64,000 bases of DNA. It comes from Chrysaora quinquecirrha. Lineage: Eukaryota; Cnidaria; Scyphozoa; Semaeostomeae; Pelagiidae. Position numbers and translations under genes: made by a program. The stretch lies in contig JACTAT010000045.1 in NCBI GenBank assembly GCA_014526335.1, positions 1,300,532 through 1,364,531 on the forward strand, read 5' to 3'. This document shows, piece by piece, positions 1-64,000 of the stretch (the stretch's first letter is position 1; each line of letters starts with the position of its first letter). The notes under the pieces were generated by a model. The model saw nothing but the letters and a program-made list of their open reading frames with translations. It did not search any database and was not told the DNA's origin.

Positions 1-31
1 TGTCATTGATAATATCTGTTTCTAACCGTAG

Positions 32-598
32 GGTTTTCAACTTCAAGATCTGAAACCAAAACTTACTTCGCAAGCTCGCAAAAGGTCTAATTCGAAGTCT
101 GCCAACAACATTCCGAAAGTTGAGAAAAATAAGATCTACATAAAAGATGTGATTCTTCTTCCCTCGCCATCAATAAAATTGGTGCCAAAAAGTAAAGAGC
201 GAGAGGTTCTATTTAGTAATGGATTTGTTATTTCTAGTTTCTCATTCAACACAATCGATAATGAAGACTCAATCCGCAATAAACTTGCGGGTGAATTCAA
301 AGATTTACTGTGTAACGCAAACTCTGTCAAAAAGTTTGACTTTGTTAGAACAATTGAAAGATCTATAGTGCCAATTAAAGTGTCAGGCGAACTTACAGGA
401 AAAGCTTTATATAGCATTGCTGGGCAGAGAGACAGACCAATCTATATCCGTGCAAATGAAGACATTTGTTGGAACATGATGTCACCAGATGCTGTCCAAT
501 CAGATTCTGAAGCTAGTGATTCAATGGAGGAGGATCTGGAGAAGATAACTTTTAAAATAAGCAAAGACAACATTGAAAATGAAGAAAATAACAAATAG
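32..598 (+). CDS. Probable upstream exon of the HECT-ligase gene
   Basis: The reading frame is open from about base 32 to a TAG at 596-598. It has no convincing ATG at its left edge. Base 32 follows 'taaccgtag' behind a pyrimidine-rich stretch, which looks like a 3' splice site, so this is probably an internal exon that starts outside the window. The protein is unremarkable until an acidic, serine-rich tail (SDSEASDSMEED). No domain was recognised. Its last 26 bases overlap the start of the HECT reading frame in another frame, inside an A-rich run (aaaatgaagaaaataac). A one-base indel or a small unrecognised intron there would fuse both parts into one gene. Low-complexity linkers ahead of the zinc finger are usual for this type of ligase. 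The assignment to the same gene is inference. Confidence 0.45.
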   Translation, partial: GFQLQDLKPKLTSQARKRSNSKSANNIPKVEKNKIYIKDVILLPSPSIKLVPKSKEREVLFSNGFVISSFSFNTIDNEDSIRNKLAGEFKDLLCNANSVKKFDFVRTIERSIVPIKVSGELTGKALYSIAGQRDRPIYIRANEDICWNMMSPDAVQSDSEASDSMEEDLEKITFKISKDNIENEENNK

Positions 599-1929
599 AA
601 AGCCAGTAGAAGAGAAAAGGCCATGCCCTGTGTGTCAGGAAAACTTTCCTTTGGAACATCTTGAGTCGCATGCAAACTCCTGTATTGACTTGTCCGGTAA
701 CGGTGGCAAAATTTCCACTTGTGATGCATCACAGCTTTCAGCTCAAAAATTTCAAGCTGCGGTTAAAGCAATAGAAGGGCCAAAATCCATGGAAGAATGC
801 TTGCAGATGAAGCACACTGATTTTGCCCTTACAGAAAAGATAAAGTTTTCTGTTCGCATGAAGAAAACCTACCACAATGCTGAACAGAAAATGCACCTGT
901 TTTTCAGAAAGGTACAATTAGGGCCAATTTTTGTTGAATTTGTAGGTGAGGTTGCTGTTGATGATGGAGGACCACTAAGAGAATTGTTTACTTTTATTTT
1001 TAAAACAGCACCTGACCATGTTCTCTGTAAGAATCAGAACAACTACACATTACGCCATGATGCCCATAAGTTAGAGAAAAGGGAATTTGAGGTATATGGT
1101 AAATTAATTGCGCTTAGTTTTCTGCAACATGGTCCAGGACCCCATAACTGGTGCAGGCCTCTGGCACAGTATGTGTTTGGAGAAGAGGTCAATGTGTCTT
1201 TACATGATGTTCCTGATTTTGAGGTACAGGAGAAGCTAAAAAAAATAGAGCAGTGCACTAACCAAGAAGAGTTGCAGCTACTCTTAGATGACTTTGATGA
1301 GCGCTTTGAAGCAGGGTTTAACAAACCTGTCGTTTGTATCAGCGATAAAGAAGACATAATACAGAAAGTTTCCAGATATTTTGTCATATCAAGGCAACTG
1401 GAAGAGATACAGCAAATGTGTAATGGGATGAATAGCTTTGGCATTCTTGACTGTCTCCGGCAATTTCCTGATTCTGCAATCCCTGAGTTTGTTCATCAGG
1501 CCAAAATATTGAAGCTATCACTCATAAAAGAAATGTACAAAGTGGAGTTTTCGTCAGCTGGGAGTGAAAAAAGATCCAAAGAAGAAGATGTTATTTACCA
1601 GTGGTATCAGTTTCTAGATGAATTGGGTTTAGGATTTGACAAAAAAGTCGAAGTGAATGACTTTGAGAGTCCTGAGGTGAAATCATGCAGAATAGATATG
1701 CAGGCTGTCCTTCGTTTCCTGACAGGCAGCAAATATCTTCCTGTAACATTTGCAGAAGGTCAAAAGGGGCAGATTACATTCATCCATGACTCACCTGGTA
1801 GAAGAATTTCAGTCAGTACTTGCTTAATGGAAATTGTTTTCCTTGTGAACGAGCGATATACAGGGGGAATCTCTGGCAAAAAACTTTTTTGAAGATATTG
1901 TAGAGTCACCTGGGTTTGGCCTGGTTTAA
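573..1929 (+). CDS. HECT-type E3 ubiquitin ligase, G2E3-like, with a frameshift near the end
   Basis: The product would transfer ubiquitin from an E2 enzyme to substrates through a catalytic cysteine. The long frame 573-1892 (439 codons) starts with a C2HC zinc finger of UBZ type (Cys18, Cys21, His33, Cys37: CPVC...H...C). A HECT domain follows: VDDGGPLRELF near residue 130, a middle lobe, then ITFIHDSPGRRISVSTC with the catalytic Cys417 (TGC at 1821-1823). HECT proteins normally end in a conserved acidic/aromatic tail. Here that tail (ESPGFGLV then stop, 1902-1929) lies one frame away, after a run of five G at 1862-1867. So either the gene has a one-base insertion or the homopolymer was miscounted. 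The domain arrangement resembles the G2/M-phase E3 ligase-like proteins that are abundant in many invertebrate genomes. The ATG at 573 may not be the true start, given the upstream exon. Confidence 0.8.
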
Positions 1930-2079
1930 CATGCCTCGTCCCATGATAAAAATTTTTTCAAACTTTAAACTTTTACAACTAGTTTATTCAAAATGTGCTT
2001 ACTTAAGCTCATATACATTATGATTGTTTTGTTATGTTTTCATAGTTTTGACGGACTTTTTTTTAATAGTTTTGTTTAG

Positions 2080-2974
2080 CTATTGTAGGATAGGAATCAC
2101 TTGTTGGTACAAATTTATTCCAAATTGATTGTCTTCTTGTAACGGGTCAATCGCCTCCAACAATCTCGCTTCTTCGTTGTCTATTTCTCTGTCAATATGG
2201 GAATAAATGCATTTCATCGAGGGGATTGAGGATGGATTCATCTCCCATCCAAAAAACAACTCACGGAAGTTGCTTGTAACATATTCATTCACATCTTTCC
2301 AGAGCCTTTCGATCCTTTGGTTATGAACCGATCTCCCAGTTAGAAAAGGTTTACTTTCCGTCCCGAATTTATTCAGCATCATTCGAGTGACTTCAACATT
2401 TTCCATTCCTTGGTCGCTTCGTATTCTTCGTGGTCAATAGAACCTTGTCACAGCATCTTCGAATAGAGACTTGACAGTAGATGCTTTGTTGTTCGTACAA
2501 GCAAACAGGTATATCACCATCCTAGAGAAGCCATCGATTGACAAAGTCGGTGTCCAAGAAGTCAACGAATTGCCGTCTTTTGTTGAATAGCGTACGAACG
2601 CTTATTCCAAGGAGATTTGCAATTTCTCTCCAGTTCATGGAAATTGATCGCAAACCTTCAATTTGTAGTTGGTTTACCTCGAACTTTGGTCTGCCTTGTT
2701 CACCAGTATACACTTTTGCACAATTGGTCGTCGTTTCGGGAGTTTCTTTGTTTGTTGCAAGTTCTCCAAGAAACGTGATTTGTCCTTTCAAGTAATTTCC
2801 AATGAAAATAAGATTGCCCCTTTGTCCTTCTTCGAAAATAAACGTGCAGTCAACCTCTTCCAAAACTGACCCCATCAAAGTAGCTCTTTGCAGAGATCTT
2901 TCCACTACAGACAAGGTTCGGATTATTGAACGACAGAGAGAAAGAAGTTCCAACACTACATCTGCCATTTTCAA
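2080..2974 (-). pseudogene. Remnant of an integrase-like transposase (DDE type)
   Basis: Two minus-strand pieces belong to one gene. The N-terminal piece (2974-2522) holds a helix-turn-helix region: GRPKFEVNQLQ, then MNWREIANLLGISVRTL. The C-terminal piece (about 2526-2080) holds DGFSRMVI, RSDQGMENV, with the second acidic catalytic residue, and SVHNQRIERLWKDV, a block typical of the animal integrase-core family found as single-exon transposon genes. The two pieces are in different frames. The expected central part between the HTH and DGFSR, including the first catalytic Asp region, is missing, so there is an internal deletion near 2522-2535. A TGA at 2434-2436 breaks the core as well. It abuts a minisatellite and cuts into the neighbouring kinase remnant. 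It is not functional as it stands. Confidence 0.6.
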
Positions 2975-3045
2975 ACGTAGCTCTAGTAAAAGCCAGCCAC
3001 ATGGTTAGACACATTAGAGTAGCTCGTAGTATCAAACGCATGCAC

Positions 3046-3306
3046 ACAAAAGTGTTACCATACGCAAGTAAAAAATGTGCATACACACAGGTGAAAAATG
3101 TGCATACACACAAGCAAAAAATGCGCATACACACAAGTGAAAAATGTGCATACACACAAGCGAAAATGTGCATACACACAGGTGAAAAATGTGCATACAT
3201 ACAGAATTGAACTTTGAATACACACCACACAGTCTTGCATACACACCACACACAATTCTGGATACACACCACACAGAAGTTTGCATACACACCACACATA
3301 CTTCTG
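3046..3306. repeat. Two adjoining minisatellites of CA-rich 24-27 bp units
   Basis: Positions 3046-3205 hold about six tandem copies of a 24-25 bp unit built on GTGCATACACACAAGTGAAAA. Positions 3216-3306 hold about four copies of a related 27-bp unit built on GCATACACACCACACA. The long open frames across the stretch on both strands come from the repeat and are not genes. The array replaces the C-lobe of the kinase remnant. Confidence 0.9.
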
Positions 3307-4400
3307 GCCAATATTCTTCGAAGAATAACTCCATATGAATAAACATCACTATGGAATGACAGTGGCTGTTTCATTGCAACAATTTCGGGTGCCAAGTGAT
3401 TACTTTCTTTGAATCTGGAAATTGTTTCTTTTGAAAGGATTTTTGTGACCGATCGTCTGCTTGCAAATGCAAAGCCTATGAGAACAGGTCTATACCCATC
3501 ACCAAACCTGGAAAGCATTGCATTTCCACTTGTGATGTGATTTTGAAGCACATCTTTCTCATGAAGGAATGCAACTGCTTCAGAAAGTCCTTCGATGATT
3601 GACCTGACAACTGCTTCAGTGTCAAATATTTCCCCTTCTAAAAATTTTAGCAAACATAATTCGCCTTCATATATTAAAGCAAGATGAAATGCTCCTCCAA
3701 GAAAGACAATGCCGTATTGCTGCACGCTATTGGTGTGCAAACCAAGAAAGCTTAGAAGATGTGACTCGTGGCTTAAAAATTGCAGATTTTTTTCATCGAC
3801 ATCCTTTCCCTCCCACATAAGGTACTTCTTTAACAGGATTGGTGTTTCATTCTTAAGGCTGTGGAGTGTGCTTCTTTAAAAGGTACCCTTGTGCCAATCA
3901 ACTGTTGCCACTGTTTCGAAATTTGAGCTATCAAGAACAGATACAGCTGTCTCTTGCAGGAAAGGGTCCCTTGTGAGGGTGAAATCTGCAAACAACGAAG
4001 ATTCTACTATTATAATAGATCTCATTCCAACATAGTTTTTTATTTGCTGGTGTGTCCCCTCCGCATCTCTGAGCTGCATAGCTGAGTTTTGCTCTTTCAC
4101 CATTGTCAGCCTATGTTCCAGAGTTTCAATTTGCTTTTCTTTTTTTCTCATTTTCCTTTTCAGCTCTTCGTTCTCTACAGCAAACTCACGCAAACGATAC
4201 TCTTGTCTTCTCATGTCTTCTTCTGCATCTACAAGTCTGCTGCCCAGATCATCAATTTCATTATCCTTATCTTTCAAATCGCGTGTCAACTCCTTATTTT
4301 CAAGCTCCAACATCTGCATTTCGGTTCCTTTGTCTTTAGGCATCGCTGAGCTTTGTGGTGAGAGCGTTATACGCTGAAGAAGATAAAGAAGTCTGTTCAC
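3305..4400 (-). pseudogene. Degenerate coiled-coil protein kinase
   Basis: Read on the minus strand, the gene starts near 4400 or at a better-placed Met (MPKDKGTEM, about 4343). It has a roughly 80-residue heptad-rich coiled coil (LENKELTRDLKDKDNEIDDL, ending ETLEHRLTMVKEQ) followed by a kinase domain. Kinase landmarks are visible but damaged. The N-lobe is cut by one TAA at 3876-3878 with the frame continuing beyond it. The HRD-like loop reads DVLQNHITSGNAML, lacking the catalytic Asp. The DFG position reads LIGFAFA. APE is HLAPEI and subdomain IX reads SDVYSYGVIL. The sequence then runs into the minisatellite, so most of the C-lobe is lost. Both the catalytic and the metal-binding Asp are absent, so it was either a pseudokinase before the stop arose or has decayed since. 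The exact kinase family was not recognised. Confidence 0.6.
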
Positions 4401-4679
4401 TATCAGATAAGAAGTCTACTTTATTTCTTTGCTTGCTGTTTCTTACATTTTCAAACTGAAAACGTAGGTCAAATTTCAACAATGATTTTTGTTATTATCT
4501 TAGTATCATGTATTCTAGTTTTTGTGTAGTGGCTTTTAAAATTATAAAGATGATTCATGTAACCATAAGGTTTGACAGTATTTTACACAGTATCTATTCA
4601 TGCATTTATGCAGTATCCAGACGATATCTATTAAAATCTAAAGAGAACAAATGTAACAGTTAAACTTCTTCTTGTTGTT

Positions 4680-5000
4680 TCAGCTGCCAGATTGTCTTAG
4701 AAAAGATTCGGCCATTTCGTGCTGGTCAACAATACATTTAACTAACGTCTTCGTTATCGTTTGATAGCACTGGAGGAAATGACTGTTGATATGTCAATGT
4801 TTGAGAATGTTCTCTTTGGCGTCGCAGCTTCTGCTTTTCTTGCCATGTGCTTTTAGCATGTTTGAACTTGTGCTTTTGATTCTTTTTATCCATAATTCTT
4901 TGGTATGATAATCAATGAACCTGGAAAGCAAAAGCTCAATGTTTATAATGCATTGCTGCACTTCAAGTCGATGGGGCAGGTCCTTCAAGGTCGCAGGTCA
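4680..5000 (-). CDS. Possible exon remnant, unrecognised
   Basis: On the minus strand a stretch with protein-like composition (KDLPHRLEVQQCIINIELLL, then FIDYHTKELWIKRIKS) stays open from about 5000 to a stop at 4794. It resumes in the same frame to about 4680. It lies upstream of the kinase remnant in the same orientation, so it could be one of that gene's exons. I recognise no domain and no clear splice sites. Low confidence. Confidence 0.2.
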
Positions 5001-5778
5001 TTTCAGGATAGAGAACCTTGGATGAAAATCATCAACAATACTCTTGCGCACCATGCAAAGAAGAACAAGGACACCAAGTGAAATTTCATTATGTAGAAAA
5101 ATTGTCAATGTATTTCACACTTAGCATATCATTGAAACACAGTAACTTAATTTCAGATCCTATTCCTCCAATCAGGTTTGAGGCATAATTTGAATTTAAG
5201 TTATCACTTCTGCTGGAGATCAGTCACAAAAATCAGCATCATAATTATCAGAATCATCTATTTTTGAATTGGAAGCCTTAAACGCAATCTAAAACATGTT
5301 TAAGTTTAGTAAGTTTATGGATATCGAAGAAAAATATTGATAATATGTAAAATGTAAATACTTATTTTAAGAGAAGCAAGCAAATCTAAGTGTGCTTCCA
5401 TATTCTTATTCCTTTTAAAATACTATTCTAATAAGTATATTTGTCCATGAAACTTCACAATTTCACCATTTATTAGGTATATGTAAAAAGTCCCCTTTGT
5501 CCCAAATGTCCTTTAAAAGTTGCACTTTTAAGTACAGTTATATCTCTCTCGTGTTTCTTTTTCAGATTTCACTCCACATGTCCAACTTGTGACAAATTGT
5601 TTTTTGAATTTCAGTTTGCTGCTGATAGATGTCATAAGGCATGTTGTTGATTTCAATTGCTTGTATCGTCTGCAAACTTTATACATGTTAAAGCCTCATT
5701 TTTAAGCTGAAGTCATTCATCATCCATATTAACAACTGCATGGTCTTTTCCAACATCACTGAGCTTGCAGTGGTTTGC
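5001..5778. other. AT-rich intergenic DNA, nothing recognised
   Basis: No supported gene, RNA or structured repeat was seen. Short open frames here look like chance. Confidence 0.6.
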
Positions 5779-5901
5779 AGTGTTGCCAGATTGAAATGTT
5801 GAAAAAATCCCAGATGAAGGGCCAAAAAAGTCCCAAGAATAATCCCAACAGCCTTAAATATTCCCAAGATCTTGGGATAAAATTCAAAGCCTGGCAACAC
5901 T
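5779..5901. mobile_element. Candidate 123-bp MITE with 11-bp terminal inverted repeats
   Basis: AGTGTTGCCAG at 5779-5789 is matched exactly in inverse by CTGGCAACACT at 5891-5901. The interior has a run of CCCAAGA/CCCAACA motifs and a perfect 16-bp palindrome, TCCCAAGATCTTGGGA (5862-5877). No clear target-site duplication is visible, so the call is tentative. Confidence 0.35.
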
Positions 5902-8755
5902 TACGGTTGTGCCTACTAGCCTCTTTCTGGTGAAAAATTGAAAATGGTCTAAAGTAGTATTAAATCGAAATCTAACTCCAACCTCCTCTGAAAGCTTTTC
6001 TTGAAATCAGAAAAAATAGAAAATATATGAAAGAAAGAAATGCTGTTTTGCAAAGAATGAAAAAAGTTACTTTAAAGTAAAAGGTCTAAAAATGAAGCGA
6101 TGGACCAAAGGATAAGGAACCACCAGAAGTATCGGGGGAAGAAGAAAAGGCACCTTTGGCTTTAATGCTTTGGTTTGGTGTTTTTTTGACGATTGGGTCA
6201 ATCACCTTGCAAAATTCGGGGGATGGGATAAAAGTGATTTGTAGTATGAAAGACAACAGCGTACCAATTTTTAACGTTTTTTATGCAAAATTGCCTTTAA
6301 CTTTTGAAATGGACTGCAGTATGCCTTCTAAACACAAATCGCACCAATGTAATTACCGTCGGAGTCAATTTGTTTTTCCTCGTCTTGCTCAAGCAGTAAC
6401 AGCAACTGACAACTACAACAACATAATATCCTTTTCCTCAAGAGGGCAATGCTTAGTAGACTACCAAGAGTGTTATAAATCTTGCCCAATAGCATGTTTA
6501 GGCTGACACGAAGGCACAATAGCGAAACAAAAACCAAACGCTAATGAATGTAAAAGATGTTTAGTTTTCTCATCATTGGAAACTGCCACCCCCAAATCCC
6601 GTTCTTATCTCAGTTGTATTCATGATTGTATCAGCCTCAACACTCACTCTTACCCTGCAATGGGCCCGTGGTTAGAAACTAACCGGCATAAGAGTTATTC
6701 AGTGAAACTGAGGTTTCCTAAAATCTGTTAAGGATTATATTAGTGCAAAAATTTTTTTGTTGCAGAGCAATCATTTTGATGACGTCATCAGTTTTCCTAA
6801 TATAATAAACATTGCATAATCAGTCTCTATGATGAGATTGCTCCTATATACCACGAAACGGTCTACGACATATGTGCAATGTATAAACTGTAGAAGGCCA
6901 TGTGACCCCAAATTGATGTCTTGAATGTTTTTCCATTTTCAAGCATGATTTCAAAAATTGCTTATGCCAGCAGAATATGGTAACGTGATAGCTCCATCCC
7001 AATGTCAAAAGATGCAGAACAAGCTGTTGTATAATCCTGCCAAGTTTCATGACTTCTAGGCTTAACACATAGATTTATAATGGCCCCCAACGGCCCCCAG
7101 CTATATATGATTAAAAAAGCGCAGCCTTTGTAGGGTTCAAGAATGGCAGCTGTGTCAATTTTAATCATTAACTTGAAATTATTTGCGTTTAGAGTCAGAA
7201 ATTCCCAGTATGATTAAATTTGGCTTTCTGGTAATCTTAAGAAAGAAGCTAAATTTGGTGACGGTGTCGTTTAATTAGACATAAAATACCCAATACTGGG
7301 GATTGTTTTCAGCTTAATCTTGACTTACCGGAGCCCACAAAATATACTTGATATCATCAGCCACTGCGAAAAATAGCATTACGAAAATCCAAACTCGCAA
7401 GAATTGCTTATCAAACATTATTCTTAGCTGCCAACATTGAATGAAACGTGTGTACGGTGAAATACGACCTTACACAGTAGAGTACGGTAACTTTGGGCTG
7501 GGTCTCTCGGGTCACAAAAGAAATTTAAAGGAGAGGTCTTTGTCCAAGAACATTTGTCTAACAATATATAACAAGAAAATAAATTCGCACTATAACAATA
7601 ATTATCGTATAAGCATAAAGAATTGCATAAATAAATCCCTGGAGGGCACTTTACCAAGTTTTGTACAGGGATGTGCTGCCCAAGGACCAACATAATTGAC
7701 TTATATCAATTTTTCGGAAAATGTATACCCGGGCTTATAATACCTAATTTCCCTATTTCCATTCTTCAAACACAAAAATTGTGAAATTTTTGGACCGTTC
7801 CTTTACCAAAAATCGCGAAAATCTACACCGTTTCTGGTACAGAAATCGTGAGAAGTGAGGGGAGATTGTCCTTATAACAAAATCGAAAAAATCGATACTC
7901 TTCAAAGCTGCACGTCCCCAGTAGCCAATACGTCCCCTCGGAAAATAAATTCCTCCCCAAGGAAACAAATTCTTTTCAAATATGCCGAAAACACTATGCA
8001 CAAATCTGTGCCTGAATACGAATAGCATATAGGGAGAGTGTTGCATGTGACTGTTCATATTCCCTTCTAGCTTTTAAAGTTACTTATGTGTATTGCGTAA
8101 CAATTGTCATACTGATCTCACACTTTGCTTGATGGCGCTTGATTGTTGCCCTAGTAGCTAAGACTTGAATGAAAGTTCCTAAAACATATATTTTGACAAC
8201 AGTACAGTTTTTAAAATTTTAACAGTGATCAAATGGATGGGCAGGCAAACAGATAGATTTTTTGCAGTGCCCCTTTGCATAAAAGGACAACAATTAAGGG
8301 TGCATCAATATTTCTTGATATTTCTTTTGGAATTTGGAGGTAAATGGGAGACATTTAACCCTAATCCTACAAGGCTTTTTTTATCTAACACAGCAAGGGG
8401 GGGTTCCACCCCGCTCCGTAAATTGCTGTCCAGTAGAGCTAGAGTAATCAAACTTGGCACAGGTATTGACCAATGTATTAGGAGTAATGTTGGTAAATTG
8501 GGCGTCTCCCACTTCTATTATGAAGTCATTATGACATTATAATCAAAAATCAACCTTCCTTAATATCAATAGAAATCCGGAAATTTCTTTACATTTTGTT
8601 GCTAGTAGCTATTTTCTATTACGTCGCAAAGAAACAGTCAATTCTCATAAGATTTATTGGTAAAAATTGGCATTTATATGTGGTTTTGGCATGACTGCTT
8701 TCCATATAAGGCAATGCCACGTTATTTTTCGAATTTTTTTGCATCACATTAGAGC
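5902..8755. other. Long stretch without a supported gene
   Basis: The open frames here (for example 6156-6506 + and 7753-8058 -) show no recognisable domain, no family resemblance and weak start contexts. I would not annotate them. Stretches such as 6990-7060 and 8395-8480 (a purine/pyrimidine-biased GGGGGGTTCCACCCC region) have the feel of dispersed repeats, but I cannot name a family. Confidence 0.5.
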
Positions 8756-9380
8756 TTAGACATATAGGCTTAAAGTCAGCCTGGTTTGGAAGCTTACATC
8801 CATCACACAACAGAACAGTTTCAAGAAAAGCTTGAGTTGAGGGGGTTGGACTCCAAGCTGAAAATGCGTCATGTCTTGGAATTTCCCAAAACCAACCTTT
8901 GCTTCGCCAGGATCCCCACTTGACACTGTCTTGACTTCAGCAGCTTTCTGTACCAGCTCATTGTGCATTAAAACAAATGGTGGAACATCTTCGCATACTT
9001 GGAGAGATACTGCACGTTCTTCCTCCAATGGGCTTCTTCGCTGTCGTCTGATAACGGCTCAGCAGCACCACGTATCAGGTACGAAGCATATGCAGCATCA
9101 GCAACCATATGAATGTCTGCCCACGATACTGGTAGCGTTGCAGCTCGAATCTGCCAAAAACAGCTCTCATGTTACTGGTATCAGCGTCAGGAAACTCAGA
9201 AGGTAACTTCTTCTTTGCCATCTGAACAACCTTTACCGGAGACAGAACACAAAGACTCTCTCTTCTGCCAACCTTCTGATATGCCTTCTTGCAGGCGATG
9301 GCTTCTGGTGAGGCTTTTCTGAGCAAGTCTTCGTCCTTGGTGGTACGGAATGTGACTTGCCTTGGTGATGCCATTATATA
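8756..9380 (-). CDS. Unrecognised, degraded coding region
   Basis: Three overlapping minus-strand stretches have protein-like composition in successive frames. The first starts MASPRQVTFRTTKDEDLL at 9374, with ATATATA just 5' and CCCCTTTCGCAG, a good splice acceptor, before it. A middle stretch contains ADIHMVADAAYASYLIRG (about 9115-8975). The last contains VLMHNELVQKAAEVKTVSSG and ends near 8756. The frame changes could be small introns (an acceptor-like GTTTTTGGCAG precedes the middle stretch) or frameshifts. No domain was recognised. The gene lies downstream of, and in the same orientation as, the exon-cassette array at 9.9-11.6 kb, so those cassettes could be its upstream exons. That link is speculative. 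Confidence 0.3.
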
Positions 9381-9470
9381 TCTGCGAAAGGGGAGTAAAT
9401 CTTGAGAAATAAGGGAATAACCTATCCAATATTTCCGTGCACAAAATAATATTTGTAACAGTATGACCAA

Positions 9471-9874
9471 GGCAGCCCCCTACCCACCATGATATGCTGT
9501 ATATATGCTGAAGGCGGGGCTTGTATCACTCTTTTATAATAAACAACATTGACTAAAGGTTTTCATAGGATTGAACGTGAATGCCATACATAAACAATCA
9601 AAATTACATTCTAAATGTCATGACTGTGCTTTTGAAAACTGCATTCATTGTTAAGACATCGATACAAACATTATTGACCCATATTATATGATGCTAAATT
9701 TATTTAACTCTTAATCTCAAAAAAGGAAGGGTAAGAAATCTAAAATGGAGGCTGAAAAAACCAAACAACAATTCTATGCAAGAAACAAACGTAAAACACG
9801 CAGCAGAGCGTTATGAGAAAACAAGAGTGCATTAATGGAAGAACAACTGTTAAATGTTCAGAAAATATGATTAC
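9471..9874. other. Spacer between the unrecognised coding region and the exon array
   Basis: AT-rich sequence with no recognised gene. A minus-strand open frame (9740-9934) merely extends the first exon cassette into its intron. Confidence 0.5.
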
Positions 9875-9937
9875 CTTTAATAAGCCAAAGAAGCCAATGA
9901 ATACGGCGAATACTGTGAATAATACGATAAACACAAG
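9875..9937 (-). CDS. Best-preserved exon cassette: hydrophobic 21-residue segment
   Basis: The exon is bounded by TTTCAG| and |GTAATC on the minus strand. It is 63 nt, exactly 21 codons, in phase 0. Its translation is hydrophobic (LVFIVLFTVFAVFIG...), long enough for one membrane-spanning helix. The 10659 cassette retains a related hydrophobic reading in one frame (VLFTVILV). This suggests that the ancestral exon coded for a transmembrane segment. The parent gene is unknown. Confidence 0.4.
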
Positions 9938-11475
9938 CTGAAATAAGAAAAGGTATTATTAACGATAGTACAGCTTTCTAAAGGAATTAAGATAACCATT
10001 TGAGCGCTGGAAAATGTCTCAAAGAATACTGCAAATATTGAGATGTGATACATTAGAGAGATTAGGGTGGACATCTATTATAAAACACATACCTGATAAG
10101 ACACGTGAAACTCTAACAAAACCAACGGGGAATATAACTATATACAAACCGGAAATGTGAACCTAAATACCAAGAAAGACAGTATTAAGGATAAATTTTT
10201 GCAAAGTTGCACAAGAAATCCCCTTTCACAAAGCAGAAATAATGGAGGGAATAAGTGGAATCTTTACTGTGCTATGCATACCTTCCGGTGATAAGGAAAC
10301 TTATTGAAATGAACAAAGATTGACTGCTATGTACAACCCGAAAATGCAAACCTAAAAATTAATAAAGACACTCTTAAGGCTTTATAGGCAAGCATGTTTA
10401 CAAAAGAAAACTCTTTTCAAACAGCAGGAATAATGGAGAGAGTAAGAGGAATACTTTCTATACCATACATACCTTCCGGTGAGAATGGAAACTTGAGTTA
10501 AACAACGACTACAAAGAACACAGAGATGTGAACCTAAATAAAAGAACAGAAAATTTCAGGCGCAAACTTCGCTAACTAAAGCTGTGGAATAGAAAACTGT
10601 TATCTGACAGTACGAATATCGGGGAGCAAAACAAAGATAAATAATACTTTCCACCTACCTTCCTGCTATAATAAACCAAAAACGTGACAACAGACTAATA
10701 TTACTGTGAATAACACGGAATTCGAACCGGAAAGCGAAAAGACACTTGTAAGGCTAAAGCTCTACGGACTCACATTTTTATGGAAGATTTTACAAACAGA
10801 AACAAAGAATCCTTCTTTCACACAGCAAAAACAAATGGAAAGAATAAGATGTACCTGCACTATGCTATACATACCTTGCGGTGATAATGAACCAAGAAAT
10901 CCAATCGAACAGAGAAAAACTATTTACAACTGAGAAATGCAAACCTAAATAGTAAAAAAGAACTTATAAGTTTAAACCCTTCAAAAATCAAATAGTCGCC
11001 GAAGATAACTCTTTCGAGAGGCTGTAGGAGTATTTGAGAGAATATAGTAGTTCTGAAGTAATTTCAACGTACCTTCCCGAAAATGAACCAAAAATGTGAC
11101 TATCATTAAACGGTGAATAACAAGGAATGCGAACCTAAATGATGAAAAAGACACTTTTAAGGATAGAGCTTTACAGACTAACACTTTAACAGAAGATAAT
11201 TCTTCTTATAGAGTAAGAATATTCAGCAGAATTAGCTAGAATGTAAGTATAGTCTACCTACCTTCCGTCTATAGCGAACCAGAGGTGTGAATTTGTATGA
11301 TAAACAATGAATACTTCAACGAATAACACAGATAGGGAACCTAAATAACCAAAAAGACACCTATTAGGAAAAAGCAATACATACAATTTTTCAAACAAAA
11401 CACTTTTTAGAGAGTAAGCATATAGATACAGTAGATAAAGGTATATAGATACAATATAAAGTACTTTCTACCTAC

Positions 11476-11553
11476 CTCCCAAGTTAAGGGAACCAAAGAA
11501 GTGCTATGATGCAGTAGAATGACAATCCAAGATAAAAATCTTATATAATCAAA
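11476..11553 (-). CDS. Exon cassette at the upstream end of the array
   Basis: The cassette is bounded by TTTTTCAG| and |GTAGGTAG. It is 78 nt, exactly 26 codons, open in phase 0 (FDYIRFLSWIVILLHH...). With the 9875 unit it is one of the two cassettes whose length is a multiple of three and whose acceptor is the canonical CAG. The two sit at the two ends of the array, with the eroded ones between. No family was recognised. Confidence 0.35.
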
Positions 11554-11982
11554 CTGAAAAATAAAGAAAACACTATTTTTGAGAAAACTCAACATTGAAG
11601 TGAATCAATTCAGTGCCATTACATGAAGTAGCTATAAGATTTGTACACAAGCAAAGGAAATGATGGAGGAGCTAAGCAAAGTCAGTTGTAAATATTTTTC
11701 AATAGCTTACAAACTTAACCAGAAGTCAAGGGAAAGATAAAATGTACAATGGTAAACATATGAGGCAGCTTTTGCTACATTGATACTATTTAGAAACTGT
11801 TATTGGTTGATTCAGGCCAACAAACATACATGGCCTAAATGGACATTTCTCATTGCCTAAATCTACATTCGCCTCAGCCAATCAAATCACTCAATCCATG
11901 GCAAATCTTTCATTTTTAACCAATCAGAGACCGAGAAAAGGGCATGATACGTGGACATTGCGAACGATACGTTCAGCTTAAC
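11554..11982. other. Spacer before Polinton copy 1
   Basis: No gene was recognised. The stretch has several CCAATCA-type motifs (11876-11930), but it lacks the heat-shock-element block that precedes the polymerase gene in the other copies. The left terminus of Polinton copy 1 appears to be lost. Confidence 0.5.
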
Positions 11983-14900
11983 CTGGCATCCGGCACAATT
12001 CTATCCACCCTACATCCGCAATCAAAAGATTCACAGAGAGTTGCAAAGTATTGTGCATACTTGAATGAACTTAACTGTGAAGGATTGACATATCAAGTAA
12101 AAGCAACCGATAAACAGATGATTGATACATTTGAAATAAATAACAATTTCACAATCAACATCTATATGGATTAAGATGGCTCAATTGTACCAGTAATCAC
12201 AACTTCAGTCAAACATGAAAGACAGGTCTTTTTGCTATTGACAACCAGTGAGGATGATGAGAGTCACTATTGCTGGATAAAGGACTTTAGTCGTCTTTTG
12301 GCAGGTCGTGATGGTCATAAACATAAACGAAAAAGTTTTTACTGTCCTCTATGCTGTTCGGGGTGTACAACTCAAAAAAAATTGGAAAAGCATGAAAAGC
12401 TATATCACACTCCTCAAGCTGTTGAATATCCCCAAGATATAGAATTAAAGTTTGAACGCTTCAAAAATCAGAGCTGGATACCATTCATTATCTATACAGA
12501 TACCAAATCCATTTCGAAAGCTCAAACAGGAGAGCTGTCTATCAAGAACACAAGCCAATCAGTTATTGCATTCATGTCAAATCAATTGATAATATATGGC
12601 AGCAACCGTTACAATGCAATACTGGTGAAGACTGCATGGAGGTGCTGATGGACTGGCTAAATGAACTGAATGATGAAATCCGAGCAGTGTTCACGAAAAC
12701 CATGCCGATGATTAGATTAACACCTATTGCTGTAAGCAGCAATTTGATGACAAAAATAGAAAGAAAGTCAAAGATCATTGCCACATTACTGGGAAATACA
12801 GACGACCGGCTTGTAAGTATTGCCACTTTAATCATCTGAATATAGTAGGAAACACTCATACGATCGCGATCGTCTTCCACAATCTATAAGGGTATGCAAT
12901 GCATCAGGTCCTGAAGAATTTGAAAGACAGAAATACAAAGATCATTGCCAATTCGAAAGAAAAGATCATGAATGAACAGATTGGTGCTCATACTGACGTG
13001 AATGAAGATGGTAAGGAAAGAAATATTCATGGAATCAAATACATCGACTCCTTTGCATTTCTGAGTACAAGTTTGGCAGCACTGGCCGGCAACCTGCCTA
13101 AAGAACAATTTGTCTCCGTGAAAGGCTACCTACATGATGATATTACTGAACAGCAGTATCCTGATGTACTGAGAAATGAACAGGAAAGAGTTGGAGAATT
13201 GGAAAGAGAACGTCAAGGAATGTTTGAACCTGGTGTAGCATGTAAAAACCCGCTAAAAGATGAAGATGTTCTAGATTATAGAAATTGGAAAATACCATCA
13301 AAGAGAGATTTGACAGATGCTGAACTTGCAGAAGTTGAGAGGGCATTTGAGTTGCTGACAAGAAAAGGTGTTTATCCCTACGATTGGATGGATAGTGCAG
13401 AGAAAATGGAAGAAACATATCTACCACCAAAAGAAGCATTTGACAACAAACTCAGTGATTCTAACATCACTGGTGAAGATTATGAGCATGCTCAACAGGT
13501 TTGGCAATTCTTCAAATGTCAGACTTTTCAAGATTATCATGAACTGTAGTTGAAAACTGATGTGTTGCTGTTGACTGATATATTCGAATCAATCAGAGCA
13601 CAAAGTCTGGAATTCTACAGACTCGATCCTGGACGTTATCTAACTGCTCCTTCAGTAGCCTGGGATACGATGCTGAAGATGAATGGTGTGAAGCCGGAAT
13701 TGCTATCCGAAGTAAAGAAGGACATTGTACTTATGATTGAAGATGGTATTCGTGGTGGTGTCTCGATAGCAGGCATGCCAAATCAACAGAAAAAAACACG
13801 CTGATGTACCTGGATGGGCAATGTCGCAACTAATGCCGTATGGTGGTTTCAAGCAATTTACACAAGAAGAAATCAGAAACAAAGACATCCACGCTTTGAT
13901 GACAAGATCGAATGAGGATGTTGGTTATATTCTCAAAGTCGATTTGGAAAATCCAGTTGAGTTACACGATCATCATGCAGATCTACCATTAGCGCTGCAA
14001 AGATTGCAAGATCAAGAAGACATGCTATCAGAACATCAAAAGAACGCTAAAGAAAAACTTTTCAATTGAAAAATGTTTAAGTCAACACTGAACCTAATAT
14101 CAAATCTATTCAACAAATAAGAATACCTCATGCATGAAAGAAATTTGAAGCAGTGTTTGGAATTGGGTTTGGAGCTGACAAAAGTTAATGAAATCATCGA
14201 ATTCAAGCAAAGTCTATGGTTGAAAGAATACATTGATTTTAATACCCAATAGGTGGTGTGGCCGTGTGGTCAAGGCGCTCATCTCAGGATCATCGTCCAC
14301 AAGCATGCAGTCAACTCAGCTGTCCATCCTTCTGAGGTCAGTAAATGAGTACCCAGATTTCTAGGGTAATAACTGATAGTGTCCCCAATTAGAAGAAATG
14401 CTAAACCCCTTGACACTTAAATAAAGTCGATTATTATTAATACCCAGAAGAGAACACATGCAAGAAACGACTTTGAAAAAGATCTGTGCAAGTTGATGAC
14501 CATTTCCGTGTTCGAGAAGACAATGGAAAACGTAAGAAATCATCGTCACTTTGATATCTGCACTGATGGAATAGTCTTGAGAAAATGGGTACAAAATCCA
14601 AACTTTTATGGAGTAATTGAAATCAATGAAGACACGCTTTTGGTTGAGAAAATGTTGAGGAAAGTTACACTCAAAAAACCAATGTATATTGGTTTCAGCA
14701 TATTGGATATTAGCAAAACATTGATGAATGATTTCCACTATAACTTTGCAAAGCCAAACCTTCGAAAAATTGAGCTATGCTGCATGGATACTAATAGTTT
14801 CATCTACGACATACCAATGTCTAAAGATCAAGTCGATAAAGTATTGAAAGATCACAAAGAGGGATTCAATTTCAGCAATTACGATAAAGAACATCCAAAT

Positions 14901-15141
14901 TACTCTATAAGAAACAAGAAAGTTATCGGGAAAATTAAAGACAAGCTTGGTGGTGTGGGAATGAAGGAATTCGTTGGATTGAGATCAAAGATTTATAGCT
15001 GTCAAATCGATGATGGAAATACGATCAAAAGAGCAAAAGCAATAAAAAAGTATGTTGTGAATAAGTAAATGGGGCATCAAGATTATGTGAAATGTTTGAT
15101 GGAAAGGCGCTGTGAAGACGCTGTGAAGAAGAAAACATTGA
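11983..15141 (+). pseudogene. Polinton DNA polymerase B, copy 1 (N-terminus missing, several breaks)
   Basis: The gene encoded the element's protein-primed replicative polymerase. Similarity to copies 2 and 3 begins at 11,983 (ILSTLHP), so the N-terminal zinc-finger part is lost. In order it shows a C2HC-like finger (FYCPLCCSGC, about 12,340), an exonuclease-I-like site changed to YTDTKS (about 12,500), the DHCH motif region without an intron (about 12,775), and YIDSFAFLSTSL (about 13,045). Polymerase motif A is partly deleted near 13,800. Motif B is altered and motif C reads CMDTNSF instead of a DTDS-type core (about 14,785). Breaks include a TAA at 12,172, a TAG at 13,547, frameshifts near 12,580 and 12,720, a SINE at 14,249-14,436, and a C-terminal deletion after 15,068. 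It cannot make an active enzyme. Confidence 0.85.
14249..14436 (+). mobile_element. tRNA-derived SINE inside the polymerase pseudogene
   Basis: A 188-bp insertion is flanked by a perfect 10-bp target-site duplication, TTAATACCCA (14,239-14,248 and 14,437-14,446). The same site is uninterrupted in copies 2 and 4 of the gene. The head reads GTGGCCGTGTGGTCAAGGCG, which matches the A-box side of a Ser/Leu-type tRNA. The B box is not clean. The 3' end is a short TTATTATTA tail. Confidence 0.8.
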
Positions 15142-15312
15142 TTGATCATTTAACTGTTTTAACAAACTATTTTAACAAACGGTTTTAAAATTATTCTAAA
15201 CTGTTTTAACAAACTGTTTTAACATTATTCTAAACTGTTTAGCAAACCGTTTTAACGTTATTCTAAACTGTTGTAACAAACTGTTTTAACAAACTGTTTT
15301 AACGTTATTTTA
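15142..15312. repeat. AACTGTTTTAAC repeat between convergent genes, copy 1
   Basis: About ten imperfect copies of AAACTGTTTTAAC, partly grouped with TATTCTA spacers, lie between the convergent 3' ends of the polymerase and protease genes. The same repeat occupies the equivalent place in copy 2 (43,500-43,615). It is therefore part of the element and may hold 3'-end or termination signals. Confidence 0.75.
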
Positions 15313-15756
15313 AATTATATCTTCGTTTAACATAGTTGTAAACAAATAAATCGTTATCCAACTTGTTCTGAATGTTGAAATATTTATTAGTGAATGATTT
15401 TCGTTTTTTGTTCTATTAATTAAAAACAATATAAAATGTTGTCCAGATGTAGAAGCCTCATAGGACTGAACTTTAACCTTGTTATAAGCAAGCTTGAACA
15501 GGCTAATAAAGTCTAGAAATTCTTTGAACATGAGAGTTTCACCAAACGAATCATAGAAATTCAATCGACCATCATTGGCAATATTGACAGCTACCCAGTT
15601 GGTTCCTTTACCAGTAAAATTATCTTCATTGAAAATAAATGAACAAGGTAGAGAATGAATGTTGATGTTTTTGATTTCATCTTCCCTGAATACGCCATGA
15701 AAATGAGATAGCTTTTCATGTTTTGCAAGTAAGTTATTAATCGTTATATCATCCAT
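15310..15756 (-). pseudogene. Polinton adenain-like cysteine protease, copy 1 (catalytic residues lost)
   Basis: Family role: maturation of capsid proteins. The start MDDITINNLL is at 15,756. Compared with copy 2, the catalytic His in GTHWVAV is Asn here (GTNWVAV), and the catalytic Cys region (CGQHC in copy 2) reads SGQHF. The acidic residue in FYDSFG is kept. The C-terminus is frameshifted (ends NEDII). With His and Cys gone, the product could not be a protease. It is the last gene of the minus-strand block and lies 57 bp downstream of the capsid gene. Confidence 0.8.
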
Positions 15757-15812
15757 AATTACCAATATCGAATGACGTTTCTTTGACTATCAATTTGAAT
15801 TACCCTATCCAA

Positions 15813-16770
15813 TTAACCTAAAATCACAATGTTCATCAAACTGTCGACAGCGTTTGCAAAATTTATACTTATTCTCAGATTACCCTCTCTTTTAAGCAAA
15901 TATTGCTCATCTGCACAGTTTCCCTTCGGTGTTAAATCAAAACCATAGATTGCCCATCCTTGTTTGAATCTATCGTAATCAATTAGGCTAGGTGATTTAT
16001 TCAAGCTGATCACCAAACGACTATAGGCATTAAAATAATCATCATCATCATAATTCAATCTTAGTTGTGGGGTAACTTCTTCATTGTCAACAGTTACTTG
16101 AACAGCAGAAACAGAAACATGTTCAAATTTAAACGGATTTCCTTCATCTGCTCCATTGAATGATGAATTATCAACCAGCGCAAAAAACCATCTGTTTGGA
16201 ATCTTTCTATTGAACATATTCTCTTCAACTCGACTGGTTGTTGCGGTATTAATCAAATAGCTTGCCATGTGAGGTTGACAGACTGGGTAAATTGCATTAG
16301 TTTTCATAAGCGTTCTTTCAATTTCTTTCAATACATCATCTTTAACATGTATGTGACGAAGCACCAGTTTCACTTCGGAAATGTACAGACGTGAAGTGTT
16401 TCCAGTTTTCCTCATCAAACAAAACCCATCGCTGTTTGGACTCAATCGCCATTGAATACGAACGCCAGGCAGCAAGTATTTGGTTTGATTGCAAATGTTA
16501 ACATGAGGTTTTGTCAACACTTTAACATTTTCACTATCATCAAATGGTGCAGATCTTGCGTTTAAACCTAGATTTTTTGCCATTGCAGTTGTTGGAAAAC
16601 CAACATATACTTTGCCAATCGTATCACTGACCCAGTTTGTCATTTTCAAATAGTTTTTAGCTCTGGTTTCATCAAATGTCAGAATTGTTTCCAAGTAAGA
16701 TTGATAGGGATGCATTCCATTTGCTTCTTGTATGGGAGTATCATTGAAAGGTGAGGTTGTATGCTATCAG
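15813..16770 (-). pseudogene. Polinton major capsid protein, copy 1 (N-terminus missing)
   Basis: A 300-codon frame (16,715-15,813) matches the C-terminal three quarters of the copy 2 capsid gene through the blocks NYLKMTNWVSDTIGK, LLPGVRIQWRLSPNSDGF, NGADEGNPFKFEHVSVSAVQV and YGFDLTPKGNCADEQ. This is the double-jelly-roll major capsid protein of Polintons, often labelled F54H12.2-like in animal genomes. Similarity reaches upstream to about 16,770 and then stops; the sequence beyond belongs to the penton-like gene, so the N-terminal part is deleted. The rest of the frame is unbroken, which is unusual in this copy. Confidence 0.85.
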
Positions 16771-16792
16771 AAGTCTTGAATTCAAAAGTATT

Positions 16793-17329
16793 TCAACATT
16801 GAGCATTTGGTAAAGTGTGATTCATTTCATCTTCCGAGACGATGAAATGTGCCAAAGGTCTTGAAAATTTTATGAGAAGTCTGCAGGTGAATTTCAAACA
16901 CTTTCCTTGATATGTTGAATATCCCAATGATTTAAAATCATCTTTCATTTCAAACTGTATCTTTCCACCAATCAGTGATACTGATAACATGTTTTTTAGC
17001 TGATAACAAAACTCATGGAAATTTAATACCCTGTCATTGAAAGCCTTTTGAATTCATAATACATGACAGTGTTATCGCATGTTTCAATAATTTCTTTATC
17101 AAGATAGATTTTTTTATTAAAAAGATCATTTTTGCCCCAATTAATCAATTTCCCCCTCTTCATCCTTGACTGTTACATACTCATTTGCTATTGAAAACCA
17201 ATATTGATCTTGCGGTGATTTTTCTCCGCTATCCGGCAACGTCATTTGCAACAATGCCATTTCCCATTTTCTTTTATTGTTTAATTGAAATATGTGAGGT
17301 AAATCAACTGTGAAATCTACTAATTTCAT
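16793..17329 (-). pseudogene. Polinton penton-like minor capsid protein, copy 1
   Basis: The start at 17,329 reads MKLVDFTVDLPHIFQLNNKR and continues KWEMALLQMTLPD, the usual opening of the single-jelly-roll penton protein of these elements. The frame breaks near 17,141 and again near 17,030. It resumes as LSVSLIGGKIQFEMKDDF (16,990-16,793). The C-terminal part, which is preserved in copy 2, is missing. It sits between integrase and major capsid genes in the same orientation. The family call rests on the N-terminal pattern and position. Confidence 0.6.
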
Positions 17330-17375
17330 TCTATCTGTAGTAAATCCCGAAGGAACAACAAAATCAAATTATTCA

Positions 17376-18429
17376 TCAATCATATTGTCTCCAATTGACT
17401 TTCAGCCACCCACTCATCACATTGTGGAGGATAACCTTTCGATCTGAATAAATAGAAGTTTTTCTTCTTTTTTTCTTAGTTTTCAACACTTGATTGACAA
17501 CAAATGTTTTTGAAAGATACACACGCTGTAGCTCTTCTTTGTAAAAAAGATAAACTATCGTTTCACCCTGTAGATCTTCAATTGCATACATTACTGGGTA
17601 TCTTTTTTGAAAGACTTTACTGATCTTGAATATTTCTTCAGTATAATTTTCTAAGTAACCTTTCTTAAACATTCTCTTCTTCAAACTCAACCTTACATAA
17701 TCTCCAGTTTTGAAAAGCTTTCCATTTTTTCTGGTTTCTTTTTTCAACAGTCTTTTTCAAACAGTGTTGACATTGTCTTGGTTGACTTCAGAAGGTCTCA
17801 TACCAATAGATCTGTGGTACGTATTATTGTATGAGTTGATAAAATCTTGTAAATTATCAATGTATCTCAACGTATTTTGTGCTGTAAAGTATCTATACAT
17901 TCGTCCTTTTAATGTTCTGTTAAATCGTTCAACAATTGCTGCCTTTACTTCATTATTTGCAGTGTAAAACTCAATATCGTTTTTCTTCAACAAAGCTTGG
18001 AATTCTTGTTTATTAACTCACTGCCTTTATCGGATTGTACCTTTTAGGTTTTCTTTCGGATAAAATTTCTTTAAACGCATTGACAATTTCTTTTGCAGTT
18101 TTTTTTAGAGGCTTTACCCATGCATACTTGCAAAAAGTATCAATACAGCATAAGAGGAATGTAATGTTGTCGGTTTCTTTTTTCAATTGCGTCATATCAA
18201 CAAGATCACATTCCCATAAATAATCAATTTTGTTGGTTAGTATCCATTCTCTTTTAAAGTTCTTCCTACTTGGCTTGTGTAGCGAATATGTAAGACTAGT
18301 TTTACTCCACTCTTCAACATCTTTCTTTTTCGAATTAGGAATTACTTTTTTGAATTCCCTATACGCTTTATCTAAACCTTCGAGAGAACCCGGAACAGAA
18401 GGATCTTAATATAACTTTTCTAAACTCAT
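17376..18429 (-). pseudogene. Polinton retroviral-type integrase, copy 1
   Basis: Family role: inserting the element's DNA. The start is MSLEKLY at 18,429, with a TAA eight codons in (18,406-18,408). The N-terminal region contains LEGLDKAYREFKK and LHKPSRKNF. The catalytic core shows the first Asp in ECDLVDMTQL (about 18,195) and the Glu in AAIVERFNRTLK (about 17,945). The second-Asp region is scrambled by a frameshift near 18,040. The C-terminal SH3/chromo-like part reads FKTGDYVRLSLKKRMFKKGY (17,710-17,640) and ends LKVNWRQYD. A further frameshift lies near 17,755. At least three breaks make it inactive. Confidence 0.85.
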
Positions 18430-18456
18430 GATAAATCAATTAAAAATTCTAACAAT

Positions 18457-18594
18457 TTAACATTTGTACAGTTTTTTTTGTTGCTTTCTTTTCTTACACT
18501 TTCTTCCTTTATTTTTTATCTTTTTAGGCTTTTTCTTCCCTGATTCATTATCGAGTTTGCTTAGTTCCATGACTATCTTTTCAAAAGAATCCAT
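18457..18594 (-). CDS. Small lysine-rich protein, 45 residues, in the Polinton late block
   Basis: An intact 45-codon frame starts MDSFEKIVMELSKLDNESGK and then is almost entirely basic (KKKPKKIKNKGRKCKKRKQQ), ending LYKC. It lies between the ATPase (29 bp upstream) and the integrase (28 bp downstream), on their strand. It has no stops, whereas both neighbours are broken. Polyanion-binding or DNA-condensing small basic proteins are common in related dsDNA viruses, so a core-protein role is possible. I see no family-specific motif. The equivalent position in copy 2 is not in the window. Confidence 0.45.
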   Translation of the reverse strand: MDSFEKIVMELSKLDNESGKKKPKKIKNKGRKCKKRKQQKKLYKC

Positions 18595-18622
18595 TTTTAC
18601 TGTCTTACTGAATTGCTGATCT

Positions 18623-19285
18623 CTATTTATAGCCTTTTCTAGACTTGTACACCATTAAAGGAGCTTCATTAGGGAGAATATTGGTGCGATATCTCATATC
18701 TTCTCCAATCAATTGTGTGAAATCACAAAGTAAGTAGCCATACATTCTTGCTGTTGCATCATTGTAAATGTCAAGTTATGTTTTTGGAGATGAGGGCATA
18801 ACTTGTCGTGCAAGAAATCTAATTTGACTTCTATCAAGAGGATTCTTGAAAAATACTTGATACTGAGTATTTAGAGCCAAATTTCTCATTTCTGTTCCTC
18901 TTGGAAAAGGATTTTGCATCATAACAATGACGTTGATGTTTAGATGAGATCTTCCTTTTGTGAACAATTTTCCCAAATCTTTAAAGTTGTCAATTTCATG
19001 CATTGAATCATCGACAACAATAGTTAATCTTTTGTCTGATCTTTGAATTTCTTCGAACAAGTTTTCAGGTAACTCAGTAATAAATCTACAATTCCCATTA
19101 AATCTTTTTTTAACGTGCTCAAACAATTCTGCTTGATTTGTTCCCGAGATCCACATAAGATTGGGATATAGTCTGCCATTATCAATTATATTGTTATAGT
19201 CATTCAACAAATTTTCTACCCAAGTCGTTTTGCCGCTTCCTCATACTCCAGATAAAATTGAAGAAAAGGTGCTTTAAATCTCAAA
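18623..19285 (-). pseudogene. Polinton A32-like packaging ATPase, copy 1
   Basis: Family role: pumping DNA into the capsid. The Walker A region reads GSGKTTWVENLL (about 19,235) with an in-frame TGA just before GSGKTT. Walker B is LTIVVDDSM (about 19,025). A conserved VIVMMQNPFPRG follows, with NTQYQVFFKNP towards the C-terminus. Another in-frame stop lies at 18,776-18,778. After it the same frame continues with plausible sequence (YNDATARMYGYLLCDF) to a stop at 18,623-18,625. A further stop sits near the N-terminus (about 19,275). The length without the stops fits the family. It is a pseudogene. Confidence 0.8.
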
Positions 19286-19586
19286 TTGTAACTCAGTGGT
19301 GTGACTATTGTAACTATTTATATCAAGTTTTAAACATCTCATACAACAGGTAATACTATTTATAACAAATTCTTAAAATCTAGCTATAAAGTCAAACTAA
19401 TATTCATAACATCTAATTTTGAACATCTCATGAATAACAACTGTATAAAAACGTTCAGTCTAGGCAAATGCAGTGATTAAATTGTTTATTATTCTGCTCA
19501 ATATTTTGTGAAGAGACTTGGATGAGATAATTCATCATGGTTCTATCGTTCAGTCGGCCATTCTTCTTCTTCAGCTCATCAAACAT
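19286..19586. other. Spacer with degenerate direct repeats
   Basis: AT-rich sequence between ATPase and the unknown late gene. AACATCTCAT followed by an AACAACTG/ACAACAGG-like string occurs twice (about 19,335 and 19,425). No gene is visible beyond the C-terminal tail of the upstream gene. Confidence 0.45.
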
Positions 19587-20433
19587 TCATTTCTTGAATG
19601 ATTCTTTCCCTTCAGCCAGTATGTCGGTGTTGACATAACTAATGTGAAATGTTAGAGATCTGGAAGCATTATAAATCATACAATCTTGCTTGTGATCAGT
19701 AGCATCAATTTGTTTTGTCCACAGCTCTGTAGTTGCACGCTTTTCCAATACTTTTTTGCCTTGTTGAAAATGTATTTCAGGAGAATTTCAGCATATGCTT
19801 CTTGAACTTGAACATCGATATTTGCTGGATCTTCTTCTTGTTTTTTTTCTTCTTTTGGATCTGCTCATTGTCACGTGCTGCTCTTTTGCGAGATGGAGGT
19901 GTCAGCATTTTCAGCTCAGCAAGCTTTCCATATTATGCTTTCAGAATTTCTTCTTTCAGATTTATTCCCGTCTTTGATGGTTTCTCATTCTTCCATCTTC
20001 GGATTCCAAGACAGAGCTGTAGAGGGAAATCACAAATTTTCGGCAGATAGATTTCCAACTTATCCTCATATGTTTCTTCTTCACTAAAAACTTCAGTGTA
20101 TAATGTTAGAAACTGTGTGATCCTACCACTATACTGCTTTGACTGAATGTGTACTTTGTTCTTCTCAAACAGACTTTCAGCATCTTCTCCGCGAAACTGG
20201 AATTGATCATTTATGTTTTCATCAACTATTTCCAGGAAACAAGATAGTGCTGCATGAGAAATACCCATTGACCTTACAGATTCACATTTTAGGTACCTTT
20301 CAGCACAACCACTGTATCTTGCAACTGCTGCTGCATCTTTCAACACTAACAACCATTTGTAAGAACCAGACTGAACAGCAAATGATGACTTGATTAGGCC
20401 CTCTTCATCTCTATTTTTGTAAATTGCAGCCAT
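19587..20433 (-). pseudogene. Unknown Polinton late gene next to the right-end promoter
   Basis: This is the first gene of the minus-strand block, starting MAAIYKNRDEEGLIKSSFAV at 20,433, directly below the right-end promoter. The first 166 codons are unbroken and end with a TAA at 19,933. Downstream, protein-like sequence continues through a basic stretch (PPSRKRAARDNEQIQKKKK). There a long A run (about 19,845) probably causes a frameshift. It ends in FHISYVNTDILAEGKESFKK near 19,587. No known domain was recognised; position and promoter suggest a structural or early-late protein. A 29-bp piece of this gene (19,651-19,679) reappears in the piggyBac-type element 2 kb away. Confidence 0.55.
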
Positions 20434-20439
20434 GACTCT

Positions 20440-20700
20440 TCAGTGATTTTTTAAGCTCCGCACTCACGACGACTTGTTACAACTGAACTGATTTGGTTTT
20501 GCGCATCATTTGTATAGACTGATCGAATGTGACGTTCGAATTATTACATCAATTAACCAATTAGATTGCAGGATTATTACGTCATTGAAGGGACTTTCCC
20601 GCTTCTAGAACCTTTTGGAAACTTTTGGAAACTTCTAGAGCCTTCTAGAACCTTCTATAATCTTCCAGAACATTCTCGAGAGACTTTCCCATTCATAAAT
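20440..20700 (-). promoter_or_regulatory. Right-end terminal repeat and late promoter of Polinton copy 1, with a GAA/TTC array
   Basis: Read on the minus strand towards the late genes, there is first a block of eight consecutive decamers (20,601-20,680) of the form nnTTCnnGAA. Of 16 pentamers 11 are exact TTC or GAA; the rest are TTT, GAG or TAA. A CCAAT box (AACCAAT on +, 20,552-20,558) follows, then a TTCGAACGTCAC motif, a TATA-like TCTATACAAA (about 20,509-20,518 inverse) and CAGTTCAGTT initiator motifs (20,481-20,493 inverse). The ATG is at 20,433. The order matches the promoter of the polymerase gene in copies 2 and 3, in inverse orientation, as expected for a terminal inverted repeat. 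Confidence 0.7.
20603..20680. promoter_or_regulatory. Heat-shock-element array, 16 phased pentamers
   Basis: TTC and GAA alternate every 5 bp over 78 bp (TTCTAGAA, TTTTGGAA, TTTTGGAA, TTCTAGAG, TTCTAGAA, TTCTATAA, TTCCAGAA, TTCTCGAG, each followed by two bases). This is the nGAAnnTTCn pattern bound by heat-shock factor trimers. Bases between the core triplets differ from those in copies 2 and 3, but the phase is kept. Confidence 0.75.
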
Positions 20701-20750
20701 GTCTCTTGCGCTCTTATAAGAGTAATTTTTACAGCACAATGTGATCTGTT

Positions 20751-21068
20751 CTACCATGAACTGTAGTATACTACAGTATATCCTTTGTCAATTACAGCAA
20801 GAGCATGTACAACAAACTCGTGATCATCTTTGATATATTCTTCATCAGCATTATTTCCAAAAAAGAAGCAATATGTTGTAGGTAGCCCTTTCTCGATAAG
20901 AGCCTTTTCTAGCTTGTCTAAGTCTACAAGTGTCAAATCTAGTTCGATACAGTTAAACTCGCCACAGTTACCCTTTTTGTGCCATAGTATTTCCATATTT
21001 CCATGTAGATTAGGATTTTTACACCAGTAGGCCAATTCTATTGAATCTTCACATTCAATGTTTTCTGT
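20751..21068 (-). CDS. Phage-like conserved small protein
   Basis: The open frame runs from 21,068 (no ATG; first residues ENIECEDSIELAYWCKNPN) to a stop at 20,751. It carries AYWCKNPNLHG near the start, then GEFNCIELDLTLVDLDKLEK, LPTTYCFFFGNNADEE and a C-terminal VVYYSSW. This arrangement (AYW..NPNLHG, FN.IEL.LTL.DLD.LE, LP...FFFG, DD..F, G..V.Y.SW) recalls an uncharacterised family common in tailed phages and bacteria. I recognise it by pattern only. It lies just outside the right terminal repeat of Polinton copy 1, on the late-gene strand, and could be a cargo or neighbouring viral gene. The lack of an ATG suggests a missing 5' part. Confidence 0.45.
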   Translation of the reverse strand, partial: TENIECEDSIELAYWCKNPNLHGNMEILWHKKGNCGEFNCIELDLTLVDLDKLEKALIEKGLPTTYCFFFGNNADEEYIKDDHEFVVHALAVIDKGYTVVYYSSW

Positions 21069-21409
21069 TTAATGGTCGTCAAGGTCTGTCCTAGTGTGTC
21101 GACTACCATGATTGTATGAGCTCTACTTTACATTGGATGAGAATCTTGCTCTATTGGAGAACAACAACACATTTCTAAAGAAGAAGGAAATAAAGTAGCT
21201 AAGAGAGTCATTGACACCTATTGTCAATGTATTGGAAAAGTTCCCTTGAAATTACATTGGTAAGATGGAGACACAGGATGCAAAAAGTTCGTCAAGAAGA
21301 TCCTCCACTTCACCTCTTCTGAAATGAAGATGATACATGACACAGTCCAAGTGGATGGAGCATTGTATTTAACTGGAATAAATTTGCTTGTTGCATATTC
21401 GCTCTTTAA

Positions 21410-23113
21410 CCCTTTAGCAGCGAAGGGGGTCTTTAAGCCCCTAAATAAACCACTGATAACTCGGCAAAAAAAACTTCCAGCCTTCCCTTTTTTTGTAGTA
21501 TACAGAAGGACACAGAAACCTTAGTTTTTAGCTACTTTGAGCCTGTCTTTGGCTCCTCTGGAGCTGAAAGCAGCTGTTCTTGTTTCCCGAAAATCCAAGA
21601 TCAAGGACATTTTGGCAAAAATGAGCTGAAGTCACCAAAAAACACTACAAAACTTGCCTTTTGGGTAAAACATAGCTGCTGATCTCTTTGGACATGTTCT
21701 CAAAAACATTTCAGAAGTAAAATGTGGTGGTTAGGGCAGATCAGGTTGTTTTTTTTAGAAGGTTTTGATTGAAGAAGATGGTCAGATTTTTCCCTCCTTA
21801 CTCTTGAGCAATAAAGAAGAAAAATGTATCCAGAGATCGAAGTAAGTATTTTTTTATTGTTAGAGATCTGAAAGCATTATAAATCAGAAGGACACAGAAA
21901 CCTTAGTTTTTAGCTACTTTGAGCCTGTCTTTGGCTCCTCTGGAGCTGAAAGCAGCTGTTCTTGTTTCCCGAAAATCCAAGATCAAGGACATTTTGGCAA
22001 AAATGAGCTGAAGTCACCAAAAAACACTACAAAACTTGCCTTTTGGGTAAAACATAGCTGCTGATCTCTTTGGACATGTTCTCAAAAACATTTCAGAAGT
22101 AAAATGTGGTGGTTAGGGCAGATCAGGTTGTTTTTTTTTAGAAGGTTTTGATTGAAGAAGATGGTCAGATTTTTCCCTCCTTACTCTTGAGCAATAAAGA
22201 AGAAAAATGTATCCAGAGATCGAAGTAAGTATTTTTTTATTGTTAGAGATCTGGAAGCATTATAAATCAGAAGGACACAGAAACCTTAGTTTTTAGCTAC
22301 TTTGAGCCTGTCTTTGGCTCCTCTGGAGCTGAAAGCAGCTGTTCTTGTTTCCCGAAAATCCAAGATCAAGGACATTTTGGCAAAAATGAGCTGAAGTCAC
22401 CAAAAAACACTACAAAACTTGCCTTTTGGGTAAAACATAGCTGCTGATCTCTTTGGACATGTTCTCAAAAACATTTCAGAAGTAAAATGTGGTGGTTAGG
22501 GCAGATCAGGTTGTTTTTTTTAGAAGGTTTTGATTGAAGAAGATGGTCAGATTTTTCCCTCCTTACTCTTGAGCAATAAAGAAGAAAAATGTATCCAGAG
22601 ATCGAAGTAAGTATTTTTTTATTACCTTTTATTACTCTAATAAACTAACCATCGTTCGATTTTCAGTTGTATTTGTATTCGTTTTTTAAAATTTTACTTT
22701 CATTTTGGGTTGGGCCTAAGTTTGGCCTAGCCATCAGGCAGTCAACTGCTTTTGTTATATTTCTCATTACGACAGGGTAAGTGGAAACAAAGCACGCAAA
22801 TTTTTTAAAATATAAGAAAATGAGATGTGGAAAACATCTAGATGCGATTTTCTCATTGATTTGATGCTATTTCAAGGAAGAGAGCAATTTTTTCCTGGCT
22901 TCGTTGTTACTTTTTGTAATTCATTGTAAGTATAGCAATAGTTGATGCGTTACCATGGGAACTAATTGTTTATTTTTTGGAATCATTGTTTAGAGAATCT
23001 TCTGAGGATTATAATGATACATAGATTTGCTATATTTGAACAGCTGTGTTTGTTTATAAGTTCCTTTTTGGAAGTACTGCAAAACTGCAAAAATCCTTTC
23101 AGCTGCTAAAGGG
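21410..23113. mobile_element. Non-autonomous piggyBac-type element, 1,704 bp
   Basis: A TTAA target-site duplication (21,406-21,409 and 23,114-23,117) flanks 12-bp perfect terminal inverted repeats, CCCTTTAGCAGC at the left and GCTGCTAAAGGG at the right. TTAA plus a CCC-starting terminus is the piggyBac signature. The interior has no transposase. It holds a three-copy tandem repeat (21,504-22,624) and AT-rich filler. Excision at TTAA would rejoin the two halves of the flanking reading frame in phase, which supports both the boundaries and the order of events. Confidence 0.85.
21504..22624. repeat. Three tandem copies of a 382-bp unit inside the piggyBac-type element
   Basis: Units start at 21,504, 21,887 and 22,269 (AGAAGGACACAGAAACC) and are almost identical. 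The first two end with a linker (TGTTAGAGATCTGGAAGCAT and about nine more bases; 21,859-21,887 and 22,241-22,269) that the last copy lacks. The linker matches part of the unknown Polinton gene at 19,651-19,679. Confidence 0.9.
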
Positions 23114-23600
23114 TTAAAAGACTGGGTCAATATGCTGATTCAATGTCATTCGCACCTCAGCCTGACACAAAATTCAAGAAAATGAAGAATCTCAAAGATC
23201 TTCAGGCGCTGCTATTCGTTAAAAAGTCTCGGGACACGGATACTGACGATGACAACAGCAACACTAAGAGAATTCTGAAGATGCTGGAATCTGACGAATC
23301 AGACAATGAAGAAGGAAAAGATAAAAAAGACAACAGCAAAGTTTCAAAGAAAAGAAGAATTCTTTCATCGGATAGCGAACACAATTCAAAGACAGAGGAA
23401 CACTAATCGAAAGAGAACAGAAAGAGATGCAAAAATATCAAAGAAGACAAAAGTCTACTTCACCAGATGAGGAAGAACTAACCAGAAAAAAAGAAGACAA
23501 GAAAAAAAAGAAAACGTTCAGCCACAAGCAAACAGGAACAGTAGGAAACTATGCAGAAAAAGAAGAAATCAACAAAAACGAAAATTAAAGACAACAAAAA

Positions 23601-24149
23601 AGCCAGAGGTTATTTACAGAAGATGCGATAGACTTCAATTAACTTGAAAGAGGATTCATTCTTACTTTTAACATCATATTCTTATATTAACTACTTGTGC
23701 ATTATGCATTATACTTCTTCAATTTCTTCATCACTGATTTACCGCTATTTACCTGCAGCGTTCCTTTATACATGCCTGCATAAGGGCACTTTTCCCTGCA
23801 AATTATAAGGCTCAGCATAGGAAATATTGTATTTCAAAACAGGTGTTGCTCTGTCCCAAACTGTCCGATTTCATTTCCAAAATTCAATGTGAAAGCAATT
23901 GAATGATTCTATTTCCGCAAATATAGTGTATCAATAACATATAAATATTAGCGATATTATTATATGTATATTGTAATAAACATGTAAGTATAAGCTTTCA
24001 TATGACATATTCCACAGCTTGATACATCTCTTCTGCGTCTTATTTATTCCTGCCTGAATATTGGCAGTTTTTTAGCCAGTTTATAAGGCCCAGTATCAGA
24101 AATTTTGTAATTTAAAAATTGAGTTACTCCCCCCTTAATTGTCCGATTT
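23601..24149. other. Spacer with a diverged direct repeat of about 265 bp spacing
   Basis: Two diverged copies of a block (ATAAGGC(T/C)CAG(C/T)AT... ending TGTCCGATTTCA) lie at about 23,805-23,880 and 24,085-24,155. No gene was recognised. Confidence 0.5.
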
Positions 24150-26270
24150 CAATTTTTCTCAACCGGCTACTGGGACTGGCAACATCGGTATCTTGTAGAT
24201 GCAGTTAGACAATTTGGGCTTCCCTCCCTATTCATAACAATTAGTCCATCGAAATGATCATTTCTATTACCTATGTGGCTTTAATCTTTTGCCCACAACA
24301 CTGAATATGGCCCAACCAGAGTGCCATTCTTTGAAACTATGCACTTCGTTCACATTCTGGAACAAATTATACGAGGTTATTTATGTGGGAGTAACAGCAC
24401 TAACTGGGCTAATCATATATTTAGTTATAATCATATTCGCAACAAGAAAAATGTGAAAACTTATTTCTACCGTTTCGAATTTCAAAAAAGGGGCACAGTA
24501 CACATCCACTAACTTGTGTGGCTCAACAACATAGCTTATATTGACTATCAGCACATACGTGGCGAACCCACTAATTATCCTTCACTTTTCTATTGTGTCA
24601 ACAAGTATCAACGGTCTCACAAGTCCAACCTTCCTAACAGTGCACAGCTTTTGCACCTTTCTCACACCCCTGAATCATATAGCCAGGGGGTACGGGGCTA
24701 TATGGACCCACTTTTGCAAACTCTTCATTGCTCTATGGATTTGAAAACAACTAATGGCAAAGGTATGATACTAAAATATGTCTCCTCCTATGTCTCCGAA
24801 GCGAAAGAATGTTTCCACAATGATGCATTCTATCTATTGCAAGACCATTAGACCTTCAACGGCGGCAATCAGGTATGCAATGTCTTTAGACATGTGCAAG
24901 CCAGAGATGTCTCTTTACTTAGCATCTAAAAAAGTATCTTTGACCAATGCCTCCCATAAAAAGTTTCTCTTTCCTGATTCAGTTGAGAAGGCGTGAGACA
25001 ATCCTGTCATCTAAAAGTATTATGCCAGAAAACCGCAGCATGATCAGCTCTCCTTGCTCCAGTGGCTATGTTTGGTAGATGAAACCAGTCCCATCTTATC
25101 TGAATATCCACAAGAAAAGATCGTTCTCTTGGGTTTGAAACACGTCTCCCTTTTCAACCCTGTCTACTTCTTCCAATATATGTTATCCTTTCTCCCACAT
25201 GGAGCAATGGATGTAATTTTGCCTAACGCCACTGACATTCCACCACAAATTCTTTATTTCAATAAAGCTGTACAATTGCTGCCTGATATCTTCGGTGATC
25301 CATTCCAATTCAAATCCACACCAGAAAATGAGGGACATAAACGCTACATCATTGAAACTGCCTTGTCCTATTTGGAGAGCTTGCTTGCTTTGAATAATAT
25401 GTACCGCAGACAACTTCTCCCAATTTCTTTAACAACATCACAGGCTTTCTCTTTTCACCAAAGTGTACAATTGTAAGGAAGTCAGATGGTTTTTTTACAC
25501 TTACTTCTGTAATATTATGACCGCCAGGGAGACATCCTTATTCACAGTTCGAACAGAAAATATTCTGGCAGAATAGGCAATGCACAGGATGATTGGAAGA
25601 AATTCCCTCTTCTCCAAGGAAAGCCTGGCCGTGGTAAAACTTTAAGTAAAACTTATGACTCCAGCATTTACCATTTAACAGTGGTAAATGCTGGAGTCAT
25701 CGACAGCTGCCAGAGTCCTCTGTCCAACCAGTGACATGGATGATAGCATCTACAAGAAATTGAAAGAACACCCTGATGCACCTGTAAATACAGTTACCAG
25801 AAAAGCAGCTATGTTCATCAATGATGTTATCGTTGAAAATCTTTTCCTTACTCCACCTTAAGGTCTAGTGGTAATGGACTCTTTCACCAATTTACAATGG
25901 TATGAAACTTCTCCTCACTCAAAATGTCAACAAATCTATTGGTTTCGTGAATGGACAATTTGTAACTGTCCAATCTGCATTAATACGATAATAGCACTTC
26001 ATCCCATGGGAAATATTATCAACATCTTCCCTGTTACCAACACTGTGGGTGATATACCAGTCACTAGGTATCCATGTCTTCCAGGTTATGCAACAACTAT
26101 CAGCAAAATGCAAGAGCAGACATTAAGAAAAAACATTGTCTGGTTTGATAACGACACAACACCTCCTGGTACAGCTTATGCTGCTTTATCACAAGCTAAA
26201 ACGTTGGATGACATGCTCTTCATGACCTCCTTAAACCAGCAGCACTTCTCAATTGTCAATGACAATTGAA
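24150..26270 (+). pseudogene. Degraded Helitron-like Rep-helicase gene
   Basis: The plus strand keeps scattered pieces of a HUH-Rep plus Pif1-type helicase. They are: QFGLPSLFITISPSK (about 24,210); a pre-HUH region ILEQIIRGYLCGSN; the HUH motif EFQKRGTVHIH (24,476-24,508) with a TAA directly after it; and a two-tyrosine motif LKYVSSYVSEAKE (about 24,770-24,808). The helicase follows with Walker A LLQGKPGRGKT (about 25,608-25,640) and a C-terminal GYATTISKMQEQTL ... PPGTAYAALSQAKTLDD block typical of the UvrD-C2 domain of Pif1/RecD helicases. It ends at about 26,270. Rolling-circle replication would have been the role. At least six stops or frameshifts and an inverted duplication at 25,655-25,700 make it inactive. 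Helitron ends were not identified. Confidence 0.65.
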
Positions 26271-26709
26271 TGAAATAAATAGGAATTAATTAAACCCATA
26301 TATAAATGACACATCATGTAAAAATACATATATTACAGGAAAAAACAACCAGAACATATTATATCATGGATACACCATTGCAGCAGCGTCAATGTATTAT
26401 CTAATTGAAATTATATTTCTCCTCTCCATTCCTCTTTTCTCATGTAGCCTCATTCTTTCAGATGAATAGATACAACGACAAGAAAGCAAAAGGCATGCAT
26501 AATTTTTCACACCTCCCCAACAACTTCTTGGCACCCTATGACTGTGCTCAACCTTTGCCACCCAAATATAAGATCTTTGACTAGCTCAGACCAGAAGGTT
26601 GTGAGTGGCTGTGCTGACCACATGTCGCATCCTCTGAGTTGTCTGCAACAATCAATGAGAATTTAAACTTGATAGCCGAGGATACCACATTCCTTGGTAC
26701 AATGAAAGT
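26271..26709. other. Spacer; possible exon fragment
   Basis: Mostly unrecognised. From a good splice acceptor (CATTCTTTCAG, about 26,461) a short protein-like stretch follows (MNRYNDKKAKGMHNFSHLPN) but meets stops within about 120 bases. Confidence 0.35.
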
Positions 26710-26815
26710 TAATGTATTCTCAAGAAACTGGCCGGTCAGCGTACCAGCCTCTGTTGCATGAGCAAGGAACCCAATTTACGGTGGGTGATTCCGATTTGCA
26801 AAGCAAATTTCGGCC
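26710..26815 (+). repeat. 106-bp direct repeat, first copy
   Basis: Nearly identical to 27,318-27,423. It carries the start of a short reading frame (MYSQETGRSAYQPLLHEQG) that diverges after the repeat and ends by about 26,871. The two copies enclose a 405-bp repeat. Confidence 0.85.
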
Positions 26816-26916
26816 GGCACACCTGGCAATGACGACCGGAGTGGTCGACTGCGAAATAAAATAATCAAAAACTCATAGAATCAAAAAACAATAACTAGAG
26901 GGATAGGGAGGGAGGG

Positions 26917-27321
26917 AGAAATTTTGTGAATCAAGACCAGTTATCTTATCGGTGGTTGAATTCGAATGAACCTCACTTCGAGAAAACACTGCTAAATACG
27001 TAGAAGGATTTCCTGGAGATCAGCCAGATTCCATAGGGATTTCTAGACAGACAGGCTTTTGTACAGGAAACCTCACAGATACTTACGGCGAGTGGCACGT
27101 TAACGGTTATAAATATAGCCTTAATCATCCCCTGACCTCCTTTGACCTGGAAGGCATCCAGCATCATACTTATACCGACAACAACGGGATTAGAGAAGAA
27201 AAAGACATTGCAAGGCCCTCTGTTCATTCAAACTTAAGTTGAGCCTACTTTCTTAGCATAATTATAACAGTTTCTTTCGCCATTAACGGTGCTTAAATTA
27301 GAAATTTAACCATCATTTAAT
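26917..27321 (+). repeat. 405-bp dispersed repeat, first copy
   Basis: Almost identical to 32,705-33,110; both run from AGAAATTTTGTGAATCAAG to ACCATCATTTAAT. At both places the right edge falls just before a short plus-strand reading frame (ATG at 27,320 and 33,135). No terminal inverted repeats or target-site duplication were recognised. The minus-strand open frame inside is conserved in both copies but resembles nothing I know. Confidence 0.85.
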
Positions 27322-27469
27322 GTATTCTCAAGAAACTGGCCGGTCAGCGTACCAGCCTCTGTTGCATGAGCAAGGAATCCAATTTACGGTCGGTGATTCC
27401 GATTTGCAAAGCAAATTTCGGCCACAGAACACGCAGTGTGACCCCAACGAATCACCACCGTATACATAA
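27320..27469 (+). CDS. Short ORF, 49 residues, unrecognised
   Basis: It starts MYSQETGRSAYQPLLHEQGI and ends PNESPPYT. The first 35 residues duplicate the 26,712 reading frame. The start directly follows the 405-bp repeat. The composition is protein-like. It could be a first exon or a small viral-type gene; no family was recognised. Confidence 0.3.
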   Translation: MYSQETGRSAYQPLLHEQGIQFTVGDSDLQSKFRPQNTQCDPNESPPYT

Positions 27470-27515
27470 CAATAGGACCCCTGGCAATTTCTCCCAGCCC
27501 TAAAAAACCTAAAAA

Positions 27516-27683
27516 ATGGCAGATCAGGAACATAATGCAAAATTCATAAATGCAAACTCATATAACCAATATATCAAGGGACCACAGCTGACTTCACCGG
27601 GAGCCAGCGGCCACCCTGTAAAGAAACCAAAAGCCAAAGTGGCAGTGGGTAAAAGACCACGCCTGCCAGAAAGACGGCATTAA
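27516..27683 (+). CDS. Short basic ORF, 55 residues, unrecognised
   Basis: An intact frame with an A-rich ATG context (AAAAAATGG). It runs MADQEHNAKFINANSYNQYI, then a proline/glycine linker and a basic tail (KKPKAKVAVGKRPRLPERRH). The basic tail looks like a nuclear-localisation or nucleic-acid-binding segment. It sits 46 bp after the 49-residue ORF in another frame and just before the satellite array. No family was recognised. Confidence 0.35.
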   Translation: MADQEHNAKFINANSYNQYIKGPQLTSPGASGHPVKKPKAKVAVGKRPRLPERRH

Positions 27684-27698
27684 CTCGGTGATAACCAT

Positions 27699-30600
27699 TT
27701 GTGCTTATACCGAAGCACTAACACTTGCCTCGCAGAGGCAATAAACTTTTTGTGCTTATACCGAAGCACTAACACTTGCCTCGCAGAGGCAATAAACTTT
27801 TTGTGCTTATACCGAAGCACTACCACCTGCCTCGCAGAGGCAAAAACTTTTTGTGCTTATACCGAAGCACTAACACTTGCCTCGCAGAGGCAATAAACTT
27901 TTTGTGCTTATACCGAAGCACTACCACTTGCCTCGCAGAGGCAAAAACTTTTTGTGCTTATACCGAAGCACTAACACTTGCCTCGCTGAGGCAATAAACT
28001 TCTTGTGCTTATACCGAGGCACTAACACTTGCCTCGCTGAGGCAATAAACTTTTTGTGTTTATACCGAAGCACTATCACTTGCCTCGATGAGGCAATCAA
28101 CTTTTTGTGCTTATACCGAAGTACTAACACTTGCCTCGCTGAGGCAATAAACTTTATTTGCTTATACCGAAGCACTACACTTGCCTCGCTGAGGCCATAA
28201 ACTGTATTTGCTTTTACCGAAGCACTACACTTGCCTCGCTGAGGCTATAAACTTTATTTGCTTTTACCGAAGCACTACCACTTGCCTATGCCGAAGCAAT
28301 AAATGTTGTTCTTATCCTGAAGCACGGCACTGACCTATACCGAAGTAATAACTTGTGTTTGTACCGAAGCACTAAGATAATAGATTTGGTACTCATACCT
28401 AAGCACGTCCACTTGCCTAACCGAGGCAATCAAAGTTGTGCCTAAACCGAAGCAATAAACGTGTGCTTATTTCTCATGTCTACCATTTCTCTGTACTGAG
28501 GCAATAAATGAGGTTTTATCCGAGGGTACCATGCTTATACCGAGTCAACACATTTTTGTGGTTATATTTAAAAACTACCGTTTGCCTATTTTATCGATGC
28601 AAAATTGCGTTAATACCGAAGAAATAATACTTGCCTATACCGAGCACTACTTCTTGCCTATATCGAGCCTATATAAATTTGGCGGTTTTGCGAAGCACTA
28701 TGACTTGCCTATACAGATGCAATAAATTTTGGGATTTTTCCGACGACCACGTGCCTTTATCTATGAAAAAGAAATTTTTTGTGGTTTTCGGAAGCACTAC
28801 TACTTTCCTCTACAGAGGCAATCTGCTTTGTGCTTATACCGAAGCACTACCACTTGCCTTGACCTATGCAATAAACTGTGGTTTTTCGAAAGTACTACTC
28901 CTTTTCAATACCACTGCAGTAAATTTTGTCCGCATACCGAAGCACTACGACTTGTCTATACCGAAGCAATAAGTTTGCGTTTTTACCGCAGCACTAGCAT
29001 CGGCCTTTACAGATGCAATAGATGTTGTGCTTTCCCGAAGCACTATTACTGACTAATACCGACGCAATAAATTGTGTGCTTCTACTGAAGCAGTACCACT
29101 TGCCTTTACCGATAGACAAAAAAAATAAATCTTTTTGCGCTTATACTGAAGCACTACGACTTGCCTATACCGAAGTAATAACTTGTGTTTGTACCGAAGC
29201 ACTAAGATAATAGATTTGGTACTCATACCTAAGCACGTCCACTTGCCTAACCGAGGCAATCAAAGTTGTGCCTAAACCGAAGCAATAAACGTGTGCTTAT
29301 TTCTCATGTCTACCATTTCTCTGTACTGAGGCAATAAATGAGGTTTTATCCGAGGGTACCATGCTTATACCGAGTCAACACATTTTTGTGGTTATATTTA
29401 AAAACTACCGTTTGCCTATTTTATCGATGCAAAATTGCGTTAATACCGAAGAAATAATACTTGCCTATACCGAGCACTACTTCTTGCCTATATCGAGCCT
29501 ATATAAATTTGGCGGTTTTGCCGAAGCACTATCACTTGCCTATACAGATGCAATAAATTTTGGGATTTTTCCGACGCACTACGTGCCTTTATCTATGAAA
29601 AAAGAAATTTTTTTGTGGTTTTTCGGAAGCACTACTACTTTCCTCTACAGAGGCAATCTGCTTTGTGCTTATACCGAAGCACTACCACTTGCCTTGACCT
29701 ATGCAATAAACTGTGGTTTTTCGAAAGTACTACTCCTTTTCAATACCACTGCAGTAAATTTTGTCCGCATACCGAAGCACTACGACTTGTCTATACCGAA
29801 GCAATAAGTTTGCGTTTTTACCGCAGCACTAGCATCGGCCTTTACAGATGCAATAGATGTTGTGCTTTCCCGAAGCACTATTACTGACTAATACCGACGC
29901 AATAAATTGTGTGCTTCTACTGAAGCAGTACCACTTGCCTTTACCGATAGACAAAAAAAATAAATCTTTTTGCGCTTATACTGAAGCACTACGACTTGCC
30001 TATACCGAAGCAATAAGTTTGTCTTTATCGAAGCACTATAGCATTTGCCTATACCGAAGCAATAATCTTTATGCTTATCCCAAAGCAGTACGACTTGCCT
30101 GCACCGAGGCAATGAGCTATGTGTTAATACCGAATCACTACTACTTGCCTATAGCCAGGCTAAAGATTCGCATTGGTAGGGACTTAAAGACTACCACTTG
30201 CCTATACCGAGGCAATAAGGTTTGTGCTTATCCCGATGCACAACGACTTGCTTGTACCAAGGCAATCCGTTTTGCGTTAATAACAAGGCACTAATGCTAG
30301 CCTATACCAGGGCAGTAAGTTTTGTGCTTATCCCGAAGCCTTATGACTTGCTTATGCCAAGACAATGAGTTTCGTGTCAATAACAAAACACTTATACTGG
30401 CTCATTCCGTAGCAAAAGTGTGTGGCTTTACCAAAGCACAATAATTTCCAATACCGAGACAGTAAATTCTGTGCTTATACCGAAGAACTACCATTTGTCT
30501 ATACCAAGGCAACAAATTTCTGTGCTTTCACCTAAGCACTACTACTTGCCTAAACTGATGTAATAATGGTTCCTTTTCCAAATCTATGACTACCACTTGC

Positions 30601-30958
30601 CTAAGTTTATGCTTATACCGAAGCACTATAATTTGCCGATACCTAAGCAGTAAATTCTGAACTTTCCCTTAGCGCTACTCCTTACCTACACCGAAGTAAT
30701 AAATGTTTACACCAAAGCAATAGTCGCTCCCGTGATACATTTGCCTAGGTTTGCGCTTATACCAAAATACTATGATTAGCCGATACTGATGCAGGAAATT
30801 CCGTTCTTATACCGAAGCACTACTTCTTGCTTATAAGCAATAGACAGTAGATTTTCGTGTTTATACTGAAGGACCACCTGCTTATACCAAGCCTTTAAGA
30901 CTTGTGTATATACAAGAGCAGTACCACCAGCCTTCCCCAGGGCAATAGATTTTGTGCT
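27699..30958. repeat. Satellite array of about 50-bp units with an internal hairpin
   Basis: The unit reads about TTGTGCTTATACCGAAGCACTACCACTTGCCTCGCAGAGGCAATAAACTTT when written in pieces: GCTTATACCGAAGCACTA, then CCACTTGCCTCGCAGAGG, then CAATAAAC. Copies from 27,699 to about 28,290 are tight; later ones drift. Each unit is a dimer of two related 25-bp halves (TATACCGAAGCA occurs in both in many copies). The half with TTGCCTC...GAGGCAA is a perfect 7-bp stem with a 3-base loop. Open frames on both strands here are repeat artefacts. Confidence 0.9.
28341..30008. repeat. Higher-order duplication of 830 bp within the satellite
   Basis: The segment starting CGAAGTAATAACTTGTGTTT at 28,341 recurs at 29,171, an offset of exactly 830 bp, and stays aligned with few differences to about 30,000. 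A block of diverged satellite units has been duplicated as a whole. Confidence 0.85.
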
Positions 30959-31088
30959 ACGCAGGACTTGCCAATAGTGGAAGGTATATATATTTGGGTC
31001 CTGATAAGCATGCTAAGCATTATGACAAGATCTGTCTTATGATAAGTATAGAGAACTGTCACATCCGTGAAGAGAAACTTTGCATCTC

Positions 31089-31391
31089 TCATTTAAAGTG
31101 TGTTCCTATAACAAAAACAACCCTCCTCCTACAATAGAGGCCAATATTGATGTCTAGAATGAGCTGTTTCCCATTTTCCAATTCTAAGGCAAGGAATTCC
31201 TGTGTTTCTACTGTTGACCATGTTTCTTCATAAGCGCTAATCATGTGTTTGGTAACCTTTACTGAGACAACTAGGTTGTCTGAAGGAGCATTAGCAACTC
31301 TCACTTTTGTGGGACAGTACTGTAGTTCCCTTAATTGACCTAGGCAATTCTTTCGCTGTGTTTGTACGTCTAAGAATTTGGTCAAGATCAT
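31089..31391 (-). CDS. Unrecognised ORF, 100 codons
   Basis: It reads MILTKFLDVQTQRKNCLGQL and continues with VVSVKVTKHMISAYEETWST and FLALELENGKQLILDINIGL. The composition is like a soluble protein. No domain was recognised. It follows the 31,455-32,093 frame in the same orientation and may be a later exon of the same gene. Confidence 0.3.
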   Translation of the reverse strand: MILTKFLDVQTQRKNCLGQLRELQYCPTKVRVANAPSDNLVVSVKVTKHMISAYEETWSTVETQEFLALELENGKQLILDINIGLYCRRRVVFVIGTHFK

Positions 31392-31454
31392 GATGGAAAG
31401 TTTCTTACCAACTTCAACCTATTCCTGATTAGTATATCCTAAACGCTTAGGACC

Positions 31455-32093
31455 CTAACACTGCAGAGGGGTTACCATTACAGCCGACTCATGGAATTCA
31501 AAAACACAACGAGACTGACGGTGTAAGATTAAGGAGACATGACGGTTTTCTTCTGTATTTCCTTTTATATATATATATATATATATATATTTGTAGGTTA
31601 ACAAAAACGTATACGAAAGGGAGGCTTCAAGTATATAATGATGATTTGTGATATAATTGCCTAAGCTTTTCAAATTGGGTATGTCTAGGGGATAGTCCCC
31701 AGCCAAGCCAAGGTTGGTGTATTCAAGATCCTTTAGTTTTGATAGGCCTACGAGTCCTGTCTTCGGTTTCCACTGTGTCTCAGAGCCTGACTGTAGACAA
31801 TGACATTCCGCAACGTTTCTGATCACAGGACGTCGTGTACAAGAGGTCACATGGAGCATTGAAACAGTTGATTTTGGATTTTGGTGTTGATAGGTTACAG
31901 AGGTCCCAATATCAGCCATGTTTTCAGTGGTTTCTAAGAAATTTATTCTAGTTGGATTGTACGTATCTTCGAAACTTATCGTGTTGTGGAAATTTGTCGG
32001 TCTCACAAAAAGGACAAGAGAATATATGCCCGCCTGCACAACCACCTTTTCCTGTGTTTTTAGGCAGCGTGTAGAGAAGTGGTGTTCTACCAC
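31455..32093 (-). CDS. Unrecognised ORF, 212 codons, crossing an AT microsatellite
   Basis: This is an unusually long open frame for this region. It reads MVEHHFSTRCLKTQEKVVVQ, later FEDTYNPTRINFLETTENM and VGLSKLKDLEYTNLGLAGDY, then a YIYIYIYI stretch encoded by an (AT)n run at 31,566-31,590. The part before the microsatellite looks protein-like; the part after it is doubtful. No known domain was recognised. It could be a host exon or a remnant of an unidentified element. Confidence 0.3.
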   Translation of the reverse strand: MVEHHFSTRCLKTQEKVVVQAGIYSLVLFVRPTNFHNTISFEDTYNPTRINFLETTENMADIGTSVTYQHQNPKSTVSMLHVTSCTRRPVIRNVAECHCLQSGSETQWKPKTGLVGLSKLKDLEYTNLGLAGDYPLDIPNLKSLGNYITNHHYILEASLSYTFLLTYKYIYIYIYIKGNTEENRHVSLILHRQSRCVFEFHESAVMVTPLQC

Positions 32094-32704
32094 CTGAATT
32101 TGGTAACATATAAAGGGAGATCAAAAGAATTTTAATCAATGAATCACTGTGAACGTAATATGCTAGAAATGTAGCTACTAAGGAGACGTTTCTGCTGCGT
32201 TATTTTTGGCTGTTCTTTTAATATTTAACCTTATGCTTGTTATAGGCCTTTTTGAAGTACAACTATTTGGGCTATCGGCAATTTCACCTTTAAAAACTTT
32301 GTATAAAGGTTATTACATAGAAATAATTTATCTAAGTGTTTCGTTATCGTCCATCTCTGGTTCCATTTTTGAATGAAGGTTATTAGTTTCTGATTAGTAC
32401 AAAACCTCAAAACTGCGATAAACAGCGGAAACATTCGCGGGCATAGTAAAGGTTATTTTATATTACATAGAAACAATATCGTTATCGTCCGGTATCGAAG
32501 AATTAAGCGTTTGTGTGATATTTTGTCAAATTAGGACGAGATTAATTATGAGATGTTGGAGAAATGAGGAAAGAAAAACTACGAGTCTATGACAAAAAGC
32601 AAAACAAGAACAATCTCACCGCGTTTCATCATTCACTGGCTTCCCAACACTTTTGAACAGCTTTCACCGGACTGACGGCAGCGATAGCAACGACAACGAT
32701 AGCA
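32094..32704. other. Spacer, nothing recognised
   Basis: AT-rich sequence with a loosely repeated string near 32,320-32,360 and 32,450-32,490 (TTACATAGAAA(T/C)AAT, GTTATCGTCC). No gene is supported. Confidence 0.5.
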
Positions 32705-33110
32705 AGAAATTTTGTGAATCAAGACCAGTTATCTTATCGGTGGTTGAATTCCGAATGAACCTCACTTCGAGAAAACACTGCTAAATACGTAGAAGGATTT
32801 CCTGGAGATCAGCCAGATTCCATAGGGATTTCTAGACAGACAGGCTTTTGTACAGGAAACCTCACAGATACTCACGGCGAGTGGCACGTTAACGGTTATA
32901 AATATAGCCTTAATCATCCCCTGACCTCCTTTGACCTGGAAGGCACCCAGCATCATACTTATACCGACAACAACGGGATTAGAGAAGAAAAAGACATTGC
33001 AAGGCCCTCTGTTCATTCAAACTTAAGTTGAGCCTACTTTCTTAGCATAATTATAACAGTTTCTTTCGCCATTAACGGTGCTTAAATTAGAAATTTAACC
33101 ATCATTTAAT
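32705..33110 (+). repeat. 405-bp dispersed repeat, second copy
   Basis: The partner of 26,917-27,321, about 5.8 kb away in the same orientation, with only a few differences. It ends 24 bp before the ATG of the ORF at 33,135. Confidence 0.85.
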
Positions 33111-33134
33111 CCCAGACCTTAACTCAACTCCCAA

Positions 33135-33461
33135 ATGTCTGCTGTCGTGGAGCTTGGAGCAGCATTGTTCTCCATGGGCATCAATTTCAAGGTTGCTCAG
33201 GCCCTTGTCAGTTCTCCAGATGAATACGCCAACAGGCTATCACTTGAACCAAATCCAGACCCAAAATTCAAAACATCAGAAAACCTCAATGACCTTATCC
33301 CACTACTACACCAAACGAAAAATATCCCTGCACAAGAAGACAACTCGGACATTGCTCACCTTTTGCGAATGCTCAACAGCCGCACTCCAGCTTCCACACA
33401 AGAGACATCAGTAGGTTGCAAACGAGTGGCTCTACTATCAGGTGGCTCCTACTATCAGTGA
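33135..33461 (+). CDS. Small ORF, 108 residues, related to the split gene at 21-23.6 kb
   Basis: It starts MSAVVELGAALFSMGINFKV and continues VSSPDEYANRLSLEPNPDPK and an acidic linker (AQEDNSDIAHLLRML). It shares order and motifs with the interrupted gene at 21,150-23,600: a hydrophobic GALF/Y..GIN helix, a PDxKFK turn, a leucine-rich helix, then acidic sequence. The last 15 residues look unrelated, so the original C-terminus is probably lost. It lies upstream of the heat-shock-type promoter of Polinton copy 2. Whether it belongs to the element is uncertain. Confidence 0.45.
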   Translation: MSAVVELGAALFSMGINFKVAQALVSSPDEYANRLSLEPNPDPKFKTSENLNDLIPLLHQTKNIPAQEDNSDIAHLLRMLNSRTPASTQETSVGCKRVALLSGGSYYQ

Positions 33462-33499
33462 CGTCATTAGTGACGTCATCAGATCGCGCTATAGCGCGA
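33459..33499. promoter_or_regulatory. Paired CRE/ATF sites and a 16-bp palindrome
   Basis: Two perfect TGACGTCA octamers (33,459-33,466 and 33,471-33,478) lie 12 bp apart. The perfect palindrome TCGCGCTATAGCGCGA follows (33,484-33,499). A diverged second copy of the palindrome and the following GTTTCTCCAACCTC string lies at about 33,585-33,625. This sits about 180 bp outside the heat-shock-element block. Copy 3 lacks it because its homology starts at about 55,057. Confidence 0.6.
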
Positions 33500-33673
33500 C
33501 GGTTTTTATGGATGTTGGTTTCTCCAACCTCGTTTTCAAGAGTCCCAGATCCTAGCGCACGCAGCTCATACTACCAATAACATCATTAGATCGCGCTATA
33601 GTGCGGCGAGTTTCTCCAACCTCAAGAGTTCCTTGCATGAAACCGCTAGTCTCGTTTCCGATTTAACAATCTA

Positions 33674-33696
33674 GAAGTTTCCAGAATGTTCCAGAA
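33674..33696. promoter_or_regulatory. Heat-shock element 1: five perfect pentamers
   Basis: GAA-TTC-GAA-TTC-GAA with exactly two bases between triplets (GAAgtTTCcaGAAtgTTCca then GAA). Confidence 0.85.
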
Positions 33697-33728
33697 CGTC
33701 CCTAAGAATCCTCTTATCTGATTGGTTA

Positions 33729-33761
33729 GAACTTTCCAGAACTTTCGAGAACTTTCTAGAA
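33729..33761. promoter_or_regulatory. Heat-shock element 2: seven perfect pentamers
   Basis: Seven alternating GAA/TTC triplets without a single mismatch over 33 bp (GAActTTCcaGAActTTC and onward to GAA at 33,759-33,761). Confidence 0.88.
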
Positions 33762-33866
33762 ATCCTACAATCTGATTAATTATGATGGCGTAATAATAAT
33801 TCGAACGGGACGTTCGAATGGTTTATGAAATAAAATAACATAATAATCCTACAATCTGTTCTGTTG

Positions 33867-33909
33867 GAACTTTCTAGAAGTTTCCAGAAAGTTCCATAAG
33901 ATTCTAGAA
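33867..33909. promoter_or_regulatory. Heat-shock element 3: nine pentamers, one imperfect
   Basis: Alternating GAA/TTC over 43 bp; only the seventh triplet (TAA at 33,897-33,899) departs from consensus. It lies about 60 bp upstream of the TATA box. Confidence 0.85.
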
Positions 33910-34015
33910 ATGAGAAATCCTGCAATCTGATTGGTTAATAATTCGAACGTCTCGTTCGATCGATCGATCTATAAAATCGAGCGTAAGACGAAATCAGTTC
34001 AGTTAGAAATTAATC

Positions 34016-36157
34016 ATGAAGAGGTCACACGAAGAAGAGAGCTCAGCTGCTAATAATAGTAAGCGAAGAAAAATCGCTTGTGATGTATGTGGAAATTGTT
34101 TGACAGAATGTTAAATCTTGCATCACATAAGCGAACAGCACATGATATACGCCCGTCAGCAGCAGAACAAAAGAAATTGGTTGGCGAAGGTAAGAACATG
34201 AACAAGATGGATAAGAAAGCATTCAGAATATATATCAAAGAAGAAGATATCAAAGACTGGGCAAGAATCACACAGCATACTATTCGAGAAATTAAAGAAG
34301 AATTGCCAGGTCACAAGCAAGGGATGAAGTATTATGTCACTATCGATGCCGAATTTAAAAAGTATGGTGATAAGCTTATCGTTACAGAACCACCACCCAC
34401 ATTCAGAACCACCGTGCAGACGCTTCTATGGTCAGAGTATGACGTTGCTGAAGATCAGATAGTTGAAGCTATCAACATACTGCGAGATAAGGTTGATGAA
34501 TTCTTGGAGAATGGAAGTGGTTGGATATTTACAAAGTTTACCCAACTACAAGTGAAGATATTTGATTATGATGCAATTCGTGGTGGAAAGTATTTGCAAC
34601 TGCCAACATACATAAAAAACAAGAAGGCTGTTCTCAATGTACAGAATAGTGACGATAAATGTTTCATCTGGGCAATTCTATCCGTCTACATCCACGATCG
34701 CAGAATCCAGAGAGAGCCGCACCATACTGGCGATACTTAGGTGAACTTAACTGTGAAGGATTGTCATATCCAGTAAAAGCATCCGATAAAAGATGATTGA
34801 TACATTTGAAATAAACAACAACATTTCAATCAATATCTATATGGATGAAGATGGCGAAATTGTGCCAGTAAGAATAACTGAAAATAAACGTGAAAAACAT
34901 GTGCATTTGTTATTGGTATTGAATGACGATGGTGAGAGCCACTATTGCTGGATAAAGGACTTGAGTTGTCTTTTAGCAGGTCGAGATGGTCACAAACGTG
35001 CTGGAAAACGTTTTTACTGTCCTCTATGCTTATTGTCATGTAGAACTCTAGAAAATTTGGAAAGGCATGAAAAGCTATGTAAGACTCCTCGAGCTGTTGA
35101 ATATCCTCAAGATACAGAATTAAAGTTTGAACATTTCAAACATCAGAGCTTGCTACCATTTATCATCTATGCAGATACTGAATCCATTCTGGAAAGCTCA
35201 AACAAAAGAGCTGCTTATCAAGAACACAAGCCGATCAGTTATTGCATTTATATCAAATCAATCGATGATAGATGGCAACAACCGTTGGAATGCTATACTG
35301 GTGAAGACTGCATGGAGGTGTTGATGAATCGTCTAGATGAATTGAATGAGGAAATCCGAGCAGTGTTCAAGAAAACCATGCCGATGATTATATTAACACC
35401 CGAAGAAAATGCAAGACATCATATGGCTACACACTGCTATTGCTGCAAGCAGCTATTTGATGGTAACAATAGAAGAAAAGTCAAAGATCATTGCCATGTA
35501 ACTGGTAGGTTTTCTGAAAATTCTGAAATTATTTGTTGGACTGTAAATTGCTTTATAGTTTTTCCTTGTTTACTTTGTGGAAGTAATTTTGTTTCTTTTC
35601 TTTTGTACAGGTGAATACAGAGCACCAGCTTGCAAGTATTGCAACTTCAAACATCTAGATATAATAGCAAACACTCACACGATCCCGATCGTCTTCCAAA
35701 ATCTCAAAGGGTATGACATGCATCATGTTCTGAAGAATTTTAAAGGTAGAAATACAAAGATCATCGCCAATTCGAAAGAAAAGATCATGACTGCACAGAT
35801 TGGTTCTCATACTGATGTGAATGAAGATGGTAAGGAAAGAAATATTCATGGGATCAAATACATTGACTCCTTTGCATTTCTGAGTACAAGTTTGGCAACA
35901 CTAGCAGGCAACCTACCGAAAGAACAATTTGTCTCTATCAAAGGTCACCTACATGATGAGATTACTCAACAGCAGTACCCTAGTGTACCGAGAAATGAAC
36001 AGGAAAGAGTTGCAGAATTGAAAAGAGAATGCCAAGGAATGTTTGAGCCTGGTGTAGCATGTAAAACCCGCTAAAAATGAAGATGTTCTAGATTATAGAA
36101 ATTGGAAAATACCATCAAGGAGAGATTTGACAGATGCTGAAGCTGAAGAAGGTGTTG
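34016..36157 (+). pseudogene. Polinton DNA polymerase B, copy 2, N-terminal half
   Basis: The N-terminal part has a C2H2 zinc finger (near 34,080-34,140), a second finger-like CPLC...HEKLC motif (about 35,020), an exonuclease-I-like IIYADTESI (about 35,165), and a Cys-rich CYCCKQLFDG...DHCHVTG block (about 35,440-35,504) that continues after an intron as EYRAPACKYC. Then comes an exonuclease-II-like LKGYDMHHVLK. Compared with copy 3, single bases are missing in homopolymers near 34,091, 34,682 and 34,788, giving frameshifts. The coding region stops at the inserted composite X (36,158). The C-terminal half resumes at 41,971. About 85 residues present in copy 1 are absent between the two halves. 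Confidence 0.85.
35505..35610 (+). other. Spliceosomal-type intron, 106 nt, in polymerase copy 2
   Basis: The boundary is CATGTAACTG|GTAGGT ... TTCTTTTGTACAG|GTGAATAC. The interior is T-rich with a strong polypyrimidine tract. Removing it keeps the reading frame through a conserved Cys/His motif, whereas read-through meets a TGA immediately after the acceptor. Copy 1 has contiguous coding sequence at this position (around 12,790). The identical intron occurs in copy 3 at 56,926-57,031. Confidence 0.85.
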
Positions 36158-36464
36158 TAATCTATCCTCACCGAATCCTATTCTCTTCCTTCCAATTGGC
36201 TAAGATATGGAGAGTGCGAAGGAGGCTTCGCTGTTTGAAGGGTAGAGAGTAGGCGAGACCGTCGCTGCGGGAGGAGTGAAGGGGCAGCTTATCTTATATT
36301 GCGAGTTGCTGAAGAAGGATGGCTAAATCACATGCATTGAGTTTTATAACCCAACAAATCCCCTTAGGAGGTCATTGCCTTGCTGAATGTATCCCCAGGG
36401 GGTCTTTAGATTGTCTTATCTTAGCCTCGTTACAAATTCAGAGATTTGCATCCGGTGAGAATAG
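36158..36464. mobile_element. Element X-s, 307 bp, short form
   Basis: It starts TAATCTATCCTCACCGAATC and ends GCATCCGGTGAGAATAG. The ends form an imperfect inverted repeat, CTATCCTCACCGAATCC against CTATTCTCACCGGATGC. It shares its first roughly 60 bp and last roughly 178 bp with X-l, so it looks like an internal-deletion derivative. TAAT flanks both sides. It carries a 49-codon frame (MAKSHALSFITQQIPLGGHC..., ATG at 36,319) that runs across the right end. Confidence 0.6.
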
Positions 36465-39261
36465 TAATCTATCCTCACCGAATCCTATTCTCTTCCTTCC
36501 GATTGGCTAAGATATGGAGAGTGCTCCGGAGGCAGCAGTATGATACAGGCAGAATACCCCAATATACTAAGATTACCGCAAGGGACAGCATAGGAAAAGA
36601 CACCTTATATCCATAACTCAAATAGAATAGGAGCATTAGAAAGTAGGGGTATTAGAAGTAGGGGTAAGAGAAAAATCCACATAGGGATAAGCCCGAAACC
36701 GAATAAGGATAGTAGAAAAGATAAAATGTGCCGTGATTAAAATCTCCAATATGTTGGAGTCCCTGTACAGTATCCAGCAGAGAAAGAAGACACAGCATTC
36801 ACAACGAAAAAATCTTATACTAAAAATAACATTCTAAGAAACAATGTACGCCAGCAAAAATACATTACTCCAACTGAGAATCAGCATTCTGCCAGCAAAC
36901 ATTGGAATAGGAGCAAGCCAAACCTAGGAAAAGAAATGTTAGCTAGCTGGGAAATGGCCAGCTATGGAATTCTGCTGACAAGACATAAGGCTGAAAGAGA
37001 AAATGATGATGAAGTTTCGATCGGCATCAACTGGCTGTCGTGAAGGGTGTCAAGAGGAACTCACCGAATTCCTCAAGAAAATAAGAAGATAAAAGATAAC
37101 AAAACAAATTAATGGAACAAGATAAAAGTTAAGTAACGCGACTAAAAGGGTTGAAAGAAGTTACCCCCTTCTAAGGGGTTACAAAAATAGAGTAAAACCC
37201 CCGCGGAGGACGGATAAGATCGAAATGCACATGGCACTTTGCTCAGTAAAGTAGTAACAGACTGACATAAAAACAATATCAAGATGAAACGAGTTAACCC
37301 AATCCTTACGTAACCCTTAATAAAACCTAACTTGATTTAGCTTAATTAACCTAAGTTATCCGAACTTAATTTTACCTAACGTAATTAAACCTAGTTAACA
37401 GAAACCTTAGTAAGAACTGAATTGAAATAATTGTAGTAGACAGTTCAGCGAATACAAATGAAATCCTGCAAGACCTAAATGGAGCACATGAAATGAAATA
37501 CTACCTGATAAGGCAGTCTGGTTAGCGTATAAAGCTATGATGAATGATCAGACCTATCATTTGTATAAGGCCCTGGATGCTAAGTAAAAGAAAAGCAAGC
37601 GAATTTATAATACAAATCCAACGCGAAAACAATCAGTTAGGGGAATTTAGGTGAAACTATCCCTAACGATCATCCTATCTACTCTAAGCTACCGAACACA
37701 TTTTGCTGAATGCAAAGTTAAAGCAATAGGAATACAAGGTTATTGGTAATTAAACACATTGGATAAGGGATGCCCCAAGGAAATAATGAACCACCCAATA
37801 ATGGCAAATTCTGTCGTTTCTGTATAATTTGTTGTAGATGCCAGTACTGGATATATAACAACAAAATTTTTACACCTTTGTTAATACGACTAAGTTATGT
37901 TAGCGAAGTTTGTTGAGGCATAACAATTGAAAAGTAAAGGTTTGACATTGGAAAAGCATGCTTTACAAAATCCAGGGGAAGTACCAGTTAGGTTTTTACA
38001 AAGTAATATATTTTGGTAAAGCAATAAACAAAACAAAGTCCCCCTAATTCGAAACTAAGATAACATGAATCCTGGTTAGCAAAGGTAAACAATTTTAGTC
38101 AGTGACAGGTGGGAAAAAAGAAACCAATGTGCTAGAGGCACAATTCAACAATTGATTGGTGAGACAAACTAAAGCAATAATTGGTAAAAGGAAACAGAGT
38201 GACCCTGGGGGATAAGAAAAATCAAAAGTGAACTTAGATTAGGGCACAACAATAAAATGTATTCCAAACAACCTACCTAAACACCAAGTCCTGAGCAATA
38301 CATATGGAAATCAACCTAGTTTGTATATGTAGGTGTGATTCATATGATAAAACATAGACTCATATAAGGTGACTCTTTATGCAGCGTAAAAAAGAAAAAG
38401 CCTTGTATGAAACAAAGATAGGAAACTACACATGCCCTGTATAAAATGGTATGGAACTTATCAAGACCTCAATTGGTAGAAACTCCCTCCATAGCAAAAG
38501 GCAGGATATCTGATAGCAATAAAATTTAAAGCACTTTGTATCTTGACATGTAAAAAGGATTTCCGAGTGCCTGGGTTGGAATAAAAAACAGCTTCTGAAA
38601 AAATATGTTAAATACAAACACGGCATAAAAGCAAATATAGTGCAGAGATTAAATTGAAGAAAGCAAGAGGAGGTAAGAATTGATATTTGAATAGCAAATG
38701 AATGAGAAAAATCACCAACCCAGCCACTCAGACCGACAGTCAGAGACCGCGTATTAAGGCCTTTAGATAAGCCCCGAGTGGCTAAGAAGGAGGGAAGATG
38801 GAATTTAAGAGTGGAAAGAGGAATAAGAGAGTAGTAAAAAATATAACAAAATCACAAAATCTAATGAAAGACATCCTATAACAAATAAACTAATAAGAAA
38901 AAAGAAAAGCAAATGTTTCAATAAGAGAAAACTATTATCATAGGCAACCACAGGGATTAAATTGCAAAAGATGAAAAGAAGATGCTACGCCCCTGCAGAA
39001 CTATCATGGAATATCAGATCAAGTAAAGAAAATATCAGACAATTACATAAATATTACATACTAGTTATCAGCAAATCCACTAATTGATAGAGGTAAAGGA
39101 AGTGCATATAACAATGAAAAAATCAATCAATGAAAAATGAGATCCATTGCATAAACAACATGCAAAATAATATCATGAACTTAAGTATCAGATCAGTCAG
39201 AAAATTGTTGAGCATAAAAAGAAGAGCACATACTTTGTATCTTGACATGTAAAAAGGATAT

Positions 39262-39366
39262 CTGAGTGGCTGGGTTGGAATAAAAAACAGCTTCGGAAAA
39301 AATATGTGAATAGAAACTCATAAGTAGTATAAGCAAAGAGAAAATAAACCCAACCCAGCCACTCAG
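39262..39366. repeat. Perfect 17-bp inverted repeat in X-l
   Basis: CTGAGTGGCTGGGTTGG (39,262-39,278) is matched exactly in inverse at 39,350-39,366, leaving a 71-base loop. A less perfect version lies at about 38,563 and 38,709, inside the duplicated segment. The same pair recurs in copy 3 (about 60,365-60,470). Confidence 0.8.
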
Positions 39367-40054
39367 ACCAACAGTCAGAGACCGCGGATTAGAGCCTTTA
39401 GTTAAGCCCCCGAGTGACTGTGAAGGATGAAAAGATAGAAATTCGATAGCATGAGAAGAAAAAGAAAACATTATCAAAAGAAAGAAACATACAAACAGAT
39501 TCTAAAAGCAATTGCTACATATGACGTCATATTTTCATAAGAACTAAAAAGCCAATCGCAATAGTATCTGCAACGATATAAAAACCCTATTAATTCATAG
39601 AAGCAACCTATATTGTAGGGTAGCGATTAATAAAATCCAATATTCATTGCTGAGCCATAAGTAAGCAGAACTTAAGCTGCACAAAAGACAGCAATGGCAT
39701 CCCCACCAATTTAGTGGCAAAACCTCAAGAATAGAATGAATAAACTTTGAAAATGAGGCTCAATGGCCAACCATAAAAAGTTAAGAGAAATCATGGAAAT
39801 AATCTAACAGCATGAGGAGCCACAAGAAGATCAACTTTTGATAGTAAGCTTTTCTCAGGTTCATTGTTAAAGATGCAAGGCAAATAATTAACAATCAATT
39901 GTGTCAAAATATTTGATATGAGATTTTGATCGCAAGGCTGCTTTGGTCCACTGTCATGCAAGAAAAATCATTGAAAAAATCAATAACCTGACAGGGCTGC
40001 AAAAGTTTTGATAGTAAGAATTTTCAGGTCCACCATGAACATGCCAGAAAAATC

Positions 40055-41310
40055 ATTAAACAATCAATAAACTGATGGGGCCACATAATAACATTTTGAT
40101 TGTAAGCATTTTAGGTTCACCATCAACATGCAAGAAACAATTATTGCACAATCAATTAACTGATGGGGCCACATAATATTTCAATTGTAAGCATTTTCAG
40201 GTCCACCATCAACTGGCAAGAAACAAATATTGCACAATCAATAAACTGATGGGGCCACATAATAACATTTCGATTGTAAGCATTTTCAGGTCCACCATCA
40301 ACTGGCAAGAAACAATTAATTGCACAATCAATTAACTGATGGGGCCACATAATATTTCAATTGTAAGCATTTTCAGGTCCACCATCAACTGGCAAGAAAC
40401 AATTATTGTAAATCAATAAACTGATGGGGCCACATAATAACATTTCGATTATAAGCATTTTTAGGTCCACCATCAACATGCAAGAAACAAATATTGTAAA
40501 TCAATAAACTGATGGGGCCACATAATAACATTTCGATTATAAGCATTTTTAGGTCCACCATCAACATGCAAGAAACAATCATTGCACAATCAATAAACTG
40601 ACTGGGCCACATAATAACATTTCGATTATAAGCATTTTTAGGTCCACCATCAACATGCAAGAAACAATCATTGCACAATCAATAAACTGACTGGGCCACA
40701 TAATAACATTTTGATAATAAGCATTTTTAGGTCCACCATCAACATGCAAGAAACAATTATTGCACAATCAATAAACTGATGGGGCCACATAATAAAATTT
40801 TGATTGTAAGCATTTGTAGGTCCACCATCAAGATGCAAGAAACAATTGTTGCACAATCAATTAACTGATGGGGCCACATAATAAAATTTTGGTTATAAGC
40901 ATTTTTAGGTCCACCATCAACATGCAAGAAACAATTATTGCGCAATCAATAAACTGATGGGGCCACATAATAACATTTTGATTATAAGCATTTTTAGGTC
41001 CACCATCAACATGCAAGAAACATCAAGTGCGCAATCAATAAACTAATGGGGCCACATAATAAAATTTGAGATTGTAAGCATTTTTAGATCCAACATCAAC
41101 ATGCAAGAAACAATTATTGCACAATCAATAAACTGATGGGGCCACATAATAACATTTTGATTGTAAGCATTTTCAGGTCCACCATCAACTGGCAAGAAAA
41201 AATCATTGAACAATCAATAAACTGATGGGGCCACATAATATGAAGTTCTGATAGTCAGAATTTGTCAGGTTCACTGGCAAGATGCAAGAAAAATCATTGA
41301 ACAACAACCC
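40055..41310. repeat. 89-bp tandem repeat in X-l
   Basis: About fourteen units built from CAATCAATAAACTGATGGGG, CCACATAATAACATTT, GATTGTAAGCATTTTCAGGT and CCACCATCAACATGCAAGAA. The repeated minus-strand open frames (CFLHVDGGPKNAYN...) are an artefact of the unit length. The array recurs in copy 3 with slightly fewer or shifted units. Confidence 0.9.
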
Positions 41311-41970
41311 TTTAACAGGACAACAAGATACCCATACATCTTCATAGGTATCTAGATAGATAGTAAGCTTAAGTTGTGTAAAACGAATGAGCAAAATTTG
41401 TATCGGTGCCTCTAATATTTATGCAATGCTTTGCACCCTTAAATAAGCAATAACAACAGGTAAATTCAATACCAGGAGGTGTTTAGGCCGACACAAAACT
41501 GGTCGGCAGCACTGAAACGGCCTCTAAATATATCTACTGAGGAAATGAGGTCTAAATAGACACGTTGTTGCAGAAAAACACTGGGTATGATTGCAAAATG
41601 CAACAAAAATTGAAAAAACAACTGGCACAAACAATGGCCTGAAAAATTAACAGGAATAGAAGGGAATAGAAAATGATATACAACTTCACGCTTTAATGTT
41701 CCTCCAGATTTTTAGTATTACCTTAGGCCTATTAAAATGTTCCAGGCCAAGCATAGTTTGGCAGCGACGGCTTTCGGTGTCACGTCGAGCAGCTACATCT
41801 TATATTGCGAGTTGCTGAAGAAGGATGGCTAAATCACATGCATTGAGTTTTAAAACCCAACAAATCCCCTTAGGAGGTCATTGCCTTGCTGAATGTATCC
41901 CCAGGGGGTCTTTAGATTGTCTTATCTTAGCCTCGTTACAAATTCAGAGATTTGCATCCGGTGAGAATAG

Positions 41971-43500
41971 TTCAGAACCCAAAGTCTGGAATTCTACGGA
42001 CTCGATCCTGCACATTATCTAACCGCTCCTTCACTGGCCTGGGATGCGATGTTGAAGATGACCGGTGTGAAGCTGTAATTGTTATCTGAAGAAAAGAAGG
42101 ACATTCTACTTATGATTGAAGATGGTATTCATGGTGGTGTCTCGATAGCAGTGAAACAGCATGCTAAATCAACAGAAAACAACACGCTGATGTATCTGGA
42201 TGCAAACAATCTCTATGGATGGGCAATGTCGCAACCAATGCCGTATGGTGGTTTCAAGCAGTTTACACAAGAAGAAATCAGGAATACAGACATCCAGGCT
42301 TTGCTGACAAGATCGAATGAAGATGTTGGTTATATTTTCAAAGTCGATTTGGAATATCCAGCCGAATTACACAATCATCATGCAGATCTACCATTGGCGC
42401 CGCAAAGATTACAAGTTCAAGAAGACATGCCATCAGAACATCAAAAGAACGCTCACGAAGAACTTTTCGATGGAAAAAAGTTTAAGTCAACACCAAAGCT
42501 AATACCAAATCTATTCAACAAAGAAGAATACCTCCTGCATGAAAGAAATTTGAAGCAGTGTTTGGAATTGGGTTTGAAGCTGACAAAAGTTCATGAAATC
42601 ATCGAATTCAAGCAAAGTCTATGGTTGAAAGAATACATTGATTTTAATACCCAGAAGAGAACACATGCAAGAAACGACTTTGAAAAAGATCTGTTCAAGT
42701 TGATGAACAATTCCGTGTTCGGGAAGACGATGGAAAATGTTCGAAATCATGGACCTTTTGAAATCTGTACTGATGGAGAAGTCTTGAGGAAATGGGTAAG
42801 AAATCCAAACTTTTACGGAGTAATTGAAATCAACGAAGACACGCTTTTGGTTGAGAAAAAGAAGAAGAAAGTTACACTCAACAAACCAATGTATATTGGT
42901 TTCAGCATATTGGATATTAGCAAAACATTGATGTATGATTTCCACTATAACTTTGCAAAGCCAAACCTTCCAAATGTTGAGCTATGCTACATGTATACTG
43001 ATAGTTTCATCTACGACATACCAATGTCTAAAGATCAAGTCGATAAAGTATTGAAAGATCACAAAGATGGATTCGATTTCAGCAATTATGATAAAGAACA
43101 TCCAAATTACTCTACAAGAAACAAGAAAGTTATCGGGAAAATGAAAGACGAGCTTGGTGGTGTGGGAATGAAAGAATTTGTTGGATTGAGATCAAAGATG
43201 TATAGCTGTCAAATCAATGGTGGAAATACAATCAAAAAAGCGAAAGGAATCAAAAAGTATGTTGTGAAGAAGCAAATGAAGCTTGAAGATTATGTGAAAT
43301 GTTTGATGGAAATAAGAGCGGATGCACACATTCAACGCAACATTGAATCACAATGTCACACCATCTACACTACGGAAAGAAAAAAGGCATCGCTGAATCC
43401 CTTTGATGATAAAAGATACATTCTTGATGATGGATTGAACACGCTGCCATATGGACATTATTCGCTAGAAAGACGCTGTGAAGAAGAAAACATTGATTGA
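41971..43500 (+). pseudogene. Polinton DNA polymerase B, copy 2, C-terminal half
   Basis: Coding similarity resumes at 41,971 (LEFYGLDPAHYLTAP). After a TAA at 42,076-42,078 there are 473 uninterrupted codons. Motif A region: YLDANNLYGWAMSQ (about 42,197). Motif B: KLMNNSVFGKTMENV (about 42,700). Motif C: LCYMYTDSFIYDI (about 42,985), where the first catalytic Asp of the usual DTDS core is Tyr. The C-terminus (RRCEEENID) is complete. Loss of a metal-binding Asp in motif C would be expected to abolish polymerase activity. Copy 4 (63.5 kb) has the same Tyr, so the change predates the duplication. Confidence 0.88.
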
Positions 43501-43615
43501 ACTGTTTTAACAAACCATTTTAACAAACTGTTGTAACAATATTCTAAACTATTTTAACAAACTGTTGTAACATTATTCTAAACTGTTGTAATAAATTGTT
43601 TTAACAAATGTAAAT
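43500..43615. repeat. AACTGTTTTAAC repeat between convergent genes, copy 2
   Basis: Same family and position as 15,142-15,312, with fewer units, between the polymerase stop and the protease stop. Confidence 0.75.
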
Positions 43616-44063
43616 TATATCTTCGTTTAACATAGTTGTAAACAAATAAATCGTTATCTAACTTGTTACGAATGTTGAAATATTTATTAACCATTGAGTT
43701 CATTGAAACGTTTTTTGTTCTATTGATTAGAAAGAATATGCAATGTTGTCCACATGTAGCAGTCTCATAGGATTGAACTTGAACCTTGTTATAAGCGAGC
43801 TGGAACGGTCTAATAAAATCTAGAAATTCTTTCAACATAGGAGGTTCACCAAACGAATCATAGAAATCCAATCGACCATCATCAGCGATATAGACAGCTA
43901 CCCAGTGGGTTCCTTTACCAGTAAAATTATCTTCATTGAAAATAAATGAACAAGGTAGAGAATGAATGTCGATGTTTTTGATTTCATCTTTCCCAAATAC
44001 ACCATGGAAATGAGGTAGCTTTTCACGTTTTACAAGTAAGTTATTAATCGTTATATCATCCAT
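43578..44063 (-). CDS. Polinton adenain-like cysteine protease, copy 2
   Basis: The start is MDDITINNLL at 44,063 and the stop at 43,578, about 161 residues, uninterrupted. The catalytic His is in GTHWVAVYIADD, the acidic residue in LDFYDSFG, and Gln/Cys in TCGQHCIFFL, so all expected catalytic positions are present. The C-terminus ends KQFITTV. It lies 2 bp from the major capsid stop on the same strand, as in other Polintons. The role would be maturation of capsid and core proteins. It is the most intact late gene of the window. Confidence 0.88.
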   Translation of the reverse strand: MDDITINNLLVKREKLPHFHGVFGKDEIKNIDIHSLPCSFIFNEDNFTGKGTHWVAVYIADDGRLDFYDSFGEPPMLKEFLDFIRPFQLAYNKVQVQSYETATCGQHCIFFLINRTKNVSMNSMVNKYFNIRNKLDNDLFVYNYVKRRYNLHLLKQFITTV

Positions 44064-44065
44064 AA

Positions 44066-45375
44066 TTACCAATCTCGAATGATATTTTTATGACTATCAA
44101 TTTGAATGACTCTATCAAATTCACCGAAAATTACAATGTTCATCAAACTGTCAACAGCGTTTGCAAAATTTATGCTGATTCTCACATTACCCTCTCTTTT
44201 AAGCAAATATTGCTCATCTGCACAGTTTCCTTTAGGTGTCAAATCAAAACCATAGATTGCCGATCCTTGTTTGAATCTATCATAATCAATTAGACTAGGT
44301 GAATTATTAAAGCTGGTCACCAAGCGGCTGTAGGCATCAAAGTAATCATCATCATCATAATTCAATCTTAGAGGTGGAGTAATTTCTTGATTGTCAACAG
44401 CCACTTGAATGGCAGAAACAGAAACATGTTCAAACTCAAACGGATTTCCTTCATCCGCTCCATTGAATGATGAATTATCAACCAACGCAAAAAACAATCT
44501 GTTTGGAATCTTTCCATTGAACACATTATCTTGAACCCAGTTGGTTGTTGCAGCATTGATTAAGTAGCTTGCCATGTGAGGTTGACAGACTGGGTAAACC
44601 GCATTCGTTTTCATCAGTGTTCTTTCAATTCCTTTCAATACATCATCTTTAAGATGTATGTGGCGAAGCACCAGTTTCACTTCGGAAATGTACAGACGTG
44701 AAATGTTTCCAGTCTTTCTCATCAAACAAAACACATCAATGTTTGGACTCAATCGCCATTGAAGACGAACACCAGGCAGCAAGTATTTGCTTTGATTGCA
44801 AATGTTGCAATGAGGTTTTGTCAACACTTTAACCTTTTCACTATCATCAAATGGTGCAGATCTTGCATTTAAACCCAGATTTTTTAACGTTGCGGTTGTT
44901 GGAAAACCAACATTTTATTTGCCAATCGTATCACTGACCCAGTTTGTCATTTTCAAATAGTTTTTAGCTCTGGTTTCATCAAACGTCAGAATTGTTTCCA
45001 AGTAAGATTGGTAGGCATACATTCCATTTGCTTCTGTGACGGGAGTGTCATTCAAAACCAGCTCTATCTGCTTCCACATGGATTGGCCAATATTACTTAT
45101 TACTCCAGCAAATTCTGCAGTGGTTTTTCCAATATTACTTCCATCGACTCTTTTAATAGCTAGAGTCGAGACGAAATAAGAATGATTCAAGTCAATCATA
45201 TGATCCGGCTGAGCAGGAATGTCAAACACAACAGTTTGTTTTGAGGCATTGAGAGCAGCAGTTTGTGGAAAATATTCAACATCTTTAAAATACTTGACAT
45301 CCAAACTTTCACTAGGACATTCAGTAAAATCAAACTTTCACTAGGACATTCAGTATATTCTGGCTTTATGCTCAT
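44066..45375 (-). pseudogene. Polinton major capsid protein, copy 2 (one stop, one frameshift)
   Basis: The start is MSIKPEYTECPSESL at 45,375. A 29-bp tandem duplication (24-bp string at 45,302-45,325 and 45,331-45,354) shifts the frame about 15 codons in. The correct frame resumes in the second copy and is open (DVEYFPQTAALNAS ... NYLKMTNWVSDTIGK) to a TAA at 44,915-44,917. After it the same frame continues to 44,066 (LLPGVRLQWRLSPN, NGADEGNPFEFEHVS, YGFDLTPKGNCADE). The family is the double-jelly-roll capsid protein. Apart from these two breaks the whole length is preserved. Confidence 0.88.
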
Positions 45376-45483
45376 TGTTGCAAATTCTTCTTCAACAGTT
45401 TCTTCAACAAAGTTTTTTTTTCAAATCAGGTTTCGTAGCTTTCTTAGCTCTTCTCTTCTTCACCGGCTGCTTAGGTATGAATA
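45376..45483 (-). CDS. Lysine/arginine-rich segment upstream of the capsid gene (fragment)
   Basis: In the frame leading into the capsid start, the sequence reads PVKKRRAKKATKPDLKK and FVEETVEEEFAT. It directly abuts the LINE 3' end at 45,483. It is probably the C-terminal tail of the basic Polinton protein whose main part lies on the other side of the LINE (49,890-50,361). That connection is inference. Confidence 0.4.
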
Positions 45484-45810
45484 TCAGTTCAGTTCAGTTT
45501 CATTGATTTAAAATTTCACACATACAATATTAAATTATAACAGAAATATTTACAGAATATTTTAAAGAATCTAAATAAAGAAAAATATAAATAAATCAAG
45601 AATCTTAACTATTGAGTGTGAAATTTCTTAAAGGAGGAACTCTCTAAGTAGATAAACTAACGAGAAGAGAGCCCCCCTATTGGATCTGTAGATTTAGAAA
45701 AAATGGAAATAGTTCGATATTAATATTAATATTAATATTAGTATTAGTATTGGGTCGGATCAAAAGCAATTATGAACAAAGAGTGGGATGTTATTTAAAT
45801 ATTTATCACT

Positions 45811-48800
45811 TTATAAAATTTCTATCAAATGTGACTTCAGTTTCGTTTTGAACATATTTTTAGTTTTAGTTTTAGCACTTCTGATATGATCTGGCAATTC
45901 ATTCCAGAGTTTTGCTCCAAGATACCCTAAAGAGTTTAAGCCATATCTAACTGTGTTTTTTTGATTCAAGTATAAATTGCCTCTACTAGCTTGCCTGGTA
46001 GAATATTGATGAACATATGAACTCAAGCAGAAGAAATTATGAAAGCAACTAGGAGATATTTTGTGAATTGATTCATAGACAAAAGTTAAGAGTTTTAAAT
46101 GGAAAACATCAGAGAGTTTAAGAATCTTTAGATCTTTGAAAATGGGAGAAGAATGCGAATTAGATGATTCAAATGAGATGGCCCTGACAACCTTTTTTTG
46201 TAATTTGAAAATAGGATCAATATACGTTGTGCAAGTACTCCCCCAAACAGTTATTCCATATTGCAAAAATGATAAAAATAAAGCGTTATACAAGCATAAC
46301 AAAGTGTTCAATGACACAAAGTTCCTTATCTTAAAAAACATTCCACATATTCTGGCAAGTTTTTTTGACAGTTGATTAAGATGATGTTTCCAGCTAATAT
46401 TCTCATCAAGAAGTACTCCCAAGAACTTTATAAATTTCACTCTATTAATTGGTTTTTTGCCTATTTTAATATTAATGTCAGAAGGAACTTTAATTGACAT
46501 AGAATGAAATAAAATAAAATTTGTTTTTTCAATGTTCAGTGAGAGTTTGTTGGCATTGAGCCATTTCATCACAAATTTTAGTTTCTTGTTAACAGTTTTA
46601 ACTAAATGGGTCAAATTTCCATCTTCAAGATAGATGTTAGTATCATCAGCAAATAGATAAAATTTTAATTTAGTTGAAGCAAGAGGTAGGTCATTAATAT
46701 ATATCAAGAAGAGTAATGGGCCCAAGACTGATCCTTGAGGGACACCACAGTTTACTGTAAGCAGGCTGGAATTTTGTCCATTAATTGACACATATTGTTT
46801 TCTTTGAAAAAGGTAAGATTTGAACCAGTCGAAAGCACAACCACGGATACCATAATGTTCAAGCTTAGACAATAATATTTGATGGTTGACAGTATCAAAT
46901 GCCTTTTGTAAATCAATGAAAACGCCGCATCCAAATTTTTTGCAATCCAATGTGCTTCTAATTGATTCAGTCATGCTAATGAGAGCATGATCAATGGACC
47001 TATTTTCTTGAAACCCAAACTGTAAAGAATAAAAAATATTATGGACCTCAAGAAATCTATAAAGTCTTTTATACATTAGTTTTTCAAACAATTTACTAAA
47101 TATAGGGAGAAGAGAAATAGGCCTGTAATTTGATGGTAGTTCTGGATCTCCTTTCTTGAAGATAGATATAACTTTTGCTACTTTCAATTTATTAGGAAAA
47201 ATGCCAACCTGAAATGACTTATTAACAAGTGATGCAAGAGATGGGGAGATGGAGGAACCAATTATTTTGAGCATTTTTATAGGAATACTATTAGGACCAA
47301 CTGATTTTGAAGAGTCCAACAGATTAATCAAGTCCAAAATTTCCTCACTGGTTACAGGGGAAAGAAACAATGAAGCAGGATTTCTATTTTGTAAATAGTC
47401 CAGAGGCGATTTTGGTGTTTTAGGAATTTTGGATGTAATTTTATCTGCAACATTAGTAAAAAAATTATTGAAGATGTTTGACATATCAGAGGGATCAGAA
47501 GTTATGTTACCAAAATCATCCTTAATTTTATTGATAGTGGAAGGGGTAGTAGACTTTTGAGAGATTATTGTTTTAATGCCAGACCATAGTTTTTTCATGT
47601 TATTATTATTCTCATGGAAATAGTTATAGTAATATCTTGCTTTACTTTGTTTGATTTCATTAGAAACCCGATTCCTAAATTTTTTATAAAGAGTAAGGTT
47701 GTTAGCAGATTTATTCTTCTTTAGCTTATGTAAGATTTTGTCTCTAATTTTCATCATTTTTTGTATTTTACAATTAATCCATGGTTTATTTTTAAACTTG
47801 ATTTCTTTCTTACTACGTTTAGTTATTGGTGCATGGTTACTTGACAAAGAACTAAGTACTTCCAAAAACCTATCAAATTTTTCATTGACATCCATATTAT
47901 CGAATTCTAAAAATGATAGATCAAGATTGTTGAAATCTTCAATAAAGTTTTGCTCATTTAGCTTAGAAAATCATGTTTAAAACTTACAGTTTCATTATAA
48001 ACAATTTTGCTATTTTTCATGACCATAAATTGAGGGAAGTGGTCAGAAATTTGAGTTAGGATATTACCACAAGTTAGATCTCCTATTGCATTTGTAAAAA
48101 TATTGTCAATCACAGATTCAGATTGATCAGAGACTCTACTTGGATGATGAATGCAGGGTAAGAAGTTGTTAACAGAGAGAAAATTAATAAAGTCATTTGT
48201 TGGTGTGTGAGAGTCATAGTTGAGTAAGTTGATATTAAAGTCACCCATTATAAAAACCAGTTTGTTCAAAGATATCTTTGCAAAAATGTTTTCAAAGTGA
48301 TCAGTAAGAGTTTCAATATCAGTACTAGGGTGTCTGTAAACACAACAGAATAGCATATTTTACTTTTTTATTGTCAATTTCTACCCAAACAGTTTCAAAA
48401 TCTGAGTTAGAGATGTTCAGGTCATTCCTATGGATTGCTGTAAGTGATGATTTAATATATAAACCAACTCCACCATTTTGGCTTGAAGAAGAAGTCTTAT
48501 ACAATATGTAACCTGGAATGTCAACATTAGTTGTAATGGGATGGTTATCACTATCCCAAATTTCAGAAACACCAATTACATCAGGATGGAAAGTAAGTTG
48601 ATTGCATAATGCTATCAATTCCTCATGATGGCAAGAAAGGCTTCGTATATTAGTGTGCAGAACAGAAAGATCTGATGAAGAATAGTGCAAGGATGAAAGC
48701 TCTGGCAGTGTGAAATAACGAGAATCAAGAGTTTGAGGCATCTGCTCATCAATATCATAATCGCTTAAATTAGGCAAGTTAGTGAGATGTGAAGTAATTT

Positions 48801-49104
48801 CATAAGTGGGCGTGTAATCTGCAAAGCACGGTGATTTTAAATCAAAGACCTTAAGGAAGTCCTCATTTTCTTCGTTGCCAAATGGAAATATTGATGCATT
48901 TTTATTGATTTCACAATTTATACAATACCAAGGTACATTATCCATTTCCTTAGAAAGATTATCAAATTCTGCATTGGAAATATTGTTGCATTTTGCATGT
49001 ATCCAAAAACAACATTTGCTGCATTGAATAGATTTTTGATTTCTTGTAATATTTTTTTGGCAAACCCCACATGGGAATTTAGGATTACCTATTCTGCTGG
49101 CCAT
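45811..49104 (-). pseudogene. LINE ORF2: PHD finger, APE endonuclease, reverse transcriptase
   Basis: The start is MASRIGNPKFPCGVCQKNIT at 49,104. A PHD finger (CGVC...CSKCCFWIHAKC...WYCINC) comes first, then an APE-type endonuclease (SVLHTNIRSLSCH, GVSEIW, GDFNINLL, SDHFPQ). There is a frameshift near 48,340 inside the endonuclease and another near 47,940. The reverse transcriptase (from 47,895, 694 codons) has SNYRPISLLPIFSKLFEKL, CGVFIDLQKAFDTV, GVPQGSVLGPLLFL and FYLFADDTNIY. The C-terminal region includes QYGITVWGSTC and QKKVVRAI. The reverse-transcriptase half is unbroken. PHD-containing ORF2 is known from CR1/L2-type LINEs. The protein would copy its own RNA into DNA at a nicked target. 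Confidence 0.9.
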
Positions 49105-49213
49105 AGCTATTTAAATTTGTGACGAAAAGGAAGATTATATTTGAAACTAACTGAAAAAAAGAAAAAAAAGAAAAATTGAAACAAACACAAAAAATTTAGG
49201 CCTTACTTTAAGT

Positions 49214-49890
49214 TCATTCTTTAATAAAAACTTCATTGTCACTTATGTTGCTAGAAATTCTTTCTTGATCATTCAGTTTTGCAGTTGCAGCATCGTCGGG
49301 TGGTTTACTCAGCTTCTTTATCACCAATCGATCTCTCACAAGGAATGCTTGTTTCCCCTCTTTTCTGGCTGCTAACATGTCTGGAATGAGTGATGCCCTT
49401 TTTGCCAACACTCTGTCTGAGAAATCATCTCTGAAGGAAACTCCATGTGGCCGACTCTTTCTTGCTGCTTGGATTATAGCATCTTTCTGCTTCCAGTTTA
49501 GAAGCTTCGCTACAATCGGTCTTGGCTCATCCGGATTCTTTCTTCTGGTGCCATCACGTGTTTTCTTCCTCCATCTTTAGGCCCTACCCTGTGTGCTCGT
49601 TCAATGACAATTTCATCCTTTATTCCTAATTTATCAGCAATTGCAGCTTTCAGTTTCACCTCTGAAGCAGCGTAGTCTTCGGAAGACTCTTCGGAATGCC
49701 GAAAACTTTAATGTTATTCCTACGACTCCGGTTTTCTAGGTCGTCTGCTTTTTCAATAACCTTTCCCAAATCACCCAGAACACCTTCGACTAAATCAGAC
49801 TGAGCTTCGATTTTTTCATCGACGCCAGTAAGCTTCTCTTTAATTTCGTCAACGTCTTTTTGACTAAACTGAAGACTTGTCCCTCTCATG
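49214..49890 (-). pseudogene. LINE ORF1-like protein with coiled coil and RRM-like region
   Basis: The first part (from about 49,889) is a coiled coil (FSQKDVDEIKEKLTGVDEKI) followed by LENRSRRNNIKVFGIPKS, the typical entry to the RNA-binding domain of LINE ORF1 proteins. The middle continues in another frame (IKDEIVIERAHRVG, about 49,600) and the last part (LAKRASLIPDMLAARKEGKQ, then KQAFLVRDRLVIKK) in the 49,411-49,214 frame. Frameshifts separate the parts. The true 5' end of the LINE is unclear; it may reach slightly upstream. Confidence 0.7.
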
Positions 49891-50361
49891 GTGCTTTCTT
49901 TTATAGATTATCCCTCTCATGGTGCTTTCTTTTATAGATCTTTTAGGACGAACTCTTGATTTCTTACCAGCAGGCGATTTCTTGCCAGCAGGCGATTTCT
50001 TACCAGCAGGCGATTTCTTACCAGCAGGCGATTTCTTGACAGATTTCTTCACCACATCGGCGATTTCATCAGTAGCCTTCCTTTTTATTCCTCTCATTGA
50101 AGATTTGGCAGTATCTTTTACAACTTCTCCAACATTCTCACTAGCTAATATCCGATCAACTGCCTTCTCTCCTTCTTCTTCTAAAACAGGTTTCAAAATT
50201 TTCTCAGCAGCTTTTACACCTAGTTTCTTTATTGTTGGCATTGCAGCTTTAACAGCTCTTTTAAAAATAGATCCGGCTTTCCTGAAAATACTACCTACTC
50301 CTCTTCCACACTGGTAGGTGTAAAAATACGGAGTTGATTTGTAAATTGGGAAATCATACAT
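49890..50361 (-). CDS. Polinton basic capsid-associated protein (pVI/core-like), copy 2
   Basis: The start is MYDFPIYKSTPYFYTYQCGR at 50,361, then GVGSIFRKAGSIFKRAVKAA, an amphipathic basic region. A helical middle is followed by four exact copies of a six-residue basic motif (KSPAGK; 18-bp units, about 49,963-50,034). The C-terminus is cut by the LINE. Just before the LINE a roughly 29-bp string (CCCTCTCATGGTGCTTTCTT...) is repeated (about 49,880 and 49,912). A short glycine-rich/amphipathic start plus a basic tail resembles the membrane-lytic or core proteins of adenovirus-like elements. The resemblance is by layout only. Confidence 0.5.
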
Positions 50362-50852
50362 GTTTCCTTCTAAAGTGTAGCAAGAATGTTGTCTTTGTTT
50401 TGTAGAATTGTATCTCTTTTCCCAACTCGTTGTAGACTTTTATAGTAAATTCGTTGATATCGTGGTATAAAAATGGATAGTAGAACAATTTTTCAAATTC
50501 TACAAAATTTACAACATGCTTGTTAATTTTCAACGGAATGAAGCGTAGCAGTGGCGTGCTAATTTTTCCAACTACTCGATAGTCTAACAAAGATCAATAT
50601 ATAAACATATTCTTCCCTTCTGCGTTGACTTGGAAATGTTCATCACCCACCACATCAGTCGTTCTTTCGATTGCGTTGAATACATAATCTGTTAATGCCT
50701 TGTCTAGATAAGTTCCAGTAAATGGACATGGTGTCCATCTCACATCTCTGTAATAAACATTATTCATGTTTTTATTATATTCTTCTGTAGCTTCAACGAA
50801 ACCAAACAATTTGCACAAATCTTTTCCCAATGCAACTCTTTTAAAGACACTC
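50354..50852 (-). pseudogene. Polinton penton-like protein, copy 2, C-terminal half, cut by a Gypsy element
   Basis: From the LTR boundary at 50,852 the frame reads VFKRVALGKDLCKLFGF ... TDVVGDEHFQVNAEGK, meets a TGA at 50,594-50,596, and continues in the same frame with YRVVGKISTPLLRFIPL ... FTIKVYNELGKEIQFYKTK, ending HFRRKHV at 50,354. The 'TPLLR' and 'I.V.ne.G..i.F...K....LHFR' pattern is the usual end of Polinton penton proteins. It overlaps the start of the basic protein gene by 8 bp. The N-terminal half should lie beyond the Gypsy element but is not there; copy 3 DNA follows instead. Confidence 0.65.
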
Positions 50853-51197
50853 TGTTACAATCTCTCAAAAAAATGGCTTAACCTAAGCTAAACACTAGGC
50901 CCTACTTTAAGCTAAAAAGCCTTACGACGACGTGTGATAGAGCTTTCTCTGGCTTCCTTTAAGTTCAACTGCTTTCAACTAAATTACAAGCTGTATATGT
51001 ATATCTGTATAGCTGTATATATATCCAAAGAAATCTAAAATTAAGTATACATTAATGTAAGACTAAGCAAGTGATAACAAAAAAAGGAAGGGCTAGGCTG
51101 AATAATGGTAAGAAGTAAACAAAAAAAGCGACAAACTACGTAAAATGCTAAGCAAAAGTGATGGGAAAGCGATGACTTAAAGCCTATGAGTCCTACA
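50853..51197 (-). repeat. 3' LTR of the Gypsy element, about 345 bp
   Basis: On + it begins TGTTACAATCTCTC at 50,853 and ends GAGTCCTACA at 51,197 (TG...CA ends). The integrase stop is at 51,193-51,195, so the frame runs just into the LTR. The second LTR is missing, so the boundaries rest on the TG/CA rule and on resumption of penton coding sequence at 50,852. Confidence 0.65.
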
Positions 51198-52542
51198 CAA
51201 TGGTGGGAAAATCCCGCACCCAAAACCTAAACAAAAGTCCTGGAATTCTTGAACGCAGTTTATCATGTACTTTGACAATTTCATCAGGTTTTCCATCGAT
51301 TTCTTGAGCAAGCTTAACTTGTTCTTTGTTCAGACGTTTTATCTGTTTCTTTTTATTTCCCAAAAATATTTCAACATTATTTCTATCGACAACTTTAGAA
51401 ACTTCAAACGGTCCTTTCCATGGCTGATGAAACTTCTTAGAAGTACCCTTCTTAACAATAAAATCTCTAATCCATACCTTGTCTCCAGTTTTGATTTCGA
51501 TTTCTTTGATATTCGCATCATGATGATCTTTCTGGCGTTTCTGTTCTTTCGCAACTAATTCTTTCACAGCAGCATAAGCTTGTTGACGTTCATTCTGCAT
51601 AACTTTAACGTAATCATCAGAATACAATCTAGTAGGGGCTTTCATATCCAAGGGTGAGTTGATTTCTCGTCCAAACATCAGAAAAGCAGGAGTATGCTGG
51701 GTTACTGAATGAGGTGTCGTTCTGTAAGCGAAAGTAACAGCATTGAGGTAATCATCCCAGGTGGAAGGCTTCTTTGATGCATACATTTTGACTCCATTAA
51801 ACAGTGTACCATTCAGATGTTCGTTCAGTCCATTCGAAGACGGTCGAAACGCACAAGTGAAGATCTTCTTGACACCAAGCTGTTTGCAAAAGGCTTTAAC
51901 CAACTCAGATGTGAAATTACTGCCTCTATCAGATAAAAGTTGCTCAGGACAACCATAAACATGAATGAAATCACAAAGCTTACGTGCAACAGTTTCAGCT
52001 TCCAAATTGTCCACCGCATATACAACAGGCCATCTTGTGAAATGATCTACCATCACCAAAGCGTATGAGTTCCCTCGGTCTGATTTTGGTAGAGGTCCAA
52101 CGAAATCCATGGCAACAATCTGCATCGGTCTCTCTGTACTAATTGACTTCAGAGGGGTCTTATTAGCAGGCTTGGTTGACTTGAATTTCGCACATTCACT
52201 GCAATGCCGTATATGACGTTTGATATCAGACTTCATCGTAGGCCAGAAATAGGACATCTGAATCTTTCTGTATGTTCTGAAGAAACCTGGGTGTGCAGAC
52301 AGGGGGTTGTCGTGGAATTTGATAAGCAACTGGCCAACCATGCTCTTCGGTACGAGAAACTGAGTTCTGATCTTTCCTGTCTTTGCTTCGCATCTTCTGT
52401 ATACACATCCATCTTCTCCAATGAAATGTCTGTCCTTTTCCTCTCGAATTTCGCTGCCAGATTCTTGTCTTCGGTTTCTGATTTCTCGAAAGATAGCTGA
52501 TCCACTGTCCGGCGTATCCATCTTCCAACTGCTTTTTTCCAA
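51193..52542 (-). CDS. Gypsy integrase region
   Basis: 449 codons are open. A zinc-binding HHCC domain (HDNPLSAHPG, then CSECAKF) precedes a DDE core: VAMDFVGPLP, LLSDRGSNF, and the Glu in SSNGLNEHLNGT. A C-terminal region has KTGDKVWIRDF and FHQPWKGPFEV. All three acidic residues are present, so this domain looks intact although the upstream polyprotein is frameshifted (about 52,500). It would insert the cDNA. Confidence 0.88.
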   Translation of the reverse strand: MEKSSWKMDTPDSGSAIFREIRNRRQESGSEIREEKDRHFIGEDGCVYRRCEAKTGKIRTQFLVPKSMVGQLLIKFHDNPLSAHPGFFRTYRKIQMSYFWPTMKSDIKRHIRHCSECAKFKSTKPANKTPLKSISTERPMQIVAMDFVGPLPKSDRGNSYALVMVDHFTRWPVVYAVDNLEAETVARKLCDFIHVYGCPEQLLSDRGSNFTSELVKAFCKQLGVKKIFTCAFRPSSNGLNEHLNGTLFNGVKMYASKKPSTWDDYLNAVTFAYRTTPHSVTQHTPAFLMFGREINSPLDMKAPTRLYSDDYVKVMQNERQQAYAAVKELVAKEQKRQKDHHDANIKEIEIKTGDKVWIRDFIVKKGTSKKFHQPWKGPFEVSKVVDRNNVEIFLGNKKKQIKRLNKEQVKLAQEIDGKPDEIVKVHDKLRSRIPGLLFRFWVRDFPTIV

Positions 52543-53640
52543 TGTCTTGTGCTGAGATTTCCATCAGGCTGTCCTCTCCCGCAAGTGGGTTCCTCGACAG
52601 GGTGTCTGCGTTCGAATGAAGTCTGCCAGGTCTGTGAACAACGTCAAAGTCGTACGACTGAATCTCGCTGATCCAACGGGCGAACAGATTATTAGGAGCA
52701 TTCATGGTTTTAAGCCACTTCAAAGGTCTATGATCGGTAATAACAGTAAAATGACGGCCATAAAGATAAGGATAGAAATGTTTCAAACTCCATACAGTAC
52801 CCAAGGCTTCCTTTTGGAGAACAGCATACTTTATTTCTGACTGCTTCAGCAAACGACTTGCATAGGCCACAACAACTTCTCCATCAGGTGCGTCTTGAGC
52901 GAGGACTGAACCAATGCCATAGTCTGAAGCATCTGTATACAGTTTGAAGGGCAGTGTGAAATCAGGGCATCTCAGAATGGGTGTGGTCACCAAGCAGGAT
53001 TTCAGGTCTTCGAAGGATTTCTGAGCTTCTTCGTTCCATTTGAAAATTCTCTTCTTCTTTGTCAAATCTGCAAGGGCTTTCGAACGGCTTGCAAATTCTG
53101 GAATGAATCTTCTGTAATACGATGTTAGGCCTAAGAAGCTTCTTACATCAGTTGCATTTTTAGGAACTGGAAAATTACTTACAGATTCCACTTTTGACGG
53201 ATCCACTGCTACTCCATTCTCTGAGATGATATGACCAAGGAACTTCACAGAATTCTTCATCCACTGACATTTTGAAGGCTTCAGAGTCAGGCCAGCTTTC
53301 GCAATTCTCTCCAACACGAGATCTAGTCTTCTCAGGTGTTCTTCTTCCGTAGGAGCAAATACCACCACATCATCCAAATAAACAAGACAGTGCGTCCAAT
53401 GCAGTCCGGATAATACCAAGTCCATCAGTCTCTGAAAAGTAGCTGGAGCGTTAGCAAGACCAAAAGGCATCACTCGGAATTCCCAGTGTCCATTGTGAGT
53501 CGCAAATGCTGTCTTCTCCATATCTGCTGCTTTCACAGGATTTGCCAAAATCCAGACTGTAAGTCCAGGGTTGAAAACCAGGCTGCATTTCCAAGAGCAT
53601 CGAGTGTCTCATCTATCCGGGGTAAGGGTAAGCATCTTTC
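52500..53640 (-). pseudogene. Gypsy reverse transcriptase (palm and thumb) and RNase H
   Basis: From 53,548 the frame has HWEFRVMPFGLANAPATFQR, the catalytic LVYLDDVVVF (about 53,375), FLGLTSYYRRFIPEFA, and an RNase H with LYTDASDYGIGSVLAQ (about 52,935), KEALGTVWSLKHF and HSNADTLSRNP. The motif-A segment (TLDLQSGFW, about 53,575) lies in a third frame, so frameshifts lie near 53,630 and 53,550. The reading leaves frame again near 52,500. Confidence 0.85.
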
Positions 53641-54740
53641 TTTGTCTCAGCATTCAGTCGCCTGTAGTCCACACAGAATCGGAACTCACCATTCGGTTTC
53701 TCCAAAAGTAGAACTGGACTGCTCCAAGGGCTGGCTGACGGCTGTATGATGTTTGAAAGAAGCATCTTCTGCACCTCCTTGGCAATCTGCTGTCTCTTCG
53801 TCTCTGGTACACGGTATGGTCGCTGTCTGACTGGCTGGGCTCCTTGCACATCGATCGGATGCTCTACAAGATGAGTCGTTCCCAACTGATCTGACTTCGG
53901 CCAAACATGATGTTTCCCAAGAACTCTGAGCAGGTCTGATTGCTGTTCGTCTGATAAGTGGCTGATCTTCAGGTCTTCCATGGGTACTTCTGCTCCAGCA
54001 ACTGAATCTTCGTTCACAGTGTTAACTTCAGATTCAAATGGCTGCAAGTGGGCGAGCTTAGTACCAGGCTGTAAAGAGACTTGACTTCGAGTGGTGTTAA
54101 CCAGCTCAATTAGAACAGATTTATCGGAACCAGCTTCGTAACAACAGGGCAACAAGAACACGATAATCAGTCTTAACCAACTGCCGTTCCCCAAACAAAG
54201 CTAAACCACAATGGTTCCCAACCAATTCTGCTCTAACACGCACAGGTGACCCTGCAGGCAAATCAATTACAGACCCTAAAACAGCAACGCATTCAGACGG
54301 TAAATTTTCAAACGGAATATCGACACCACTAATCCTCAAACTCTTACTCCCATAGTTGATCAAAACATTTTCTTTCCTCAAAAATTCATCACCTATCAAC
54401 AAATCGAATTTAAATTTTTCCACAATAACAACAGGCAAATCAAATTTCTTTTCCCCGATAACGAGCCATATTCTACCCTCACCAACAACAGATAACGTTT
54501 TACCCCCGGCTCCAACCAAACTTATACGAGTATCAAAAATTTTATTTCCCAAATTAACTTTCTCCCAAAAATCAAAATCAATCAACGAATATTTAGCACC
54601 AGTATCAACAAAAATATCAGAATCAACATTATTTACAAGACCTCTTACCCAAACACCTTCTTTAGCAAGTCTAGAGGCCAACGAACAATTCAAATCCACA
54701 GGGATATTTTGCGTCTCTGGAAAAGCTGGAATCCCCTCTC
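53613..54740 (-). pseudogene. Gypsy protease and N-terminal reverse transcriptase
   Basis: The retropepsin-like segment has the active site DIFVDTGAKYSLID (about 54,615) and a flap region LVGAGGKTL, ending near 54,250. A frameshift near 54,150 separates it from the reverse transcriptase start: VEHPIDVQGAQPVRQRPYRV, then IIQPSASPWSSPVLLLEKPN and FRFCVDYRRLNA. The frame is lost at about 53,635 (PYPYPG-like end). Confidence 0.82.
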
Positions 54741-55056
54741 CGACTTCTCCAACGTTCTGACATCAGGATTGCTGATTTTGATTCTGGATTCGGTTTGGAT
54801 TCTGATTCGGGCTCTGATTCTGAATCTGGTTCTGGTACCGGGATCTGTTCTGATACTGATTCTGATTCTGAGGGCAATTCCTTTTGAGATGACCAGGCTG
54901 ATGACACTGGAAGCATGTTCTTGACCTTGGGGCACCTTGATACTGGGGATACTTCGGGGCTGACTGGGCTGACTGTGCTGCCAGGTTCTGTACGGCTGAT
55001 GTTAAACTCTGTATGGCTTTCCAAATCTCATCGTTGCTTTTCGTTCTGTCTTCATT
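54741..55056 (-). pseudogene. Gypsy gag fragment with zinc knuckle
   Basis: In the frame entering at 55,056 (SNDEIWKAIQSLTSAVQNLA) a CCHC knuckle, CFQCHQPGHLKRNC, lies at about 54,885-54,925. It is followed by an Asn/Gln/Arg-rich stretch (about 54,780-54,880) and a stop near 54,765. Only the C-terminal end of gag remains. Confidence 0.75.
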
Positions 55057-55433
55057 AAACCGCTAGTCTCGTTTCCGATTTAACAATCTAGAAGTTTCCA
55101 GAATGTTCCAGAACGTCCCTAAGAATCCTCTTATCTGATTGGTTAGAACTTTCCAGAACTTTCGAGAACTTTCTAGAAATCCTACAATCTGATTAATTAT
55201 GATGGCGTAATAATAATTCGAACGGGACGTTCGAATGGTTTATGAAATAAAATAACATAATAATCCTACAATCTGTTCTGTTGGAACTTTCTAGAAGTTT
55301 CCAGAAAGTTCCATAAGATTCTAGAAATGAGAAATCCTGCAATCTGATTGGTTAATAATTCGAACGTCTCGTTCGATCGATCGATCTATAAAATCGAAGC
55401 GTAAGACGAAATCAGTTCAGTTAGAAATTAATC
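55057..55433 (+). promoter_or_regulatory. hsp70-like promoter of Polinton copy 3
   Basis: Same parts as copy 2, offset by 21,417: heat-shock elements at 55,091-55,113, 55,146-55,178 and 55,284-55,326, CCAAT boxes between them, TATAAAA at 55,387-55,393, tandem TCAGTT initiators, and the ATG at 55,434. The outer CRE/palindrome block of copy 2 is not present; Gypsy sequence lies there instead. Confidence 0.8.
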
Positions 55434-57260
55434 ATGAAGAGGTCACACGAAGAAGAGAGCTCAGCTGCTAATAATAGTAAGCGAAGAAAAATCGCTTGTG
55501 ATGTATGTGGGAAATTGTTTGACAGAATGTTAAATCTTGCATCACATAAGCGAACAGCACATGATATACGCCCGTCAGCAGCAGAACAAAAGAAATTGGT
55601 TGGCGAAGGTAAGAACATGAACAAGATGGATAAGAAAGCATTCAGAATATATATCAAAGAAGAAGATATCAAAGACTGGGCAAGAATCACACAGCATACT
55701 ATTCGAGAAATTAAAGAAGAATTGCCAGGTCACAAGCAAGGGATGAAGTATTATGTCACTATCGATGCCGAATTTAAAAAGTATGGTGATAAGCTTATCG
55801 TTACAGAACCACCACCCACATTCAGAACCACCGTGCAGACGCTTCTATGGTCAGAGTATGACGTTGCTGAAGATCAGATAGTTGAAGCTATCAACATACT
55901 GCGAGATAAGGTTGATGAATTCTTGGAGAATGGAAGTGGTTGGATATTTACAAAGTTTACCCAACTACAAGTGAAGATATTTGATTATGATGCAATTCGT
56001 GGTGGAAAGTATTTGCAACTGCCAACATACATAAAAAACAAGAAGGCTGTTCTCAATGTACAGAATAGTGACGATAAATGTTTCATCTGGGCAATTCTAT
56101 CCCGTCTACATCCACGATCGCAGAATCCAGAGAGAGCCGCACCATACTGGCGATACTTAGGTGAACTTAACTGTGAAGGATTGTCATATCCAGTAAAAGC
56201 ATCCGATAAAAAGATGATTGATACATTTGAAATAAACAACAACATTTCAATCAATATCTATATGGATGAAGATGGCGAAATTGTGCCAGTAAGAATAACT
56301 GAAAATAAACGTGAAAAACATGTGCATTTGTTATTGGTATTGAATGACGATGGTGAGAGCCACTATTGCTGGATAAAGGACTTGAGTTGTCTTTTAGCAG
56401 GTCGAGATGGTCACAAACGTGCTGGAAAACGTTTTTACTGTCCTCTATGCTTATTGTCATGTAGAACTCTAGAAAATTTGGAAAGGCATGAAAAGCTATG
56501 TAAGACTCCTCGAGCTGTTGAATATCCTCAAGATACAGAATTAAAGTTTGAACATTTCAAACATCAGAGCTTGCTACCATTTATCATCTATGCAGATACT
56601 GAATCCATTCTGGAAAGCTCAAACAAAAGAGCTGCTTATCAAGAACACAAGCCGATCAGTTATTGCATTTATATCAAATCAATCGATGATAGATGGCAAC
56701 AACCGTTGGAATGCTATACTGGTGAAGACTGCATGGAGGTGTTGATGAATCGTCTAGATGAATTGAATGAGGAAATCCGAGCAGTGTTCAAGAAAACCAT
56801 GCCGATGATTATATTAACACCCGAAGAAAATGCAAGACATCATATGGCTACACACTGCTATTGCTGCAAGCAGCTATTTGATGGTAACAATAGAAGAAAA
56901 GTCAAAGATCATTGCCATGTAACTGGTAGGTTTTCTGAAAATTCTGAAATTATTTGTTGGACTGTAAATTGCTTTATAGTTTTTCCTTGTTTACTTTGTG
57001 GAAGTAATTTTGTTTCTTTTCTTTTGTACAGGTGAATACAGAGCACCAGCTTGCAAGTATTGCAACTTCAAACATCTAGATATAATAGCAAACACTCACA
57101 CGATCCCGATCGTCTTCCAAAATCTCAAAGGGTATGACATGCATCATGTTCTGAAGAATTTTAAAGGTAGAAATACAAAGATCATCGCCAATTCGAAAGA
57201 AAAGATCATGACTGCACAGATTGGTTCTCATACTGATGTGAATGAAGATGGTAAGAATTG
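55434..57260 (+). pseudogene. Polinton DNA polymerase B, copy 3, N-terminal half
   Basis: The N-terminus is intact: exon 1 (55,434-56,925) is open for 497 codons. It begins MKRSHEEESSAANNSKRRK and contains a C2H2 finger (CDVCGKLFDRMLNLASHKRT), a second CPLC finger, IIYADTESIL (exonuclease I) and CYCCKQLFDG...DHCHVTG. Exon 2 starts at 57,032 in phase (EYRAPACKYCNF). Coding ends at HTDVNEDGK, where element X-s begins (57,261). About 320 residues present in the copy 1 arrangement are missing between here and the C-terminal half at 62,938, so the gene is interrupted. The basic N-terminus looks like a nuclear-localisation signal. Confidence 0.88.
56926..57031 (+). other. Spliceosomal-type intron, 106 nt, in polymerase copy 3
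   Basis: Same boundaries as in copy 2 (ACTG|GTAGGT, TTTTGTACAG|GTGAA). Exon 2 continues in the frame of exon 1 only if exactly 106 nt are removed. Read-through stops at a TGA at 57,033-57,035. Confidence 0.85.
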
Positions 57261-57567
57261 TAATCTATCCTCACCGAATCCTATTCTCTTCCTTCCAATT
57301 GGCTAAGATATGGAGAGTGCGAAGGAGGCTTCGCTGTTTGAAAGGTAGAGAGTAGGCGAGACCGTCGCTGCGGGAGGAGTGGAGGGGCAGCTTATCTTAT
57401 ATTGCGAGTTGCTGAAGAAGGATGGCTAAATCACATGCATTGAGTTTTATAACCCAACAAATCCCCTTAGGAGGTCATTGCCTTGCTGAATGTATCCCCA
57501 GGGGGTCTTTAGATTGTCTTATCTTAGCCTCGTTACAAATTCAGAGATTTGCATCCGGTGAGAATAG
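57261..57567. mobile_element. Element X-s in copy 3, 307 bp
   Basis: Same length and ends as 36,158-36,464. Here it begins after NEDGK codons of the polymerase, a different site from copy 2. It keeps the 49-codon frame at 57,422. Confidence 0.6.
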
Positions 57568-60500
57568 TAATCTATCCTCACCGAATCCTATTCTCTTCCT
57601 TCCAATTGGCTAAGATATGGAGAGTGCTCCGGAGGCAGCAGTATGATACAGGCAGAATACCCCAATATACTAAGATTACCGCAAGGGACAGCATAGGAAA
57701 AGACACCTTATATCCATAACTCAAATAGAATAGGAGCATTAGAAAGTAGGGGTATTAGAAGTAGGGGTAAGAGAAAAATCCACATAGGGATAAGCCCGAA
57801 ACCGAATAAGGATTGTAGAAAAGATAAAAAGTGCCGTGATTAAAATCTCCAATATGTTGGAGTCCCTGTATAGTATCCAGCAGAGAAAGAAGACACAGCA
57901 TTCACAACGAAAAAATCTTATACTAAAAATAACATTCTAAGAAACAATGTACGCCAGCAAAAATACATTACTCCAACTGAGAATCAGCATTCTGCCAGCA
58001 AACATTGGAATAGGAGCAAGCCAAACCTAGGAAAAGAAATGTTAGCTGGCTGGGAAATGGCCAGCTATGGAATTCTGCTGACAAGACATAAGGCTGAAAG
58101 AGAAAATGATGATGAAGTTTCGATCGGCATCAACTGGCTGTCGTGAAGGGTGTCGAGAGGAACTCACCGAATTCCTCAAGAAAATAAGAAGATAAAAGAT
58201 AACAAAACAAATTAATGGAACAAGATAAAAGTTAAGTAACACGACGAAAACCTAAAAGGGTTGAAAGAAGTTACCCCCTTCTAAGGGGTTACAAAAATAG
58301 AGTAAAACCCCCGCGGAGGACGGATAAGATCGAAATGCACATGGCACTTTGCTCAGTAAAGTAGTAACAGACTGACATAAAAACAATATCAAGATGAAAC
58401 GAGTTAACCCAATCCTTACGTAACCCTTAATAAAACCTAACTTGATTTAGCTTAATTAACCTAAGTTATCCTAACTTAATTTTACCTAACGTAATTAAAC
58501 CTAGTTAACAGAAACCTTAGTAAGAACTGAATTGAAATAATTGTAGTAGACAGTGCAGCGAATACAAATGAAATCCTGCAAGACCTAAAAGGAGCACATG
58601 AAATGAAATACTACCTGATAAGGCAGTCTGGTTAGCGTATAAAGCTATGATGAATGATCAGACCTATCATTTGTATAAGGCCCTGGATGCTAAGTAAAAG
58701 AAAAGCAAGCGAATTTATAATACAAATCCAACGCGAAAAAATCAGTTAGGGAATTTAGGTGAAACTATCCCTAACGATCATCCTATCTACTCTAAGCTAC
58801 CTAACACATTTTGCTGAATGCAAAGTTAAAGCAAAGGGAATACAAGGTTATTGGTAATTAAACACATTGGATAAGGGATGCCACAAGGAAATAATGAACC
58901 ACCCAATAATGGTAAATTCTGTCGTTTCTGTATAATTTGTTGTAGATGCCAGTACTGGATATATAACAACAAAATTTTTACACCTTTGTTAATACGACGA
59001 AGTTATGTTAGCGAAATTTGTTGAGACATAACAATTGAAAAGTAAAGGTTTGACATTGGAAAAGCATGCTTTACAAAATCCAGGGAAGTACCAGTTAGGT
59101 TTTTACAAAGTAATATATTTTGGTAAAGCAATAAACAAAACAAATTCCCCCTAATTCGAAACTAAGATAACATGAATCCTGGTTAGCAAATGTAAACAAT
59201 TTTAGTCAATGACAGGTGGGAAAAAAGAACCAACGTGCTAAAGGCACAATTCAACAATTGATTGGTGAGACAAACTAAAGCAATAATTGGTAAAAGGAAA
59301 CAGAGTGACCCTGGGGAATAAGAAAATCAAAAGTGAACTTAGATTAGGGCACAACAATAAAATGTATTCCAAACAACCTACCTAAACACCAAGTCCTGAG
59401 CAATACATATGGAAATCAACCTAGTTTGTATATGTAGGTGTGATTCATATGATAAAACATAGACTCATATAAGGTGACTCTTTATGCAGCGTAAAAAAGA
59501 AAAAGCCTTGTATGAAACAAAGATAGGAAACTACACATGCCCTGTATAAAATGGTATGGAACTTATCAAGACCTCAATTGGTAGAAACTCCCTCCATAGC
59601 AAAAGGCAGGATATCTGATAGCAATAAAATTTAAAGCACTTTGTATCTTGACATGTAAAAAGGATATCTGAGTGCCTGGGTTGGAATAAAAACAGCTTCT
59701 GAAAAATATGTTAAATACAAACACGGCATAAAAGCAAATATAGTGCAGAGATTAAATTGAAGAAAGCAAGAGGAGGTAAGAATTGATATTTGAATAGCAA
59801 AGGAATGAGAAAATTCACCAACCCAGCCACTCAGACCGACAGTCAGAGACCGCGTATTAAGGCCTTTAGATAAGCCCCGAGTGGCTAAGAAGGAGGGAAG
59901 ATGGAATTTAAGAGTGGAAAGAGGAATAAGAGAGTAGTAAAAAATATAACAAAATCACAAAATCTAATGAAAGACATCATATAACAAATAAACTAATAAG
60001 AAAAAAGAAAAGCAAATGTTTCAATAAGAGAAAACTATTATCATAGGCAACCACAGGGATTAAATTGCAAAAGATGAAAAGAAGATGCTACGCCCCTGCA
60101 GAACTATCATGGAATATCAGATCAAGTAAAGAAAATATCAGACAATTACATAAATATTACATACGAGTTATCAGCAAATCCACTAATTGATAGAGGTAAA
60201 GGAAGTGCATATAACAATGAAAAAATCAATCAATGAAAAATGAGATCCATTGCATAAACAACATGCAAAATAATATCATGAACTTAAGTATCAGATCAGT
60301 CAGAAAATTGTTGAGCATAAAAAGAAGAGCACATACTTTGTATCTTGACATGTAAAAAGGATATCTGAGTGGCTGGGTTGGAATAAAAAACAGCTTCGGA
60401 AAAAATATGTGAATAGAAACTCATAAGTAGTATAAGCAAAGAGAAAATAAACCCAACCCAGCCACTCAGACCAACAGTCAGAGACCGCGGATTAGAGCCT

Positions 60501-62937
60501 TTAGTTAAGCCCCCGAGTGACTGTGAAGGATGAAAAGATAGAAATTCAATAGCATGAGAAGAAAAAGAAAACATTATCAAAAGAAAGAAACATACAAACA
60601 GATTCTAAAAGCAATTGCTACATATGACGTCATATTTTCATAAGAACTAAAAAGCCAATCGCAATAGTATCTGCAACGATATAAAAACCCTATTAATTCA
60701 TAGAAGCAACCTATATTGTAGGGTAGCGATTAATAAAATCCAATATTCATTGCTGAGCCATAAGTAAGCAGAACTTAAGCTGCACAAAAGACAGCAATGG
60801 CATCATCACCAATTTAGTGGCAAAACCTCAAGAATAGAATGAATAAACTTTGAAAATGAGGCTCAATGGCCAACCATAAAAAGTTAAGAGAAATCATGGA
60901 AATAATCTAACAGCATGAGGAGCCACAAGAAGATCAACTTTTGATAGTAAGCTTTTCTCAGGTTCATTGTTAAAGATGCAAGGCAAATAATTAACAATCA
61001 ATTGTGTCAAAATATTTGATATGAGATTTTGATCGCAAGGCTGCTTTGGTCCACTGTCATGCAAGAAAAATCATTGAAAAAATCAATAACCTGACAGGGC
61101 TGCAAAAGTTTTGATAGTAAGAATTTTCAGGTCCACCATGAACATGCCAGAAAAATCATTAAACAATCAATAAACTGATGGGGCCACATAATAACATTTC
61201 GATTGTAAGCATTTTAGGTTCACCATCAACATGCAAGAAACAATTATTGCACAATCAATTAACTGATGGGGCCACATAATATTTCAATTGTAAGCATTTT
61301 CAGGTCCACCATCAACTGGCAAGAAACAAATATTGCACAATCAATAAACTGATGGGGCCACATAATAACATTTTGATTGTAAGCATTTTCAGGTCCACCA
61401 TCAACTGGCAAGAAACAATTAATTGCACAATCAATTAACTGATGGGGCCACATAATATTTCAATTGTAAGCATTTTCAGGTCCACCATCAACTGGCAAGA
61501 AACAATTATTGTAAATCAATAAACTGATGGGGCCACATAATAACATTTCGATTATAAGCATTTTTAGGTCCACCATCAACATGCAAGAAACAAATATTGT
61601 AAATCAATAAACTGATGGGGCCACATAATAACATTTCGATTATAAGCATTTTTAGGTCCACCATCAACATGCAAGAAACAATTATTGCACAATCAATAAA
61701 CTGATGGGGCCACATAATAACATTTTGATTATAAGCATTTTTAGGTCCACCATCAACATGCAAGAAACAATTATTGCACAATCAATAAACTGATGGGGCC
61801 ACATAATAAAATTTCGATTGTAAGCATTTGTAGGTCCACCATCAAGATGCAAGAAACAATTGTTGCACAATCAATTAACTGATGGGGCCACATAATAAAA
61901 TTTTGGTTATAAGCATTTTTAGGTCCACCATCAACATGCAAGAAACAATTATTGCACAATCAATAAACTGATGGGGCCACATAATAACATTTTGATTATA
62001 AGCATTTTTAGGTCCACCATCAACATGCAAGAAACAACAAGTGCGCAATCAATAAACTGATGGGGCCACATAATAAAATTTTAGATTGTAAGCATTTTTA
62101 GATCCAACATCAACATGCAAGAAACAATTATTGCACAATCAATAAACTGATGGGGCCACATAATAACATTTTGATTGTAAGCATTTTCAGGTCCACCATA
62201 ACTGGCAAGAAAAATCATTGAACAATCAATAAACTGATGGGGCCACATAATATGAAGTTCTGATAGTCAGAATTTGTCAGGTTCACTGGCAAGATGCAAG
62301 AAAAATCATTGAACAACAACCCTTTAACAGGACAACAAGATACCCATACATCTTCATAGGTATCTAGATAGTAAGCTTAAGTTGTGTAAAACGAATGAGC
62401 AAAATTTGTATCGGTGCCTCTAATGTTTATGCAATGTTTTGCACCCTTAAATAAGCAATAACAACAGGTAAATTCAATGCCAGGAGGTGTTTAGGCCGAC
62501 ACAAAACTGGTCGGCAGCACTGAAACGGCCTCTAAATATATCTACTGAGGAAATGAGGTCTAAATAGACACGTTGTTGCAGAAAAACACTGGGTATGATT
62601 GCAAAATGCAACAAAAATTGAAAAAACAACTGGCACAAACAATGGCCTGAAAAATTAACAGGAATAGAAGGGAATAGAAAATGATATACAACTTCACGCT
62701 TTAATGTTCCTCCAGATTTTTAGTATTACCTTAGGCCTATTAAAATGTTCCAGGCCAAGCACCGTTTGGCAGCGACGGCTTTCGGTGTCACGTCGAGCAG
62801 CTACATCTTATATTGCGAGTTGCTGAAGAAGGATGGCTAAATCACATGCATTGAGTTTTATAACCCAACAAATCCCCTTAGGAGGTCATTGCCTTGCTGA
62901 ATGTATCCCCAGGGGGTCTTTAGATTGTCTTATCTTA
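57568..62937. mobile_element. Element X-l in copy 3, right end truncated
   Basis: Nearly identical to 36,465-41,970 along its length, including the inverted-repeat hairpin and the 89-bp array. The last roughly 40 bp, including the terminal inverted repeat, are missing: at 62,937 (GTCTTATCTTA) the sequence joins polymerase coding DNA directly. Confidence 0.55.
61140..62260. repeat. 89-bp tandem repeat in copy 3 of X-l
   Basis: Same unit as 40,055-41,310, with local differences in unit number and single bases. Confidence 0.9.
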
Positions 62938-64000
62938 CATTGGCGCCGCAAAGATTACAAGTTCAAGAAGACATGCCATCAGAACATCAAAAGAACGCTC
63001 ACGAAGAACTTTTCGATGGAAAAAAGTTTAAGTCAACACCAAAGCTAATACCAAATCTATTCAACAAAGAAGAATACCTCCTGCATGAAAGAAATTTGAA
63101 GCAGTGTTTGGAATTGGGTTTGAAGCTGACAAAAGTTCATGAAATCATCGAATTCAAGCAAAGTCTATGGTTGAAAGAATACATTGATTTTAATACCCAG
63201 AAGAGAACACATGCAAGAAACGACTTTGAAAAAGATCTGTTCAAGTTGATGAACAATTCCGTGTTCGGGAAGACGATGGAAAATGTTCGAAATCATGGAC
63301 CTTTGAAATCTGTACTGATGGAGAAGTCTTGAGGAAATGGGTAAGAAATCCAAACTTTACGGAGTAATTGAAATCAACGAAGACACGCTTTTGGTTGAGA
63401 AAAAGAAGAAGAAAGTTACACTCAACAAACCAATGTATATTGGTTTCAGCATATTGGATATTAGCAAAACATTGATGTATGATTTCCACTATAACTTTGC
63501 AAAGCCAAACCTTCCAAATGTTGAGCTATGCTACATGTATACTGATAGTTTCATCTACGACATACCAATGTCTAAAGATCAAGTCGATAAAGTATTGAAA
63601 GATCACAAAGATGGATTCGATTTCAGCAATTATGATAAAGAACATCCAAATTACTCTACAAGAAACAAGAAAGTTATCGGGAAAATGAAAGACGAGCTTG
63701 GTGGTGTGGGAATGAAAGAATTTGTTGGATTGAGATCAAAGATGTATAGCTGTCAAATCAATGGTGGAAATACAATCAAAAAAGCGAAAGGAATCAAAAA
63801 GTATGTTGTGAAGAAGCAAATGAAGCTTGAAGATTATGTGAAATGTTTGATGGAAATAAGAGCGGATGCACACATTCAACGCAACATTGAATCACAATGT
63901 CACACCATCTACACTACGGAAAGAAAAAAGGCATCGCTGAATCCCTTTGATGATAAAAGATACATTCTTGATGATGGATTGAACACGCTGCCATATGGAC
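62938..64000 (+). pseudogene. Polinton DNA polymerase B, copy 3, C-terminal half, running off the window
   Basis: It resumes at LAPQRLQVQEDMPSEHQKN and runs through motif B (KLMNNSVFGKTMENV, about 63,245). It then loses frame at two places where a T run is one base shorter than in copy 2 (63,301-63,304 and about 63,354-63,357). It continues in the original frame with motif C reading CYMYTDSF (about 63,530) as in copy 2. The last bases in the window are still coding (NTLPYG). Motif A is missing because the left deletion removed it. Confidence 0.88.

Follow-up and report, generated by a model that had tools for sequence, protein, structure and literature searches.

The window analysed here, i.e., the whole 64-kb stretch of DNA taken from a 328-Mb eukaryotic assembly, contains two copies of a promoter that stands before a polymerase (PolB) gene, together with protease-like and capsid-like reading frames (Table 1). 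The polymerase genes of this window are damaged. In copy 1, the ATG is located at 34016, directly behind the promoter as the earlier note had claimed, but the frame is broken in its first ~100 bases and the listed ORF begins at 34087. In both copies, the same stretch parts the two polymerase portions (36155-41960; 57258 onward), so the copies probably derive from a local duplication. This separating stretch holds repeats of ~300 bp and a tandem satellite of ~89 bp. On the minus strand, inside the Polinton or next to it, there are an ORF for a LINE-type reverse transcriptase and a pol of the Gypsy type (45811-49110 and 51193-55062), and copy 2 starts at the point where the Gypsy gag end appears to be cut. 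A comparison of the window with Rfam at gathering scores gave no match.

Table 1. Features of the Polinton promoters and neighbouring genes in the window
Feature	Position	Strand	Remarks
Left terminus of the Polinton (AGTAGGTTGC...) with outer terminal repeat	33410..33640	+	GCGCTATAGCGC palindrome inside
HSE array 1	33674..33696	+	5 exact pentamers
CCAAT box (inverted, ATTGG)	33721..33725	-	
HSE array 2	33729..33761	+	7 exact pentamers
HSE array 3	33867..33909	+	9 pentamers, 8 exact
CCAAT box (inverted, ATTGG)	33930..33934	-	
TTCGAACG..CGTTCGA palindrome	33941..33959	+	common to PolB and internal promoter
TATA box	33970..33976	+	
Two overlapping TCAGTT initiators	33994..34004	+	starts 33994 and 33999
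PolB 5' coding region, copy 1	34016..35614	+	open stretches 34087-34740, 34793-35614
PolB 3' coding part, copy 1	42079..43500	+	apart from 5' part; no Pfam match
Protease-like ORF	43578..44087	-	weakly similar to the ASFV cysteine protease S273R (E 0.0016); unmatched in Pfam
Capsid-like ORF pieces (label presumed)	44066..45337	-	no Pfam match for 44066-44914
Second promoter copy, left end truncated	55057..55433	+	arrays 55091-55113, 55146-55178, 55284-55326
PolB 5' ORF, copy 2	55434..57035	+	533 aa; N-terminal C2H2-like finger
Diverged internal-type Polinton promoter	20436..20760	-	two exact 3-pentamer runs, CCAAT, palindrome, TCAGTT
ORF of second HSE-headed unit	19933..20433	-	

The promoter region (33640-34015) carries three phased GAA/TTC arrays of the heat-shock element (HSE) type, with 5, 7, and 9 pentamers. 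A recount agrees with the earlier note on the size of the arrays, their exact 5-bp phase, and the number of exact triplets (20/21). In array 3, the unbroken exact run consists of the first six pentamers (33867-33894), and the seventh is imperfect (ATAAG). Within the region, there are eight cases in which TTC starts 5 bp after GAA and none in which the distance is 4, 6, or 7 bp; the counts for GAA after TTC are identical. Exact runs of at least four pentamers are confined, in the 64-kb window, to these arrays and the corresponding ones of copy 2 (55091-55311). Simulation of 100 windows by an order-1 Markov model gave four-pentamer and three-pentamer runs at means of 0.04 and 1.3 per window, respectively, and longer runs did not occur.

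The two CCAAT boxes and the TATA box reported earlier were also found, both CCAAT boxes being inverted. The claim of a single, correctly spaced TCAGTT initiator holds in part: the initiator at 33999 lies 31 bp from the TATA box (first T of TATA to the A of the initiator), which is the textbook TATA-Inr spacing, but it overlaps a second one at 33994, for which the distance is 26 bp. The limits given to the region also needed correction. It does contain the promoter but not the whole upstream unit; with the element terminus at 33410, it begins 230 bp inside the element. The outer 230 bp contain two CRE-type TGACGTCA sites (33459 and 33471), which are 12 bp apart and span 33459-33478. We take the TGACGTCA motif to be a CREB/ATF-type (CRE) site. 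At least one such site is found within 350 bp of an array in all 20 other loci checked, which suggests that the promoter may receive a further, CREB/ATF-type input.

The nature of the element that carries the arrays was assessed from protein matches and element ends across several copies. A DNA_pol_B_2 domain was detected by Pfam with an E-value of 2e-22 in stretch L079 (884-2494), which belongs to an element on contig C212; an endonuclease VII-type domain (Pfam 1.7e-5) is located just before the polymerase domain in the same ORF. Pfam recognised no polymerase in the six other polymerase pieces scanned (four from the window, L078:7418-9121, and L079:2497-3291), among them the 3' ORFs from the window and from a 22.4-kb element described below. 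A Pox_A32 packaging ATPase was found in stretch L044 (Pfam, E 3.5e-7), and a chromodomain, as carried by Polinton integrases, in stretch L047 of the 22.4-kb element, downstream of its internal promoter (E 4.9e-10). L047 also holds a Fic-domain ORF (443-925, Pfam 6e-11), which lies inside this Polinton and upstream of the internal HSE promoter. No rve core was detected among the ORFs of the 22.4-kb element given to Pfam, which represent part of its frames. For the capsid-like ORFs, the best Pfam match was an unconvincing one to Capsid_N (0.07), and no sequence match was obtained in the PDB. PHROGs and NCBIfam yielded no capsid or polymerase match, and the predicted structures of a capsid-like ORF and of the protein encoded behind the internal promoter were poor (pLDDT 30 and 43, respectively). 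A search of IMG/VR with the polymerase 3' part returned no Polinton relative.

Exact 6-bp target site duplications (TSDs; 6/6) flank L019 (TATGAA), L026 (ATTGAG), and L036 (ATACAC), with termini AGTAGG; no 6-bp TSD was found in L029/L030, which are identical stretches on two contigs. The 22.4-kb element (C2:7057548-7079915) has terminal inverted repeats (TIRs) of 302 bp with 94.7% identity, ends in AGTAGG, and has flanks matching at 5/6 positions. Its polymerase is situated at one end, and the capsid-like and other ORFs are on the opposite strand. The DNA_pol_B_2, Pox_A32, and chromodomain matches and the weak S273R-like protease match, taken with the termini and the TSDs, therefore identify the carrier of the arrays as a Polinton/Maverick, an assignment in which the integrase core and the capsid identity are without a confirming sequence match. 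Thus, the earlier description of a Polinton polymerase promoter with truly phased HSE-type arrays is borne out by both its anatomy and the element matches.

Shorter forms accompany the large elements. The non-autonomous Polinton derivatives L019, L026, L029/L030, and L036 measure about 3-7.5 kb. Three of this set have several arrays in long TIRs (1.2-1.9 kb) and differ in the sequence that follows TATA; L029/L030 is palindromic across most of its length. At about 355-369 kb on C212 (L017, L079, L080, and L028), there is a palindromic Polinton derivative in which each end carries a PolB promoter and the internal promoters, with arrays of up to 11 pentamers, are mirrored. A symmetrical TIR structure was rejected as a general property of the copies, as it holds for the small non-autonomous and foldback forms only.

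Genome-wide, the five-pentamer string GAANNTTCNNGAANNTTCNNGAA has 3008 matches (1470 forward and 1538 reverse), counted as overlapping places so that one array may be counted more than once, whereas the same string read backwards has 19. Among the matches listed, which cover C2 and the start of C46, 20 of 21 stretches are Polinton promoter, terminal-repeat, or adjacent coding sequence. These 21 are every stretch listed: 19 on C2, L021 (also C2), and one on C46. The arrays are therefore strongly enriched in this Polinton lineage, in a survey that started from the arrays and pooled intact and damaged copies; this comes close to the check proposed in the earlier note. The sole non-Polinton stretch, L045, has 5-pentamer arrays at 1992-2014 and 7149-7171 in a local duplication. 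Extrapolation from one contig, by the share of matches that falls on C2, suggests several hundred array loci in the genome. Copies of the promoter itself gave at least 45 matches, a lower bound because 40 of 761 first-look candidates were scored. A six-pentamer query of IMG/VR matched 15 stretches, which were taken as chance with one matched place each; their contigs have 34-65% G+C, and some of the matches are mutual repeats or lie in long open frames.

The arrays are not restricted to the polymerase gene. A second, internal promoter type was found in seven of the 20 stretches of the C2/C46 set and in the palindromic element on C212, with arrays of up to 11 pentamers. It heads an ORF of about 330-366 aa, where open, whose product has a lysine-rich stretch and no family match. 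The PolB and internal promoters have a string in common, consisting of the HSE, AATCCTGCAATCTGATTGG, the TTCGAACG palindrome, TATA, and TCAGTTCAGTT. Downstream of the internal promoter, ATPase-like peptide words occur on the same strand in 6/7 C2 stretches, and an ATPase-like frame of at least 120 aa is open in 4 of the 7; the words are absent from L047, L078 (22.4-kb element), L079, and L080. In the 22.4-kb element, the internal array (7065882-7065904) precedes the capsid-side ORFs, which share its strand, and the promoter lies about 7 kb before the capsid-like ORF. Presumably, a single transcript covers this internal block, from the internal promoter to the capsid-side ORFs.

The earlier note had described the promoter as built like that of an hsp70 gene, which proved to be an understatement. 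In a divergent, intronless hsp70 pair of the host, exact runs do not exceed three pentamers, in comparison to as many as 11 in Polintons; one gene of the pair has two 3-pentamer runs and a CCAAT box upstream, and the other has neither. Four further HSP70 loci scanned for exact runs had none. This comparison is defined by exact runs in hsp70/HSP70 loci.

Constraint on the arrays was analysed in an alignment of 37 distinct promoter copies (40 hits of at least 290 bp less three identical ones), including both copies from the window; in four rows, which have an extra module, the 3' end is misaligned. The mean pairwise diversity was 0.014 for the triplets, 0.103 for the array spacers, and 0.093 for neighbouring non-array columns, i.e., spacers varied about sevenfold more than triplets. 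The permutation p value of about 2e-4 for triplet versus spacer columns overstates the significance, since the copies were picked by likeness to the query promoter and are related, and the columns are not independent events. In a subset of 19 copies with less than 97% identity, the values were 0.021 and 0.109 (permutation p 4e-4), a fivefold difference, and array 2 alone gave 0.005 and 0.155 among the 37 copies. By position, the diversity was 0.025, 0.005, and 0.013 for the three triplet bases and 0.165 and 0.041 for the first and second spacer bases, so the contrast rests mainly on the first spacer position, the second being close to the triplets. These values support a stronger conservation of the GAA/TTC triplets than of the spacers, as judged from aligned copies. 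For the polymerase, the codon positions had diversities of 0.040, 0.028, and 0.043 (22 sequences), the third barely above the first, and this can be compared only roughly with the promoter because the two sequence sets differ; the pooled nonsynonymous-to-synonymous ratio against copy 2 was about 0.38.

Length changes inside the arrays mostly keep the phase as well. Indels inside arrays were multiples of 10 bp in 13/15 rows (11 and 1 bp in the others), by which the array phase is kept; at array edges, 11 further rows had indels of 9 or 2 bp, which are not multiples of 10. Outside the arrays, 10-bp deletions occurred in 7/87 indel rows. Two or more arrays of at least four pentamers are present in 37/37 copies, and three or more in 36/37. 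Furthermore, the dinucleotide in TTC-nn-GAA junctions is CA/TG or TA in 140 of 159 cases (58 distinct arrays), and HSF prefers CA/TG or TA between TTC and GAA.

HSF is general in animals. The arrays are probably working sites for the HSF of the host that have been selected during Polinton multiplication, with HSF driving both promoters; this reading is based on the 5-bp phase, the enrichment, the conservation of the triplets, the reuse at two promoters, the end asymmetry considered below, and the junction bias. It is in trimeric form that HSF binds HSEs, and it does so cooperatively at longer sites (PMC9148306). Points against the reading are that, according to the same study, most HSE-bearing genes of C. 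elegans have no heat response and that the polymerase genes of this window are damaged. On this reading, HSF trimers would bind cooperatively along the 5-11 phased pentamers and, with CCAAT-binding factors and TATA/Inr-directed Pol II initiation, would switch on the polymerase gene at one end of the element. Likewise, HSF would activate the internal promoter and, with it, the unit gene, the packaging ATPase, and the capsid-side genes on the same strand, so that replication and particle genes would rise together whenever HSF is active. HSF occupancy and the joint activation of the two promoters are inferred from the sequence, and so is a trigger by heat or proteotoxic stress. Infection or HSF activity during development may equally be the cue, the sequence being neutral in this respect.

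The strongest alternative is a variant of this explanation whose likelihood overlaps with it, in which HSF acts but responds to a cue in the germline, the early embryo, or infection, where transposition would pay, heat being incidental. We rate it somewhat below an even chance. HSFs have germline and developmental roles, the sequence names no trigger, and the CRE-type TGACGTCA sites near arrays in 20/20 loci would fit more than one signalling input, but arrays of up to 11 pentamers, compared to three in hsp70, agree better with strong inducible binding than with basal binding.

An unlikely alternative, by analogy, is that the arrays serve replication or end recognition, with HSF or another protein marking the origin. 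Host NFI and Oct-1 sites serve replication at adenovirus ends, and the small non-autonomous elements with full arrays in both long TIRs would be in line with such a role, as would the occurrence of the array 1 counterpart in both terminal repeats of the 22.4-kb element. However, this counterpart is the sole array inside the 302-bp TIR. Four further exact arrays (5, 6, 5, and 7 pentamers), i.e., 4/5 of the total, are located outside the TIR at the PolB end, where TATA and TCAGTT are 25 bp apart, and the left end is without these arrays. A check of the first 1.2 kb at the left end revealed no TATAAA[A/T] and one remote TCAGTT. On these grounds, the view of the arrays as a terminal-repeat feature only was rejected. 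A role in end replication would predict equal arrays at both ends, so the inequality, observed in one element, favours transcription over end replication. Moreover, a related module is found at the internal promoter, which is some 8 kb away from the closer end, and both modules adjoin TATA and TCAGTT.

It is very unlikely that a protein of the element itself, either the C2H2-like finger or the internal-unit protein, binds the arrays and that their likeness to HSEs is due to convergence. A C2H2-like finger is indeed present at the polymerase N terminus (copy 2, E 3e-4, below Pfam's cut-off), and the internal-unit protein is lysine-rich without a known family, but one finger would not account for 5-11 alternating pentamers, and the grammar specific to HSF consists of 5-bp dyads in alternation, with a YR step linking TTC to GAA. 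Slightly less probable still is that the arrays are inert 10-bp tandem repeats, generated by slippage and copying of one ancestor and conserved by descent or gene conversion: the copies are related, modules are duplicated, 10-bp changes could be slippage, and one spacer position is conserved, but descent or conversion would affect triplets and spacers alike, whereas spacers vary five- to sevenfold more than triplets in the same arrays and copies, and the module is reused at two promoters at matching positions.

Mavirus and EMALEs are related to Polintons. These integrated viruses have genes that share a promoter motif matched to the presumed reactivating agent; there, the motif may match the late promoter of a giant virus (PMC8547959), whereas here the motif is matched to a host stress factor. 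Vertebrate Mavericks resemble the present elements in their 6-bp TSDs, TIRs, AGT-type ends, and PolB and ATPase genes, to which a protease and a capsid are added in Mavericks and protease-like and capsid-like ORFs here; their end motifs are (AGT)2, i.e., AGTAGT, and (AG)3, in contrast to AGTAGG here, and HSEs are not described in the sections of that paper cited (PMC8097293). In KSHV and EBV, HSF2 acts at the ORF50 and BZLF1 promoters in the switch from latency to the lytic cycle, although these are herpesviruses, and phased arrays of this kind are not noted in the cited portion of the source (PMC12047821). ONSEN/COPIA78 of the Brassicaceae also has heat-responsive promoter elements and is active in heat stress (PMC3907296, PMC5059998), but it is a plant LTR retrotransposon and not a relative of DNA viruses, and the extracts cited do not note arrays this long. 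Closest in kind, along with ONSEN, are the Helitrons of Caenorhabditis. These DNA transposons contain tandem overlapping HSEs and supply most HSEs of a genome (almost two-thirds in C. elegans), and upon heat shock HSF-1 drives an autonomous copy of full length; HSF binding has been shown there (PMC6927752), whereas for the Polinton arrays it is predicted from the sequence. Helitrons are rolling-circle elements and are not known to carry capsid genes, whereas here long arrays stand at two separate promoters of a virus-like Polinton. No report of HSE arrays in Polintons was found in searches of one open-access library. Heat-activated mobile elements are thus already known, and what appears to be new is a heat-shock-type promoter in a virus-like DNA element, and at two of its promoters.

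We know of no cue that wakes Polintons in animals. Polinton particles had not been observed in animals as of 2021 (PMC8097293, section cited), and one Polinton-like transcript is among those changed in a sea anemone at a CO2 vent (PMC6505742, in the portion cited). The present arrays suggest that stress of the host cell may switch the element on. More tentatively, and by analogy, the system could be a counterpart of stress-induced prophage induction, with replication and particle genes wired to HSF for a coordinated exit and with the arrays titrating HSF or rewiring genes. If true, proteotoxic stress or infection would trigger the coordinated exit of an integrated element, and the several hundred array loci extrapolated above would load the genome with strong HSF sites. 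Control of the element by HSF would account for the falling of 20/21 examined long-array stretches in one element lineage and would extend heat-activated mobile elements beyond retrotransposons and Helitrons to virus-like DNA elements. With a named candidate host factor at the polymerase and packaging-side promoters, the waking of Polintons becomes directly testable.
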